This document shows, in pieces, positions 1 through 64,000 of a stretch of 64,000 nucleotides of DNA. Below the pieces are notes generated by a model, which ran no database searches, was not told the origin of the DNA, and worked only from the letters and a program-made list of their open reading frames with translations. Position numbers and translations under genes: made by a program. The number at the start of each line of letters is the position of its first letter. The stretch's first letter is position 1. Origin of the DNA: Aquilaria yunnanensis (Eukaryota; Streptophyta; Magnoliopsida; Malvales; Thymelaeaceae); assembly GCA_039654915.1 (NCBI GenBank), contig CM077596.1:1-64000 (forward strand), written 5' to 3'.

Positions 1-571
1 AAATTGGCAAATTTAAATCATTTGATTTTGTTGCAGGTTCTGGAGGAGGGGCGTTCCAAAGTTAGGAAATCCTTAACCCCATTGGCAACAAAGCTGGCAC
101 TGAGAAGGATACTGCCATACCCCTGCGAACATAAGTATACTCTTGTGATTCTAATGCCTCAAAGATTTACATGGCTGAGAAAAGGTTTGAGCTGGAATTC
201 CCCGGATAGAGATGCAAAGGTCAATTTTCTTTCAAGATGCTCCGTTTCTGGTTTACTTGCTTATTTCTGTTCTTTTTTTTTCTTTTTTCGTCCAAGCATA
301 TGGTACAGACTTGACAAAAGGTATTCATACAATTGGCGTATCAAATTCATCCCGAACAAGAAAAGGCGATGGCTATTTTCTGTGAAATTTCTGCAATGGC
401 TTATCTGTCATTACATAGTTATATTTTGCCATCCCTTCACATTCAAACTTGTAATAATGCCCGGTAGAAGATGTTGATTTCAAATTAAGTTCAGATTCCT
501 CTAGACTAGAGGCCTCATAGCAATTGCAATTGAACTGAGATAATAAGATGATTTCCCACCGGTGATTACAG

Positions 572-640
572 ATTGTAGCAGGCTTTGCTGGTCTGACAGC
601 TTTGGCGTTCTTTCTGTGGAGATCCTCAAGAAGAGTCTAG
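572..640 (+). CDS. 3'-terminal exon of an unidentified gene (hydrophobic tail)
   Basis: After a plausible acceptor (gattacag) an open stretch of 22 codons ends in TAG at 638-640. It encodes a hydrophobic segment (AGFAGLTALAFFLW) followed by a basic end (RSSRRV), the look of a C-terminal membrane anchor. Another acceptor (tttgttgcag, ending at 36) suggests a previous exon near 37-134, but I could not fix its frame. The gene body lies left of the window. I do not recognise the family, and the exon itself is tentative. Confidence 0.3.
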   Translation: MVAGFAGLTALAFFLWRSSRRV

Positions 641-2090
641 CCACCAGACATGCATGAAGTTTCCAGCCATAACAAAGATTGCTTTGTTTGTTTGTCTCTG
701 TTTCTTACCACATCAGCAGAACACCATCCGCCGACAGTTTCACATTTTGTATTTGGAAACCTACATATTGGTCTCTGTTACATGGATTCAGGAGAGGTGC
801 GAGTGTCGGGTGCGTGTGATAATATCATCTGACTCTTAAAGACTCTTGAACACCTACAGAAGTATCAGGTTTAAAGACCTGACAATATGGAAGTGGTCGA
901 CGTTGTGATTGGATCTGATGTGGTGGGATTTCGTCACCTACATAATTCAATTATATCAATAAATATAAGGGTAACAACAATATAACAGACTATTATTATA
1001 ATAACAAATGTAGTGTCCGAATCTAATAAATGTAATGCATATGTCATCGTAACAAATTATCATAATACCATATTTCTAAATTTAAACTACATTGTAAGTG
1101 AGTGTGCCCTTAATTGTTCATCTCAAAATTTATAGGTAATATAGTAATAATCCTATCACTGTGTTATTTATTCTTTTTATTTTTTGTATTGAAGTGTTGG
1201 AGCTGTTGAAAATGAAAGCATCTTTCCGAACAAAATCGGTGCTCACAGAAGTGTTTAGTTCTCTGATGTATTAAGAAGTTACAAGTTCGGAGATTTACCT
1301 TTTTTTTTTTTTCTAATAGAATTAAGACTCAGAGAATTTAATCATACAAGGTAACTATTGTCTACCCCATTGGAGTAGGAGCTGTAGTAATATTAAAAAA
1401 AAAATAATTACAACCGAAGCTTATCGCACGCTATCGTAAATAAATAAAATATTTTGACAATACGTTATATCTGTTTGATGTTTTGAATTTTGAACCAGAA
1501 TAATTGAACTCATAAATTGAAATAACATTTATTTTATGGTCATATCTTCCGTAAAATACATAAACCGTTTAATGCAAGCAAATTAATAAACTTAAGTGAA
1601 TATTTTAACTAGAGCTTCAGTGGATGTGCACTATAAAATCTTTTAATTTTTGATAAAAGTGAAAACATTCAAGTCCACAAATTCGACCTCGACACTAATA
1701 CTAATTCATATATATGTATACGTATGTGTGCGTGTTATTTTAATTAAGTTGACTTCGAGTTGTTGTTTATCTATCTTAGGTGATACATCCTCACAATAAA
1801 ATCATTAACTTTGAAATCATCACTTAGAAGGATTGGTTAAAGTACATCCTCACTCTTGGTTTTAGAAATCATAATTTCCCACTCATTCTTTAACACTGTC
1901 AAATACTAATTATCGGATGATTTGGATTTGTCAATAGATAATTACCCTAAGAGTTTGAACTAGTTTTCTTACAATTATTGTTAAAATTATTTTTTTCATG
2001 CTGTTGACTAATGTTGACCAAAGATGTTACTTGTTAGAGAATAAGAGAGAAAATATGCTTTTGGCGCAGGGGAGGTTCGGCTGAAGGCGA
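641..2090. other. AT-rich intergenic region, no gene seen
   Basis: Downstream flank of the left-edge gene and upstream flank of RPL31. It is AT-rich with homopolymer runs. I see no convincing coding exon, RNA gene or repeat structure; short open frames near 650-840 overlap one another and have no recognisable content. Confidence 0.6.
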
Positions 2091-2094
2091 TATT

Positions 2095-2308
2095 GGCCCA
2101 GAAGACGATAAAAAATGGAAATTAGGCTGGGCCGAAAAAGTCCCAGCAGTGACCCACCAGTTAAACGACACCGCTCAAGTGAGCTGTGCCAGTATCCAAA
2201 TTAGGGTTTCGTTTTCGCGCTGCATTTTACTAGCTGACCTGAGCCGAGCAGAACTGCGCCTGTGTCGTCTGTTTGCCCCTCTTCGCTGGCACATTCCCGC
2301 AAACCCTA
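2095..2308 (+). promoter_or_regulatory. RPL31 promoter: site II and telo-box motifs
   Basis: Site II-type elements GGCCCA (2095-2100) and TGGGCC (2128-2133) are followed by a reverse telo-box TAGGGTTT (2202-2209) and a forward telo-box AAACCCTA (2301-2308), which lies 144 bp before the RPL31 start codon. This combination is established for plant ribosomal-protein and translation genes (TCP and telo-box-binding factors, growth-linked expression). The motifs are read directly; their function here is inferred. Confidence 0.75.
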
Positions 2309-2451
2309 GAGAAGGTATCGGCTCCCGCTCCCTTCCTCACGCTCCCGATTTACGTTTCAGATTTGATTTCGGTTAACAGGAGCAGGAAGGGCTTTAAAGT
2401 GATAGTTGGGTGACTGAATGCAGGTAAGGAGTAGGCCGGGAGAGAGTGAAA

Positions 2452-3497
2452 ATGGTGGAGAAGACTAGGGTAAGAAAGGAAGAGGTGGTCACCAGAGAAT
2501 ACACCATCAACCTTCATAAGAGATTGCATGGCTGGTAATCTATCAACTCGTTTTCTCTGTTTTTCTCTTTTGAACACTTTATTTTTGGTTCTGGCTTTGG
2601 TTTTTCTCGTTAATTTTCTGTTCGATTGGAGGTATGTGTTGGTGATTCTGGTACGAGGGGTTTCAGTTGTTTCTGGTTTATGGTGATTTTAGCTTTTTAA
2701 ACTTTTTGCTGGTCTTGGTAGTGATGTGAGTTGGGTTTGTCAGTTTGGTTTTTGTTTTTCTTTTGAATAGCACTTCTGTGACTGATAATGGAGTGACTAA
2801 AATGTAAAGTTCTAAAAAGAATTGGCAAAAAGGAAACAGTCGACTATTCTAGATATTAGCACCTGTTACAACTGTTGAAGGAAATGGTAACAGATCATGG
2901 GAAATGCTGGGAGAGGTGATGATGCAGGTAGAGGAGTTTCAACTTTCAAGAAAAAATATATGCAGTTCTCCGTTCCTTTATTTTGGTTTTATAGGAACTC
3001 TTCAGAGTTTTGTTATGTACTCTAATGGCAGAGTAGTGATACTTGTCTAATTCTGCCACGATAATGATTTCGAATGTTCTGGTGGTTTGTAGTATTGCTG
3101 GCTATCAGATGCCATAGTGTTCTTGTTGAATGTGATGATCGCATACAGTATCCTCATTCTGACTTTGATTTGGGACTGATGGTTGTTTTTGTTGCTTTGC
3201 GTCGTTAATTGAACCAGCACCTTCAAGAAGAAAGCTCCTAAAGCCATAAAGGAGATCAGGAAGTTCGCTGAGAAAGCCATGGGAACAAAGGATGTGAGGG
3301 TGGATGTGAAGCTGAACAAGCACATCTGGAGCAGGGGTATCCGCAGCGTTCCAAGGAGGATCAGAGTTCGCATTGCTCGCAAGAGGAATGACGATGAGGA
3401 TGCTAAGGAGGAGCTCTACTCGCTTGTCACTGTTGCAGAGATCCCACCAGAAGGACTGACTGGGCTGGGCACCAAGGCCATTGAAGATGAGGAATGA
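2452..3497 (+). CDS. RPL31: 60S ribosomal protein L31 (eL31)
   Basis: Structural protein of the large cytosolic ribosomal subunit, near the peptide exit tunnel. Two coding exons, 2452-2534 and 3218-3497, joined inside the Cys codon of the HGC-TFKK junction, give 120 aa, the normal plant eL31 length. The N-terminus ([20 protein letters not shown]) and core ([20 protein letters not shown], then a basic [20 protein letters not shown] block) match eL31 along the whole protein, and the end is acidic (IEDEE). The start is the first ATG in frame with the conserved N-terminus. The 683-bp intron has GT-AG borders. Growth-type promoter motifs lie upstream. It appears intact and functional. Confidence 0.97.
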
Positions 3498-4490
3498 CTT
3501 CCATTTCTAGTTCGTGCAAATTAGTGAAGACAAACTTAGATGAGGTGTGTTGGGTTTCATGAGACAATACTATTTCGTAAGATTACATTGGCATCTTTCG
3601 TAACCCTGACGCTTTTTTTTATCAAAGGTGTTGCTACTTCTTCTGGTCACTTCTATCTTTTGGAGCTGTACTATTGTTGCATTTTTCTACATTTTCCTCC
3701 ATCTCAAAATAAGAAAGCAAGAAACAATTAAGAAAAAGAACTCACGATCTAACTTATTCCATAATTGGTCCCTCTAATTCTTTTATTTGGCTCCCCGCTT
3801 GATCGTCCGCGGTTGGTTGCCAAAATTAAAACGAATTGGTCCTAACAATTTGGGGAAGGGAAATAGTTCGGGAGGTAGAATATTGACATTGACTCTAGCT
3901 GAATCTCCCAATTCCCAAGCCTTGCCTTCTCCAATGCTTCTGCGTAACTGCGTTCACCTTATTGTCTCCATGCTGCGGCCATGCCGGTATAGGAACCCCG
4001 ACGCTAGCTGCTTCCATAACTGAGTTACACCCGCCAAAGCTACCACATCGGTCTTATGCAGTATGTTTTTTATTTATCAAATTGGTTATCAACTCAACAA
4101 CTTTGAAATAGTTCATTTTTTTAAAAAATATTTGAATTGATCATAAATTAATTTTGAACTCATAATTTTTTAAAATATTTTTCTCTAGAAATGTAATTAG
4201 TATGAAAAAATTTATATTTTTATTGATCAATTCGCAACAAAGTGCCGGCAGCATGCTATTGAGTACTTAAGATTCAAAATTGAAATTCTACATAATTTTT
4301 TTTAATTTTTTGTGAATCGTAACAATAGAATCAGACCAGAATCGTAATTGTAGGTGACTATCTCCGACAAACATTTGCATCTCTTTAAAATTCATAAAAC
4401 GGGCCGAATTCATTCGGAAATAACGAGCCCACTTGTCGCCTGGAAGCCCAATATCTGTCTCTAAACAGGCCGCCTCATTTACTTATAAGT
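3498..4490. other. Intergenic between RPL31 and RPS30
   Basis: RPL31 3' UTR followed by AT-rich sequence. Around 3780-4025 the composition is more gene-like and a frame is open, but I recognise no family; it could be a small gene relic. Nothing else is supported. Confidence 0.5.
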
Positions 4491-4495
4491 CCTTC

Positions 4496-4511
4496 AAAAC
4501 CCTAACCCTAG
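4496..4511 (+). promoter_or_regulatory. RPS30 double telo-box
   Basis: Two overlapping AAACCCTA/AACCCTAG motifs at 4497-4511, about 90 bp before the RPS30 start codon, with GGGCCG (about 4401) and AGCCCA (4445-4450) further up. This is typical of plant ribosomal-protein promoters and parallels the RPL31 arrangement. Confidence 0.75.
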
Positions 4512-4597
4512 AATTCCATCCCCTCCTCAGAGATCGAAGTTGAATCGAACGCAGAGATTTCAAGCAGCAGTGAGGAGCGCACTCTCGAGAATCAACC

Positions 4598-5250
<653 letters not shown>

Positions 5251-5985
5251 AGCTTGAAAAACTGAAGATCATAATGTAACTGAAGCAGGCTCTTTGGTCT
5301 TTCCGAGTTTATTATTTATGGTTTATGATACTGGTTTCCTTGGTTAGAGATAGTTCTTGAACTAGTTGAATCAACATGTCTTCACTCTCATAGGGCATTA
5401 TAATTTTGTTCCAAATGGTATTCTGCATGACTTTATCTGATAATCATCTCTGTTTTGAATGTATTGATGAGTGAAAACAGGATTATTATCACGGATAGTT
5501 GTTGCTAGTTGTTGCTGTTAATGTGAGACACTATTGCCAGATGAAGCGTAGTCTTAGGTTGATGCTGAATTGATCCTATGAATGTGGCGTTTTCTAGTGC
5601 TAGAAGTTCGGTATTGCCTGTGCAGCAGTTGCTCTGCAAATCAAAAGCAACCCAACCAGCCTGCATCTGCATATCAGGTCAATTTACCGATCAAGTTGTG
5701 TTAATAGTAGGCATCGTTAGCTGTAATTTCAGTTAGCTGGTTTTGTACTTCTCCTGTTAGATGTGCACACGATTAGCAGATGCTTAGAGGCGAAAGCAAC
5801 ATTTTATGTGTAAAGCGAGAATAATCTTAAGTCGTACCTGTCTGAGCGTGAAGTTTGCCAGGAAAGAAACTGAGAAATGCATGTATTACGCAAGGTGGAT
5901 GCATTCACTTTAGGAGGATGGTACAGATGGTAGGCCTAGTAGTGTTATATCATTATGAGAGACACTATAAACAATGAGGAGGTGA
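5251..5985. other. RPS30 3' flank, no further gene
   Basis: 3' UTR and flanking sequence of RPS30 up to the hydrolase relic. No open frame or structured RNA could be supported. Confidence 0.5.
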
Positions 5986-5989
5986 TACG

Positions 5990-6870
5990 AGCCTTGCAGT
6001 TGCATCATGGTTTTTCTCGTTCTATGATGTATGCTCTGGACGATTGAGTGATATGTACCTGGTGGCCAAGGGTGCACGTAACCCAGCGCCATATGGAAGT
6101 ACATGATCGTTGATTCTGGAGAAAGTTGAATATTCTGATTTGAGCTGCACGAGTCTCATCCTTCATCCCAACGAAAAAGAAGTGTCCTCCAATGGGCTCT
6201 CTGCTTCCATGGGCAGCCGCTGCTCTTTGGCACGTCCTCTGCTCCCAGTACCTCTGCAAGCAATATTGGTGAAAAATTGATGCAGCGCTTTGTTGGTTAG
6301 AGTCACAGGGTATGAGGGCTTACCGTTTGGATTGAAGGAGATGGTTGCATTTTATAACAGTTCAGAGTTGGTTTGATCGAATCATCCTGTTGTGGTTGTT
6401 CCTCAAGATGAGAGGAGATTTTGCAATTTAATTAGCAAAAAGGTAGGATATCTGGAAACATTCACTTTTCACAAGGATGACATTGTTACACTCTCTTGTC
6501 TTCACTAGTTGAGGCCAACAATCAAACAAAGTGATCATCATGTAGCAAGTCATGAAAATCTTTTCTAACTACAAGAAATCGTTCAATGTATAAGAGGATG
6601 AACACAAAGTGAAAGCTGATCCCGTAATAACTGAGAATCCAAAGGATCGGCTTCGCGTGAAACAAGATGTTGCAAACTGACGACTACATTTGAATCTGCA
6701 AGGATTGGATCTACCGCAAGTTGGGGAATGGCGGCATGCATGAGCACCTTTCCCAGTTCTTACAGCCTTAAAGCCACCACTTGCAGCTAAGTAAGATTGG
6801 GCCAGCTCAAGCACTTACAGTGCCAATGGGAGAGTCAGCAGCAACATGCTCCAAAGAGTGCACCTTCATT
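5990..6870 (-). pseudogene. Relic of an ILR1-like IAA-amino acid hydrolase
   Basis: Two blocks match the intact hydrolases further right. The first, about 5990-6355, corresponds to exon 5: the [15 protein letters not shown] stretch is still readable as HVLPYGAGLRAPLATRYI, but with stops and frame slips. The second, about 6630-6870, corresponds to exon 3: [10 protein letters not shown] and an AGPIL..ASGGF-like stretch, also with frame changes. Counterparts of exons 1, 2 and 4 are not seen. It lies on the same strand as the two functional copies, so it looks like a dead member of one tandem cluster, now separated from the others by about 10 kb of transposons. Confidence 0.85.
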
Positions 6871-7676
6871 ATGAAAAAGATTTGTTTGAGGAAGATCCCT
6901 GCTTCGCTCTCAACAGTACCTCAAGGACATTAGTCTTTACCTGTCGAAAGATATTCCAAATGAACCTAAAAAGTAACAAATCGATCGAGGCTTAAGAGAT
7001 TCTTCCTTGTCAGACATTGTTCTTGTATTCGAGGTACATGATTGTCCATTCAGAAATCGCTTAATTGTGCTTGGAAAGTTTATAAAACTATGTGCTTGTG
7101 TTACTTTCCATGAGTTGTGTTTTGCGATTATATTCACACCTAAGTCTTGTGATTTATTATAGTCATTTTTCCTGGTGGAAAACTAGGTGGGGGTATCTTG
7201 CTTTAACTAACCACATATTGAATCAACGATTATCGGGCATCGAATTCTACTCGGGACAAATTAAAGCAAGTCCCATCTTAGCTTTTGCTCTTCCTTTCTT
7301 AGTTCTTCAATCCCTTAATGATCTTCTGAACATGCGGCGGCTTTTGGACTCGCACAAATCTGATGATGAAATCCAACTTATTAACAGAACAATCTCTCAT
7401 GCTATGCATCAGTTTAGTGCCATATAATCCTTCCAAGAGGGGGGTAACTTCAAGATACAACAAAGTCAGCTATTTTTTGAGGTTGCCTTAAACCGATTCA
7501 CCACCGTTTATTTTGGTAACTTCCACAGTTCATAGCTACTGTTTGACCACCAAATCGCCGTTGGCGATTTTTATTTTCTCTTGTGGGGAATGATAGATCA
7601 ATCAAACTCCATCAATGATCATATGTACAAAACTTTTATTCTTCATCTATGTTTTTTCTTTTGGGTGAATAATAGT
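6871..7676. other. Intergenic, no gene recognised
   Basis: One 111-codon frame (7092-7427, +) has no recognisable content and no splice or family support. I treat the stretch as non-coding flank between the hydrolase relic and the solo LTR. Confidence 0.45.
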
Positions 7677-8879
7677 CATATTGTGGCAACGTGCGGGTCT
7701 TTTTCGGGAGTTGCCACCAATCGGTTTTTCTTAGGTCGATTGGATAACTAAAATATGGTCTGCGAAAGTTCGGGGATCGGGAGTACGGTTACGTTAAAAC
7801 AACTTTGTTAAAACGCCCAAAAATTGGCACCTTAGTTGATTTTAATTTTGTTTTGTTTTGCTTTTAAATAATTTTCAGTTAATTTTCAAAATTAGAAATT
7901 TTAACTGGATTAGTCGAAATGTGGATTTTTTTAAATTAATTATTTTGTATGAAATTTTATACTTCCGAACCATGGACTCTGCCGAGTCATTTGGACACGG
8001 AAGATTTTGATTCCGAACCATGGACTCTGCTGAGTCATTTGGATACGGAATTTGGTGAACTTTTAAATAATTTAATCCATATTGTAAATATGGATTTTTA
8101 TATTTGTATTTATTTAATTTATTTAGTAAAAAATTTTTTCCAAACCGTAGATCCTGCCGGATCATCCGGATATGGAAATTAATTTTTTTATAATTAATTA
8201 TTACATTCTTACTTATTATAGAATTAATTGTTAGTTTAATTACTAATTCGTAATTCTTTTTGTTTATGAAATTTTTAGATTTATTAATAATCTAAAAATT
8301 TTATTTATTTTCTTTTTTTTTCTTTCCTTTCTTTTCTTTTTTTTTTTATCTTTCCTTTCTTTTTTTTTTCTTGATTTTAGCTTTCCTTTCTTTTCTTTCT
8401 TTTCTTTTTCTTATCTTTCTTTTCTTTTTTTCTTTTTTTTTTATTGATTTTTCTTGTTTAATGAAGGATATTTATTATTTAAATAATTACTCAATTTATA
8501 AAAGAATTCAAAAGTAATTAATTTTTTAATAAGAAAGTTAATTAATTAATCTTGAGATTTATTTTATGTTTTAAAAAAATAAATTAATCAAGAAAGATTT
8601 ATATTTGTTCTTTTTTATTTAATAAAAGAAATTATTTAATCAAGATCTTTAATAAAGAAAGCAAAGAAAAATGTATATTTTAAAAATAAAAGAAAAGTCT
8701 TAATATTTTATTTGATAAAAGGTGAATCAAAAATCAACTATCCAATCAAAATTTTATTTATTTAATAAAGGAATACAAAAAATTTATATATATAAAATTT
8801 TTTTAATATTTTATTTGTTTTATTTTGTTTTGATAAAGGATTAACCAAAAGTAATTATTTAAATAAGAAAACCAAAACA

Positions 8880-9300
8880 TTTATATGTATATTTTAAATA
8901 AAAAAGAAAAGTCTTGATATTTATTTAATTTGTTTTGAATAAAAGATTAACTAAAAAGTAATTATTTTAATTAAAATTTTATGTATAAAAAAATTTATAT
9001 GTATATTTTAAAAATAAAAAAAAATCTTAATAAAGAATTAACCAAAAGTGATTATTTAAGAAAAGAAACTAAGAATTTTATGTATATAAAAGTCTTGATA
9101 TTTATTTGTTTTGTTTTTTATAGAAACTTAACCAAAAGTGATTATTTAAGAAAAGAAGCTAAAAATAAATTTTATGTATATTTTTAAACATAAAAGAAAA
9201 GTTTTGTTATTTATTTGTTTTATTTTTGATAAAAAATTTAACCAAAAGTGATTATTTAATGAAGAGACTAAAAATTTACATGTATATAAAAAATCTTGAT
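8880..9300. repeat. ~100-bp AT-rich tandem repeats inside the solo LTR
   Basis: Three to four diverged units built around aaccaaaagtgattattta, a run of A/G, and tcttgatatttatttgtttt. They are part of the sequence by which this LTR exceeds its relatives. Confidence 0.6.
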
Positions 9301-10239
9301 ATTTACATTTTATTCTTATATTCTTTTTGTTTGATGAAATATTTATTTTTTTTAAAAACTAATTTTAATTTATATCTCTGAAAATATATCTAATTAATAA
9401 GTCTAAAATATTTACGAGAAATTCAATTCTTTTATTTATTTATTTTTATTATTTTTGAAATCATTTGACTAAGATTTTTATAAAGGAAACAAAAAGTTAT
9501 ATTATTTTAAAAGAAATAAGTAAAATATTACTGAATAAAATATTAGCCCAAAAATTTTACTTTTTTTTTCTTTTTATTAATAAAGAAAACTAAAAAAAGT
9601 TATATTTTATTATTTTAAAAGAAATAAGTAAAATATTACTGAATAAAATTTAACCCAAAAATTTTACTCTTTTTATTAATAAAGAAAACTAAAAAGTTAT
9701 ATTTTATTATTTTAATAAATAATTAATATATTAGTCCAAAGTTTTTATTTTTAATAAAGAGAAATTTATTTAGATACTTTATTTAAAAATATTTCCAAGC
9801 CATGGATCCTGGCGGATCATTTGGTCATGGAGTTTTAATTTTTATTAAATTTTAATTATTTAATTTTAATTATAATTTTATTGGATTTTTCTTGAATTTT
9901 AAATTTTAAATATCATTATTTTTAAAAAAATGTTTAAAAAGAATTGATTTGTATATTTTTTAGAATTATTTAATCATGTTTGTTTATTAATTTTAACAAA
10001 AAGAATAAAAAGTTAACTTTTTGATATTTTTAAAGAAATAAAAAAACATGTATTCCAAAATATCAAAAGATAATTGGCTTTTAAATTTTTGTTAGCCTTA
10101 ATAATTAATTATAAAAGAATCTTCTTTTAGGTTTTATTTATTTATTTATGGGTGAAGGTGAATTAAATTAAATAAATTATATAAAGGAAAATTAATAATA
10201 ATAAAGTGGGGCTTTTTGGCCATCCACTTTAAAAATAAA

Positions 10240-10640
10240 TAATAATAAAGGTTAGCAAAGTTAATTAAATTAATTGTTAACAACAATAATAAAAGTTAGC
10301 TAAGTCAACAACAATAAAAGTTAACCAAATTAATTAATTGATTATAAATCAACAATAATAGAAGTTAGCCAAGTTAATTAAATTAATTATTAACAACAAT
10401 AATAAAAGTTAGTCAAGTTAATTAAATTAATTAATTAAAAACAATAATAAAAGTTAGTCAAGTTAATTAAATTGACAACAATAATAAAGGTTAGTTAAGT
10501 TAACAATAATAAAAGTTAGCCAAGTTAATTAAATTAATTATTAACAATAATAAAAGTTAGCCAAGTTAATTAAATTAATTAATAACAACAATAATAAAAG
10601 TTAGACAATTTAATTAATTATTAACAACAATGATAATAAA
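10240..10640. repeat. ~45-bp tandem repeats inside the solo LTR
   Basis: Roughly nine to eleven copies of a unit containing aaaagttagccaagttaatt followed by an AATTAATTA/AACAACAATAAT tract. Unit length varies through gain and loss of the trinucleotide tract. Confidence 0.75.
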
Positions 10641-11905
10641 GGTTAGTAAAAATTAGCAAGTTAGTTGTTAGTTGTTAATAACACAAAAAAGGTCAGTAAT
10701 AATAGACAAATAAAATATAAAAGAAAGTTAGTAGTTAATTCTGCAGAAATAAAAAAAGGTTAGTGACCAAATTGAAAGAAATTGAAAAAATGAATGAGCT
10801 GAAGGATGTTTTACCCTTTTAAAACTAAAATTTTGAATCCTGTTACGCAGATACGCGCGCGCACAGGGGGGAAGCTGTGGGCGGAGCTTGGCGACGCTAG
10901 CACGGCGGCAAGGGCGCTGGGCAGGGCAACGGCGGTAGGGCGGCGATGCGGCGGCGGCGTGACGGCAGCACGGCGATGCGGGACGATGGCCGGAAGACGG
11001 CAGCGTGACGGCGGAGGCAGTGGACGGCGCGAGGCGAGGAGAAAGGAGGAGGAAAAAAAGAAAAAGGACGGCGGCGGCGGTGGACGACGACGGCGCGGGA
11101 CGGCCGGGGCGACGGCAGGGAAGTGACGGCGACGGCGGGGCGTGGGCTGGCGGTGGCGGGACGGCGACGGAGGAAGGAAGCAGAAGAGAGAGAGAGAGAA
11201 CGCATGAGAGGAGAGAGAGAGAGAGCAAACGGGAACAGGGGCTAAAACGAAGAGAAAGAGAAGTTCTTAGGCTTCTGGGAAGAGAGAAAGAGGTCAGGGA
11301 CTGTGGCTATAATTTTTCCCCTTTTTTTAAAACGGAGCTCTAGATTTTTTTTCTATTTTTTTCTGTGTTCAGCACAAAATTTTGGGGGCTATTTATAGAG
11401 AAAGTTTGGCTGAACTGTTGACGGATAAATTAATAAAAAATTTCAAACTTATCTTTTAAATTAGTAAAATGACAATTTCAGTCCTTTACGTCTCTCAGCC
11501 TCTGGATGAGTTCCTGAAGCTTCTGATTTTGACAATTCTGTCATTTTCTGTCAATTTGGGCCAGAAACGTCGGCAGGCCCAAAATTTTATGTGACAAACT
11601 ACCAAATGCTCCTGGAACTTTCATAATTTGTCAATTTTTCCCGAAACTTCTTAATGTTGTCATTTTTACCTCAAACTTTTAAATTTTGCCATTTTTTTTT
11701 TGGAGTTTTCTTTTTTTCTTTCAAATACACACATATATTATTTTAAATCAAATCTTCACAAAACAAAAATGTATTTGAAACTAAAAATTTTTTAGTAATA
11801 ATAATAAAAATAATAATAATAATACATTTTTTAATTAATTTTTTTTATTTAATTTTTTTTTAAAATTATTTTAATGGCCGGACGAAATTGGGTGTCAACA
11901 CATAT

Positions 11906-12777
11906 CATTTAGAAATTAAAAAAAAAGTGCTTCAGCCAAAGGCCCAAAACCCTTATTACCGTTTATTTTTATTTTTTTTATTTTTTGAATCTTGAACCAA
12001 TTATAGGAAAGCTTTAAGTTACATGAAAACATTCTAAAAGCGGTAGAGTGAGGGTGAAAGTGAAAAAATATCTTTTTTAAAAATTTAAATAAGTAAAAAT
12101 ATTGTAAAAATTAAAGTGGAACATGCAGTTGAGATTGAGAGTGAGAGCATGAAAGCGGAAGCAACAATCCAGAACAGAAGGATTATGTGACTTAAGGAAA
12201 GCTATATGAGATCCTATTTATTACCCAAAAAATAATTATTATGAATTTTTTTTTATCTACTCTGAAAAATGAAATATTAGTGTACAATGCTGCTTTTTTA
12301 CAATAATGTTTTAGAATTTGTTTTTTGGGCTTCTTAAGTATAGGATTTTTAAAGGATATATGAGTTGAACAATTAATTATAGCAAAGAGATTTGGGAAAA
12401 AAATAATTAACGAAAAAAATAAATAGATAATAAGGCCCAAAATACCAAATTTAGCATCCAAAACTTGTCAAAACTGTCAATTTTCCATCAATGTTTTCAT
12501 CAGACTAAATTTCACACTGAACTTTTTCTTGAGCACAAAATTGTCACCAACATAAAAAAAGGTAGACAAATTTGACACTTGTCCGTTCTGCAAATCAATC
12601 CTATCTCGCCACCATCCGTGGAAGATATGATCTTCCACCACCGACTCCAATTTTTCACAAGACTGTGTCATTTCTCTCATATTTTGTTCCTTTTCTATTG
12701 ACTACTATGGCTTTTATTTAGCATGTAAGAGTAAAAAACTCATTGTTTTTAAGCTCTGTGTCAAAGGAGTGGCCTAG
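11906..12777. other. Intergenic between transposons, nothing recognised
   Basis: AT-rich sequence between two mobile elements. Short frames on the - strand (12192-12680) are lysine/phenylalanine-rich and show no family features. Confidence 0.5.
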
Positions 12778-14130
12778 GCCAGTTCGGTTCCAATTAAAGT
12801 GATTAATTCAACTGCATTAATAAAACTGGTTCGGGTCAATTCGTGGGTTAAATGAGGCCCGCTTAGATGGAACATAATTTGGTCATTGGATTTGCAAAAA
12901 TTACTCATGCCATCCATGTTCGTTCTCCATCACCCGATCCCTGGTTCTCCGCCTTTTTTGTTATGATTCTCCGTCGTTTTCCGCCTTTTGTGGTTTGATT
13001 CTCTATCATCCGCCTTTCCTCCTCCCACCACATCTTTCTCTCAACCTTTTCTGCTTTGATTCTTCACTTTGTTCATGAATCCTCTTATCTTTTTTTCTTG
13101 AAATTGAAATTCGTGTTTCGTGGAGATGGCGTCTTTAATTTTCCATCCCTTCTCGTGGCTCTGTCTGGCCATCCTTGTCGTATTTCCTGCCGCCACCCGC
13201 TACTCCACCTCATCCATCTATGACCACCTTCAGCTAAATAGCCTCCTAATCAGCCTCCTCACCCAAGGGCATCTCCGACTTCTCCCTGGACCCCTTCACG
13301 AATCACTTCCTCATTCATCTCCCCCACCCCTGCAATGCCAGCTTCGAGTCCAAACTCCACTACGATTTCAACATCTTTGGGGTCTTGACCTTCGGCAAGA
13401 TCGACCAATTATCTAGTATGTCCCAGCAGGAGCTCTTCCTCTAATTTCCCGTCAGGGGTATTCGTGTCGATGATCCCGCCTTTGGCTTAATCCACTTCGA
13501 TGTTGGCGTCATTGATAAGTAGTTCTCCTTGTCATTGTTTGAGAGAGCCCCCCCAACTGCACAGCCACCGATCTTCCCAATTTCTCTGCCCCTAAGGTAA
13601 GCTTGCTTCTCTTTTTTTGCTTTGATTCTTCCTTTGTTCACCGATCTCACCGATGAGTTAGTTTTGGGGGAGGGCATATCAGGACTTCAATGAGGGGATC
13701 TCCACTGTTCTCTGCTTTTCATGGTCTGATTCTCCATCGTCCGCCTTTCTTGCCCTGATTTTCCCCATTTCATGTGCCCACCACATCTTCCTTTCAATTT
13801 TTTTTGCTTTGATTCTACACTTTGTTTATCGATCTCGTCGATGAGTTAGTCTTTGTGGAGGGCATATCAGGACTATGGCAAGAGGATCTATGTTTGGGTT
13901 TCATCGATCTTCTCATGAATCTGGACTTCATTGAGGATTGCGTCGGAGACGTGGTGGCGCTGGTTGGAGATGGGATTCAGTTGGTATGGGGAGTGGCACC
14001 CTTGTAAATCTGGCAAATCCAATGTCCAAATGTCATTTGACCTAGGCGGGTCACATTTAACCCGCGAATCGACCTGATCCAAGTTGATTAATGTGGTTGA
14101 ATTAATCTCATTAAATGGAAACAAACTGGC
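12778..14130. mobile_element. Inverted-repeat DNA element carrying a captured DUF538 gene fragment
   Basis: About 125 bp at the left end (from GCCAGTT at 12778) reappears inverted at the right end (to AACTGGC at 14130) at roughly 75-80% identity by eye. Shared blocks include GATTAATTCAAC, GGGTTAAATG and CATTGGATTTGC. Between the arms lies a broken gene fragment of the DUF538 family with a retained splice donor. The layout (long TIRs, host gene fragment, no transposase) resembles Pack-MULEs. I found no clear target-site duplication, so the superfamily is uncertain. An imperfect direct repeat (ttgctttgattc... to ...gggcatatcaggact) recurs at about 13615-13690 and 13805-13880. Confidence 0.65.
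13126..13600 (+). pseudogene. Captured DUF538-family gene fragment, disrupted
   Basis: DUF538 proteins are small secreted or vacuolar plant proteins of poorly known function. From ATG at 13126 the reading gives a signal-peptide-like start (FHPFSWLCLAILVVFPAA) and SSIYDHLQLN. The family core continues in shifted frames: a CNAS/HYDFNI-type region near 13330-13380, QQELFL at about 13420-13440, then FPVRGIRVDDPAFGLIHFDV and FSLSLFER. Breaks seen: at least two frame slips in the first half, a TAA where the family usually has Trp before FPV, a TAG after VID-Lys, and a slip in a C run near 13550. A GTAAGC donor after AAG at 13596 shows that genomic DNA, not an mRNA copy, was captured. Confidence 0.8.
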
Positions 14131-14173
14131 TAATAGAAGGTAAGCGCAACATCAGCTTTCCATTAGCCATGTG

Positions 14174-16786
14174 TGTTGGATTTGTTCCAAAGAAATCTTT
14201 AATTTTGATGATAACAAGTTATTTGTGTTAATGTCTTTAATCTCCCTTCATCGGTCAAAATAGGGTAAAATGGACTTATGATTAATTTTCAAGAGTGTCA
14301 AGTGTTATCTCAAAAATGGGTAAAATCCATATGTAGTCCCCTAACTTTAAGGATCGTCTTAATGTGGTCCTTTAACTCAAAAAATGGATCTTAAAGTCCC
14401 CTAACTCAACTTAAGTGTCCTATTTTGGTCCCTACCGTTAGTTCTACCGTTATTTTGGATGGAAATTACCTACGTGGCAGGTATATTGCCACATGACAGT
14501 CTCTTTTATGATAAGAACTGATTAGATTGGAAGAACAATAAAGTTCAAGCTAAAATTGACACAAAAAGTAATTTTAGGGACCTAAAACGATAGTTAACCC
14601 AATCTTCCCCATCGCCGCCCCACTCCGATCAATCGCCGCCGCCGCTCTACCTTCCCCCTTCATCCACAGCCCGGCTTGTTGGTTGTTGAATCATGCCTCC
14701 GAAGCCGTGAATCGCCTCAATTTGCCTAGCAATGGCGCCCAGCCTCGATTTGCCAGGGAATCGCTCAGATGACAGTCGCCCAACCCATAAACCCTCGTCC
14801 CACCAGTGACCGACGCGAATCCATGAATCCTCTGAGGTCTTCACTTCTCTCTCGCCCGAATGTTGATGGAATCTCGAGGAGGAGGAGGAGATATCAGGTG
14901 GGGGCGGATTCAAGGGAAGGGACGGCGATTCCCAGGCTGACGGAGGAGGGCGTCGAGAGAGGAGTAGCAGTCGCACGATTTCGTACGAATTAGAACCTGG
15001 AAATCGGAAACGGGTGCAAAGAAGAGATGGGCAGAGGAAAACGATAGGGCGACCAGAGGAGAAGAAGTGAGTTGGAGAGCGAATAGTCTCTCGATGAATC
15101 GAAACCCAAGTGAGCGACAGACGTCGGCGATTCCGTGGCGAGAGTGACTCGTCTGCACCTTTTAGATTATGGATGAAGGGGGAAGGTGGAGCATCGGTTA
15201 GGAAGAAGGAAGATGAAGTGTCGGCGGAAAGAGGGTGGCAGTGGAGATTGATCGGAGTGGGGCGGCGACAGGGAAGATTGGGTTAACTATCGTTTTAGGT
15301 CCCTAAAATTACTTTTTATACCAATTTTAGCTTGAACTTTATTGTTCTTCCAATCTAATCACTTCTTATCATAAAAGAGACTGCCACGTGGCTATATATG
15401 TGCCACGTAGGCAATTTCCATCCAAAATAACGGTAGAACTAACGGTAGGGACCAAAATAGGACACTTAAGTTGAGTTAGGGGACTTTAATAGCCACTTTT
15501 TGAGTTAAGGGACCACATTAGAACGATCCTTAAAGTTAGGGGACTACATATGAATTTTACCCTCTCAAAAATATATGCTTTAAGATTATTGATGAAACTT
15601 GTTTTTGAAAAGAAGTTAGCAGGTTATTAGTTTATATTAATGTTTGAATCAAGTTTGTTTTACAAATGACAAGTGTTTCTAAGTTGCTCCCAAGTTTTTA
15701 CTTTAATGCGCTAAATTGACTTAATCCATAGTCTGAGTTTCCTGTAACTTTTTGAAACTATCAATTAATGCGTTAAAGTTTGGTTTTAACTTGTTAAGTC
15801 GAAGCTTGGAAGTTCCGTTCAAATTTCACGAGTGGCATGAATTCAGTCAAGGTTTCAAATAGCACTTGAACGAATCAGAGGACGCTACCTGTACAGCCCT
15901 GCAGAACATTAAATGTTTTGTCTCCAGCTACTTTTGACCGTTAAAGGGAGAAATCGAGTTTAACCCGTTAAACTCAAAACTTAACGTGAAATCTAGAAAC
16001 TCGGCCTTTTTGCGTGAAAAATAGAACAAACGGTCACCAGTTTTTAAGGAACCTTTTCAGGCGTCTCCAGTAAGGTTCCAACGGTCTAATATCCTCCTAA
16101 AGAGTATATTTACACTAAGATACATGTTGTAAACCTTACTTGACAACTAGAAAAGAGAATCCTTCATCAAAGAGCTTGAACTAAAAAAATTGCCAAGAAC
16201 TTGTGCTTGTGCTTTCATTGGCTTATCTAGCATTGAGTGGTTCTTTAGTTCTTACCTTGTAACCACGAATTGTTGAGCTTGCCTTGAGTGATTGAGTGAT
16301 TTTCTTATAAGGGAAAAAGAGTCAGATAGGTTTCTAGCTAGCCTTTGGCAAAACTAGTGAGAGGTGAAGGTAGAAAGAACTATCAAAGAGTTGTGTGCCT
16401 TTGTAGGCTATTGTGTATCTTTGTGTTTCATAGTGGAGAAGAAAACTCTCAAGTGGCGAACTTGAGGAGAGGAGTAGGCTCTCAAGTGAAGAGTTCGAAC
16501 CTCTATAAAAATTCTTTTGTGCAAGTTTCTCCTTCTCTCTACATACTTGAGCTTTGGTTGGTGTTTTATGTAACCTATCTTAATTAAAATTTCGTTTTCA
16601 AAACCACTTCAAAGGTAGCTTTCAAAGAAAATTTTAGGAGGATTGTGATAATCATTTTCTGGTCAAAATAAAGTTAATCTTTGTTCCTTAAATTCAATTT
16701 GAGTTTGAGGGTTCAAAAACTCATTTGTGGATTGTTTTGGAGCACAACCAATTCATCCCCCTCTCTTGGTTGCACTTGGGCCAACA
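14174..16786. mobile_element. Solo LTR (about 1.36 kb) interrupted by a nested element
   Basis: Begins TGTTGGATTTG and ends TTGGGCCAACA, so it has a 6-bp TGTTGG/CCAACA inverted terminus. It is flanked by a perfect 5-bp duplication ATGTG at 14169-14173 and 16787-16791. The LTR is split by a Mutator-like element at 14318-15562; the remaining LTR is about 1360 bp. No PBS, polypurine tract or coding domain is present, so it is a solo LTR. I did not assign it to copia or gypsy. Confidence 0.85.
14318..15562. mobile_element. Mutator-like element (MULE) with ~290-bp terminal inverted repeats
   Basis: The left arm from GGGTAAAATCCATATGTAGT (14318 to about 14610) returns inverted at about 15270-15562. 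A 9-bp duplication CTCAAAAAT flanks it exactly (14309-14317 and 15564-15572; a tenth base also matches if the preceding T is counted). Long TIRs with a 9-10-bp duplication are the hallmark of plant MULEs. The arms include stretches such as ccctaac...taacggtaga. The ~660-bp centre (14610-15270) is GC-richer with partly overlapping frames I do not recognise; there is no transposase, so it is non-autonomous. It inserted into the older solo LTR around it. Confidence 0.9.
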
Positions 16787-17099
16787 ATGTGTTGCTCCAT
16801 CCAACTTAGAACCAATAGTACATGTTTGTTAAATTTAAGGACTGACATAGAAAAGTTACAAAAGTTTTAGGACTTAAAATGTAGTTTCTCGGATACTAGT
16901 CGATGGCAGGAAAATAATGAGACAGGTTGTGCTGTGATGTATGCTTGTTCCTGCTTGCCTGCTTTTTCATTATTCTACTCGTTAGTTCATCCGTTTGAAG
17001 CATGACTTTCTATGAGAGGAATTCATTGATCAAATGAACCCTCTCCTTCAGTAGCATAGGAGAAACAATAAAAAAACAATAAGCACCAATTTGCGTGCC

Positions 17100-19288
17100 T
17101 TACAATTCATCATGATTTTTCCCTTCCTGTGAAGAATGCTCTTGAGGATTTTCTGACATGTACCTGGTGGCAACAGATGCATGTAACGCGGCACCGTATG
17201 GAAGTACATCCTCATTGACTCTGAAGAAAGGTGAATGCAGAGCCTTGAACTGGCCCAGGGTCTCATTTTCCATCCCAAGGAAAAACAAGTATCCTGGAAT
17301 TGCCTCTTGGTAGAATGAAAAGTCCTCTGCTGCCATGACCAGCGGCTGTTCTCGGACACTCTCAGTTCCCAGCACGTCCTCCGCAACGCTTGTGAAAAGT
17401 CGATGCAGCTCTTTGCTGTTTACAGTTGCAGGGTAGAAGGGCTTCAGCTCTGGATTGAACGTGACAGTTGCATTGCACCTCTGGACACTAGCTTGTGTTT
17501 TGATAACCTGTCAAGTCATTTGTAAGAGCCTATCTATGAAACATTCACTCTAGCATGTCCTTTGTCATGTTCTTTTATTCTATCAACTGTACTTGTTCAA
17601 CAAGAAGAAAGAACTCGTTGAACCGGATTACATGATGTCACTACATTATGGAATCTGATTCAATGAACTCAATGCATCATCATCATCATCATCATAGTGA
17701 ATCTTAACTAAAACTATTTTGATGGGTAGCATGAAGTTCGTAGTGCCAACTGAAGTTTGATGTTAATTAAACATAAAATGATGAACTTAATACAGAGAAA
17801 CCGAGTTATTATGCTCTTAAAAGTTACAGTTGTTAGTAAGTTGTTTGCCTAGAGATAAAAAAAAAAAACGATTACCTCTTCAATTCTTTGTTTGAGTTGC
17901 ATGAAGCTCTCCATTGAAAGTGCCCTGAATGTGCCACCAATTGTGACAGCATCCGGAATCACATTAAAGGCACTGCCTCCTTGGAACATCCCAATAGTAA
18001 CCACCTGCAATGTCATGAGGTTGAACAATGAAATGCTGATGATTCTGGAATATGAAACTTTTTCGATTATAAGTAGTTCAATGGGTAGAAGGAAGGAGAT
18101 GCTGCAACACCTGAGAATCCAATGGATCAGCCTCACGTGAAACAAGATGTTGCAAGCTGATGATGATGTTTGAAGCTGCAAGGATTGGATCTACTGAATG
18201 GTGGGGACTGGCAGCATGACCCCCTTTCCCGCTAATTACAGCCTCAAAGCGACCACTTGCAGCTAAAACGGGGCCAGCTCTAGTATTTACTGTGCCAATG
18301 GGAGAGGCAGAATTAACATGTGCTCCAAAGATTGCCTCAACATTTTCAACTGCCCCTTCATCGAGCATTTTCTTTGCTCCCCCACCTCCTTCCTCACCAG
18401 GTTGAAAAACTAGAACAACTGTTCCCTGTCATTACCACAATGTTAAAACATCTGACTTGTTAAAATTGTCTCCCTTGTTAGTACGTTTGTGGTATGGCAG
18501 AACAATTCAGAAGTGAATGAACAGAAGTAACTGAGGCCCTGCTGAACATCTTCCAAGCTATTTAGCAAAATCAGCAACCAAGATGTTGGTATATGCTTCA
18601 AAATTGGACCACATTATGAATCTCTCTTTGTGCTTATATCTTTTAAGTAAACAATCACAATGGAAAACAAAATTTACAGCTTATTAGATACTAAATTGAT
18701 TTGTATGTGAGTAGTATAAGAATGACCTGCAACTCGTGACGCATCTCTTGAAGCATTTTTGCAGCACCGAGAAGCATCGCAACATGGGCATCATGCCCAC
18801 AAGCATGCATCTTACCTGCAACTTTGCTCTTGTGCTCCCATTCCACTTTTTCCTGCAACAATCAAAACAACTACTTCATTTAACCAACGCTTCCATTGAC
18901 AGACAGATGAACTAATAAATGATTTCAAAGGAACCTCTAAAGGTAGAGCATCCATGTCAGCTCTAAGAGCAACAAAAGGAGGCTTCCCGGTGCCAATATA
19001 GCCAACAACTCCAGTAACAGCAAATGGGTATTTATAGGGGACACCAATCCTGGCTAGCTCTGCTCTTACAAGCTTACTGGTCTCAAATTCTTGAAAAGCA
19101 AGTTCAGGGTTTTCGTGGATTCTCCTCCGGATATCAACCATCCATTGCTTAATCTCAGGCTTCTTGGCAAACTCTAGGTAATCAACTGATCCCTTTGCGG
19201 ACCCTTCTGGGTATGTTGAAGAGCTGGCTGTCCCCAGGAACAGGCGAAGAACAAATATTAAACACATTATCCATCCTAAGAAAGCCAT
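17100..19288 (-). CDS. IAA-amino acid hydrolase ILR1-like (copy A)
   Basis: M20D-family metallopeptidase that releases free indole-3-acetic acid (or related hormones) from amino-acid conjugates, predicted in the ER lumen. Five exons in - order: 19288-18935, 18852-18727, 18425-18111, 18004-17876, 17507-17100; all introns are phase 0 and GT-AG; 443 aa. It has an N-terminal signal segment ([14 protein letters not shown]) and the ER-retrieval end HDEL. Expected metal and catalytic residues are present: Cys136 and His138 in HACGHDAH, Glu171-Glu172 in [11 protein letters not shown], His196 in FGAHV, His399 in ALHSPFF. The residue before the Glu pair is Gly where copy B has Ala. The start ATG aligns with copy B; a longer upstream frame is just 5' UTR. 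Copy B lies directly upstream, same strand, 553 bp away. Confidence 0.95.
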
Positions 19289-19841
19289 GGGATCTGGGTT
19301 AGTATTGGGATTGAGGTAATGAACTTGGTGGCTTCCGAAGGGAAAGGAAATTAACAATCGACCAGAACTGGGAAAGTTTTGCGCGAATCGAAAGCTACTT
19401 TGGCATAATTTATTTAACTTTGTTTCCTCTGGTTCACTTTCAGAATTTCTTTTGCAAATAAAAGGCCAATTGACAGGTACGATCACTTGAAGCCAAGGAA
19501 TAATAACTACCGAGTTCTGACTGGACCGGACATCTACCCTTCGTCCCTTCGTGAGACTCTTGCCGAAAGTTGGAATTTGTTTTTGGAGATAATAAAAGAA
19601 AACTATTTTCCTTCATTTTCTTCAATTATGTAAGTGTAATAATAATAATAATAATAATATCACATGATTATTCTCTCTAGTTTTGCTATCTTCTAGATCT
19701 TTTGTCCGGCAATTCAATATTGTATTTTACATAGCAGTGCCAGGAATATCTCTAACAGATGAATGCAGCCAGGCAAGCAGGCTCATGTATTTGGAAATAT
19801 GTACAACAATATGCCCACTTGACAGGAGAAATTTGACATGA

Positions 19842-22765
19842 TCACAGTTCGTCATGCCGGCTTCCATCTTTTATGCTAAGCTTTTGAGGATATTCCAGTA
19901 GGTACCGGGTGGCTAACGTTGCGTGCAAAGCGGCACCATAGGGAAGTACATCCTCATTGACTCTAAAGAAGGGCGAGTGTCCTGCTTCAAACTGCCCTTG
20001 ACTCTCATTCTTCATTCCAAGATAGAAGAAGTATCCCGGAATCTCCTCCGTGAAAAATGCGAAGTCCTCTGTTCCCATGAGCGGTTGCCTTTCTTCGATG
20101 TTTTCGGAGCCAAGCATATCTGCTGCAACACTCGTGAAAAGTTCATGCAACTCTTTGCTGTTCACAGTCACAGGGTAGAAGGGCTTCCCACCAGTACTGA
20201 AAGTGATGGTTGCATTACACCTATGAACACTTGCTTGTTTTGTAATAACCTGTTATGTCCGGTGTGAGAGAACATCCATGAAAGGGTATGAAAAACACAC
20301 AGAACCAAGGATTACAATGTTTATAACACATTTTACTTAAACCATTTCTGTCGTTTTTCAGGAGAAAAGAGGCAGTTTACGGCTGCAAATAGTTTCTCTT
20401 CAACTTTCATGCAGCTTTCATGCTTCTTTTCAAAGTTGTTTTGACCTTGGTTCGGAAAAAATGTGCTTAGATAGATGAGAAAAAAAGTAAGGTCTTTGCT
20501 TAGTGGAAAGATCCAAGCTTACCTCTTCGATTCTTTGTTGGAGTTGTTTGAAGCTTTTCTTAGAAAATGCTCTGAATGTGCCACAAATTGTGACAGAATC
20601 CGGAATCACATTGAAGGCAGCACCTCCTTGGAATTTCCCAACAGTAACAACCTGCAGTATCAGCCTTTCCGCAGTTAATAGCGCATACACTACCTTGTTA
20701 CAGGGATAGGGTAGAGGGAATTTCAAATTCAGACAAAGAGGAAAGGCCTGAAAGTGGAGAATATGAAACACATAGGACTCCTGCCTGGGAATCCAAGGGA
20801 TCAGCTTCACGTGAAACAAGTTGTTGCAAGCTGACAATCACGTTTGAAGCTGCAACAATTGGGTCAATGGTATGCTGGGGAATGGCAGCATGACCCCCTT
20901 TGCCACTTATTACAGCCTCAAAGAAACCACCTGCAGCCAAAATTGGGCCAGCTCTAGCACCAACAGTACCAATTGGAGACCTGGTTGAAACATGAGCCGC
21001 AAAAATCGCATCCAAATTCTCCAATGCCCCTTCATCTAGCATTTTCTTTGCTCCGCCACCGCCCTCCTCAGCTGGTTGAAAAACTAATACAACAGTTCCC
21101 TATCATTGCCAACATGTTGATAAATATTAAAACTGTGCATTGTTTATAGTGAACTAAAGAGGCAGAAAGATATTATATATCTTTTCAAGGAAAAAGCTCT
21201 TTCATATCGGAAAACTTTAGTACAGAAAAGAAAGTTGACAACTCAGACACAACAGCCAGCAATCAAAACAGATCACACTTCTTCACTCTGATGCCTTGTT
21301 ATGCATCTTCAAGAACATGCAAGAACATAATGAACATAGAAAAGGAAATGAAGCTAAATATAACATAATGAAGATAGAAAAGGAAAATAAGCTAAATATA
21401 CATTGCAGTGGTATAGATTAAGGACCACATGATCAACATGGAATTCCAAGGTAACTAGGCCGCTCTATCCACAGGGAATTCAAAATAAATAACTATTCCA
21501 ACTACTCACAGAAGTATTTGGACCTCTCAGAACTTTTTCATTGCATTTACCATCTTTTGAACTAATTTTGTATGCAAAACATATAAAACGCTTAATGTCT
21601 TGTATGAAAAGTCATGGAACAATCAATAGGCTGCACTGCAGGCAATGATTCAGAACAAGGTGAACATATTTGCTTTCCATGGAATTAAGTCAAAGGTAAG
21701 CATTGATTAAGCATTCCTTTTACAAGTATAGTGTGCATATGTTTTCCTCACCAAACTTCAAAGTTTCAGGTATTAATTCTAATACAGTAATACATTTCAA
21801 AATTATACTCAAAATCTCTTGCAGTGTTTTTGTGAAATTTATGTACCTTATGTTTGTACTTCTTTTTCAGGATCATTATGTGCATTATTTGGAGGTAGCT
21901 TCTAGCTATTTTTCACAACTTTGGACAACAAGTTGATATTTGAGAATTACGATTCTGACCTACCCAAACTTTACATGTTTCCTCCATAGACTAAAAAAAG
22001 GCTCCTCTTTGGGCTGTCTACAGGAAGAAAAAGTGGTCAAGAAAATAAAAAAGAACTTCTCAAAAGATGCAACTAATCGATCAAAATGTTGCAAGGGGCA
22101 CACCAGACTTGAAACTTAACAACAGAAGAGGCATAAACAAGCCAATGAAATTGTGTCTTAAAATCAGATGGCAAGTGTAATGAGGAACCTGTAACTCAGA
22201 ACGCCTCTCCTGAAGCATCTTGGCGGCACCAAGAAGCATAGCAACATGAGCATCATGCCCACAAGCATGCATCTTACCAGCAACTTTACTCTTGTGTTCC
22301 CATTCCACTTTCTCCTGCATCAACCAAAAAGCAAAATTCAATGTTCATTATTAGGGAAAAAATAATAAAACAAAGCCAAAACTAAAAGGAAATGAGTTCA
22401 ACCTCCATGGATAAAGCATCCATATCAGCTCTAAGAGCGACAAAAGGAGGCTTCCCGGTGCCAATATAGCCGACAACGCCAGTGACAGCAACCGGATATT
22501 TGTATGGCACACCCATCTGGTCAAGCTCGGCTCTTATGAGCTTGCTGGTCTCGAATTCTTCAAAACCAAGTTCAGGGTTTTCATGGATTTTCCTTCTGAT
22601 GCCCACCATCCATTCATTAATCTCAGGTTTCTTAGCAAACTCAAGGAAGTCAACTGGTATTTTTGCGAACTCTTCTGGAGATGGCGAAGAGGTGGAAGAA
22701 ACGGATGGTCCCAGAAACAAATAGAGAGTGATAACTAGAGACATAGTCCATTTGAAGAAAGCCAT
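19842..22765 (-). CDS. IAA-amino acid hydrolase ILR1-like (copy B)
   Basis: Tandem paralogue of copy A with identical exon architecture: 22765-22403, 22314-22189, 21099-20785, 20651-20523, 20249-19842; 446 aa. Signal segment [19 protein letters not shown]; metal and catalytic residues Cys139/His141 (HACGHDAH), Glu174-Glu175 in [11 protein letters not shown], His199 (FAAHV), His402 (AGHSPFF); ends HDEL, so an ER-luminal auxin-conjugate hydrolase is predicted. Exons 2-5 equal copy A in length; exon 1 is 9 bp longer. Intron 3 starts with GC (CAG|GCAGGA) at 20784, where copy A has GT. It is head-to-head with VPS32 (start codons 717 bp apart). Confidence 0.95.
21100..22188. other. Long intron 2 of copy B
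   Basis: Intron 2 is 1089 bp, against 301 bp in copy A. It is AT-rich with no recognisable insertion termini; a short + frame at 21703-21936 has no support. Confidence 0.5.
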
Positions 22766-23482
22766 CGAATTCGAAACTGGGCAGAATTGGGAAAGAATGG
22801 AGTTAACGAAATTTGTGCTGCCTTCTGGAATAAAAGATTCAAGCAGAAAATTTTAACAAAAACGAGGTACTGAGACCACAAGATGGGCCAAGATTGTTAC
22901 AAATACAATTCTGTAGTTCAATGGTCACGGTGCAATTTTTTGCAGTTTGAGGACTACATTGTTCGACAGAGAAGAAGCGAGTGAATTCTTTTAGGTAAGA
23001 GCAAGCAATGGCCGTCGATTGATCAACAGAGATCGTCTCATCGGACGGTGGCGGGATGGGATTAAACTTACTCGAATGACGGAAGGCGGGCCCGGCGCCA
23101 CGTGTGAGTCTCCTCAACGTCGTTTACAGACGGCGACGAAGCTTCGCCCTTTCCATCCCCATACGCGATTTCCTGCCGAGTGCGCTTGACAAAAATACTG
23201 AAGCCAACTCGTTCATCGCTCCCAGATCTCAATACCTCTCTCCACTCCACAAATTCGAAGGTTTGATGCGATTCTTCTTCTGCTTTATTGTTAATTTTTT
23301 GAGTATTTATTTTCTTTCGTTACCCAGAAACTGAAATAATTATACGATAGGTTCTTGTCAATTTCTTTGAAATCGTGCATTTTTCGGGGGGCAATTGATC
23401 GTGTGAGTTTGGTTTTTTCAATCTAATCGGGTTTTTGGTTTTTGGTTTCTGTGAAGCAGAAGATCGGAGCGGAGAACCAACC

Positions 23483-26176
23483 ATGTTTAGTCGGATTTTC
23501 GGGAAACCTAAGCAAGAAACAAATGCTCTTACCACGTTGGATAAATTAAATGAGGTATACTTTCTAGCTAATGCTATTTTCTATTGATGGGTGGAGAATC
23601 TGTCAGTATTTTCTTTGATTTCTGCATCATTTTTTTTTTATTTTTCGTTTAATTCTTATGTGCCTTTGAGGGAGGTAGGAGCTAGGGCTTTGATTTAGGG
23701 TAATGCTAGAAATGCTTGACATATGGAAATTTGATTGTTATTTTGTAATTTGTTGACCATATGATAATACTCTGCGGAAGCAAAATTATTGGCTCTGTAG
23801 AAGTCCATATTCTGAGGCAAGGGGCTCTCTGATGTGCAGAAAAAAATTTGTTGTTTTTAACGTGTGTGGTTTAGTAATAGTTCTAAGATATCTTATATTT
23901 CCCTGGAGATTGTATAGTTGCTGGATAACCTTTTCTTGCTCCTTGTGGGGATTGGTTGAAAGTGTTCATAACTGGATTTCTGCTCCTTTGTATATGGAAG
24001 TACGATGGCTTACCTATGTCTTGGTTGTGTATTTATTGTTTTACATCTATTGAAGTATTTAACTAATCTCCTTGCCTTCCGAGCTAAACCAATGATTGTC
24101 TCCATTTTAGACCCTTGAAATGCTAGAGAAAAAGGAGAAAGTACTTGTCAAAAAGGCTGCTGCAGAGATTGAAAAAGCCAAAGAGTTTTCAAAGGCAAAG
24201 AATAAAAGAGGTATTTATGCAAATCAGTTGTCTGATGTACTCTTAAGCTGTGTTTTGTTACATGGGAACTGGTAGTCTTTTTTAATATTCAATAAATGCA
24301 ATTTAAATTCGAAGCTAGCTCTTTGATGTTTGCTTGTTAATGCAAGGATGAAAATTCTTTAGTGTGGCGTTACTGTCAGGATTATTGTATTTGAAGGTTC
24401 TTGAAGAATAATCATGATCATAGTTAACCAGATTGAAGACCTGCCTAGTCCATGGCCATTTAGCCCAATTGAAATTTAACCCACTTTTTAGGTTTGGAGA
24501 ACATTAATTAGTCAGATTGAAGAACTGCGTATTCTGTATCCGTTTTAGCCTCAGTTGAAAACTAACACACTTTTTAGGTTTGAGGAATAAATTTATTGTT
24601 TTTCTTTGAAGAACGGGAAAATCTCATGCTGACTATGGTTGTCCAGTTGCTTTGATTCCTGTTATGTTGTTTTCAAATTGTTCTATGCTTGTTTCTCAAC
24701 AGAAATTTACTGTCTTGTACATGTTTTGCATTTTACCAAAACTTGTCCCTGGCCTCCCTTACTATTTCCTCTTTATTCAATCAATACCAACTAATGTGAT
24801 GGTTTTCTTTGTTGTTTGATTTAAGTTTGTCACATTAGTCAAAGTTTGAAGAGAATGTTATATTATGATTTCTTCTATCATATGCTTCAGCCAGTAATCC
24901 GGTACTTTTCTTTATTTGTTGAAGTTTGGTTTAGTTCGGAAACTGTAGAATTCTAACTTATGGATCCATCCTGCAGCGGCTATACAGTGCTTGAAGAAGA
25001 AGAGACTGTATGAACAACAAATTGAACAGCTTGGAAATTTCCAGTTGAGAATTCATGATCAAGTGAGTTTAATATGATATTGATGGGAGTTTGGCTAGTT
25101 TGTATCTCTTTTACTTGTTTATATTGTGTACCTAAAACTACATTTTATGCTGTTACAGATGATAATGTTAGAGGGTGCAAAAGCAACAACTGAGACAGTC
25201 GATGCACTAAGAACTGGAGCATCTGCCATGAAAGCAATGCAGAAAGCAACGTATGTATTTTCTTTGATGCAGAATCCGAGTTATTATAAGATACCATGCC
25301 TTTAGGTCTCCATTTCCTACATCCTTGTTTACTTTGTAAAGCTAGAAAGTGTTCATTAGTCGTCTGTCTTCATGAAACCTATTTGTCGCCTCCAATGGAA
25401 TTGTTTGGAGGAATTTGATGCTGCGTTTATGATTTTGAATCTACTTGAAGATAATTTTGTATTGAAAAGATAAAGAAATAATTTTAAAGAAACCTAAAGA
25501 AATTGTTGCAGCTGCAACTTGTAAAGAATTTTACATAATGAAAGTCTATAAGCAGGCTACTGTCTCATGAATGTCTGGAGTGATAACCAGCATTAGTTTG
25601 ACCTAAATGACAGTACCATGAGGACTTGTTATTGTATTGCTGATTAATTTTTGTTGCTCTGTAATGCTGTAAACTGCTGATTATGCAAAATTATAATTGT
25701 GCCATTGTAGGAACTGTGCAATGGGCATGCTTTTCTGAATAATTGACAATGGATATTCTTGCAGGAATATAGATGATGTAGATAGGACCATGGATGAAAT
25801 CAATGAACAGACAGAAAACATGAAGCAAATTCAAGAGGCTCTGGCAACTCCTATTGGGGCTGCAGCTGATTTTGATGAGGTTATAAAATCTAAAGCCAGT
25901 GTTGATTTCATCCACTTTTTGTGGTTTAAATTTTGTTCACAATTCATCTGCATTTCCTACACTCTAAACCTATTGGTGTGACAGGATGAATTGGAGGCAG
26001 AACTTGAGGAACTTGAAGGTGCTGAGTTAGAAGAACAACTTCTTCAGCCTGCTACAACTGCTCCAGCAGCTCCAGTGCAAGCACCTGCAGCAAGGCAACC
26101 AGATCGTCCAGTGCCTCAAAAACGCACAGCTGAGGAAGATGAGCTTGCTGCCTTGCAGGCTGAGATGGCACTTTGA
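23483..26176 (+). CDS. VPS32: ESCRT-III subunit VPS32/SNF7 (CHMP4 type)
   Basis: Polymer-forming ESCRT-III subunit that cuts membrane necks at multivesicular endosomes. Six exons: 23483-23554, 24111-24210, 24977-25062, 25159-25250, 25765-25879, 25985-26176; 218 aa, the normal length. The start MFSRIFGKPKQE and a basic first half (KKEKVLVKKAAAEIEKAKEF; CLKKKRLYEQQIEQL) fit the SNF7 alpha1-2 core. The acidic second half (ELEAELEELEGAELEEQLL), a Pro/Ala linker and a C-terminal amphipathic helix (EEDELAALQAEMAL, MIM1-like, for VPS4 binding) complete the layout. The 5' UTR probably contains an intron (23261-23459, GT-AG). All coding introns are GT-AG. Confidence 0.95.
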
Positions 26177-26828
26177 GGTGATTCATTCCATTTCAGCAAT
26201 GACAAGTTTTGGAAGTTTTGTTTATCCTCTCTGTGGATGTTGTCTATTCAACTCTCCTAAATTATTTGTTGGCAGGGTCTCTATGTGAGGTTGATGTGTT
26301 TTAACAATAGAGACGCTCGAATTGGTTTGCTACCCGGCCTACCACTGAAGATGTGTGACATTAAAGAGTGACCATTGAGATGATTTAAGGCATGCTGTAC
26401 TATTTAGACCACCTGAATCGTGCATTTTATGTTTACAAGCCGATGTACATAGCAAACAGCAAAAACTGATTGAAGCGCACATGCTCGCGCTCCTACTGGT
26501 ATTTGCTCCAAATTAGAGCAGAACGCTTCTCCATGAGATGAGCAATAAAGTTCCTGCTGGATAGAATGAAGGAAGGATGAATATCTATGCAGCTAATTTG
26601 AAGTAGTTTTAGGTCTGAACTTCAGTGTGAAGTCTGGGTTGAGCCTGGCAGCGCAGCTTCTGACAAGCCACTGTTGTGTTTGATACTGCCGGGGATGTTA
26701 GAATGGAGATGGAAGAAGATAAAATAGAATGAAAATCCTAAGCAATCAATTTCATCTTGACCGAGCATTCTCATTCGTCTTTTGGTATGAACAAAACCGA
26801 AATGGCCTGTGCATGAATGCTTTGAGGA
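26177..26828. other. VPS32 3' UTR and flank
   Basis: No coding potential recognised. Confidence 0.5.
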
Positions 26829-27200
26829 CTGGTTTTTTTTTTTTTTATTTGTAGAAAAATCAGCAGCAAAATAAACTTTAATAAGAGAAGAAAATTACAA
26901 AAAGATCATCAGAGATGGTTGACCATAAGAAAACCCCAACCCAGCCCAACCCTGGAAAAAACAACACCCAACAGCACCGTCACACCCAGCCGCCCAAAAC
27001 AAGAAGACCAACATAACCTCTCCAGTGCACCCTGCGACCGCGTATAAGAAGAACACATACAAAAGCTCTCTAAACTAGCATTCTCGAGGAGAAAAGTAAA
27101 ATAGAGGTCGATTCTTACATTATTAACCTTTATCCTTAGGAACGATACGATTTTCCTTTTCCTTTCCAGAATTGTTTCCCCAGTTAAACTTAAGTTCCAT
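26829..27200 (-). mobile_element. Possible 3' end of a LINE-type element
   Basis: Read on the - strand, the segment ends in CTTATTAAAGTTTATTTTGCTGC and then, after a short spacer, a run of A (poly-T at about 26829-26846 on +). This resembles the 3' ends of plant non-LTR elements. No reverse-transcriptase sequence or target duplication is visible, so this is a weak call; it could be any A-tailed retroposed fragment. Confidence 0.3.
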
Positions 27201-27717
27201 GCACCTGTTGAAATCAAGGTCTTAGTTATATTCATACAAGAGTTATATTCATACAAGAGTGAGCTTGATTATGATAAACCCAAGCAACGATCGAGTCATA
27301 TTTGTACTGTTCATTGGATTTGAGATCAACTCCAGTGTCAAGTACACCTGTATGTGGGATTTAGTTGAGGTCGAAGGAAGTTGATGAGCTTGTTTGCTTT
27401 AGTGTCAATAGAACAATTCAATTTTGTTTGGTAGGCATTCTCCCTAGCGTTGCCAGTGGAAGTCTGCTACGCAAGTTATGTCCAGCAACTCCGCTTCAAG
27501 TATTTACAAAAAACTTGTTAATTGAACCAAAGATGGATCAAACATGAATTTAATTACTCAATTCTCTTAGTTACAAGGAAAGAATTAAATAACAAACTCG
27601 AGACTGGAAGGAGGAAGAAAAGAATCCTGACATTTAGAAAGAAACAAGAAGAAGAAAAGAAGAATCATTGTGCTGGAGCAGGAGAACACAATGAGGAGTT
27701 GAAAACGGAGCATCAAC

Positions 27718-27988
27718 TCAATGAATGATGTACGTGAGAAGAAGAGCCAGCAGCATCAAAACATAGGCAATCCCCTGATCCAGTGCCACTCCTGCAATAA
27801 GAAACATAAACCCATCAACTTTTACTCAGACAGGGATACAAAGGGGACGACGAAGAAGAAGAGAACGGACCATCGCTAGTGGGAGCGGGTGCTGGCGCTG
27901 AGCTTTGGGCAGCAATGGAAGGCTGGAGCAGAGCCAGAGCAACACCAACAATGGCCATGACCAAGAACTGAACCCTCACCGGCTCCAT
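27718..27988 (-). CDS. Arabinogalactan peptide (AGP16/20-like)
   Basis: Small GPI-anchored cell-wall proteoglycan backbone. Two exons, 27988-27871 and 27791-27718, joined in the Gly codon of SDG-VAL, encode 63 aa. The signal peptide covers roughly residues 1-26 (MEPVRVQFLVMAIVGVALAL...). The mature peptide is only AQSSAPAPAPTSDG with the hydroxyproline/arabinogalactan-type Ala-Pro repeats. The end, GIAYVLMLLALLLTYIIH, is the hydrophobic GPI-attachment signal. Length, motif order and the AYxLM..AL.LTY.IH end fit the DUF1070 AG-peptide family. The 79-bp intron is GT-AG. Because it is spliced and short it is invisible to simple frame scans. Confidence 0.92.
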
Positions 27989-28096
27989 TTATGTTCCTTC
28001 TCAACCCAACAAGAAAACCAAACTACTTGCTTACTTCTCTTGTCAGCAATGGATTTCTTCCGCCTCTGCTTCAAATTCCTTAAGGAGCTCTGCGCC

Positions 28097-28207
28097 TTAA
28101 ATATTAGGCGTCAGAGGAAGCAGCCACTCTGGCTCTGGCCTGCAATTGCAACTGCTCTGAGAACTAACGGCTTTTTTTTTTTTTAAATTGTTGATTGCTG
28201 CCACGTG
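28097..28207 (-). promoter_or_regulatory. Putative TATA box and G-box of the AG-peptide gene
   Basis: On the - strand a TATTTAA element lies at 28103-28097, about 110 bp before the start codon, and a palindromic G-box CACGTG is at 28202-28207. Positions are suitable for a core promoter and a bZIP/bHLH site; function is inferred. Confidence 0.5.
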
Positions 28208-28465
28208 TAGAACCCAGATTATCTGCACGTTAAGCCGCCAGGTATTCCTGAGCTGTGCATCGGGGACCAGACCCTCCCCTCTCCTCTCCTCGGCCAGTCA
28301 GGATCCGAGTCAGATTTCCAATTACACGCCCACGCAATAATTGCGTACTTACATGTGCCCGAATCATTTCATTAAGGTCATGCCATTAAATTAAGCAAAG
28401 ATTTTTTTATCTCTAAAAAAGATCTTTTCTCATAATAAGGGCACATGAAAATGGCCTATCGGGTG

Positions 28466-29942
28466 TGTTGGGAAAAATTCCCCAAAAACTTATCATATGT
28501 AGTGAGATAATAAATACAAGATAAATATATATGAATTTAATATGATTTGGCTCTTAATTAGCCTACATCAACGAATAAGAAAAATTCACTCGAATAAAAT
28601 ATAGAAATATACTCAAACAAAATATAGAGATTATAGTAGAGGTATGTTCTTAGTGCTCATGCTAGCCCATGAATCTCCTACATACCATTGATAATCTCAA
28701 TATCTTACCATCACAAAATTGTAAGATATAAGAAATCATAAAAGGCTCTTATCTTAGCCCTTTCTGGCCTCCAGATTTCTCTTTCTATCTGAAACCCTCA
28801 TATCTTACCTCTTCACTATATTGGTTTTTCTGTCATACCTAAAACTCTAACACAATAAGTCTTTTTTATAGGTCACACACAAACCCAAATCACAACAAAA
28901 TAGGAAAACTAAACCCTAAACAAATAAGAAAACTAAAACCAAATTCTAAACAAAATCAAAATCCTTAACATTCTTGAATTTGAGCCAACATACCCAACAA
29001 TCTTCACCTTGGCTCAATTTTTTTATCATGAACATGAACATTACGAACACACGACCACGATCACAAATATGAACACCACAAACATCGCTAAAACATGAAT
29101 AAAGCAATGAATGCATACGACTACGAATAACAATAAACAAAAACAACCATGAACAGAATATCACGAACAGCAACATCATGAGCATCAATACATACAAACA
29201 AAATCTTCAATATTCAAACTTGTATTGAGCCATCAATACCACACAGCAATCATTATCAAATATCCCTAGGACAATTCTCCAGAGTTCTACCAAACAATCC
29301 AAATGCTCTATCATGCCAAGCATAGAACCATATGCTCTACCATGCTAGGAACGCACCACAAGCTCCATCATGCCAAGAATACACCACACGGTCCGCCATG
29401 CTAGAACCAAACCATAAGCTCTGATACCACTTGTTGGGAAAAATTTCCTAATCACCTATCATACACAGCAAAATAATAAACATGAGACAAACATACATGA
29501 ATTTAATGTGGTTTGGCTCTTATTTAGCCTACATCCATGGATAAGAGAAATCCACTCTAACAAAATATAGAGATTATAGCAGATATATGCCCTTAGTGCT
29601 CATGTTGGCCCATGAATCTTTTACACACCATTGATAATCTCAATGTCTTGCCCTCACACAATTATATGATATGAGAAATCGCAAAAGGCTTCTCGTCCTA
29701 ACCCTCTCAGGCCTCCAGACCTTTCCTCCCTCTTGAAACCCTCATATCTTGCTTTTTCACCACATTGACTTTTCTCTCATACTAAAAAATCTAACATAAT
29801 AAACTTTTTTTGTAGACAACACACAAACCCAAACCACAACAAAATAAGAAAATCAAATCCTAAATAAATAGAAAAACTAAAACCAAATCCTAATTAAAAT
29901 CAAAATTTTTAGCATTCTTGAATTTGAGCAAACATACCAACA
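28466..29942 (-). mobile_element. TRIM-type mini LTR retrotransposon, 1.5 kb
   Basis: Two diverged direct repeats, 28466-28999 (about 534 bp) and 29432-29942 (about 511 bp), both begin TGTTGGGAAAAA and end CCAACA. Inside the right-hand one, GCTCTGATACCA at 29418-29429 equals the 3' end of initiator tRNA-Met on this strand, so the PBS (TGGTATCAGAGC) reads on the - strand. The purine-rich tract AAGGTGAAGAT just inside the left repeat is the polypurine tract. The ~430-bp interior has no gag or pol. Flanks share only part of a duplication (gggtg/tagtg), and the LTRs differ at many sites, so it is an old copy. Confidence 0.85.
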
Positions 29943-29956
29943 TAGTGAATATATGT

Positions 29957-32480
29957 TGTAGCAACGTGTCGGGCCGTTTTCGGGAGTCGCCACCAATCAG
30001 TTTTCTTAGGTCGATTGGTCACCTTAAAATTGGTCTGCGAGAGTTCGGGGATCGGGAGTACGGTTACGCTAAAACAATATTGTTATAGCGCCCAAAATTG
30101 GCACCTTAGTTGATTTTAATTTTGTTTTACTTTGCTTTTAAATAATTTTTAGTTAACTTAGAAATTTTAACTGAATTAGTCGAAATGTGGATTTTTAAGT
30201 TAATTTGTATAGAATTTTATACTTCCGAACCATGGACTCTGCCGAGTCATTTGGACACGGAAGATTTGGATTCCGAACCATGGACTCTGCCGAGTCATTT
30301 GGACACGGAATTTGACGAAATTTTAATCAATTAATCCATATCGTAAATATGGATTTTTATGTTTTTATTTAATTTATTTATTTTAAAAGTTTGATATTTT
30401 CCAAACTGTAAATCCTGCTGGATCATCCGGATATGGAATTTAATATCCAAGCCATGGATTCTAACCGAATCATTTGGACATGGATATGATCCGTCTTAGG
30501 ATTCGTTATTTAATTTTATTTTATTTTTAATAATTTTTAGTTAATATCCAAGTCATGGATTCTAACCGAATCATTTGGACATGGAGTTTAATTTTTATAT
30601 TTTCATACCATAGATCCTATCGGACCACCCGGATATGGAACAAATAATCCATCTTAGGACGGATTTCTAATAATTTGATACACATTTAATGCATTACAAT
30701 AATTAAAATTAAACTATAAAGATACATATCAAATCAAAAATTTTATGTTGTCTTCTATGTCTATTTAATGATCAAATTTAATGAAAGGGAAAACCAACAA
30801 TAACAAAGTAAACAAAGAAAAGTATAAACAATAAAAGGAGGTTAGTAGCTCATATGGAAGAAAATAAGAAGATGGAGGATTAAATAAAGATTTTACCAAA
30901 AAAAAAAAATTAATCATTTCCCTGCCAAAATGCTCAAAAATTTAGAAAATAAACAAAACATGAACAGTTATTTCACAGTAGCACGAATAGCATGAAAAAT
31001 CCAAGGATTCGATTATTAGAAAGAAAATACTAGTGATGATTTAGTTCATAGATTTTCTTTATCGAAAGCATCCATATTCAGAAAAGTAAATCTATCTTTT
31101 TGTTTATTATTTTATACTGTTTAACAGCACAGCAACCAAACCAAACAGAGATCATCAGTAAAAACATAATATAGAACAGTACTCAAAAAGCAAGCATGAA
31201 ATCGAAGTTCCTCTCCATCACTACTCATCCAAACAAGAATCACAACCAAAACACGAAATAGGATTAAAAATAAAAAATAAAAAATAAAAAAATCAATCGG
31301 ATATGTTAGTGACTTAAATGATCAAAATAAAGAAAATTAAAGACTAAATAAGGATTTTACCTAAAATATAAAAAAAGGTCTTTGACTTTGGTCAACAATT
31401 AAAAAAAAACGCGTTTGACGTTTTTAACTTCTCCTTTTTCCTTCCAGCGTCAGCACGGCGATGGCGCTGCTGCGAGGGGATGGCGAGGCAATGGATTCAA
31501 AGGGGGCTAGGTGCGACGAGGTGCGGTAAAGGGAGCGGCGATGCAGCTGGAGGCAACGGCGCAGTGGAGGAAGCTGGAAGATGGCAGTGAATTTTGGGGG
31601 AAATCCTGAGGCGTCGACGCTCCGGGAGGAGAGGGAAGGAGAGGGAGGAGAGTTAGGCGAGCGAAGTCGCCGGGAGAGAGAGAGAGAGGAATGAGGCGAG
31701 GGAGTTTGTGTTTCTGTGAGAGGCCGAGAGAAAACGCGTGAGAGCGGGGGGGTTCGTGTCGGAGAGAAGACGAGAGATGCAGAGAAGAGCTGAGATGAAA
31801 GAGAGAGAGAGGGATGGTTTCGGCGAGAGCTAAGAGAGTGAGAGAGAGAGAGAGAGAAGCAGGAGAGAGAGGGGTCCTATTTTTTTAGAGATCCAGGCCA
31901 GAGAGAGAAAAACTCAAACTGTCCTCCCGAGAGAGGAGAGTTAGAGATTTTTAAGAGCCCTCGGAGAGAGATGATCTCAGAGCCGAGAAGATAAGATCAG
32001 AAAAATCTAGAGAGAGCCAGATAGATTGGACAGAGAAGGAGCTGGAATCGAACTCTCTAGAGATCAGATCGGGTCCCTGAGATAAGGGAGAGAGTTCGTG
32101 ATTTCTCCAGTAGGGGGGAGCCAAAGTCAGGGGCAGGTAAAGTAGGTAGATTTTTTTTGTTTTGTTCTGGGGGAGGCCGAGCTACAAGGAAAACATGTAT
32201 CTAGGGGGAGAATTTTTTTAGTTTTAGTTTTAATCAATTTAAAAAAATAATTAATTAATTAATTAATAGTAAATTTTTTTAAAATTTTTTTAATTACTTT
32301 TTTTAATTTTGATTTTTATACACAAATATAGATATATATTATTTTAAAGCTAATCCTATAAAATAAAATGCCCCCCCATATCCTAAAAAAAATTTTTATT
32401 AATTTTTTAATTATTTTTGGTAATAATAATAATAATTAAAAAAAAAAAATTTACGGGTCGGACGAAATTGGGTGTCAACA
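29957..32480 (-). repeat. Left LTR (3' LTR in element sense)
   Basis: 2524 bp. From the left it contains six stem-loop modules (30228-30640), an AT-rich part, a GC-rich block (31440-31640), and a GA-rich block (31660-32100) that reads as CT-rich in element sense, as in plant promoters and leaders. By eye it differs from the right LTR at only about 15-20 substitutions, mostly C/T and G/A, plus a few homopolymer or AT-tract indels, so the insertion is young. Confidence 0.92.
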
Positions 32481-32496
32481 GCTGCCCCCCTTTGCA
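32481..32496 (-). other. Polypurine tract
   Basis: Immediately inside the left LTR the element-sense strand reads TGCAAAGGGGGGCAGC, a purine run abutting the LTR as required for plus-strand DNA priming. Confidence 0.85.
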
Positions 32497-32579
32497 TGCT
32501 TCATGGGACATGATGTATGCAAAGTCGTTACCAAATTTCGTCCAGCTTAGCTAAGCATTGAGAATCTTCTCGCCGCCTA

Positions 32580-34345
32580 AATTATGAGGTTATGGAATCC
32601 TCCTTAGAACCTCGACGATAGGAACTCTCCTATCGTTGAATGAAAATCGATTGATTGAAATTGAGGCTAAGGGCTCTACTTTAGAACCTCGGCGATAGGA
32701 ACTCTCCTATCGTTGATAATTTGAGGTTAAGGAACTCTCCTTAGAACCTCAACGATAGGAAAGTTCCTATCGTTGTAAGATGGACTGATTGATTGTTTGT
32801 TTGTTTGATTTGTTTGAGGTTTAAGGAAAGGTCCTTAGAACCTCTAACGATAGGAAAGCTCCTATCGTTGTAAGATGGACTGATTGATTGTTTGTTTGTT
32901 TGAGGTTTAAGGAAAGGTCCTTAGAACCTCTAACGATAGGAAAGCTTCTATCGTTGTAAGATGGACTGATTGATGTCGAGGCAAAGGTTCCATCCTTAAA
33001 ACCCCGGATTGATTAATTGATGTCGAGGCAAAGGTTCCATCCTTAAAACCCCGGATTGATTAATTGATGTCGAGGCAAAGGTTCCATCCTTAAAACCTCG
33101 ACGATTGATTGAGTTCGAGGCAAAGGTTCCATCCTTAAAACCTTGGATTGATAATTGATTGTTTTCGAGAAAAAGGTTCCATCCTTAAAACCTCGATGAT
33201 GAAAATTGATTGTTTTTTAGGCAAAGGTTTCATCCTTAAAACCCCGATGATGAAAATTGATTGTTTTCGAGGCAAAGGTTCCATCCTTAAAACCCTGATG
33301 ATGAAAATTGATTGTTTTCAAGGCAAAGGTTCCATCCTTAAAACCTCGGATTGATAATTGATCTTGAGGCAAAGGTTCCATCCTTAAAACCCCGGATTAA
33401 TTGATTGATCTCGAGGCAAAGGTTCCATCCTTAAAACCCCGGATTGATTAATTGATGTCGAGGCAAAGGTTCCATCCTTAAAACCTCGGATTGATAATTG
33501 ATTGTTTTCGAGGCAAAGGTTCCATCCTTAAAACCTCGGATTGATAATTGATCTCGAGGCAAAGGTTCCATCCTTAAAACCCCGGATTGATTGATTGATC
33601 TCGAGGCAAAGGTTCCATCCTTAAAACCCCGGATTGATTGATTGATCTCGAGGCAAAGGTTCCATCCTTAAAACCTCGATGATGAAAATTGGTTGTTTTC
33701 GAGACAAAGGTTTCATCCTTAAAACCTCGGATTGATAATTGATCTCGAGGCAAAGGTTCCATCCTTAAAACCTCGAATTGATTGATTGATGTCGAGACAA
33801 AGGTTCCATCCTTAAAACCTCGGATTGATTGATTGATGTCGAGGTAAAGGTTCCATCCTTAAAACCTCGAATTGATTGATTGATCTCGAGGCAAAGGTTC
33901 CATCCTTAAAACCTCGGATTGATTGATTGATTTCGAGGCAAAGGTTCCATCCTTAAAACCTCGGATTGATTGATTGATGTCGAGGTAAAGGTTCCATCCT
34001 TAAAACCTCGAATTGATTGATTGATCTCGAGGCAAAGGTTCCATCCTTAAAACCTCGGATTGATTGATTGATTTCGAGGCAAAGGTTCCATCCTTAAAAC
34101 CCCGATGATGAAAATTGATTATTTTCGAGGCAAAGGTTCCATCCTTAAAACCCCGATGATGAAAATTGATTGTTTTCGATGCAAAGGTTCCATCCTTAAA
34201 ACCCCGATGATGAAAATTGATTATTTTCGAGGCAAAGGTTCCATCCTTAAACCCCGATGATGAAAATTGATTGTTTTCGAGGCAAAGGTTCCATCCTTAA
34301 AACCCCGATGATGAAAATTGATTTTGAGGCTAAGGAGCTTTCCTT
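32580..34345 (-). repeat. Hairpin-forming tandem array before the 3' LTR
   Basis: About 28 units of 44-51 bp (from about 32975 to 34345) share gaggcaaaggttccatcctt followed by AAAACC(T/C)CG and an ATTGATTGATT-type spacer. Unit ends pair (CGAGG with CCTCG; AAGG with CCTT). A proximal block (32580-32975) has five longer-spaced units containing ACGATAGGA...TCCTATCGT palindromes. Tandem arrays between the last gene and the 3' LTR are known in Tat/Ogre elements and can seed satellite DNA. Frames inside the array merely reflect its periodicity. Confidence 0.9.
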
Positions 34346-34873
34346 AGGACCTCGAGCGAAATTTATATGAAAGCAATTGAAATTGGAATAATTTTCTTCG
34401 AAAGTGTGAATTTTCATAATAGGCGAGCGCAAAGAATTAGGCTTCGATAAAACGAGTGAATCTTGATGATGACAATAACACTGACAAATTATGTAAAGGG
34501 AACGGATGTTTGGAATCAATATTCAAGGTTCATCTAATATTTTCTTCAGTAAATATAGATTCCCTTGTGAGATATGTCATCCGAATAAGGTTAAAGCTTA
34601 ACTACCCCAAAATGTTATGCCTAGTAGACCTAATAGGATGCGTCTCAAGAGTAACAAAAATTACTCTTTACTCAGCCATTCCAACCTAAAGGCATTGTCC
34701 TATGGTTTTAATATCAGCCTGGACGAAACTATATTATAAAAAAAAAAAGAAATTCCCTGAAAGGAAAAACTGAAACGCGAAAGAAAATGCTGATAATAAA
34801 ACTAAAGGACAAGAAAAACGGATCAGATCGCTTCTTTCTTCCACAATACTTCAACAGGGTGAGTAGAGGACCA
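34346..34873. other. Element interior between array and LOG-like ORF
   Basis: Probably 3' untranslated sequence of the cargo transcript; no gene recognised. Confidence 0.45.
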
Positions 34874-35503
34874 TTATGGGAGTGAACTGGTCGGGAAAGA
34901 CTGTCGTGTCCAGTCTATTTGAATCATTGCTGGATCTGGTTCAGGAACAAAAGCTTGTATTTTATCTAGCAATTCTTCAGCAGTTGTTGCGGATATTATG
35001 ATTCGCCGTGCCACTCTTGATATGAAATTCTTCTGCATAGCATAATCCATAAAAGCTATCAGACCTGTAAAGAAATTGTTAACATTTAAAAGCCCAATGG
35101 GTTTCTTATGCAAATTAAGTTGGGCCATGGAAGCAATTTGAAAGACTTCTCCCAATGTGCCAAAACCACCTGGTAAAGCGATAAAAGCATCAGCATTTAA
35201 AAGCATTTGTAACACACGCTCTTGCAAATTTTTAACCACTAATTCTTCTCCAATCGTGCCCCCAGAAACAAATTTCAAAGGTCCAGGGATGATGCCCAAA
35301 ACTTGACTTCCTCCTAAAGATGCTGCTGATGCTACACCTCCCATTAATCCGACACTACCTCCTCCATAAACTAAATGTATTTTTCGCTCAGCTAATACTC
35401 TACCCAAATGGTTGGCTGCCTTTAAATACTCTTCATCTTTTCCAGGAAAAGCCCCAGAAAATACACAAATACTTCGGGATTTACGAGTTGGGGTTTTCTC
35501 CAT
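34874..35503 (-). CDS. LONELY GUY-like cytokinin riboside 5'-monophosphate phosphoribohydrolase (retroelement-borne, intronless)
   Basis: LOG enzymes release active cytokinin bases from their nucleotide monophosphates in cytosol and nucleus. From the Met at 35503 the protein is about 209 aa (an in-frame Met 29 codons upstream at 35590 exists but lies outside the family). Family marks: CVFSGAFPGKDEEY (usually CVFCGSS.G), LVYGGGSVGLMGGVA, GIIPGPL, a conserved Arg in LQERVLQM (where LOGs have an Arg-Lys pair, so Lys is replaced), the signature LPGGFGTLGEVF with its Glu, and KPIGLLNVNNFF. The frame has no stops or introns, whereas plant LOG genes have several introns, indicating capture through RNA. 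It is sense-oriented in the element, downstream of the zinc-finger ORFs. Activity is untested; the Arg-Val change may weaken it. Confidence 0.9.
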   Translation of the reverse strand: MEKTPTRKSRSICVFSGAFPGKDEEYLKAANHLGRVLAERKIHLVYGGGSVGLMGGVASAASLGGSQVLGIIPGPLKFVSGGTIGEELVVKNLQERVLQMLLNADAFIALPGGFGTLGEVFQIASMAQLNLHKKPIGLLNVNNFFTGLIAFMDYAMQKNFISRVARRIIISATTAEELLDKIQAFVPEPDPAMIQIDWTRQSFPTSSLP

Positions 35504-35584
35504 TCCTATCCTTACCCTTGTGAGAAAAAAAGATATATTTATAGAGATGAAGAGATAAGGCAATAATTTTATTTTCAAGAATGG

Positions 35585-35900
35585 ATACATTATTGCCAGC
35601 TATTCACAGTAGTCACGAGTATGACTCTGGTCAGGTATGGGTACACTATCGTTAAAAGAGGAGGAAAATTTTCAAAATAGCTGCTAGCATGTACAGTAGT
35701 CACTACTGTAGCTTACGTCAGGAGTAAGTACATGATTGTTGGAAGAGAAGAAAAATTTTAAAAAGTGGCAGCTATATACAGTAATCATAACTGTATCTCA
35801 TGTCAGGAGTGGGTACATTATTACCAAAAGGGGAGGAAAATTTCAAAAGCGACAGCTAGCACGTATAGTAATCGTGACTTTGATCCTCGTCTTCCACTGG
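35585..35900. repeat. ~100-bp tandem repeats between LOG-like and zinc-finger ORFs
   Basis: Three to four diverged units built from gtacattattgccaaaag-like, aggaggaaaattttcaaa, and cagctagcacgtacagtagtc-like parts. Related single copies lie after each of the other two zinc-finger ORFs (about 36585-36660 and 37400-37490), so the spacer belongs to the amplified unit. Confidence 0.7.
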
Positions 35901-35930
35901 CTTTGCGTCCAGTAATGGCTTCAATACTTT

Positions 35931-36494
35931 CTATGAATCGGTGATTTGCATCTCATCTAGCTTTCTCACAAACTGGCAAACAGGGTCGTTTAGGGTCAGA
36001 TTCCCGAGACTGTAGCGATCTCGTTCTTTTTGGGAAATTATCCATAATCCAACAACCTCAAATTGCACTATTCCACAAGAATGCGCTTCAAGAACCTCTC
36101 GAATATCTTTTAGAGATTCCTTACGCAAGCCATTCTTAATGAATCTTATTCTATCATTACGATTTCTGGTGATCACTCCTGGAGAATGACATTTATTGCC
36201 GCAAATCCACCATCCATAATTATGACAAACGCCTAGCCTCTTTGCTCTTCTTTTTTTGGCATAAGCGCTTTTACCAAAGCCGGGCATACGGGGAAAGAAC
36301 GCTTCGGGAACTTCACCAGCTGAACGAACCTTAGCTTCAATTAGCCACCGCACATTATCAGGAATGCCTTTGTGCATAAATACTCTAAATCGTTCACATC
36401 TAGCTTGATAAATATTTTTAAGAACATTTATTGGGAAGGAAGGAAAATACTTTCGTAGGGCGGAAAGAGAAGACTCCATTGATAAAGGAGGCAA
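35931..36494 (-). CDS. Viral NABP-like zinc-finger protein, copy 3 (element-borne)
   Basis: 187 codons open from 36494; Met6 (36479) aligns with the starts of the sister copies. Layout: a hydrophobic/basic N-terminal half with HKGIPDNVRWLIEAK, a basic patch (YAKKRRAKRLG), a cysteine cluster, then a region ending FIKNGL. This order matches the cysteine-rich nucleic-acid-binding proteins of carla- and allexiviruses (Carla_C4 / viral NABP families). Cys90, Cys98 and Cys102 are present but the second Cys of the cluster is Tyr93, so zinc binding is doubtful. The alternative is an unrelated plant zinc-knuckle protein. Other carla/allexivirus genes are absent. Confidence 0.6.
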   Translation of the reverse strand: MPPLSMESSLSALRKYFPSFPINVLKNIYQARCERFRVFMHKGIPDNVRWLIEAKVRSAGEVPEAFFPRMPGFGKSAYAKKRRAKRLGVCHNYGWWICGNKCHSPGVITRNRNDRIRFIKNGLRKESLKDIREVLEAHSCGIVQFEVVGLWIISQKERDRYSLGNLTLNDPVCQFVRKLDEMQITDS

Positions 36495-36695
36495 AGAAAG
36501 AAATTAGTGATTGTAGGAAACGAAAATAACTAACACATATTTGTAGTGATGAAAGGGATAATGCGTTAATTACACTTACAGAAGCAAGTACATTATTGTC
36601 AAAAGAAAAGACAAATGACAGCTTATATGTACAGCAATCATGACTGTGGCTCTCATCTTCCACTAGTTTATGTCTAGTAACGGCTTCAATGCCTT

Positions 36696-37244
36696 CTATA
36701 AGTCGGGGATTTGCTTCCCATCCAGTTTTCTCACAAACTGGCAAACAAGGTCATTAAAAGTTAGATTTCCAAGACTGTAACGATCCTGTTCTTTACGGAA
36801 AGTCCACCATAAATCCATAATTTCCCATTGCACTATTTCACAAGAATGTGTTTCAAAAGTTAATAGGATATCATCCAAAGATTCCTTACGCAGGCCATTC
36901 TTGATGAATTTTCTTTTCTCTTCATGATTTCTGGAGATGTATCCTAAAGAGCGACATTTAGTATTACAATTACATCGTCCACATTTATGACAGACACCTA
37001 GCCTTTTTGCTCTTCACTTTTTGGCATAAGCGCTTTTACCAAAGCCGGGCATACGGGGAAAGAACGCTTCTGGAACTTCACCAGCTGAACGAACCTTAGC
37101 TTCAATTAGCCACCGCACATTGTCAGGAATGCCTTTGTGCATAAAGACTCTAATCCTTTCACATCTAGCTTGGTAAATCATTTTAAGAACATTTATTGGG
37201 ATGGAAGGAAAGTATTTTCGCATGGTGGAAAGAGTAGAATCCAT
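36696..37244 (-). pseudogene. Viral NABP-like zinc-finger gene, copy 2, with nonsense codon
   Basis: Same length class and start as copy 1. An in-frame TGA at 37016-37014, in the basic patch, falls where copy 1 has an Arg codon (CGA), so it looks like a single C-to-T change. The frame beyond it still encodes the four-cysteine cluster and the C-terminal region, and I noticed no other stop up to the normal end at 36696. As it stands only a 76-residue N-terminal product would be made. Confidence 0.65.
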
Positions 37245-37532
37245 TGATAAAAGAAGAATTTGAGAGAAGAGATGAAGAAATCAATTATTGTAGGAAACTG
37301 AAATAACTGATTATGAGAGTCAGAGAGTATTGCATCCGCTACTTAACCGGAAAGAAGAACACGCATTTATAGCGATGAAAGGATAACGTGTTAATTACGC
37401 TTACAGGAACAAGTACATTATTGTCCAAAGGTAATGCAAATTTTTCAAATATGACAAATCGTATGTACAATAATTGTGACTGTGGCTCACATCTTCCACT
37501 GGCTTTACGTCCAGTAACGGCATTAACGGCTT

Positions 37533-38081
37533 CTATGAGTCGAGGATTTGCTTGCCATCCAGTTTTCTTACAAGCTGGCAAACAGGGTCGTTTACAGTCA
37601 GATTCTCGGGACTGTATCGTTCTCGTTCTTCATGAAAAATGCTCCATAAACCAAGAAGTTCACGTTGCACAGATCCACAAGAATGCGTTTCAAGAGTCAA
37701 TTGGATATCATCCAACGAGTCCTTACTCAGGCCATTCTTAATGAATCGTATTTTATCTTCTCGATTATCAGAGATCATCCCTAAAGAACGACATTTAGTA
37801 TTACAAGTCCACCGTCCACATTTATGGCAGACTTGTAACCTTTTCACTCTTCGCTTTTTGGCATAAGAGCTTTTGCCTATACCAGGCATGCGAGACATAA
37901 ATGCCTCTAGGATTTCACCTGCCAGACGAACCTTGGCTTCGATTAACCACCGCACATCTTCAGGGATTCCTTTGTGCATCAGAACTCTTAATTGTTCACA
38001 GCGAACTTGGTAGATCTTTTTGAGAATGTTCATTGGGAGAGAAGGAAAATATTTTCGTAAGATAGAAAGAGTAGGATCCAT
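37533..38081 (-). CDS. Viral NABP-like zinc-finger protein, copy 1 (best preserved)
   Basis: 182 aa with all four cysteines: Cys85, Cys88, Cys93 and Cys97 (C-x2-C-x4-C-x3-C), preceded by SSYAKKRRVKRL and followed by an FIKNGL block. Carlavirus and allexivirus NABPs share the GIP..V, S.YA.(K/R)RR, cysteine cluster, Gly-Ile/Met-Ser and FI..G order; those proteins bind nucleic acid and several are reported silencing suppressors or pathogenicity factors. The spacing between the Cys pairs is shorter here than I recall for the viruses. It is first of the three copies in element sense. Capture of a viral gene is my inference; ancestry needs a profile search. Confidence 0.62.
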   Translation of the reverse strand: MDPTLSILRKYFPSLPMNILKKIYQVRCEQLRVLMHKGIPEDVRWLIEAKVRLAGEILEAFMSRMPGIGKSSYAKKRRVKRLQVCHKCGRWTCNTKCRSLGMISDNREDKIRFIKNGLSKDSLDDIQLTLETHSCGSVQRELLGLWSIFHEERERYSPENLTVNDPVCQLVRKLDGKQILDS

Positions 38082-38099
38082 TTTCTAGAGGGAAGTATA

Positions 38100-41000
38100 A
38101 GAAAGAAGAGAGGAAAGAATCAGTTATTATGGGCAACTGAGAGAACCGACTTGAGAGTCACGGAATACCGTATCCGCCGCTTAACCGGAAAAGTAGATCC
38201 TACTTTATTTTGATGTGAATGATATTTCTTATCTTTGATATTCCATCTAGCTGACGTTGATCGAGTCCTTGATTATTGAATCTTTTGTCCGCTTTTGACA
38301 AATTTTCAACGACAATATTTCTTGATGTCTGCCTTATCTTTGACCACAGCTATCTCTTATTTTGGATGCTGCTAAGCTGGCATCAATCCTGTCCTTCCAG
38401 GTGTAGCCTCGATTATTGAATCAATTGCCAGGCTTTTGACAATATTGTCTACTTTATATTTTTTGATATCTGCCTTATCCTTGGCTATAGCTATCTCTTA
38501 TCTCGGATACTACTAACTGACGTCAATCCTGTCCTTCCAGGTGTAGTCTCGATTATTGAATCGATTGCTAGGCTTTTGACATATTGTCTATCTTATCCTT
38601 GAATTCCTGATGTGGGTTGGTCCCGCATATTAGCTGTGTATCCAGTGATAGATTGGTAAGAGCTGATGACATTGAGATCTCAGCTTATACTGCTGTAACT
38701 GTGCTGTGAATGTGATTCCCGTTTGGTCCTTGTTATGTAAAGGCTATGTATGCATGATATGAAATGCATGAATGCAGAGCATGTGTAACTAATGGCTTTT
38801 TTTTGTATGGATCTAGTTCTTTATGTCTTTGTTTTACTGGATCCTCTTTGTGATGGCCTTCTTGGACTATAATTGAATCTCTTTATGCTTTCCAGCTTTT
38901 GTTCACTGCCTCAAAAGCCCAACTCTTTTCAAAGTCCGCTTTCTTTGACTTGTTCTTGAATTTTGGTCTCAATTTTTTTAATGTTCGCTCGCCTCATAAT
39001 TTATATCTCTTTCGGGTACTCATCCATTGTCATGGATTTGATACCATCAAAGGCTTTACTTTCAATGTCTGCTTTGCCCCTTTTCTTGTGACCGTGCCGA
39101 CACTTACTTATTCCCATGTTATAATCTGAATGATTGCTCTTCCTTGAACTCATGTTTTGATCCATAAGACTTGCCCCCTTGTCTATTGAACTTCTTTGTT
39201 GGCAGTACTCCTCTTATGCTTCGTAGAAACTACTTTGCCCCCCTGAATATAGTGTTTATGTGGATAAAAGGTATCATCTCATCTTTTATTTAACAGAAGG
39301 TTGAGCATTTCTAGACCTTTATGATGGTCCTTGATCATGAATTTCTCTTACAAGAACCACATCTTCTTAAAGAAAGTCTCAAGCTATCTCCTCACTTTTA
39401 AATCTACACACATTAATGAATAATGGTTTGGCCTTAAAGAAAAACTTTCATCAATTTGCAAAGCTTGACAAAGTAATTTACGGTCTTTGTTTTTAATTAA
39501 AATATCCTGCCATTCTTCCCTTTCCAACTCGAAGACATAAACTGTGCAAGACAATAAGGTATAAACATGATTCACAAGGATAGCCTTTTAGCTGAATGAG
39601 GATGATATCGAGAGGTAACTGTTAGGTGTGAGGAAAGTTAAGTTTGAATGTTTTTTTTTTGTGGCAGTCTTTTAGCTGAATGAGAATAATATTAAAAGGT
39701 AAATATTAGGTCTGAGTAAAGTTAAGTTTGAGTGGTATGAAAGAAGAGTCTTTTAACACTGCTCGTGAGCAGTATTAAATAAGGTAGAAACATAATTCAC
39801 AATGATAGTCTTTTAGCTGAATGAGGATATTAAGTCTGAAGGAAGTTAAGTTTTAATGGTGTGAAAGAAGGGTCTTTTAATACTACTCGTGAGCAAATTT
39901 GATTATGGTGAAAAACTCAATAGTGATGACCTCAACTTGCCACTCTTTCCAGAAAGTTACACCTTATCTATTGTGCCCCAACTATTGTAATCTTTATGCA
40001 TGCTTGGTTTGAGGGTTGCTTTCGTGTTCTAAACCGCCTTTGCAGGTTTTCAGTCTAGAATCCATAGCTCACTTTTTTTGTTTTCTTTCTTTTGCTCTAG
40101 TTTGGGCCCTTTTTCCTTTCTTTTTTGTTTTGTTTTTTTGTTTTGTTTCTTTTTTTTTTTTTGTGAGCTATGGTGATGACATACTTGATAACTCTCTTGA
40201 AGTGAGATGACTCAAGTGGCCTTGCTTGCTCGTGCTTGTTCTCAGTCCTTTTTGGTTTTGAATTTTCCCTTGTTGTCTTTTGATGGAAGGGATGAATTTC
40301 TCTTTTCGGAGTTTGTGTTGCAAAGAACTAAGATCATAGCCCTCTTGAAGTGAAATGATTCAAGTGGCCTTAGTTGCTTGTGTTTGCTCCCAGTCTCTTT
40401 TTTTTGTTTTGGATTTTCCCTTTAATGGCTTTTGATGGAAGGGATGAACTTCTTTCCTTTGTTGGAATTTGTGTTGCGGAAAACTGAGAATCTTTTTTTT
40501 TTTGTATTGAGCATTTGTGAGAATTGGGAGGCCACTGAAGTCATTTAATATGAGAGCTATCTTGTTTGGAAGCTAACCCCAGACTTCTTGCAAGGATGTT
40601 GATAACCACTATGAATTCTTTTTTGAGAGTTGGGGTGCCACATATGAAATCCTTCTTACTAGATTTGACAGCACTTTCAAGATCGCCACTATTAAATCTC
40701 CCTTAACTTTTTATTTTCACCCACGAGTAGTATCGTTTTCAAAGTAAAGTGTGATAGCAATAATGGATAGTATAATGGAAAGGAGTGAGAGATTGATATA
40801 AAAACGGAATTTTTGGTAAGAAGTGGTGGAATGTGTAGGTGTAATAATTGAATTTTTTGGTAAAAATTGGTAGAATGTGTAGAAGTAATAATGGGATTAA
40901 AAAGTGGTAGAATGCACACGCAACATCTTTTTGTTAGAGAACAAAAAGAATTACCGGTTGTCGAAAAGTAAAGTGTGATGGCAATAATGGATAGTATAAT

Positions 41001-41390
41001 GGCAAAGAGTGTAAAAATGAAAAGTAGTAGAATGCACGCATTACATCTTTTTGTTGTACCAGAAAAAGAATAGCAGGTGTCCATTTAACAAAGACTACAC
41101 CCTAGATTCTGAACTAAATCTAGGAGATTTTTACTATTAAATTACTTTTGCAAGCTTTCAAAGATACAAGTTTATTCAAAGGATTCCCTGTCATTCAAAA
41201 GTGTGTGCGGACTATTAGGTCAGATCTGACTTGGAGCCCTTCCAAAATTAATGTAATTCCGGATCAAAATCTTCACTTTTAATTACCAATCACATCGGGC
41301 CTAGCAACTTGAACTCGGCCAATTGTTGGACCTTGAGTTTCAGCACCACAGACTTTTCAGTTACATTTGGGATTTGGGTCACACCAACTT
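38100..41390. other. Element interior without recognisable genes
   Basis: About 3.3 kb between the gag/pol relic and the zinc-finger ORFs. It contains imperfect direct repeats: ~140-bp units with cctgtccttccaggtgtag at about 38369 and 38510 plus a weaker one near 38240; gtcttttagctgaatgagga-type units at about 39580-39880; and a ~170-bp duplication near 40150-40500 (cttttgatggaagggatgaa). The open frames (39384-39575, 40692-41084, both -) have no family features. Confidence 0.6.
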
Positions 41391-41401
41391 GGAAGAGAAG
41401 G

Positions 41402-41773
41402 TCACTTGGTCTTTACTACTATTGATATAGATGATAGCAGAATGTCTTTTTCAGCAAAGACTGTGATTAACTTTCCTTCAAAAATGAATTTCATTTTTTG
41501 GTGTAATGGGGAGGGAATTGCTCCGACCATATTTTCTATCTTGGACTCTATATCTATGAGACGTCCTTCAGTTTGTTCTGCCATTAGTCTTGTTTGGAGC
41601 CGAGTTGGATATTGGTGTTGAGATCCAATTTTACTTTTTTTTTTTAAAGTGAGATTCATTTTATTAGATTTTACATGCATATGATTGATGCAATGGATGC
41701 ATGCAATACATAATGAGATTATGTTTTTATCAAAATTTATATGCACGTGATTGATGTAATGGAATGCATGCAA
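41402..41773 (-). pseudogene. Deletion-fused gag/pol relic of the Tat-like element
   Basis: The frame first shows a gag-start-like stretch (YPTRLQTRLMAEQTEGRL), then a stretch (GAIPSPLHQKMKFIFEGKLI, TVFAEKDIL) typical of the segment between protease and reverse transcriptase in Tat/Ogre polyproteins (commonly GAVPSSLHQK.KF..). These parts are normally kilobases apart, so an internal deletion removed most of gag and the protease. RT, RNase H and integrase domains are not found downstream. Family assignment is from remembered motifs. Confidence 0.6.
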
Positions 41774-42197
41774 TGAGATTATTTTTATCAGATTTTATAT
41801 GCATGTGATTGATGTAATGGATGTATGCAATGAGTGAGCTTGATTATCAACTATTGTGAAACTTCAAGACTTCTAGTTATTATTAAAAAGACCAAAAAGT
41901 TAGCATAATTTGATGCGTGGTTTTGATGCATGAAGAATAATTGCATAGAACGGAAGTATAACAAAAGAAAAATAAGGTTATTAACAAGTTAAATAGTAAT
42001 TAACAACTCATGAAATATTATGGATAAACAAGTTAAAACCATATGAAGAAAAGTGTAGAGTAACAACATAGCATAGCAAGGATATGCTTATGGCGTTGGT
42101 AAAATGGTAGAAATTCTATGGTCAGTTCTATGGTTAAGTGGGGAGTTCTATATGCATAAGGTGGTTTATAAAAAAGGCAAGGGATAGTTCCCGAATC

Positions 42198-42220
42198 CCG
42201 TCACTAAGTCATAGTGACGG
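42198..42220. other. Perfect 9-bp hairpin in the element leader
   Basis: CCGTCACTA and TAGTGACGG flank a 5-nt loop, about 340 nt inside the PBS in element sense. Its position in the untranslated leader is compatible with a dimerisation or packaging signal, but no function is shown. Confidence 0.55.
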
Positions 42221-42558
42221 CCCGATTCCTTACCCTCTAGGGTTAATGTAAGGAATGGATTAATTCGAGTCGTAGCTTTTCGTGGGCCCATGCAGAGACT
42301 AACCGTCTCAGAAGGTAATACACTACTTTGCTACTTTGAAACCGGTGAAGGCTTGGAGACCGTGGCCTCACAAGGACAACAACACCAATTCCGCTTAGAA
42401 AGAACGTGTTCGATTCGAGGAAGCTCGGGTATAGAGCTTCATGTCGTGAATGCATAATGCATGTTTTCGTTAAGTAAATATAGAATATAAAAATCCACAT
42501 AAAAAGAAGCAAAGCAAAACAAAACAAATCAAGTTTTAGGCTCGACTCACTAACCGCT

Positions 42559-42576
42559 TCCCCAGTGGAGTCGCCA
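42559..42576 (-). other. Primer-binding site (tRNA-Arg)
   Basis: The + strand reads TCCCCAGTGGAGTCGCCA, the expected 3' end of plant tRNA-Arg(ACG) including CCA; in element sense this is an 18-nt PBS starting TGG, 3 nt from the LTR end. tRNA-Arg priming is characteristic of Tat/Ogre elements. Confidence 0.88.
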
Positions 42577-42579
42577 AGC

Positions 42580-45089
42580 TGTAGCAACGTGTCGGGCCGT
42601 TTTTGGGAGTCGCCACCAATCAGTTTTCTTAGGTCGATTGGTCACCTTAAAATTGGTCTGCGAGAGTTCGGGGATCGGGAGTACGGTTACGCTAAAACAA
42701 TATTGTTATAGCGCCCAAAATTGGCACCTTAGTTGATTTTAATTTTGTTTTACTTTGCTTTTAAATAATTTTCAGTTAACTTAGAAATTTTAACTGAATT
42801 AGTCGAAATGTGGATTTTTAAGTTAATTTGTATAGAATTTTATACTTCCGAACCATGGACTCTGCCGAGTCATTTGGACACGGAAGATTTGGATTCCGAA
42901 CCATGGACTCTGCCGAGTCATTTGGACACGGAATTTGACGAAATTTTAATCAATTAATCCATATCGTAAATATGGATTTTTATGTTTTTATTTAATTTAT
43001 TTATTTTAAAAGTTTGATATTTTCCAAACTGTAAATCCTGCTGGATCATCCGGATATGGAATTTAATATCCAAGCCATGGATTCTAACCGAATCATTTGG
43101 ACATGGATATGATCCGTCTTAGGATTCGTTATTTAATTTTATTTTATTTTTAATAATTTTTAGTTAATATCCAAGCCATGGATTCTAACCGAATCATTTG
43201 GACATGGAGTTTAATTTTTATATTTTCATACCATAGATCCTATCGGACCACCCGGATATGGAACAAATAATCCATCTTAGGACGGATTTCTAATAATTTG
43301 ATACACATTTAATGCATTACAATAATTAAAATTAAACTATAAAGATACATATCAAATCAAAAATTTTATGTTGTCTTCTATGTCTATTTAATGATCAAAT
43401 TTAATGAAAGGGAAAACCAACAATAACAAAGTAAACAAAGAAAAGTATAAACAATAAAAGGAGGTTAGTAGCTCATATGGAAGAAAATAAGAAGATGGAG
43501 GATTAAATAAAGATTTTACCAAAAAAAAAAAAAATTAATTCATTTCCCTGCCAAAATGCTCAAAAATTCAGAAAATAAACAAAACATGAACAGTTATTTC
43601 ACAGTAGCACGAATAGCATGAAAAATCCAAGGATTCGATTATTAGAAAGAAAATACTAGTGATGATTTAGTTCATAGATTTTCTTTATCGAAAGCATCCA
43701 TATTCAGAAAAGTAAATCTATCTTTTTGTTTATTATTTTATATTGTTTAACAGCACAGCAACCAAACCAAACAGAGATCATCAGTAAAAACATAATATAG
43801 AATAGTACTCAAAAAGCAAGCATGAAATCGAAGTTCCTCTCCATCACTACTCATCCAAACAAGAATCACAACCAAAACACGAAATAGGATTAAAAAAAAA
43901 AATCAATCGGATATGTTAGTGACTTAAATGATCAAAATAAAGAAAATTAAAGACTAAATAAGGATTTTACCTAAAATATAAAAAAAGGTCTTTGACTTTG
44001 GTCAACAATTAAAAAAAAACGCGTTTGACGTTTTTAACTTCTCCTTTTTCCTTCCAGCGTCAGCACGGCGATGGCGCTGCTGCGAGGGGATGGCGAGGCA
44101 ATGGATTCAAAGGGGGCTAGGCGCGACGAGGTGCGGTAAAGGGAGCGGCAATGCAGCTGGAGGCAACGGCGCAGTGGAGGAAGCTGGAAGATGGCAGTGA
44201 ATTTTGGGGGAAATCCTGAGGCGTCGACGCTCCGGGAGGAGAGGGAAGGAGAGGGAGGAGAGTTAGGCGAGCGAAGTCGCCGGGAGAGAGAGAGAGAGGA
44301 ATGAGGCGAGGGAGTTTGTGTTTCTGTGAGAGGCCGAGAGAAAACGCGTGAGAGTGGGGGGGTTCGTGTCGGAGAGAAGACGAGAGATGCAGAGAAGAGC
44401 TGAGATGAAAGAGAGAGAGAGGGATGGTTCCGGCGAGAGCTAAGAGAGTGAGAGAGAGAGAGAGAGAAGCAGGAGAGAGAGGGGTCCTATTTTTTTAGAG
44501 ATCCAGGCCAGAGAGAGGAAAACTCAAACTGTCCTCCCGAGAGAGGAGAGTTAGAGATTTTTAAGAGCCCTCGGAGAGATATGATCTCAGAGCCGAGAAG
44601 ATAAGATCAGAAAAATCTAGAGAGAGCCAGATAGATTGGACAGAGAAGGAGCTGGAATCGAACTCTCTAGAGATCAGATCGGGTCCCTGAGATAAGGGAG
44701 AGAGTTCGTGATTTCTCCAGTAGGGGGGAGCCAAAGTCAGGGGCAGGTAAGGTAGGTAGATTTTTTTTGTTTTGTTCTGGAGGAGGCCGAGCTACAAGGA
44801 AAACACGTATCTAGGGGGAGAATTTTTTTAGTTTTAGTTTTTATCAATTTAAAAAAAAATAATTAATTAATTAATAGTAAATTTTTTTAAAATTTTTTTA
44901 ATTAATTTTTTTAATTTTGATTTTTATACACAAATATAGATATATATTATTTTAAAGCTAATCCTATAAAATAAAATGCCCCCCCATATCCTAAAAAAAT
45001 TTTTTATTAATTTTTTAATTATTTTTGGTAATAATAATAATAATTAAAAAAAAAAAAATTTACGGGTCGGACGAAATTGGGTGTCAACA
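42580..45089 (-). repeat. Right LTR (5' LTR in element sense)
   Basis: 2510 bp, near-identical to the left LTR. Six stem-loop modules lie at about 42847-43262, the GC-rich block at about 44050-44240 and the GA-rich block at about 44280-44700. In element sense this LTR would drive transcription leftwards through the zinc-finger and LOG-like ORFs. Confidence 0.92.
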
Positions 45090-45094
45090 TATGT

Positions 45095-46959
45095 CTAATT
45101 AGACATAATGATAATTTATCAATTTTATCCCTTATCATCCTAAAAAGTTTTTACCACCCCTATCCCTAAATCCTTCTATCTTCTTATGTAGGGCTGCCGA
45201 ATAGTGTCATCCAGACAATCAGAGAAGAGGAGGCAGCATCAGTAGCTATGAGACAATATGGTGGCAATGATGAAGATGAGGTGAGATGACGGCAAGGATG
45301 ACAATGTGATGAGAAGATGATGTCAACGATGATAATGAAGACGAGAAGATTGGAGGCACGGTGACAATGATATCTCGAAGATGAGAGACGGTTGACACAA
45401 TCTGAAGACGAGCGGTGTGAGGCGAAGGTAAGCGATTATGGCGCAAAATCTGGAGGCTGATGGTAACGGCACAATCTAGATCTGAGTGTAGGTGGTGAGA
45501 TTTGAATATGATGATCTGTGAGATGTTAGCGGTGGAGAAGATGATGTAATCCGAAACAAATTATTTGCACCATATGCTTTTACATTTTTATCTAGATACT
45601 TTTACATAATTATTCAGACATATTTGTTTAATTATTTCAAAGCAAAAAAAAAATTACTGTGTTAGACATTTTTACATTTTTGTTTAAACATGTTTACACA
45701 TTTCCATATAAATTTTTACATATTCAGTTAGACATTTTATTTTTACTGTTTCAGATAATTATTTTTTGAAGAGAGTAAATTGTTTATATGTTGGTTTAGA
45801 CACTTTTATATATTTATTTAGACATATTCTGATATCATTAATACGTTTTTACTTATTGCTTTAGACATTTTTATTTTTTTCATGATAATAAATTATTTGC
45901 ATATTACTTCCAGATACTTTCACATATTGCAGTGTAATAAAAAATGGAAGATTTTTGTTTTTGAAAAGGTTTGAAACTCTTAAGCCTGCGTAACCCTGGA
46001 GATTTTGAAGTGATCAATCATTCATTTGGCCAAACCTTCAAGCATAAGAAATTTTTTGAATAATCTTCAATAGGCTTAGGGGTAAGAGCTAGACAAATTG
46101 GTAAGCAGGTGCAAGATTTCAACAAATTAATAAATGTTTTACTTCATTCACTTTGAACTTACCATATTTGAAGAAAATAAATTGTTAATACGATGAAAGA
46201 GAAAATGGAACATAGTTTATAATTTAAAATTTCTATGTATATCAATACTTTTTTATTTATCTAAAAGTAAAATAATGCCATGTAAAGTTAGGAATATGAA
46301 TTTTACCTCTTTATACATTTTTCCGTTTTGTTTATGAGTGGATGAATTAGAGTAAGGAAAGAGAAAAAAAAATTGTCAAATTATAATGTAAATTGTTTAA
46401 GGCTATGTACTTTGTATTCACTCAGATACAGGTAATGACAAAGATAATCCTACGTATTTACCGATTCAAAAAGAATAAAATACCTTAACTCTTTATTGAA
46501 AGGCAAAAACTGCGAATAATTCACCAATGTTTTAGGGCAGATCGAATTGCTACTATTGTTTTTTGGGAGGGGGGGGCAGTAGACGATAGACATTATTTAA
46601 AATAGCCGAGTAAACCACTAACATTATGCAAATGGTCAAATACATTCATTCAGCTTTTGAAATATTACAAAACTCTTCCATTATCTTCTTAAAATTGACA
46701 AAATAGTTTCACTTGATTCAAAACAATTCAAATAGGCTACCTTACCCAATTACACAATTCCATAACCATTTTCCCCAATTACATTCTACTAGCAAAAATA
46801 CATTTCGGACTCTGTCAATATTGATTATTGTTGATGCTAAGGGTCATCTTAACATAGTTTCAAAGTATAAATTCATGGAAGAAGCTAACAAGAGACAAAA
46901 TCATCAAGCTCTCTGAACTTGTCCTGACCCTTGGACTTGGTCGGAGGAAAAAGGTTGAT
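45095..46959. other. Intergenic, low-complexity stretches only
   Basis: 45240-45550 is GA-rich with repeated gatgatgacaatg-like runs. 45580-45930 has a loose 30-40-bp periodicity around (gtttagacatttttaca). No gene or transposon termini recognised. Confidence 0.5.
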
Positions 46960-47810
46960 CAAGGACTCAAAAAAAGATGAAGCTAAGCGAAAATCCCCCG
47001 GAGTTCAACCAACTCAGCAATTTACCCAACACCCTCATCCTTTACATTTTGTCCTTCCTTAACACCCATTATGCCATCCAAACCTTTTTCATCGCAAAGT
47101 GATGGAAGTTGGTCTAGACTTCCCTTTCCAAACTCAATCTTCAGAGATTACTCTCCTACAAGTTGTCATCCTTTGAGAACTTTATAATCAATGTTTTCAC
47201 CTACTTTTTGCTGTTTGTGCTTCTAGAGGCCTGGCATTCTATTCGGGAACTTGCTATCCAAAGGCGGCGACTATACCATGTGGTAAAGCGTCCAACATCT
47301 TAACATCAGTCTTGGCAGTATGGCCATCAAACCCTTCATCATTCCGCATGTACTCTTCACTTGTTGATCCCTTTAGACATTGGAGTTATTGTACATCTTA
47401 ATTTATGTCCTTTTAACCACCAAGGGCAAGCCCTTCTCCATGCCACTGCTCATTGTCTTGCGTCTTTATAATTGTAAATTCAAGCGCTAGTTTAAGAATC
47501 CTTGCATTTTGATTAATGGGTTCCCCAATCTTGGGATTCTCTTAGTGGAATCACCCTCTAATGTTGAAGTCCCTGAATTAAAGGAGGATAATAAAGTGGA
47601 GAAAGTAATTGAAATATTAGATCCACAAACTTCAGAAGCATTGGGAGCAGAAAAAATGTTGGGACTAAATTTGATATTTTATACTAGAATTCTTTTAGAC
47701 TCGACAATAAAAGTTATGAGAGCCATCAATTTGAACCAATTAGAGACATCAATGTCTTATTTGGCAAAAGGAAAAGTGGATGAATCGGGTCAACATGAAA
47801 ATTAATTTTA
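46960..47810 (+). pseudogene. F-box/LRR (FBD-type) pseudogene
   Basis: At about 47010-47120 a frame reads QLSNLPNTLILYILSFLNTH then YAIQTFFIAK, a recognisable F-box (LPD.LL..ILSFLPTK.AV.T..LSKRW). It is interrupted by TGA where Arg of SKRW is expected and TAG at the next Trp. Leucine-rich sequence follows in several frames, and a 98-codon open segment (47509-47805) may be the LRR tail (FPNLGILLVESPSNVEVPEL). No intact start-to-stop frame exists. Such relics of SCF substrate-receptor genes are common in plants. Confidence 0.6.
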
Positions 47811-49180
47811 ATCGATATGTTTGGCCTATGAAAACTTTCCTCATTAACTAACAGTAACAAACAACCCAAAAAAGCGTAAACATTTGCTTTGCATTTAAAC
47901 AGGACAATTTTACGTCGAAAAAGTTGTAAAAAATTACACTTTTTAGGAGATGGTGAGTTAAAGCAATTTTAAAGTTAAATGGACCTCAAACATATAATGC
48001 GTTTGATCTCTGTAAAATCATGTACAAAACACAGTTTTAAAATAAAATGGCTTATTTTCTTTTCTAATTCAAAAGCTCATGTAAAAATTCTTTATTTTTA
48101 ATTTTTTTAATTTTTTTAACCAGAACCAATGTTGTCTAAAAAGATACACTCTACGCACCTAATAATCACATGGATAAAATTTGTTTAAAATAATTAATTT
48201 TTTGACCTTTTTTTTCCATAACCAACCAACTTAATAGAGAACATTTAATAAAAAATACTTATTTTTTCAGAAATTAATTTAAATTTTTTTGGAACTTTCT
48301 AGATTATAGAACTTCAATTGATATTCAAGTTAAGAGAAACATCAACAAAATCAATAATAGTATATTAAACAAGTAATTATTTTAAACTACTGAGCAATAA
48401 TTTTAATACTCCATTTCGTACAAAGTACAAACACGTCTTTTTCTGACAAATATTTGTGTAAGTTATGTGATTAAGATGGCGAGAGTGATATTTTAAATTT
48501 CAAAGATTGATTATAAAATCCCTAATAATCCTACCGTTGCAAATTGGGCCACTTGGGTGGCCAGGTCAACATGGAGGGTCCTCCCAATCCCTCCAACCCA
48601 AAAGGAACATCTTTCGACGACCAATCCAGTGAATCCACACGGCTTGCGCAATCATCCGTCGTTCCTTCAGCACGAAGAACTTGGGATTTCTTCCTTTTAC
48701 CCATATTTTGTTTCCCACAGACAGCAAAACATTAACAAAACTGCGAAACCAGATCATGTTGTGTTCAAGCGAAAAAACAACCAGATCAATCTACTCACCG
48801 AATCAAAACACATGTGTTTGTGTCCCGAAAGCTTCCTTTTTATTTTTTAAAGGGAAGTCATAAACTGACCGTCCTCAACACCCTTTTGGGAAGTGGGAAC
48901 AGACACCGTCCACATCTATTGGACCCACTCGCAACGTACACCCAGATTCGAAAGGGACCCAAGCATAGCCCCACGGTTCCCCTCTATTTTCTGTTTCATA
49001 CAAGAGATCTCGACGCCTTGATCAAGAAATAGCACAATAAGATCAAGGGAAGAATTCTATGCATGCATACATATTCTGCAACGGGAAACAAACAGAAGAA
49101 AGATCCTGCTTACGGATCTCACATAAAGCTGCTGTCTATACCCCTATACAGTAGAAAGATTCAAGAGAGTGAACAAGAAC
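47811..49180. other. Intergenic and MND1 3' flank
   Basis: AT-rich to about 48530, then more mixed sequence with overlapping short frames on both strands (48544-49032). I could not support any of them as a gene. Confidence 0.5.
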
Positions 49181-51410
49181 TCAGCTCATTGTAGTTGGTG
49201 ATGTCTCCAAATAGTCAAAATCATCTGTTATCCCTATCTGCATGTTAGATTTAGAAGCTAAGTTAAGAATTGACGAGATAAGAGCCAATGACTCAGAATG
49301 TCTGACCTTAAAAATGCTAAATTATGTTCAAGATGACAAGATAGCCATTTGTTTACAAAGGCATCCCCAAAACTGTAAGAGCGTGGGGGCATGCTGCATG
49401 ACCAATGTTTACAACTCAGAATGATGCAAGTCATCATTGAAAAGTGATTTTTGGGGTTGTCATCCAGAGGTGATTTTGGAGTCACAGGTCTTACTACAAA
49501 TTCTGTGATGTGGTCTCTTAAGAAAAAACCAGCAAGAAACGGTGAAAATCATACAAAAGGCTGTGCCTAATGCTCCGGGTCATTTCAAAACACCATTCAT
49601 TGAAGTGACATCAGCATAATCTGTAACTAAAATGCACAAAGTTTATGTGAAAACATGACTGGTGTACCTCCTTGTACATGTGCTGAAGCTGCTCTCTTGC
49701 TTCGGGAAAGTTGTTTGAGCACCATTGCTTTAGTGTAAAGATGTTGTCTGTTGAGTCAAATCGCAATAATCATGCATATAGAGTATCATGAAGTATATTC
49801 AGAAGGACAGGAACTGCAGTTTATACATGTTCAAACATAAAGAAGGAAGGAGAAGAGGGGTTGGGGTCTGTATTCATGCAAAGCAGAAAGGATTTACCTG
49901 TCCATCTGTTAGCTGCAGCATGGGCAACTTCAATTGCTTGCTCTGCCAAAAAAAAACAAAAACCTGTGATTCAAAGTAGTAATTCATATATGCGAAAGCT
50001 TCAACACATCATAAGCTCAAAGAGTATCTGGCGAAAATAGAATAAACAATCTGTATACGCATCAAGATAAGCACAACTAACTCATTGCTTCAAATGCTGC
50101 AGGATCATTGTCTGAATACTGCCCCATTTCCTCCTGAAGAAGCAGGGAAACAAAACATGGCTGTCAGCTTAAGCAAGTCCTTCAGATTGCTTCAAACATG
50201 AATAGAAAGGATCTAAACGCACCTTGAGTTCATTATATTTCAACTCAATGGCTTTAAGCTCAGCTAATGCCTTCTCTCGCTCATCCTAGTGAAGGCTCAA
50301 AAGCGAAGTCTAAAATCAAACAAAAGACTCCAAACATGCATCCCTGCATACCAACTAAAACTCTAACCAAAGCATAAAATTTATCTTCAAACACTTACGG
50401 ATTCTTCCCGCCCTTTTTTAAGTGCATCACTCTGCTGAACTAGTTCTTCATGACGCTTTTTACTGCTTTGTAGGTCTGATTCCAGCTTACGATACACATT
50501 TCTCAACTGTTCAAGAATTAGAGACTGAGGTGAAACACTGAGTACATTCCAAGCATTACATTTATAAGATTCACCCTAGGAACTTGCCTGGTTTCCAGCG
50601 CAGCTGGGAAGGCTCCAAAAGTATACCTGGAGATTGCAACTGAGCAATTAATTATGCCTATAAACCAGTTGAGGCAAGCGCCCACCACTCTCAGACAATA
50701 CTTAAGGACAGATTGAAACAAATTTAACACAAGAAAGAGATATGTCCTCACAGAAGTTCCTATCTTGTCCTTTGAAACAAGGTCATCATCCACCAAACTC
50801 TGGATAACATCTTTCACTGACTGGGTAATCACACCCTTTTTTGGGCCTAGTTTCTCTAGCTCCTTCAGCTGGGAAGCAACAAAAAGGAGGGATTTAGAAA
50901 CAACAGTGAACACAGAATGAAGAAACCGGATGACTGGACAGCCACCGAGCAAGAACCTATCCGGTTAAAATTAATCAATCAAGATCTAATTCTCTGATTT
51001 GACCTGAGAGATAATCTAGTGCTGATGACATAACTATCCAGCTCCCTAGTTCAGAATGAAACATCCACGGTTTGAAGAAGCTGTATCATGAAAAATCGAT
51101 CAGAATTCAGATGTACCCACCAGGAAAAAGTCTTGGGACTCGTAAAATATCTGGAGCATCTTCTCGCGCTTCTCGTCCAAAGAAAGACCCCGTTTCTTTG
51201 ACTGCATCGCAGAAATTTTAGTTGATAGGAAAATCAAACACATCCTCAACGGAAAAAATAAGAGTCAATTTCAGTAGTGTCGAATACGATGTTCCTCTTT
51301 CCAACATTTTTCTACCGATCCAAACACTATTTTAACGCACTAATCTACAAAATTACGCAGAAAAGGAATCAAAACTCAAATTCCAGAGAGATACAAAACG
51401 AACTCACCAT
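49181..51410 (-). CDS. MND1: Meiotic nuclear division protein 1 (MND1)
   Basis: Partner of HOP2; the heterodimer helps DMC1/RAD51 in strand invasion during meiotic recombination in the nucleus. Ten exons: 51410-51408 (ATG only), 51201-51121, 50868-50752, 50626-50588, 50506-50399, 50285-50223, 50133-50082, 49942-49898, 49747-49668, 49237-49181; 214 aa. The N-terminal winged-helix region (SKKRGLSLDEKREKMLQIFY; LGPKKGVITQSVKDVIQSLV), the YFWSLPSCAGNQ stretch, a central coiled coil (KLESDLQSSKKRHEELVQQ..) and the C-terminal NRWTDNIFTLKQWCSNNFPE region match the family throughout. Intron 4 has a GC donor (CAG|GCAAGT, 50587-50586). The protein is slightly shorter at its C-terminus than I recall for Arabidopsis (about 230 aa). 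Confidence 0.95.
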
Positions 51411-52025
51411 CTCTGACAAGTATCTTTCAGAGCTTCGGAAGAAGAGACGAAGAACGGAACTGAATTAGCAGGAGCCGAGAAGGCGTACGAGGAAGTCCCC
51501 AGAGGAGAGAACCGTCAGGCGCAAGGGCTGCTCTGCTCTTTTGGCGGGAGTTTGATGCCAAAGACTTTGTTTGGGCTTGGAAGGCCCAAAATAAATTTTC
51601 AACAGGACCAAATCGAAGGCCCAATAACATTAACAGTTTCACGGGGGAGGAGCTGATGTGGTGGCTTGTCCAGCTGTAAGTCGCTCACTCGTTACTTGTC
51701 CATTCCGTTTGCTCCCGTCTCCTTCCTTGTTTCTCTGCGTGCCAGTGGCACCACCACCGCGGCCATCTCCTTCCTCTCGTCACGACATTAATAAATGAAT
51801 TGAATACTTCTCTAATTAATGCTTCTATTTACAAATTCCCCCCACAACGGTTACGTTTTCTCATTCGCGTCCCTGCCTGCCATGTCAGAAGCTGTGAAGC
51901 TACATCTTGGTTGGTTCTGTTAAGCCCACTCGCCGGCTGATTGGAAAGAAAAATTCAAAAAGCTCGCAACCTAATTCGTTTCTGGCTCTGCCTTTGCTAA
52001 TATCTGATGAGTTTCGCCTCTTTTC
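51411..52025. promoter_or_regulatory. Divergent promoter region MND1 / glycine-rich protein, with E2F-type site
   Basis: About 615 bp separate the two start codons. Near MND1 lie an E2F-type TTTGGCGG (51540-51547), TGGGCT (about 51572) and two GGCCCA motifs (about 51592 and 51618). The E2F and site II motifs suit S-phase/proliferation-linked expression of a meiotic gene; whether they also act on the rightward gene is unknown. Confidence 0.55.
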
Positions 52026-55000
52026 ATGGCTCGATTCCCGTGTTCTTTTCTCCTCCTGTTGTTCCAGTTTCTTCTCACCGTAAACCCTTCTGTCTGTTTC
52101 GATCATGAAGACGAATTCTCGATCCTCGATTTTGATTTTCATGGAGATTACACACCCCCGTCGCCGCCAGAGCCTCCGCTGCCACCCCTCCCGCCAAGTC
52201 TTTCTTGTGAGGTGGATTTGAACGGAATCGGTTCTCTTGACACCGTCTGCCAGCTGAATTCCAGTTTGCATTTCCATGAAGACGTCTCCATAGCCGGGAA
52301 CGGCAGTTTGCATGTCCTCCCCGGCGTGATTTTGAGCTGCCCGGTCTCGGGTTGTCTTATTTGCGTCAATGTCAGTAAAGGTGAATTCAGTTTGGGCCGG
52401 AATGCGAGGATTATTTCCGGGTCACTTTTCGTTTCAGCAATAAATGCTTCTTTCCTAAGTGGGTCTTTGGTTAATGTGAGTGCCTTAGCTGGGGAGCCAC
52501 CAGCTCAGACAACTGGGACACCGTCAGGTTGGCAGGGCGGTGGTGGCGGCCATGGAGGAAGAGGGGCCAGCTGCTTGACGGATAATACAAAATCGCCCGA
52601 TGATGTGTGGGGTGGGGACACCTATTCCTGGTCTAGCTTGGAGAAGCCGTGGAGTTACGGGAGTAAAGGTGGCTCAACGAGCAAAGAGGAGGATTATGGT
52701 GGTCGAGGAGGGGGGAGGGTCAGGGTCGAGGTGCGGGGCTTGGTGGAGGTTGGTGGGAGTTTGTTGGCCAATGGTGGTGATGGTGGGATGAAGGGTGGAG
52801 GAGGGTCTGGTGGAAGCGTGTATATCGAGGCCCAGAGAATGTAAACTTCTAGTTTCTCTATCTCACCGTTATTTTGTGCCTCATTGGATTTTCGCATTGG
52901 TCTTGCATAATTTTTGCACGGCATGCATTCTGATGTTTATAGTCGTTTGTAGGTTCGTTGGCTCTAGCTTCTGTTGATATCTGTAGTTGACTTCTATGAG
53001 CATTTCGACCCATGTTAATGAGTGATGGTGGAGTCAGCATGTTTTTGCTAGGCACGATTATGGAAAATATCAAATAGAACAAGCATTTTGGTCAAAATGT
53101 TTAGGGAGGATGTATAAGGGAGTTGTAAAGAGCAGTTAACAGCGAATAGACCATTGGTGAGAATAAATTTGGCACTCTTAAGCAGGAGTTAGTGACAGAT
53201 ACAGTTACAGAATGGAGTTCAATTTTGCATTACAAAGCAGGGCAAGAAAATTGGACTGACTAGTGAAAATTGGCACATTTCCTGTTATGGCTAGTTGTCA
53301 AACTTGAATGATTATAATATTGCTTAAGGGGTTATGGTTGGCGAGTTTGTTCTTGTATTTAGGATGATTCAGCTTGTGATTGTATAAAAGAAATTCAGCA
53401 TTTACATTTATACGTGAACCATACAAGAATTTTCATGGGATGGATTTCACTCTTTGGGGGTTCGATTAATTGATTATGTTAGGGTTTTGGTTTGATGATT
53501 TTTTTTAGGTGTTGCCTTTCAAATCTCAAGAATTGCATTCCCTTGCTCTCTATGAAGGACCAGAAGATGAGCCTTTTCTAGAGTTCTTATTTGCAGCAAA
53601 TATTAATTAAATTCCAGCAAAGAAAAACAAGTGCTAGAACACATCTCCAGGAAAAGAAACATGGAATCTTATGGACATCATTGCTTATGCGGGTTGTGTT
53701 TGAGTTTCTTTTGCTGTAAAAAATATCAGTTGGCCCTTGTCAGTGCTTCTTTTGGTTCATATATCATGTCATTCATTTCCCTATTTTTTTTTAATCACTT
53801 AATTTCTTAAAGGCAGGACTGGAAATGGCAAGATAAGTGCTACCGGGGGTAATGGATTTGCTGGAGGAGGTGGTGGAAGAATCTCAATCAATGTTTTCAG
53901 CAGGCATGATGATACCATGTTCTTTGCCCATGGTATGTTGCCTGAGTGATAGATTCTGTACTCTATTCTGACTAATGCTTCATTATCTTTTTCTTTTCCT
54001 TACATGAAAATTGATAGGTGGCGTTGCCTTCTGATCAGGGTATAAATAGATGCACCTGAACTGCTTGAGACAACCAAGTGCAAGTTTAATGTTTTCTCAT
54101 TGTCATATTCATCGTTTTTGCAGGAGGGAGTAGTTTTGGTTGCCTTGGAAATGCAGGTGCTGCAGGAACATATTATGATTCCTTCCCTCGGACTCTTACT
54201 GTTACGAATCACAACATGTCTACAGATACTGACACAATTCTGACAGAGTTCCCCAAACGGTCGCCCTGGACAAATGTTTATCTGAAAGATCATGCTAAGG
54301 CTGCTGTTCCTCTGTACTGGAGCCGTGTTCAGGTCTTCAAAGAATCAACTACTTCCTTCTTTTTTAGATGTTTCTGTTAAGTGGGAAAATCCCACATAGC
54401 TAAGAAAATAAGTTAAGTCAATGCTTTATATAGTGATGAGGCCTCTCCACCTATAGCCAATTGGTGTTAAGTTGGACGCTTTAACATGGTATCAGAGCCT
54501 AAAACCTAGCCTAACCCTTGCCGCAGCCACCACCAGAAAATCATACCCACCTTTACATTTCGACTGCCCTGACCAATACCCTTATTTCTGCTTAATCAAG
54601 CCCTCTATTTCTTCCTATGAAATTGTTTAACATGGTATCAGAGTAGGTTCGAAATTGCTTCAACCATTACCAAAAATAACCCACATAATAGAGCCGAAGC
54701 GGCCTACATGAGGGGGCGTATTAAGTGGGAAAATCCCACATAGCTAAGAAAATCAGTTAAGTCAATGCTTTATATAGTGATGAGGCCTCTCCACCTATAG
54801 CCAATTGGTGTTAGGTTGGACGCTTTAACAGTTTCATATGTTTTACTGCTTTTTGTTTAAGAAAGTCACTGCCTGGTTCATGTTGAGGTCATGAATTCTG
54901 CCATCAACCTTTAGCATGATGCTACTTGACCGTGATCTGTTTGTTGCTTTATCTTATATCCAAACTTAGAGTCTAATTTTAAACATTCTAGCATCTCAAA

Positions 55001-58000
55001 TTTGCTTTTTGCCCCTGTGAAGATAAGATTGGATACAATGTTCCAGTTGTTTATGGTTGCCCTGATTCAAATTTACTGTTCATCTTTGTTATATTGAATT
55101 TCAGAAATCCTTGCTTATGTAGTTGTTTCAGCCTCTTATAGTTGTTCTGATTCAAGTTCACTGTTTATCTTTATGACCTTCATGCATTGTCAGAACAATT
55201 ACTAAAATTGGTTTCAATCATACCTGTTTTGATGCTTATCACTAGTGTGATTAGTGTGATCCTGTTATGCATTTGTTTTGTAAGATTCAGTGGTAGCTAC
55301 ACACTGTTAACTGTTTGCACTTGTCCTTTCTGTAACATAAATTGATGATGGATTCCCAGAGAAATGATATGCCCTTTATCCTTTATTAGGTGGTCTTTAA
55401 AATACTTATAGATGAAAACGAAGCTGTTTCTGTTGTATAAATATCTGCGGTTGTGCGCACACGTATGGGTTTGTCTGTGCCATAACTTTGATGATCTCTA
55501 TCTTTGCAATTCTTATCATTGGCTTTTGCTTAGAAATATGTGTGTATTGGATAGGTTCAAGGACAAATTAGCTTATCATGCTGTGCACTTTTGAGCTTTG
55601 GCCTTGCACAATATGCCTCGTCAGAGTTTGAATTGATGGCAGAAGAACTTCTAATGAGTGACTCTGTTATTAAGGCACGTGGTAAAATACATTGCAATTC
55701 AATATTTTTATAGTACCATCACTTTGTACTTGCTGCCTTTAATATTTTGGCCACTTTGCTTTTTGTTGGATGACAAATAGAGAAAATGTCTGTCCATGTA
55801 GATTGAAGAATTTAGCTATTAGCTAACTACGAATGTTGGATTGAAGTCTGAACATGAGGGTATACGGGGTTTGATAAAAGTGGTGCCCAATTGAGAAGGG
55901 AACAATTTCATAAATTGTTTAACCAAATTCAATGTAGGACGTGTTTGAGAGTGATGTTAGACTTAATAGGCGATTAATAGGCTTTTTTTTTTTCTTTATG
56001 CAGAAAATTTTGTTTGTCTTTCCAGAAAATGCTAGTGGTCAACATGACTAAGAAAGAAAATATGTTGACTCCACTGTGTACATTTCACTACTCATGTATC
56101 CCTGTAAACTCCAACAGCGCAGAATGAAGACATAGAGTTTGTGTAGCCAACCCCAACTAGGTTTTATGTATGAGAAATTGAGAATACAGTTAGGGATGCA
56201 TACAAGCTAGCTATTTAATTCATTCTTTCTACACAGGATCGGTATAAACATTCTGTCATCCAACCTTCACGCTTCCCATTCTAGGCTCTTGCTAGTTCTT
56301 TGGTGTATGGTAGTTTTTAAAATCATATTACTGATCGGATGAAGCTTCAGGGTTGATTCATTCTTTCAATTTTCTATTTTTAGGGTGCATTTTAGGAAAA
56401 TTATTGAAAAATGATTATTAGTGATCATTTGCTTAAATTGTACTTAACTTGTATACCAATTGAAACCTTACGATTTAAGAAGCTCAAAAAACAATCTTTA
56501 AAACAATTTATTGCAAATAAATTAAGTATTTTTTTATTAATTTTCCCTTTTTAATTTGGTAAAGAAAAAAAAATCACAAAATTAACCACTTTGTAAAAAA
56601 GCTACTATTGAAGTGATTATTAGCTAAGTAGAATATTTTACTTTCAAATAACATTAGTTCTAGACAAAAAAAAAAGAAGCAAAAATGAAAATAAGTGGTA
56701 ATAACCACTTATCTCTTTAGTGGTGGCACTCAATGCATCCTTAGTCAAAGTAAATTTGTGTAATATACCTGTTTCTGCCTATAATTTCTTTAGTGTAGAC
56801 TGTAGATTCTTACTATCTTCTTTGTGGTAATAACCACTTATCTCTTTAGTGGTGGCACTTAATGCATCCTTAGTCAAAGTTAATTTCTGTAATATAGCTT
56901 GTTTCTGCTTATAATTTCTTTAGTGTAGACTGTAGATTCTTACTATCTTCTTTGCAGTAATAACCACTTATCTCTTTAGTGGTGGCACTCAGTGCATCCT
57001 TAGTCAAAGTTAATTTCTGTAATATACCTGTTTCTGCTTATAATTTCTTTAGTGTAGACTGTAGATTCTTACCATCTTCTTTGGTCTCCTTGCCAGTTTA
57101 TTTGTGAAACATTTTTTCCCTTCTCTAAATATATAGATATACGGGGCACTTCGTATGGCTGTGAAGATACACTTAATGTGGAATTCGAAAATGCTTATAG
57201 ATGCTGGGAGTGATGCTATTGTGGACACCTCCTTGCTTGAAGCAAGCAATTTGCTGGTTCTTAAGGTTTTCTACTTGACTTTTCTTTTGTGATGGCTTGA
57301 GATTTATCCTTAGATATGTGCTTTTGAGTTAAACTGATTGTTTGCTGCTGTTTTTCAGGAATCATCAGTAATACATTCTAACTCAAATTTGGGAGTCCAT
57401 GGACAAGGTTATTTAAACTTGTCTGGATCAGGGGATGTAATTGAAGCACAACATCTTACATTGTCATTGTTTTTCAGTATCTATGTAAGCTAAAATGCTC
57501 AGTTTCCAGCATTACTTCGATGCCCTTATATTCCATCACTTGTTTGTGATAGTGGGGCAATTATCATAATTGGTTTCATTCATTTTCAATTGCTGACTTT
57601 TTTGAGCAATGATGTGCATACAAGTTTATCACATGTTTACTAGAAGTTGTATTTATTTTAAGATGAAGGTTAGCATCTAAAAGTAATATTTACTTTTCTT
57701 CTCCTTTTTGCTTTTCTTTTATTTTCTCTCTACTAAGTTTGAGTTCAGCTTACTTTATGTGCCTTTACACTTAGTCATCTGTTGATGATAGTTGAAGAAT
57801 TGATGTATCTGCTTAAAGTGAAATGATTTGTGATCCATTTTACCATTGGTTATGCTTGTGTGTAATCATGTGAAAACATGCCCGGCACATAGAGTTAGTT
57901 ATGGTCAAAGTTGGCCTGGTAATAATGGGGAGCTCTCTTGGTCACTGTGCATGTGCGCAACTGCATTTACAAGTAGAGACTTGAGCCTGACTCACCCATG

Positions 58001-61000
58001 TCAGGCCCAGCATGGGCCATGCGGTTCTAGTCTCTTGGGCTTGAAGGCCTGGTTGGCCTAGCACTCAATACTGCTTTGACATGACCATTGATCCAGTTAC
58101 CTTTATGCCTTTGCATTTAGTGACTTGTTCATGAAGTTTAAGTTTTTAATCTTAGTCTTAGCCTACAACATTTGTTCAATTCACTAATGATGATATGGAA
58201 CGGACATTCCTTCCTTAATGGTTTGTGCGATTGAGTCCTAAGCAATGAAGAAGAAACAACAGGCAAACAAAATGACGACAGCAGAGGCAAGAGTGTTGCT
58301 TTAAATAAGAGGACATACCCTAAGGAATAGAAATATAAATGAGAACTTTAGGGGTAAGGCAAAGTAAACTTGCTTGATGAAAAATTAGGAGATGCAACGA
58401 TGCATGAATAATAGGCTTGATGTAGGAGCAGAAAAAAGAAGTAATGTCAGGCCTATACTTGGGTAGGAATAGTGACAGGATTCTTGCAACTGAGCCCAAG
58501 TAGTTTGTTTATAGTTTTAAGTGATTGATCGATTTATTTTCAACTGTAGATGATGCTTCTATGCAATAATGTGAACCATAATTGGCATGTGGTTGGTAAA
58601 ACCTTATGTATTCTCTACTCAATGTTTCTGAAAAACATGATCATTTACTTGCATATTCTTTTCCCCCGATTTTCAACCTTGCCTATTACTGTTCTTATTT
58701 GTTTAAATTTATCTTAAATGAAGGTTGGATCTGGATCTATTTTACAAGGCCCCTTGAAGAATGCCAGTAGTGAGTATAAGTGAGTTGGAGCTGTGTAGGT
58801 TTTTTTTTTTTTTTTTTTGGGGGGGGGGGCTCTTTTCTGCCAATTTATTTTCATTGATAAGGTATTATCTTTTTTTTTTTTTTTCTTTTAACAAAACTTA
58901 TAGGTCAATGGAGCGTTATTGTGAACTTCAAGATTGTCCTGTAGAATTGATTCATCCACCCGAAGATTGTAACGTGAATTCTTCATTGGCTTTCACTCTT
59001 CAGGTATCCAATTAGCTAGACTGAAATTGAATCATCTTCTATTCCGGTGAATGCTTAGTTTTTTTTCAATTAATCTGCAATTACAGATATGTCGGGTTGA
59101 GTATGTCATTGTCAGTGGCAGTATAACAGGTTCTATTGTTCACTTTCATTGGGTTAGAGCCGTCTTTGTCCATGCTTCTGGAGCAATCTTGACCTCTGGG
59201 CTAGGTATCAGTTCAGCAAGTCCTTTAGAGTTTCAACAGAACTAGCTAAGTCAATTGTGTAATGAACTCTGTGACTATCTGATTTGGCTTATTCAGGTTG
59301 CACTGGTGGAGTGGGCAGGGGAAAAACATTTGATAACGGTCTTGGTGGTGGAGGTGGTCATGGTGGAAAAGGTGGAGATGGGTACTATAACGGAACACTA
59401 ATTGAAGGTGGTGTTGCATATGGAGATGCTGATTTGCCCTGTGAACTTGGTAGCGGTAGTGGCAATGGTAGTCTTGCTGGTGCAACTGCTGGAGGCGGTA
59501 TAATAAGTAAGCTTTGTAACATAATTCATTTAAGTGAGTTCGTTTCTAATTATACATCAGAGGTGAGTAATTCAAATGCCTTTGTTCTTTCTTTTTTTTG
59601 ATAATGGAAAATGCCAAATTTGCGTCAAGAAAGGCATCAAACATTCTCTCTCTCTCCCCCTCTCTTCATGGATTTATAATGTGAATGCAACTTTTAACTC
59701 GTAATCAATATTAGGAGGTTCACTCCACCAACCCTAGCATAGTTGGGGTTAAGGTATATTATGATGATGATGATGATGACTTGCCCTGCTCTTCTGTAGT
59801 TGGAGGATGCTTGTCTGATAGTTTAGTTATCTAGTGAATACTCTAATTTGGTTATTATTCCAACTTAATCAATAAAGTTGATTTTTTGTTGCCTGCTGGC
59901 TGGTGATGGAAAATACTGATCCTTATAAGACCAATTGTTACAACTGTCCAACTAGAGTTTTATCGTAGCTAATAAATAAATATGGCTACACATAGAAATA
60001 GCAATGACTTTTTCCAAATTAATTTCATAAGAGGCTTTATGAATGCAATACAATATTTTTGGTACTATTTATCCATTAGCCTACTATTGATTTATGAACA
60101 GTTGGTTGTATGGTGTTGCTGATATCTGTCTCATGAAATTTATCTTATGGGGTTCATGATTTTGGAATTTTATCTTATTTTTCTCTCACAAGAGGGTTGC
60201 ATGAGGGTGAGAACAAGACCTTGGCACCTTTTTTTTTCTCCATAGGAATTTATAATGTCCATGTTGCTCTCAATACCTAGTTGGCACTATGCACTTCATG
60301 CCGAAAACCCCACATAGTGGGGATGAATGTGCATTATGATGAAAATACATTAGGTACATACTTCTGTATTTGTTTACCAATATATTAGGTAATCTCTAGA
60401 GTTGGTTTGTATTCCATTTGTCTATATTTACTACTGACATACATGTACCCCACACCTCTATCAAGTGATTATAATGCAGTCTGCTTCTGAATTCCAGTAT
60501 GATCGCAAGCATTTCTATTGTACCTTTGGATTACTACTACTCTCGTACTCTGCAATTTTTAATGGAATTTTCTTTTATCTATAACCTATGATTGGAAAAG
60601 TGATTTTCATCGCCTTGTAAGATGAATTAGCAGCTAAACGGGAATCGTCCTAGTGCCATTCACTTGTTGAGCGTCACTGTGATCACATTCAGTCTCTTTG
60701 TCCACCCACCCCCCCCCCCCCCCGGGGCTTTTTTAAAAAAATTACATAATTATCATTCCACTACTCCTTTGTTCAACAGTTATGGGTTCGATGGAGCACT
60801 CATTGTCAAGTTTGTCGATTAATGGTTCACTCAGAGCTGATGGCGAGAGTTTTGGAGAAGATATCAGTAACTCTCAAAGTGCCACGAAGATGGGTCCTGG
60901 AGGTGGATCTGGTGGTACAATACTTCTCTTCATTGGTAAATTGGCACTTGGAAATTCTTCAAGTATCTCAAGTGCTGGTGGACATGGCAGTCACTATGGT

Positions 61001-63893
61001 GGTGGTGGTGGAGGTGGTGGAAGGGTTCACTTCCATTGGTCAGATATACCAACAGGGGATGAATATCTTCCTGTAGCAAGTGTAGAAGGGAGCATTTACA
61101 CTGGGTCAGTGCTTGGTGTTTAGCATTGCTGTTCTTTGCATTAATGTTCAGGCCCCCTTTCCCATAGAAAAAAAAAATTCTCTAGTTGCCTTTTCTATTA
61201 TAAGAGAATAGTTGGACACCTATATAATTTCCAAAAATGGCGGAAGAAATAACTCAAACAACAAAGCTTAGCTTAACTGTTTAAGGTTATTGTTGTCACC
61301 ACAAGGTCCAAGATCAGTTCCCCAAATCACCATTGGCCTTACCAAAAAATGGCAGAGGAAATTGCTTGCTGTATTATACCATATCTGATGATGATGCTAC
61401 ACAATATATGCCACATCTGATGATTATGCTACACATAAAATTGGTATTTTAAGCTTTTAATTGCTTGTCATATAGTTGATCACAATTCTACTGGATGCTG
61501 CTGGCAACTAATGTTAAAGCGCGTATTGTTGCAGTTACTACCCAATACCATGTGCTTTTTCAAGAGTATGAGCAGTAAGGAATACCTTTCCTTAGATTGA
61601 TCAGATAGAAGCCACCCGCCCCTGCCCCCCACCTCTCTAAAAAGAAAAGCATTCAGTTGCACATGGAGAGGAAAAAAGATTTCCTAACCATTCAGAATCT
61701 GCATGTTCATGATGTCAACTCTATGTTAAAAATCCTAATTGACATTCTAAATCCATGCAGAGGAAGAAAGTGGCAGGGTTTTGCACTGAATGTGTTTCCC
61801 GACCCAAATCTCATCTGAGGGGATAATGGGATGAAATTTTAAACCTTTCATTTCCTAACCTGTTCCTTATTGATTCAATCAAATTTTTGTTCAACTGAAC
61901 AGTTACTGATCAATAAAGTTAACAGTTAGAACGGAAAGGATTAGTAGCTAGACTTTCATGATTCTTTTGGAAGTGGTGCTGGCCATTTTCTCCTTGAATA
62001 GATAGTCTTTGCTTCAAGAAGGATTGGTTTGCTAGATGGGAAAATAGGGAAGAGATACCTCGATCAAATGTGTTAAGGACCTCAGGTGATGAAAAATGGG
62101 TTAGCATTAGAGCGTTGGATAGGTGTTATCTCAAATCCGTGAACATGGAAAATCAAGGTGCTTGCAACCAACCAAATAATTTTTAGGTTAGTGCCTACTT
62201 TAGTTGATTTATATTAATGATTGAACTCACTGCCTTTGATTATGGCTCAGTTGAACTGCGTTATGGTGTCATAGTTCCATAGTTTCATTTTCACTTTCAT
62301 AGTTTCATCATTTCATTTTCATGTAATGGTTTATAATTAGAATGTTGGTTCTGGATTCTCCAGCATGTCAATCTGATCTTGTTGCCATATATATTTCCTA
62401 CATGCAGAGGTGGATTTGGCAGGGGTCAAGGTCATGATGGGAAAAGCGGTACACTCACAGGAAAACCCTGTCCAAAAGGACTTTATGGAATTTATTGTCA
62501 GGTAAAATTGCAAAACAACTTCATATTGTTTATCATACTTGTACTCATTTCAGTGGAGTATTAATAAATTGATTTAGGTAGACGGATTGAAAAAAGGATT
62601 TGCCTTTTTAGAGCCTGTAGTGGAAGTGTGGAACTTCTCTTATACCAAGCAGGATTTTGTTAACTTATAAAGCTGGGCCACAATTTTAGGATTAAAGCTT
62701 AGTTGATTGACCAGATATTATTTGATTCATAGGAGTGTGCCATACCTATTATCATTCTTGACAAGTATATGAATAAGTGCTTGTCAGATTGAAGGTTTAG
62801 ACAATTTTATGCAAGAATCATACTCATTTTGTTTGCTGTCAGTTCTTTGTTGATTTCTTGATGGCAGATTTTTTTTTGTTCTGAAAGTGGTATTTGGAAA
62901 TCCTCACTGAATTTCTTATCATATCCACATAGCTAATATTTTTCACTCTTTTTTGTTATAGCAACAAAATAGTTGTAATTATTACTTCTGGTTTTTGTAA
63001 ATAAATTTTTCACTGCTGCCTATTACTTCTGTTGCAGGAATGCCCTATCGGAACTTTTAAGAATGCCAGTGGATCTGATAGAGCACTTTGTTATAAGTGC
63101 CCATCTAATGAGCTCCCACGCCGTGGTGTGTATCTTTATATACGAGGTATTTTCAGATTTTCTACAGCATTATTCCTTTTATTGAAGAGTTGCTGTACTC
63201 ATTAATTACTTTCTGAAGCTTGAAATTGCCTTTTTTAATTTCTGACTCTTGTCAAGAACAAAAGCAGATTAATTAAAAGGCTTTTTAATTTCCAGGTGTT
63301 TGTTTGTAATGTTAAATTCATAATTTAGTCCCTAGTCAAACAATCTATAATTGAATCACTTTTCATTTCTGAGTAGGTGGTGTCACTGAAAATCCCTGTC
63401 CCTACAAGTGCATCTCGGACAGATATCGTATGCCAAAATGTTATACTGCACTGGAGGAGTTGATAGACACCTTTGGCGGGCCTTGGCTGTTCAGTTTTCT
63501 TCTTCTAGCTGTCCTTGTTCTGTTGGCCCTTGTTCTGAGTGTTGCACGGTTGAAGTATGTTGGTGCTGATGAACTACCTGCTCGTGTTCCTGCTCATCGC
63601 AACTCTAGAATAGATCATTCTTTCCCTTTTCTAGAGTCATTGAATGAGGTGTACATTTGTATTTTTGTGTCTAATTTGTAGTTTGATCTTTTTGCATGTT
63701 TGTCGGAAGACGACATTCTGAATATCATCATTCAGGCAATGGTCCTCTCTTGCCCCTGTTTGCAGGTGTTGGAGACGAATAGGATTGAAGAAACACAGAG
63801 CCATGTGCACCGAATGTACTTTATGGGACCAAACACTTTCACTGAACCTTGGCATCTAGTGCATTCTCCTCCAGACCAAGTGACTGAGATTGT
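52026..63893 (+). CDS. Large glycine-rich transmembrane protein (At5g11700-like), 5' part; continues past the right edge
   Basis: Plant-specific family of unknown function, sometimes auto-labelled ephrin-receptor-like. Exons seen: 52026-52840, 53817-53932, 54124-54332, 55555-55674, 57137-57265, 57359-57484, 58724-58779, 58904-59003, 59087-59204, 59297-59506, 60780-61104, 62408-62501, 63038-63146, 63377-63648, 63766-63893; frame is continuous for 975 codons. Order: signal peptide (about 1-25), proline-rich stretch (PPSPPEPPLPPLPP), many N-glycosylation sequons, glycine-rich loops (GWQGGGGGHGGRG and others), a cysteine-rich EGF-like part (CPKGLYGIYCQ; CPIGTFKNASG), a transmembrane helix at about 878-900 (LFSFLLLAVLVLLALVLSVA), then cytosolic sequence (HRMYFMGPNTF). 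Further C-terminal membrane segments expected from the family lie outside. Intron 4 has a GC donor (AAG|GCACGT, 55675). Confidence 0.93.
54375..54830 (+). mobile_element. TRIM mini LTR retrotransposon in intron 3 of the glycine-rich gene
   Basis: Two 112-bp LTRs (54375-54486 and 54719-54830), nearly identical, containing AAGTGGGAAAATCCCACATA and ending GACGCTTTAACA. PBS TGGTATCAGAGCC (54487-54499) directly follows the first LTR (initiator tRNA-Met), and a purine run (gagggggcgta) precedes the second. A perfect GTTTC duplication flanks the element (54370-54374, 54831-54835). The ~230-bp interior is non-coding and includes a second TGGTATCAGAG copy near 54632. It lies in sense with the host gene. 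Confidence 0.93.
56694..57082. repeat. ~130-bp tandem triplication in intron 4 of the glycine-rich gene
   Basis: Three close copies of a unit starting gtaataaccacttatctctt and ending gattcttac(t/c)atcttcttt, at about 56694, 56824 and 56955, shortly before exon 5. Confidence 0.85.
58799..58885. repeat. Homopolymer runs in intron 7 of the glycine-rich gene
   Basis: T run followed by a G run (58799-58830) and a second T run (about 58869-58886) between exons 7 and 8. Lengths may be unreliable in the assembly. Confidence 0.7.
60703..60745. repeat. Poly-C tract in intron 10 of the glycine-rich gene
   Basis: A C run with short interruptions ends in GGGG and a T/A run, just before exon 11. Slippage-prone sequence, no gene. 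Confidence 0.7.
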
Positions 63894-64000
63894 GTATGCT
63901 CTTCATTTCCCCCTTTGTTGGATTCTTGTTTCAAAAAAAGTCTTGACCTTAGTTTTACTACTTTACCACCTCCCATCATCTTCCTTGCCCATCAGTGGTG

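Follow-up and report, generated by a model that had tools for sequence, protein, structure and literature searches.

Plant LTR retrotransposons often carry extra open reading frames (ORFs) of unclear use, and LOGL4-like sequences were reportedly described in two Athila-like elements by Steinbauerova et al. in 2011. Ty3/gypsy elements with a YgdH/LOG domain have been reported from Citrus and Populus trichocarpa; each Citrus species has five or more consensus elements carrying a LOG-family domain (PMC9289625, which cites the 2011 study). The same screen describes orchid Ty3/gypsy elements related to Ogre, whose m6A demethylase domain could target RNA of the host or of the element. Elements of the Ogre/Tat clade combine extra ORFs and extensive non-coding regions with long LTRs and a 5-bp duplication; they also have an additional (archaeal-type) RNase H, a Tat-clade criterion, and plant mobile domain, Transposase_28 and Athila ORF1 are named as their typical extra domains (PMC6317226).

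The element analysed here lies in a 64-kb stretch of DNA, hereafter the window. It shares a LOG-family extra domain with the Citrus and Populus elements, and resembles the Ogre/Tat clade in the length of its LTRs, its extra ORFs, its extensive non-coding parts and its 5-bp duplication, the additional RNase H being found in a relative that bears a reverse transcriptase (RT). The family differs from typical Ogre/Tat elements in carrying three NABP genes and LOG in sense after pol, with DUF7745 before gag, and from the orchid elements in its enzyme, the demethylase being confined to one plant genus in that screen. The available text of the account of LOG elements (PMC9289625) mentions no NABP partner, EAR-like tail, catalytic-motif loss or selection test. 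An initial annotation of this DNA knew of no described element with both LOG and NABP; no published account of the NABP partner came to light, but LOG in Ty3/gypsy elements was already known.

Structure of the element

Paired LTRs, target-site duplication, primer binding site and polypurine tract are all present (Table 1). The two LTRs, each of about 2.5 kb, are 98.4% identical by BLAST and differ at 21 of 2506 aligned sites (14 transitions and 7 transversions; K2P 0.0084); in minus sense they start with TGTTGACACC and end with TTGCTACA. The window copy inserted recently. Its primer binding site-like sequence, TGGCGACTCCACTGGGGA, would pair with tRNA-Arg. Ogre elements use a tRNA-Arg primer (PMC9289625). 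No gag-pol Pfam family was detected between 38100 and 42559 in the three minus frames (E ≤ 1), and of the gag-pol coding region that autonomy calls for only short relics are left. No tRNA genes and no Rfam matches were found within the window.

Table 1. Features of the element, in window coordinates; element sense is the minus strand.
Feature	Position	Strand	Evidence
Whole LTR element, 15.1 kb	29957-45089	-	Paired LTRs, TSD, PBS and PPT
Target-site duplication TATGT, left	29952-29956	.	
3' LTR	29957-32480	-	BLAST and LTR alignment
Polypurine tract AAAGGGGGGCAGC, directly 5' of the 3' LTR in element sense	32481-32493	-	
3' arrays of tandem repeats with periods of 60, 86 and 47 bp	32661-34304	-	
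LOG-like ORF, 209 aa, PGGxGTxxE present, no EAR-like tail	34874-35503	-	Pfam and homologue alignment
NABP3, open, 182 aa, without one zinc-finger Cys	35931-36479	-	PF05515 and PF01623, both below cut-off
NABP2, 182-codon frame, one premature internal stop	36696-37244	-	
NABP1, 182 aa, open, C-x2-C-x4-C-x3-C present	37533-38081	-	PF05515 and PF01623
Stretches collinear with the integrase-NABP1 interval of the gag-pol-bearing relative (L020)	38200-39010	-	
Gag-protease ORF relic, 33 residues, 79% to L019	41432-41530	-	
Gag start relic, 26 residues, 81% to L019	41528-41605	-	
5' leader, common to L019, 90.5% nucleotide identity	42111-42579	-	
Primer binding site-like TGGCGACTCCACTGGGGA, just inside the 5' LTR	42559-42576	-	
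5' LTR	42580-45089	-	BLAST and LTR alignment
Target-site duplication TATGT, right	45090-45094	.	

Homologues of the LOG protein begin at the ATG at 35503, which fixes the gene at 34874-35503. The initial annotation had named the near-identical LTRs, the TATGT duplication, the PBS-like site, the polypurine tract, the loss of gag-pol and a LOG-like ORF in element sense, and each of these holds, the LOG frame being uninterrupted; of the three NABP-like ORFs that it listed, NABP1 and NABP3 are open and NABP2 is interrupted by one stop.

Other copies in the host genome

Forty full-length LTR hits were retrieved from the 842-Mb host genome, and all 12 further LTR pairs among them were analysed. At least three NABPs were found in 12/12 of these pairs and LOG in 11/12, the pair L009/L010 having no LOG. 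The one gag-pol-bearing copy read, L019/L020, carries PF24924, PF03732 (gag), G-patch, RVT_1, RT_RNaseH, RVT_3, Integrase_H2C2 and rve, and thus has the order RT - RNase H - integrase of Tat-clade Ty3/gypsy elements, pol being absent from the window copy. Its additional RNase H matches RVT_3 (E 9.6e-20 in L019), the family that marks archaeal-type RNase H (aRH). Downstream of the integrase, between pol and the 3' LTR, three NABP genes and a LOG gene of 209 aa follow in sense; the second NABP frame has a stop.

A search of the host genome with the RT gave 31718 candidates, and 86/86 scored places were 99-100% identical and free of stops. LOG lay at the predicted distance from RT in 15 of the 16 places retrieved, the exception being L056, and 13 of those 15 were open; NABP1 was open in 6/6 retrieved beside RT places. 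Nine further RT places pair with listed LOG places at 7586-7612 bp on the same strand. The NABP and LOG cargo therefore belongs to the gag-pol-bearing family as well, not just to the deleted copy, and the window copy derives by internal deletion from a gag-pol-bearing Tat/Ogre-type element. We regard its anatomy, and its assignment to an abundant Tat/Ogre-type Ty3/gypsy retrotransposon family, as very probable.

These counts bear on the claims of the initial annotation. Its Tat/Ogre-type assignment is borne out by the relative, and the further elements with the same LTRs and cargo that it proposed to search for exist. Its description of a non-autonomous cargo carrier is right for the window copy but too narrow for the family, given the cargo of the gag-pol-bearing relatives and the NABP-LOG units of other eudicots. 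A single chimaeric insertion or one-off assembly error, to which we assign a negligible probability and in whose favour we found nothing, is rejected by the NABPs of the further LTR pairs, LOG at the RT places and relatives in other species.

Selection on the cargo

Pooled pN/pS was 0.230 (0.149-0.341) for NABP1 and 0.338 (0.239-0.468) for NABP2, over 13 copies each, 0.304 (0.212-0.424) for NABP3 over 11 and 0.218 (0.144-0.320) for LOG over 12, with codon-bootstrap intervals that are optimistic because the copies are related and partly mosaic, their nearest relatives varying gene by gene. The count excludes genes truncated at piece borders, NABP1 of L011 (frameshifted), the third NABP of L010 (divergent, 47%) and the fourth NABP of L031. 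Minus the RT-bearing copy, LOG gave 0.201 (0.130-0.297; 11 copies). In shifted-frame controls the ratio was 0.53 and 3.76 for LOG; for NABP1 it was 0.99 and 0.88. Among the three NABPs of the window, pairwise omega was 0.255, 0.256 and 0.348. The cargo has been preserved by purifying selection, a conclusion in which we have high confidence; the constraint may have acted mostly in source copies. Neutral evolution of the ORFs, which the initial annotation had named as an outcome against its reading, is not what the copies show.

The genes might nevertheless be functionless passengers captured long ago, low pN/pS being a product of gene conversion and of a recent origin from a small number of source copies. 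NABP2 is interrupted in 5/13 copies, the RT-bearing one among them, and at least 150 places in the host genome encode an identical 209-aa LOG with zero stops (150/150 scored of 3665 candidates, window copy counted), which points to recent amplification. We consider the passenger reading very unlikely, because NABP1, NABP3 and LOG are open in 11/13, 10/11 and 10/12 copies, the ratios (0.20-0.34, upper bounds below 0.5) lie under the shifted-frame controls (0.53-3.76), and NABP occurs with LOG in at least three plant groups.

Likeness of the cargo to viral proteins and plant enzymes

NABP1 exceeds the curated cut-offs of PF05515 (E 4.4e-7; 30.5 bits, cut-off 23) and of PF01623 (E 1.9e-5), and NABP3 falls slightly under them for both families (20.6 bits for PF05515); the zinc-finger Cys that it lacks in the window is kept in 7/7 other tabulated NABP3 copies. 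These are the Pfam families of flexivirus cysteine-rich/NABP proteins (carlavirus, mandarivirus). Viral cysteine-rich proteins are described with NLS and zinc-finger motifs, and in the element NABP, likewise, a zinc finger comes after a basic stretch; a mandarivirus cysteine-rich protein suppresses silencing (PMC12172455), and p12 of chrysanthemum virus B is both a transcriptional activator and a silencing suppressor (PMC7588395). Unlike the flexivirus proteins, the element NABP is 182 aa long, triplicated in tandem and housed in a retrotransposon. Its predicted model is poor (pLDDT 62.9, pTM 0.29), and its fold matches in BFVD have low TM-scores and E values of 0.018 at best, none reaching 0.001; nine of the best 11 carry the name RNA silencing suppressor or nucleic acid binding protein, the other two being a cherry mottle leaf virus 15-kDa protein and one unnamed. 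No relative of NABP was found in the PDB, and scans of viral contigs with the NABP and LOG alignments confirmed none.

The window LOG matches PF03641 (E 2.3e-30; 105.9 bits, curated cut-off 27) and the plant LOG 2a33 (E 1.3e-51). It shares PGGxGTxxE with plant LOG cytokinin riboside 5'-monophosphate phosphoribohydrolases (2a33, 1ydh) and differs from them in being an uninterrupted, element-borne ORF, with LxLxL-tailed relatives elsewhere. The motif is kept in 11/12 LOGs from same-LTR pairs (the window and 10/11 others) and in 15/15 LOGs beside RT places. A tblastn search of plasmids with LOG returned bacterial relatives only, all below 60% identity.

Hormone-enzyme-like and virus-like genes kept under selection suggest that the element family may manipulate host cells. 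The cargo most likely acts on the host cell: NABP, as a homologue of flexivirus cysteine-rich proteins, would be a nuclear nucleic-acid-binding regulator, a silencing suppressor or both, and LOG would release active cytokinin in cells expressing the element. The window copy, having lost gag-pol and kept this cargo, is presumably mobilised in trans by RT-bearing relatives. We give this host-directed mechanism about an even chance.

NABP is a small, basic protein with a C-x2-C-x4-C knuckle, a pattern found in 109/120 listed relatives, and the cargo lies in sense after pol, where LTR elements have their env-like and accessory ORFs (PMC7264820). These features would suit a cargo of use in the cycle of the element itself (RNA packaging, export from the nucleus or nucleotide salvage), with NABP as a nucleocapsid-like or Rev-like accessory protein. 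Such a role is improbable: the family has gag, which leaves no obvious need for another nucleocapsid, and among named proteins NABP comes closest to viral silencing suppressors and nucleic-acid-binding proteins. We know of no role of LOG in retrotransposition.

Relatives in other plants and the EAR-like tail

NABP-LOG units are present in Citrus and Orobanche too. The NABP-LOG distance correlation was r = 0.78 (p 0.017) on six units and 0.89 on seven with a near-duplicate included, 3/10 planned units not being splittable and therefore left out. Shared-contig coincidences of NABP and LOG numbered three on contigs of at least 2 kb (0.08 expected) and four over all lengths (0.90 expected), an argument now superseded by the host-genome data. 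Pfam revealed no Athila-type gag-pol in pieces of three relatives, so placing the Orobanche or Citrus elements in Athila would be our assumption.

The sequence LxLxL occurs in the last 12 residues of 98/120 listed LOG homologues, against lower counts in controls (1/2023 windows of the same LOG proteins, 76/6000 shuffles and 2/120 NABPs), behind a linker that varies in sequence and length. An EAR-like LxLxL motif would recruit TOPLESS-type co-repressors. Full-length Citrus LOGs, with a median pairwise identity of 75%, retain PGGxGTxxE in 0/24 cases yet end in a strict LxLxL in 21/24. LOG could be a protein tether rather than a hormone enzyme, its C-terminus bearing a basic stretch and an EAR-like LxLxL in most lineages, its core free to decay and its tail secondarily lost here. 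We think this unlikely: a C-terminal LxLxL is present in 0/12 LOGs of LTR pairs in the Aquilaria genome, the window LOG included, alignments of the EAR-tailed relative P0014 to the host genome pass residue 201 in 0/150 listed places, the catalytic motif is kept in 107/120 listed homologues, and LOG is constrained here without a tail.

Cytokinin release combined with anti-silencing is accordingly a plausible reading for the Aquilaria genome, but the tail elsewhere and the loss of the motif in Citrus mean that it would not be the whole story across lineages. With the catalytic motif gone from 24/24 full-length Citrus LOGs, cytokinin release cannot be shared by every lineage, and an enzyme role for the Citrus relatives is doubtful. 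A bolder reading, to which we give somewhat less than even odds, is an old eudicot Ty3/gypsy lineage that has kept a two-protein host-manipulation cassette, a homologue of RNA-virus silencing suppressors and a LOG with removable core and EAR-like tail, the enzyme half remaining here and the tail half in Citrus; such a cassette would be to the retrotransposon what accessory genes are to viruses. The extra-ORF set described here is selected and widespread, and its predicted activities are cytokinin release, silencing suppression and co-repressor recruitment; if these hold, a retrotransposon family would reprogram host cells in the manner of viruses.

The identical LOG copies in the host genome, at least 150, also call for care in annotation, comparable sequences having been named cytokinin enzymes; records from Citrus and Populus carry that label.

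Structure and origin of the element

The LTR element at 29957-45089 is real and well supported: a TATGT duplication flanks it, its LTRs (2524 and 2510 bp) show 21 mismatches over 2506 aligned positions, and it has both a purine tract and a PBS-like sequence. The duplication, near-identical LTRs, a PBS and a PPT had already been noted in the initial annotation. The approximately 4.5 kb between the PBS and NABP1, the first gene for a flexivirus-type zinc-finger nucleic-acid-binding protein, contain no long conserved frame, and tandem arrays occupy the 3' part. LOG, the cytokinin-activating-enzyme-like gene, encodes 209 residues and matches PF03641 (E 2.3e-30); NABP1 matches PF05515 and PF01623 above the Pfam cut-off, with NABP3 slightly under it. 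Three NABP-like ORFs had been annotated; NABP1 and NABP3 are indeed open 182-aa frames, but NABP2 is interrupted by one internal stop. NABP2 and NABP3 are 87-97% identical over their first 240 nt and 70-82% beyond, a step that suggests gene conversion between the tandem NABPs.

Features of the window and of the gag-pol-bearing relative L019/L020
Feature	Location	Sense	Description
LTR element	29957-45089	minus	5' LTR, PBS, ~4.5 kb, NABP1, NABP2, NABP3, LOG, tandem arrays, 3' LTR
Leader	42111-42579		relic, collinear with L019/L020
gag start	41528-41605		relic, collinear with L019/L020
gag-protease ORF	41432-41530		relic, collinear with L019/L020
Post-integrase stretch	38200-39010		relic, collinear with L019/L020
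LTR-like fragment	7682-8183		86.6% identity to first 500 bp (plus sense) of the element's LTR
Inverted repeat	14318-14658 / 15223-15562		341 bp, 92% identity
M20-peptidase gene	17103-22852	minus	repeated exons
Direct repeat	28466-28999 / 29432-29942		~0.5 kb, 78%
MND1-like meiosis gene	50521-50964	minus	exon; Mnd1 HTH domain, E 5.3e-17
L019/L020	C4:50048166-50065490		DUF7745, gag, G-patch, RT, RNase H, RVT_3, integrase zinc and core domains
L019/L020 cargo	after integrase	same as integrase	NABP1, NABP2 (one stop), NABP3, LOG
DUF7745 ORF	L019:601-2316		572 aa, upstream of gag; PF24924, E 3.5e-53

Gag-pol has been lost from the window element, as first proposed, with only relics collinear with L019/L020 remaining; it is therefore an internal-deletion derivative of an element of that type. 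We take RVT_3 in L019/L020 to be the additional RNase H of the Tat clade. Such an additional domain marks that clade (PMC6317226). We file the window element as a Tat/Ogre-type element carrying extra ORFs.

The family in the host genome

A 501-bp query from the LTR end gave 40 full-length matches (3607 candidates) in the 842-Mb, 345-contig host genome, and every further LTR pair among them was taken (n = 12; ten spaced 12-20 kb, two wider). At least three NABPs occurred in 12/12 of these pairs and LOG in 11/12, pair L009/L010 being without it, so that the cargo is not confined to one chimaeric insertion and the family is well supported. In one of the two wider pairs there are two oppositely oriented cassettes, which presumably belong to nested elements. 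With the window LOG as query, all 150 scored places (3665 candidates), the window's own copy included, were identical over 209 aa without stops. Stops close to the C-terminus end LOG after residue 197 in L013 and L025, at residue 200 in L044 and at residue 201 in L045, L044 having another at 40; given these late stops in four LOGs, the final dozen residues may be dispensable.

Among the LTR pairs the family's RT was found only in L019/L020, longer gag parts in three others (L011, L026 and L028), and the RT in L029 is another element's (31% identity). The L019/L020 RT as query gave 86/86 scored places at 99-100% identity with no stop (31718 candidates). The predicted LOG spot was fetched for 16 of these, taken from the top of the list and including three with shorter open frames; LOG was present in 15 (13 open), and the single place without it has a short RT frame. 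NABP1 was present and open in 6/6 RT places fetched, and nine further RT places pair with listed LOG places 7586-7612 bp away on the same strand.

Selection on the cargo

By synonymous distance the nearest copies to the window NABP1 are L010, L027 and L014, and those to NABP2 are L024 and L016; the copies are related and look mosaic. The codon-bootstrap intervals are for this reason optimistic for pooled pN/pS, which was 0.230 (0.149-0.341) for NABP1, 0.338 (0.239-0.468) for NABP2, 0.304 (0.212-0.424) for NABP3 and 0.218 (0.144-0.320) for LOG. Without the RT-bearing copy the values were 0.251, 0.336, 0.301 and 0.201, respectively. In the full set, frames were open in 11/13 copies for NABP1, 8/13 for NABP2, 10/11 for NABP3 and 10/12 for LOG. 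Shifted-frame controls gave 0.53 and 3.76 for LOG and 0.99 and 0.88 for NABP1. The closest LOG cluster (seven copies) gave 0.102 (0.047-0.200), and omega among the window's three NABPs was 0.255-0.348. Neutral evolution of the ORFs, which the initial annotation had raised as a counter-case, is not borne out by pooled ratios of 0.218-0.338. Selection on the cargo is well supported, pN/pS not separating selection in source copies from selection in each copy; what the cargo does, we infer.

Relatives in other plants

Reevesia pubescens supplied 29 of the best 120 of 7931 LOG matches, others listed including Xanthoceras, Populus, Diplodiscus and Parasponia; the best 120 of 165 NABP matches include Populus, Xanthoceras, Orobanche, Gossypium and Citrus. 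When a Citrus fusion prediction served as query, NABP and LOG domains stood together in 10 of 120 proteins listed, eight from Citrus and two from Orobanche gracilis, both of the latter with four of four Pfam models passing cut-offs. In one Citrus prediction (P0274), NABP and then LOG follow an integrase core whose score falls 0.6 bits short of the cut-off (E 1.5e-7). Such fusions may be annotation artefacts; they nonetheless reveal a NABP-LOG neighbourhood and order the same as the window's.

LxLxL lay within the last 12 residues of 98 of the best 120 LOGs listed, compared with 1/2023 control windows, 76/6000 shuffles and 2/120 NABPs listed. An EAR motif of this kind serves to recruit co-repressors of the TOPLESS type. 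The tail was found in 0/12 LOGs of the host genome's family, and when an EAR-tailed LOG relative (P0014) served as query, none of the 150 places listed aligned beyond residue 201. The catalytic motif PGGxGTxxE is kept in 107 of the same 120 LOGs and in none of 24 full-length Citrus LOGs chosen from the proteins listed for the fused query, 21 of which have a strict LxLxL end. The tail and the enzyme motif have thus each been lost in a lineage retaining the other.

The NABP AlphaFold model is poor (pLDDT 62.9); its top matches in BFVD were nucleic-acid-binding proteins and silencing suppressors of flexiviruses, at E 0.018 and worse. YgdH/LOG domains have been described in consensus Ty3/gypsy elements from Populus trichocarpa and from two species of Citrus (PMC9289625), reportedly in agreement with Steinbauerova et al. 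2011. Viral NABP homologues activate transcription or suppress silencing (PMC7588395; PMC12172455). In literature lying mostly outside subscription journals, we found no paper linking NABP or an EAR tail to LOG-bearing Ty3/gypsy elements.

Neighbouring features

The LTR-like sequence at the left of the window, for which no second LTR was seen within the window, is read as a solo or truncated relative. The inverted repeat is perhaps a foldback transposon. The M20-peptidase exons, with PF01546 in 3/4 stretches tested, are apparent tandem duplicates and resemble plant IAA-amino acid hydrolases. The MND1-like exon lies to the right of the element, and the direct repeat directly to its left.
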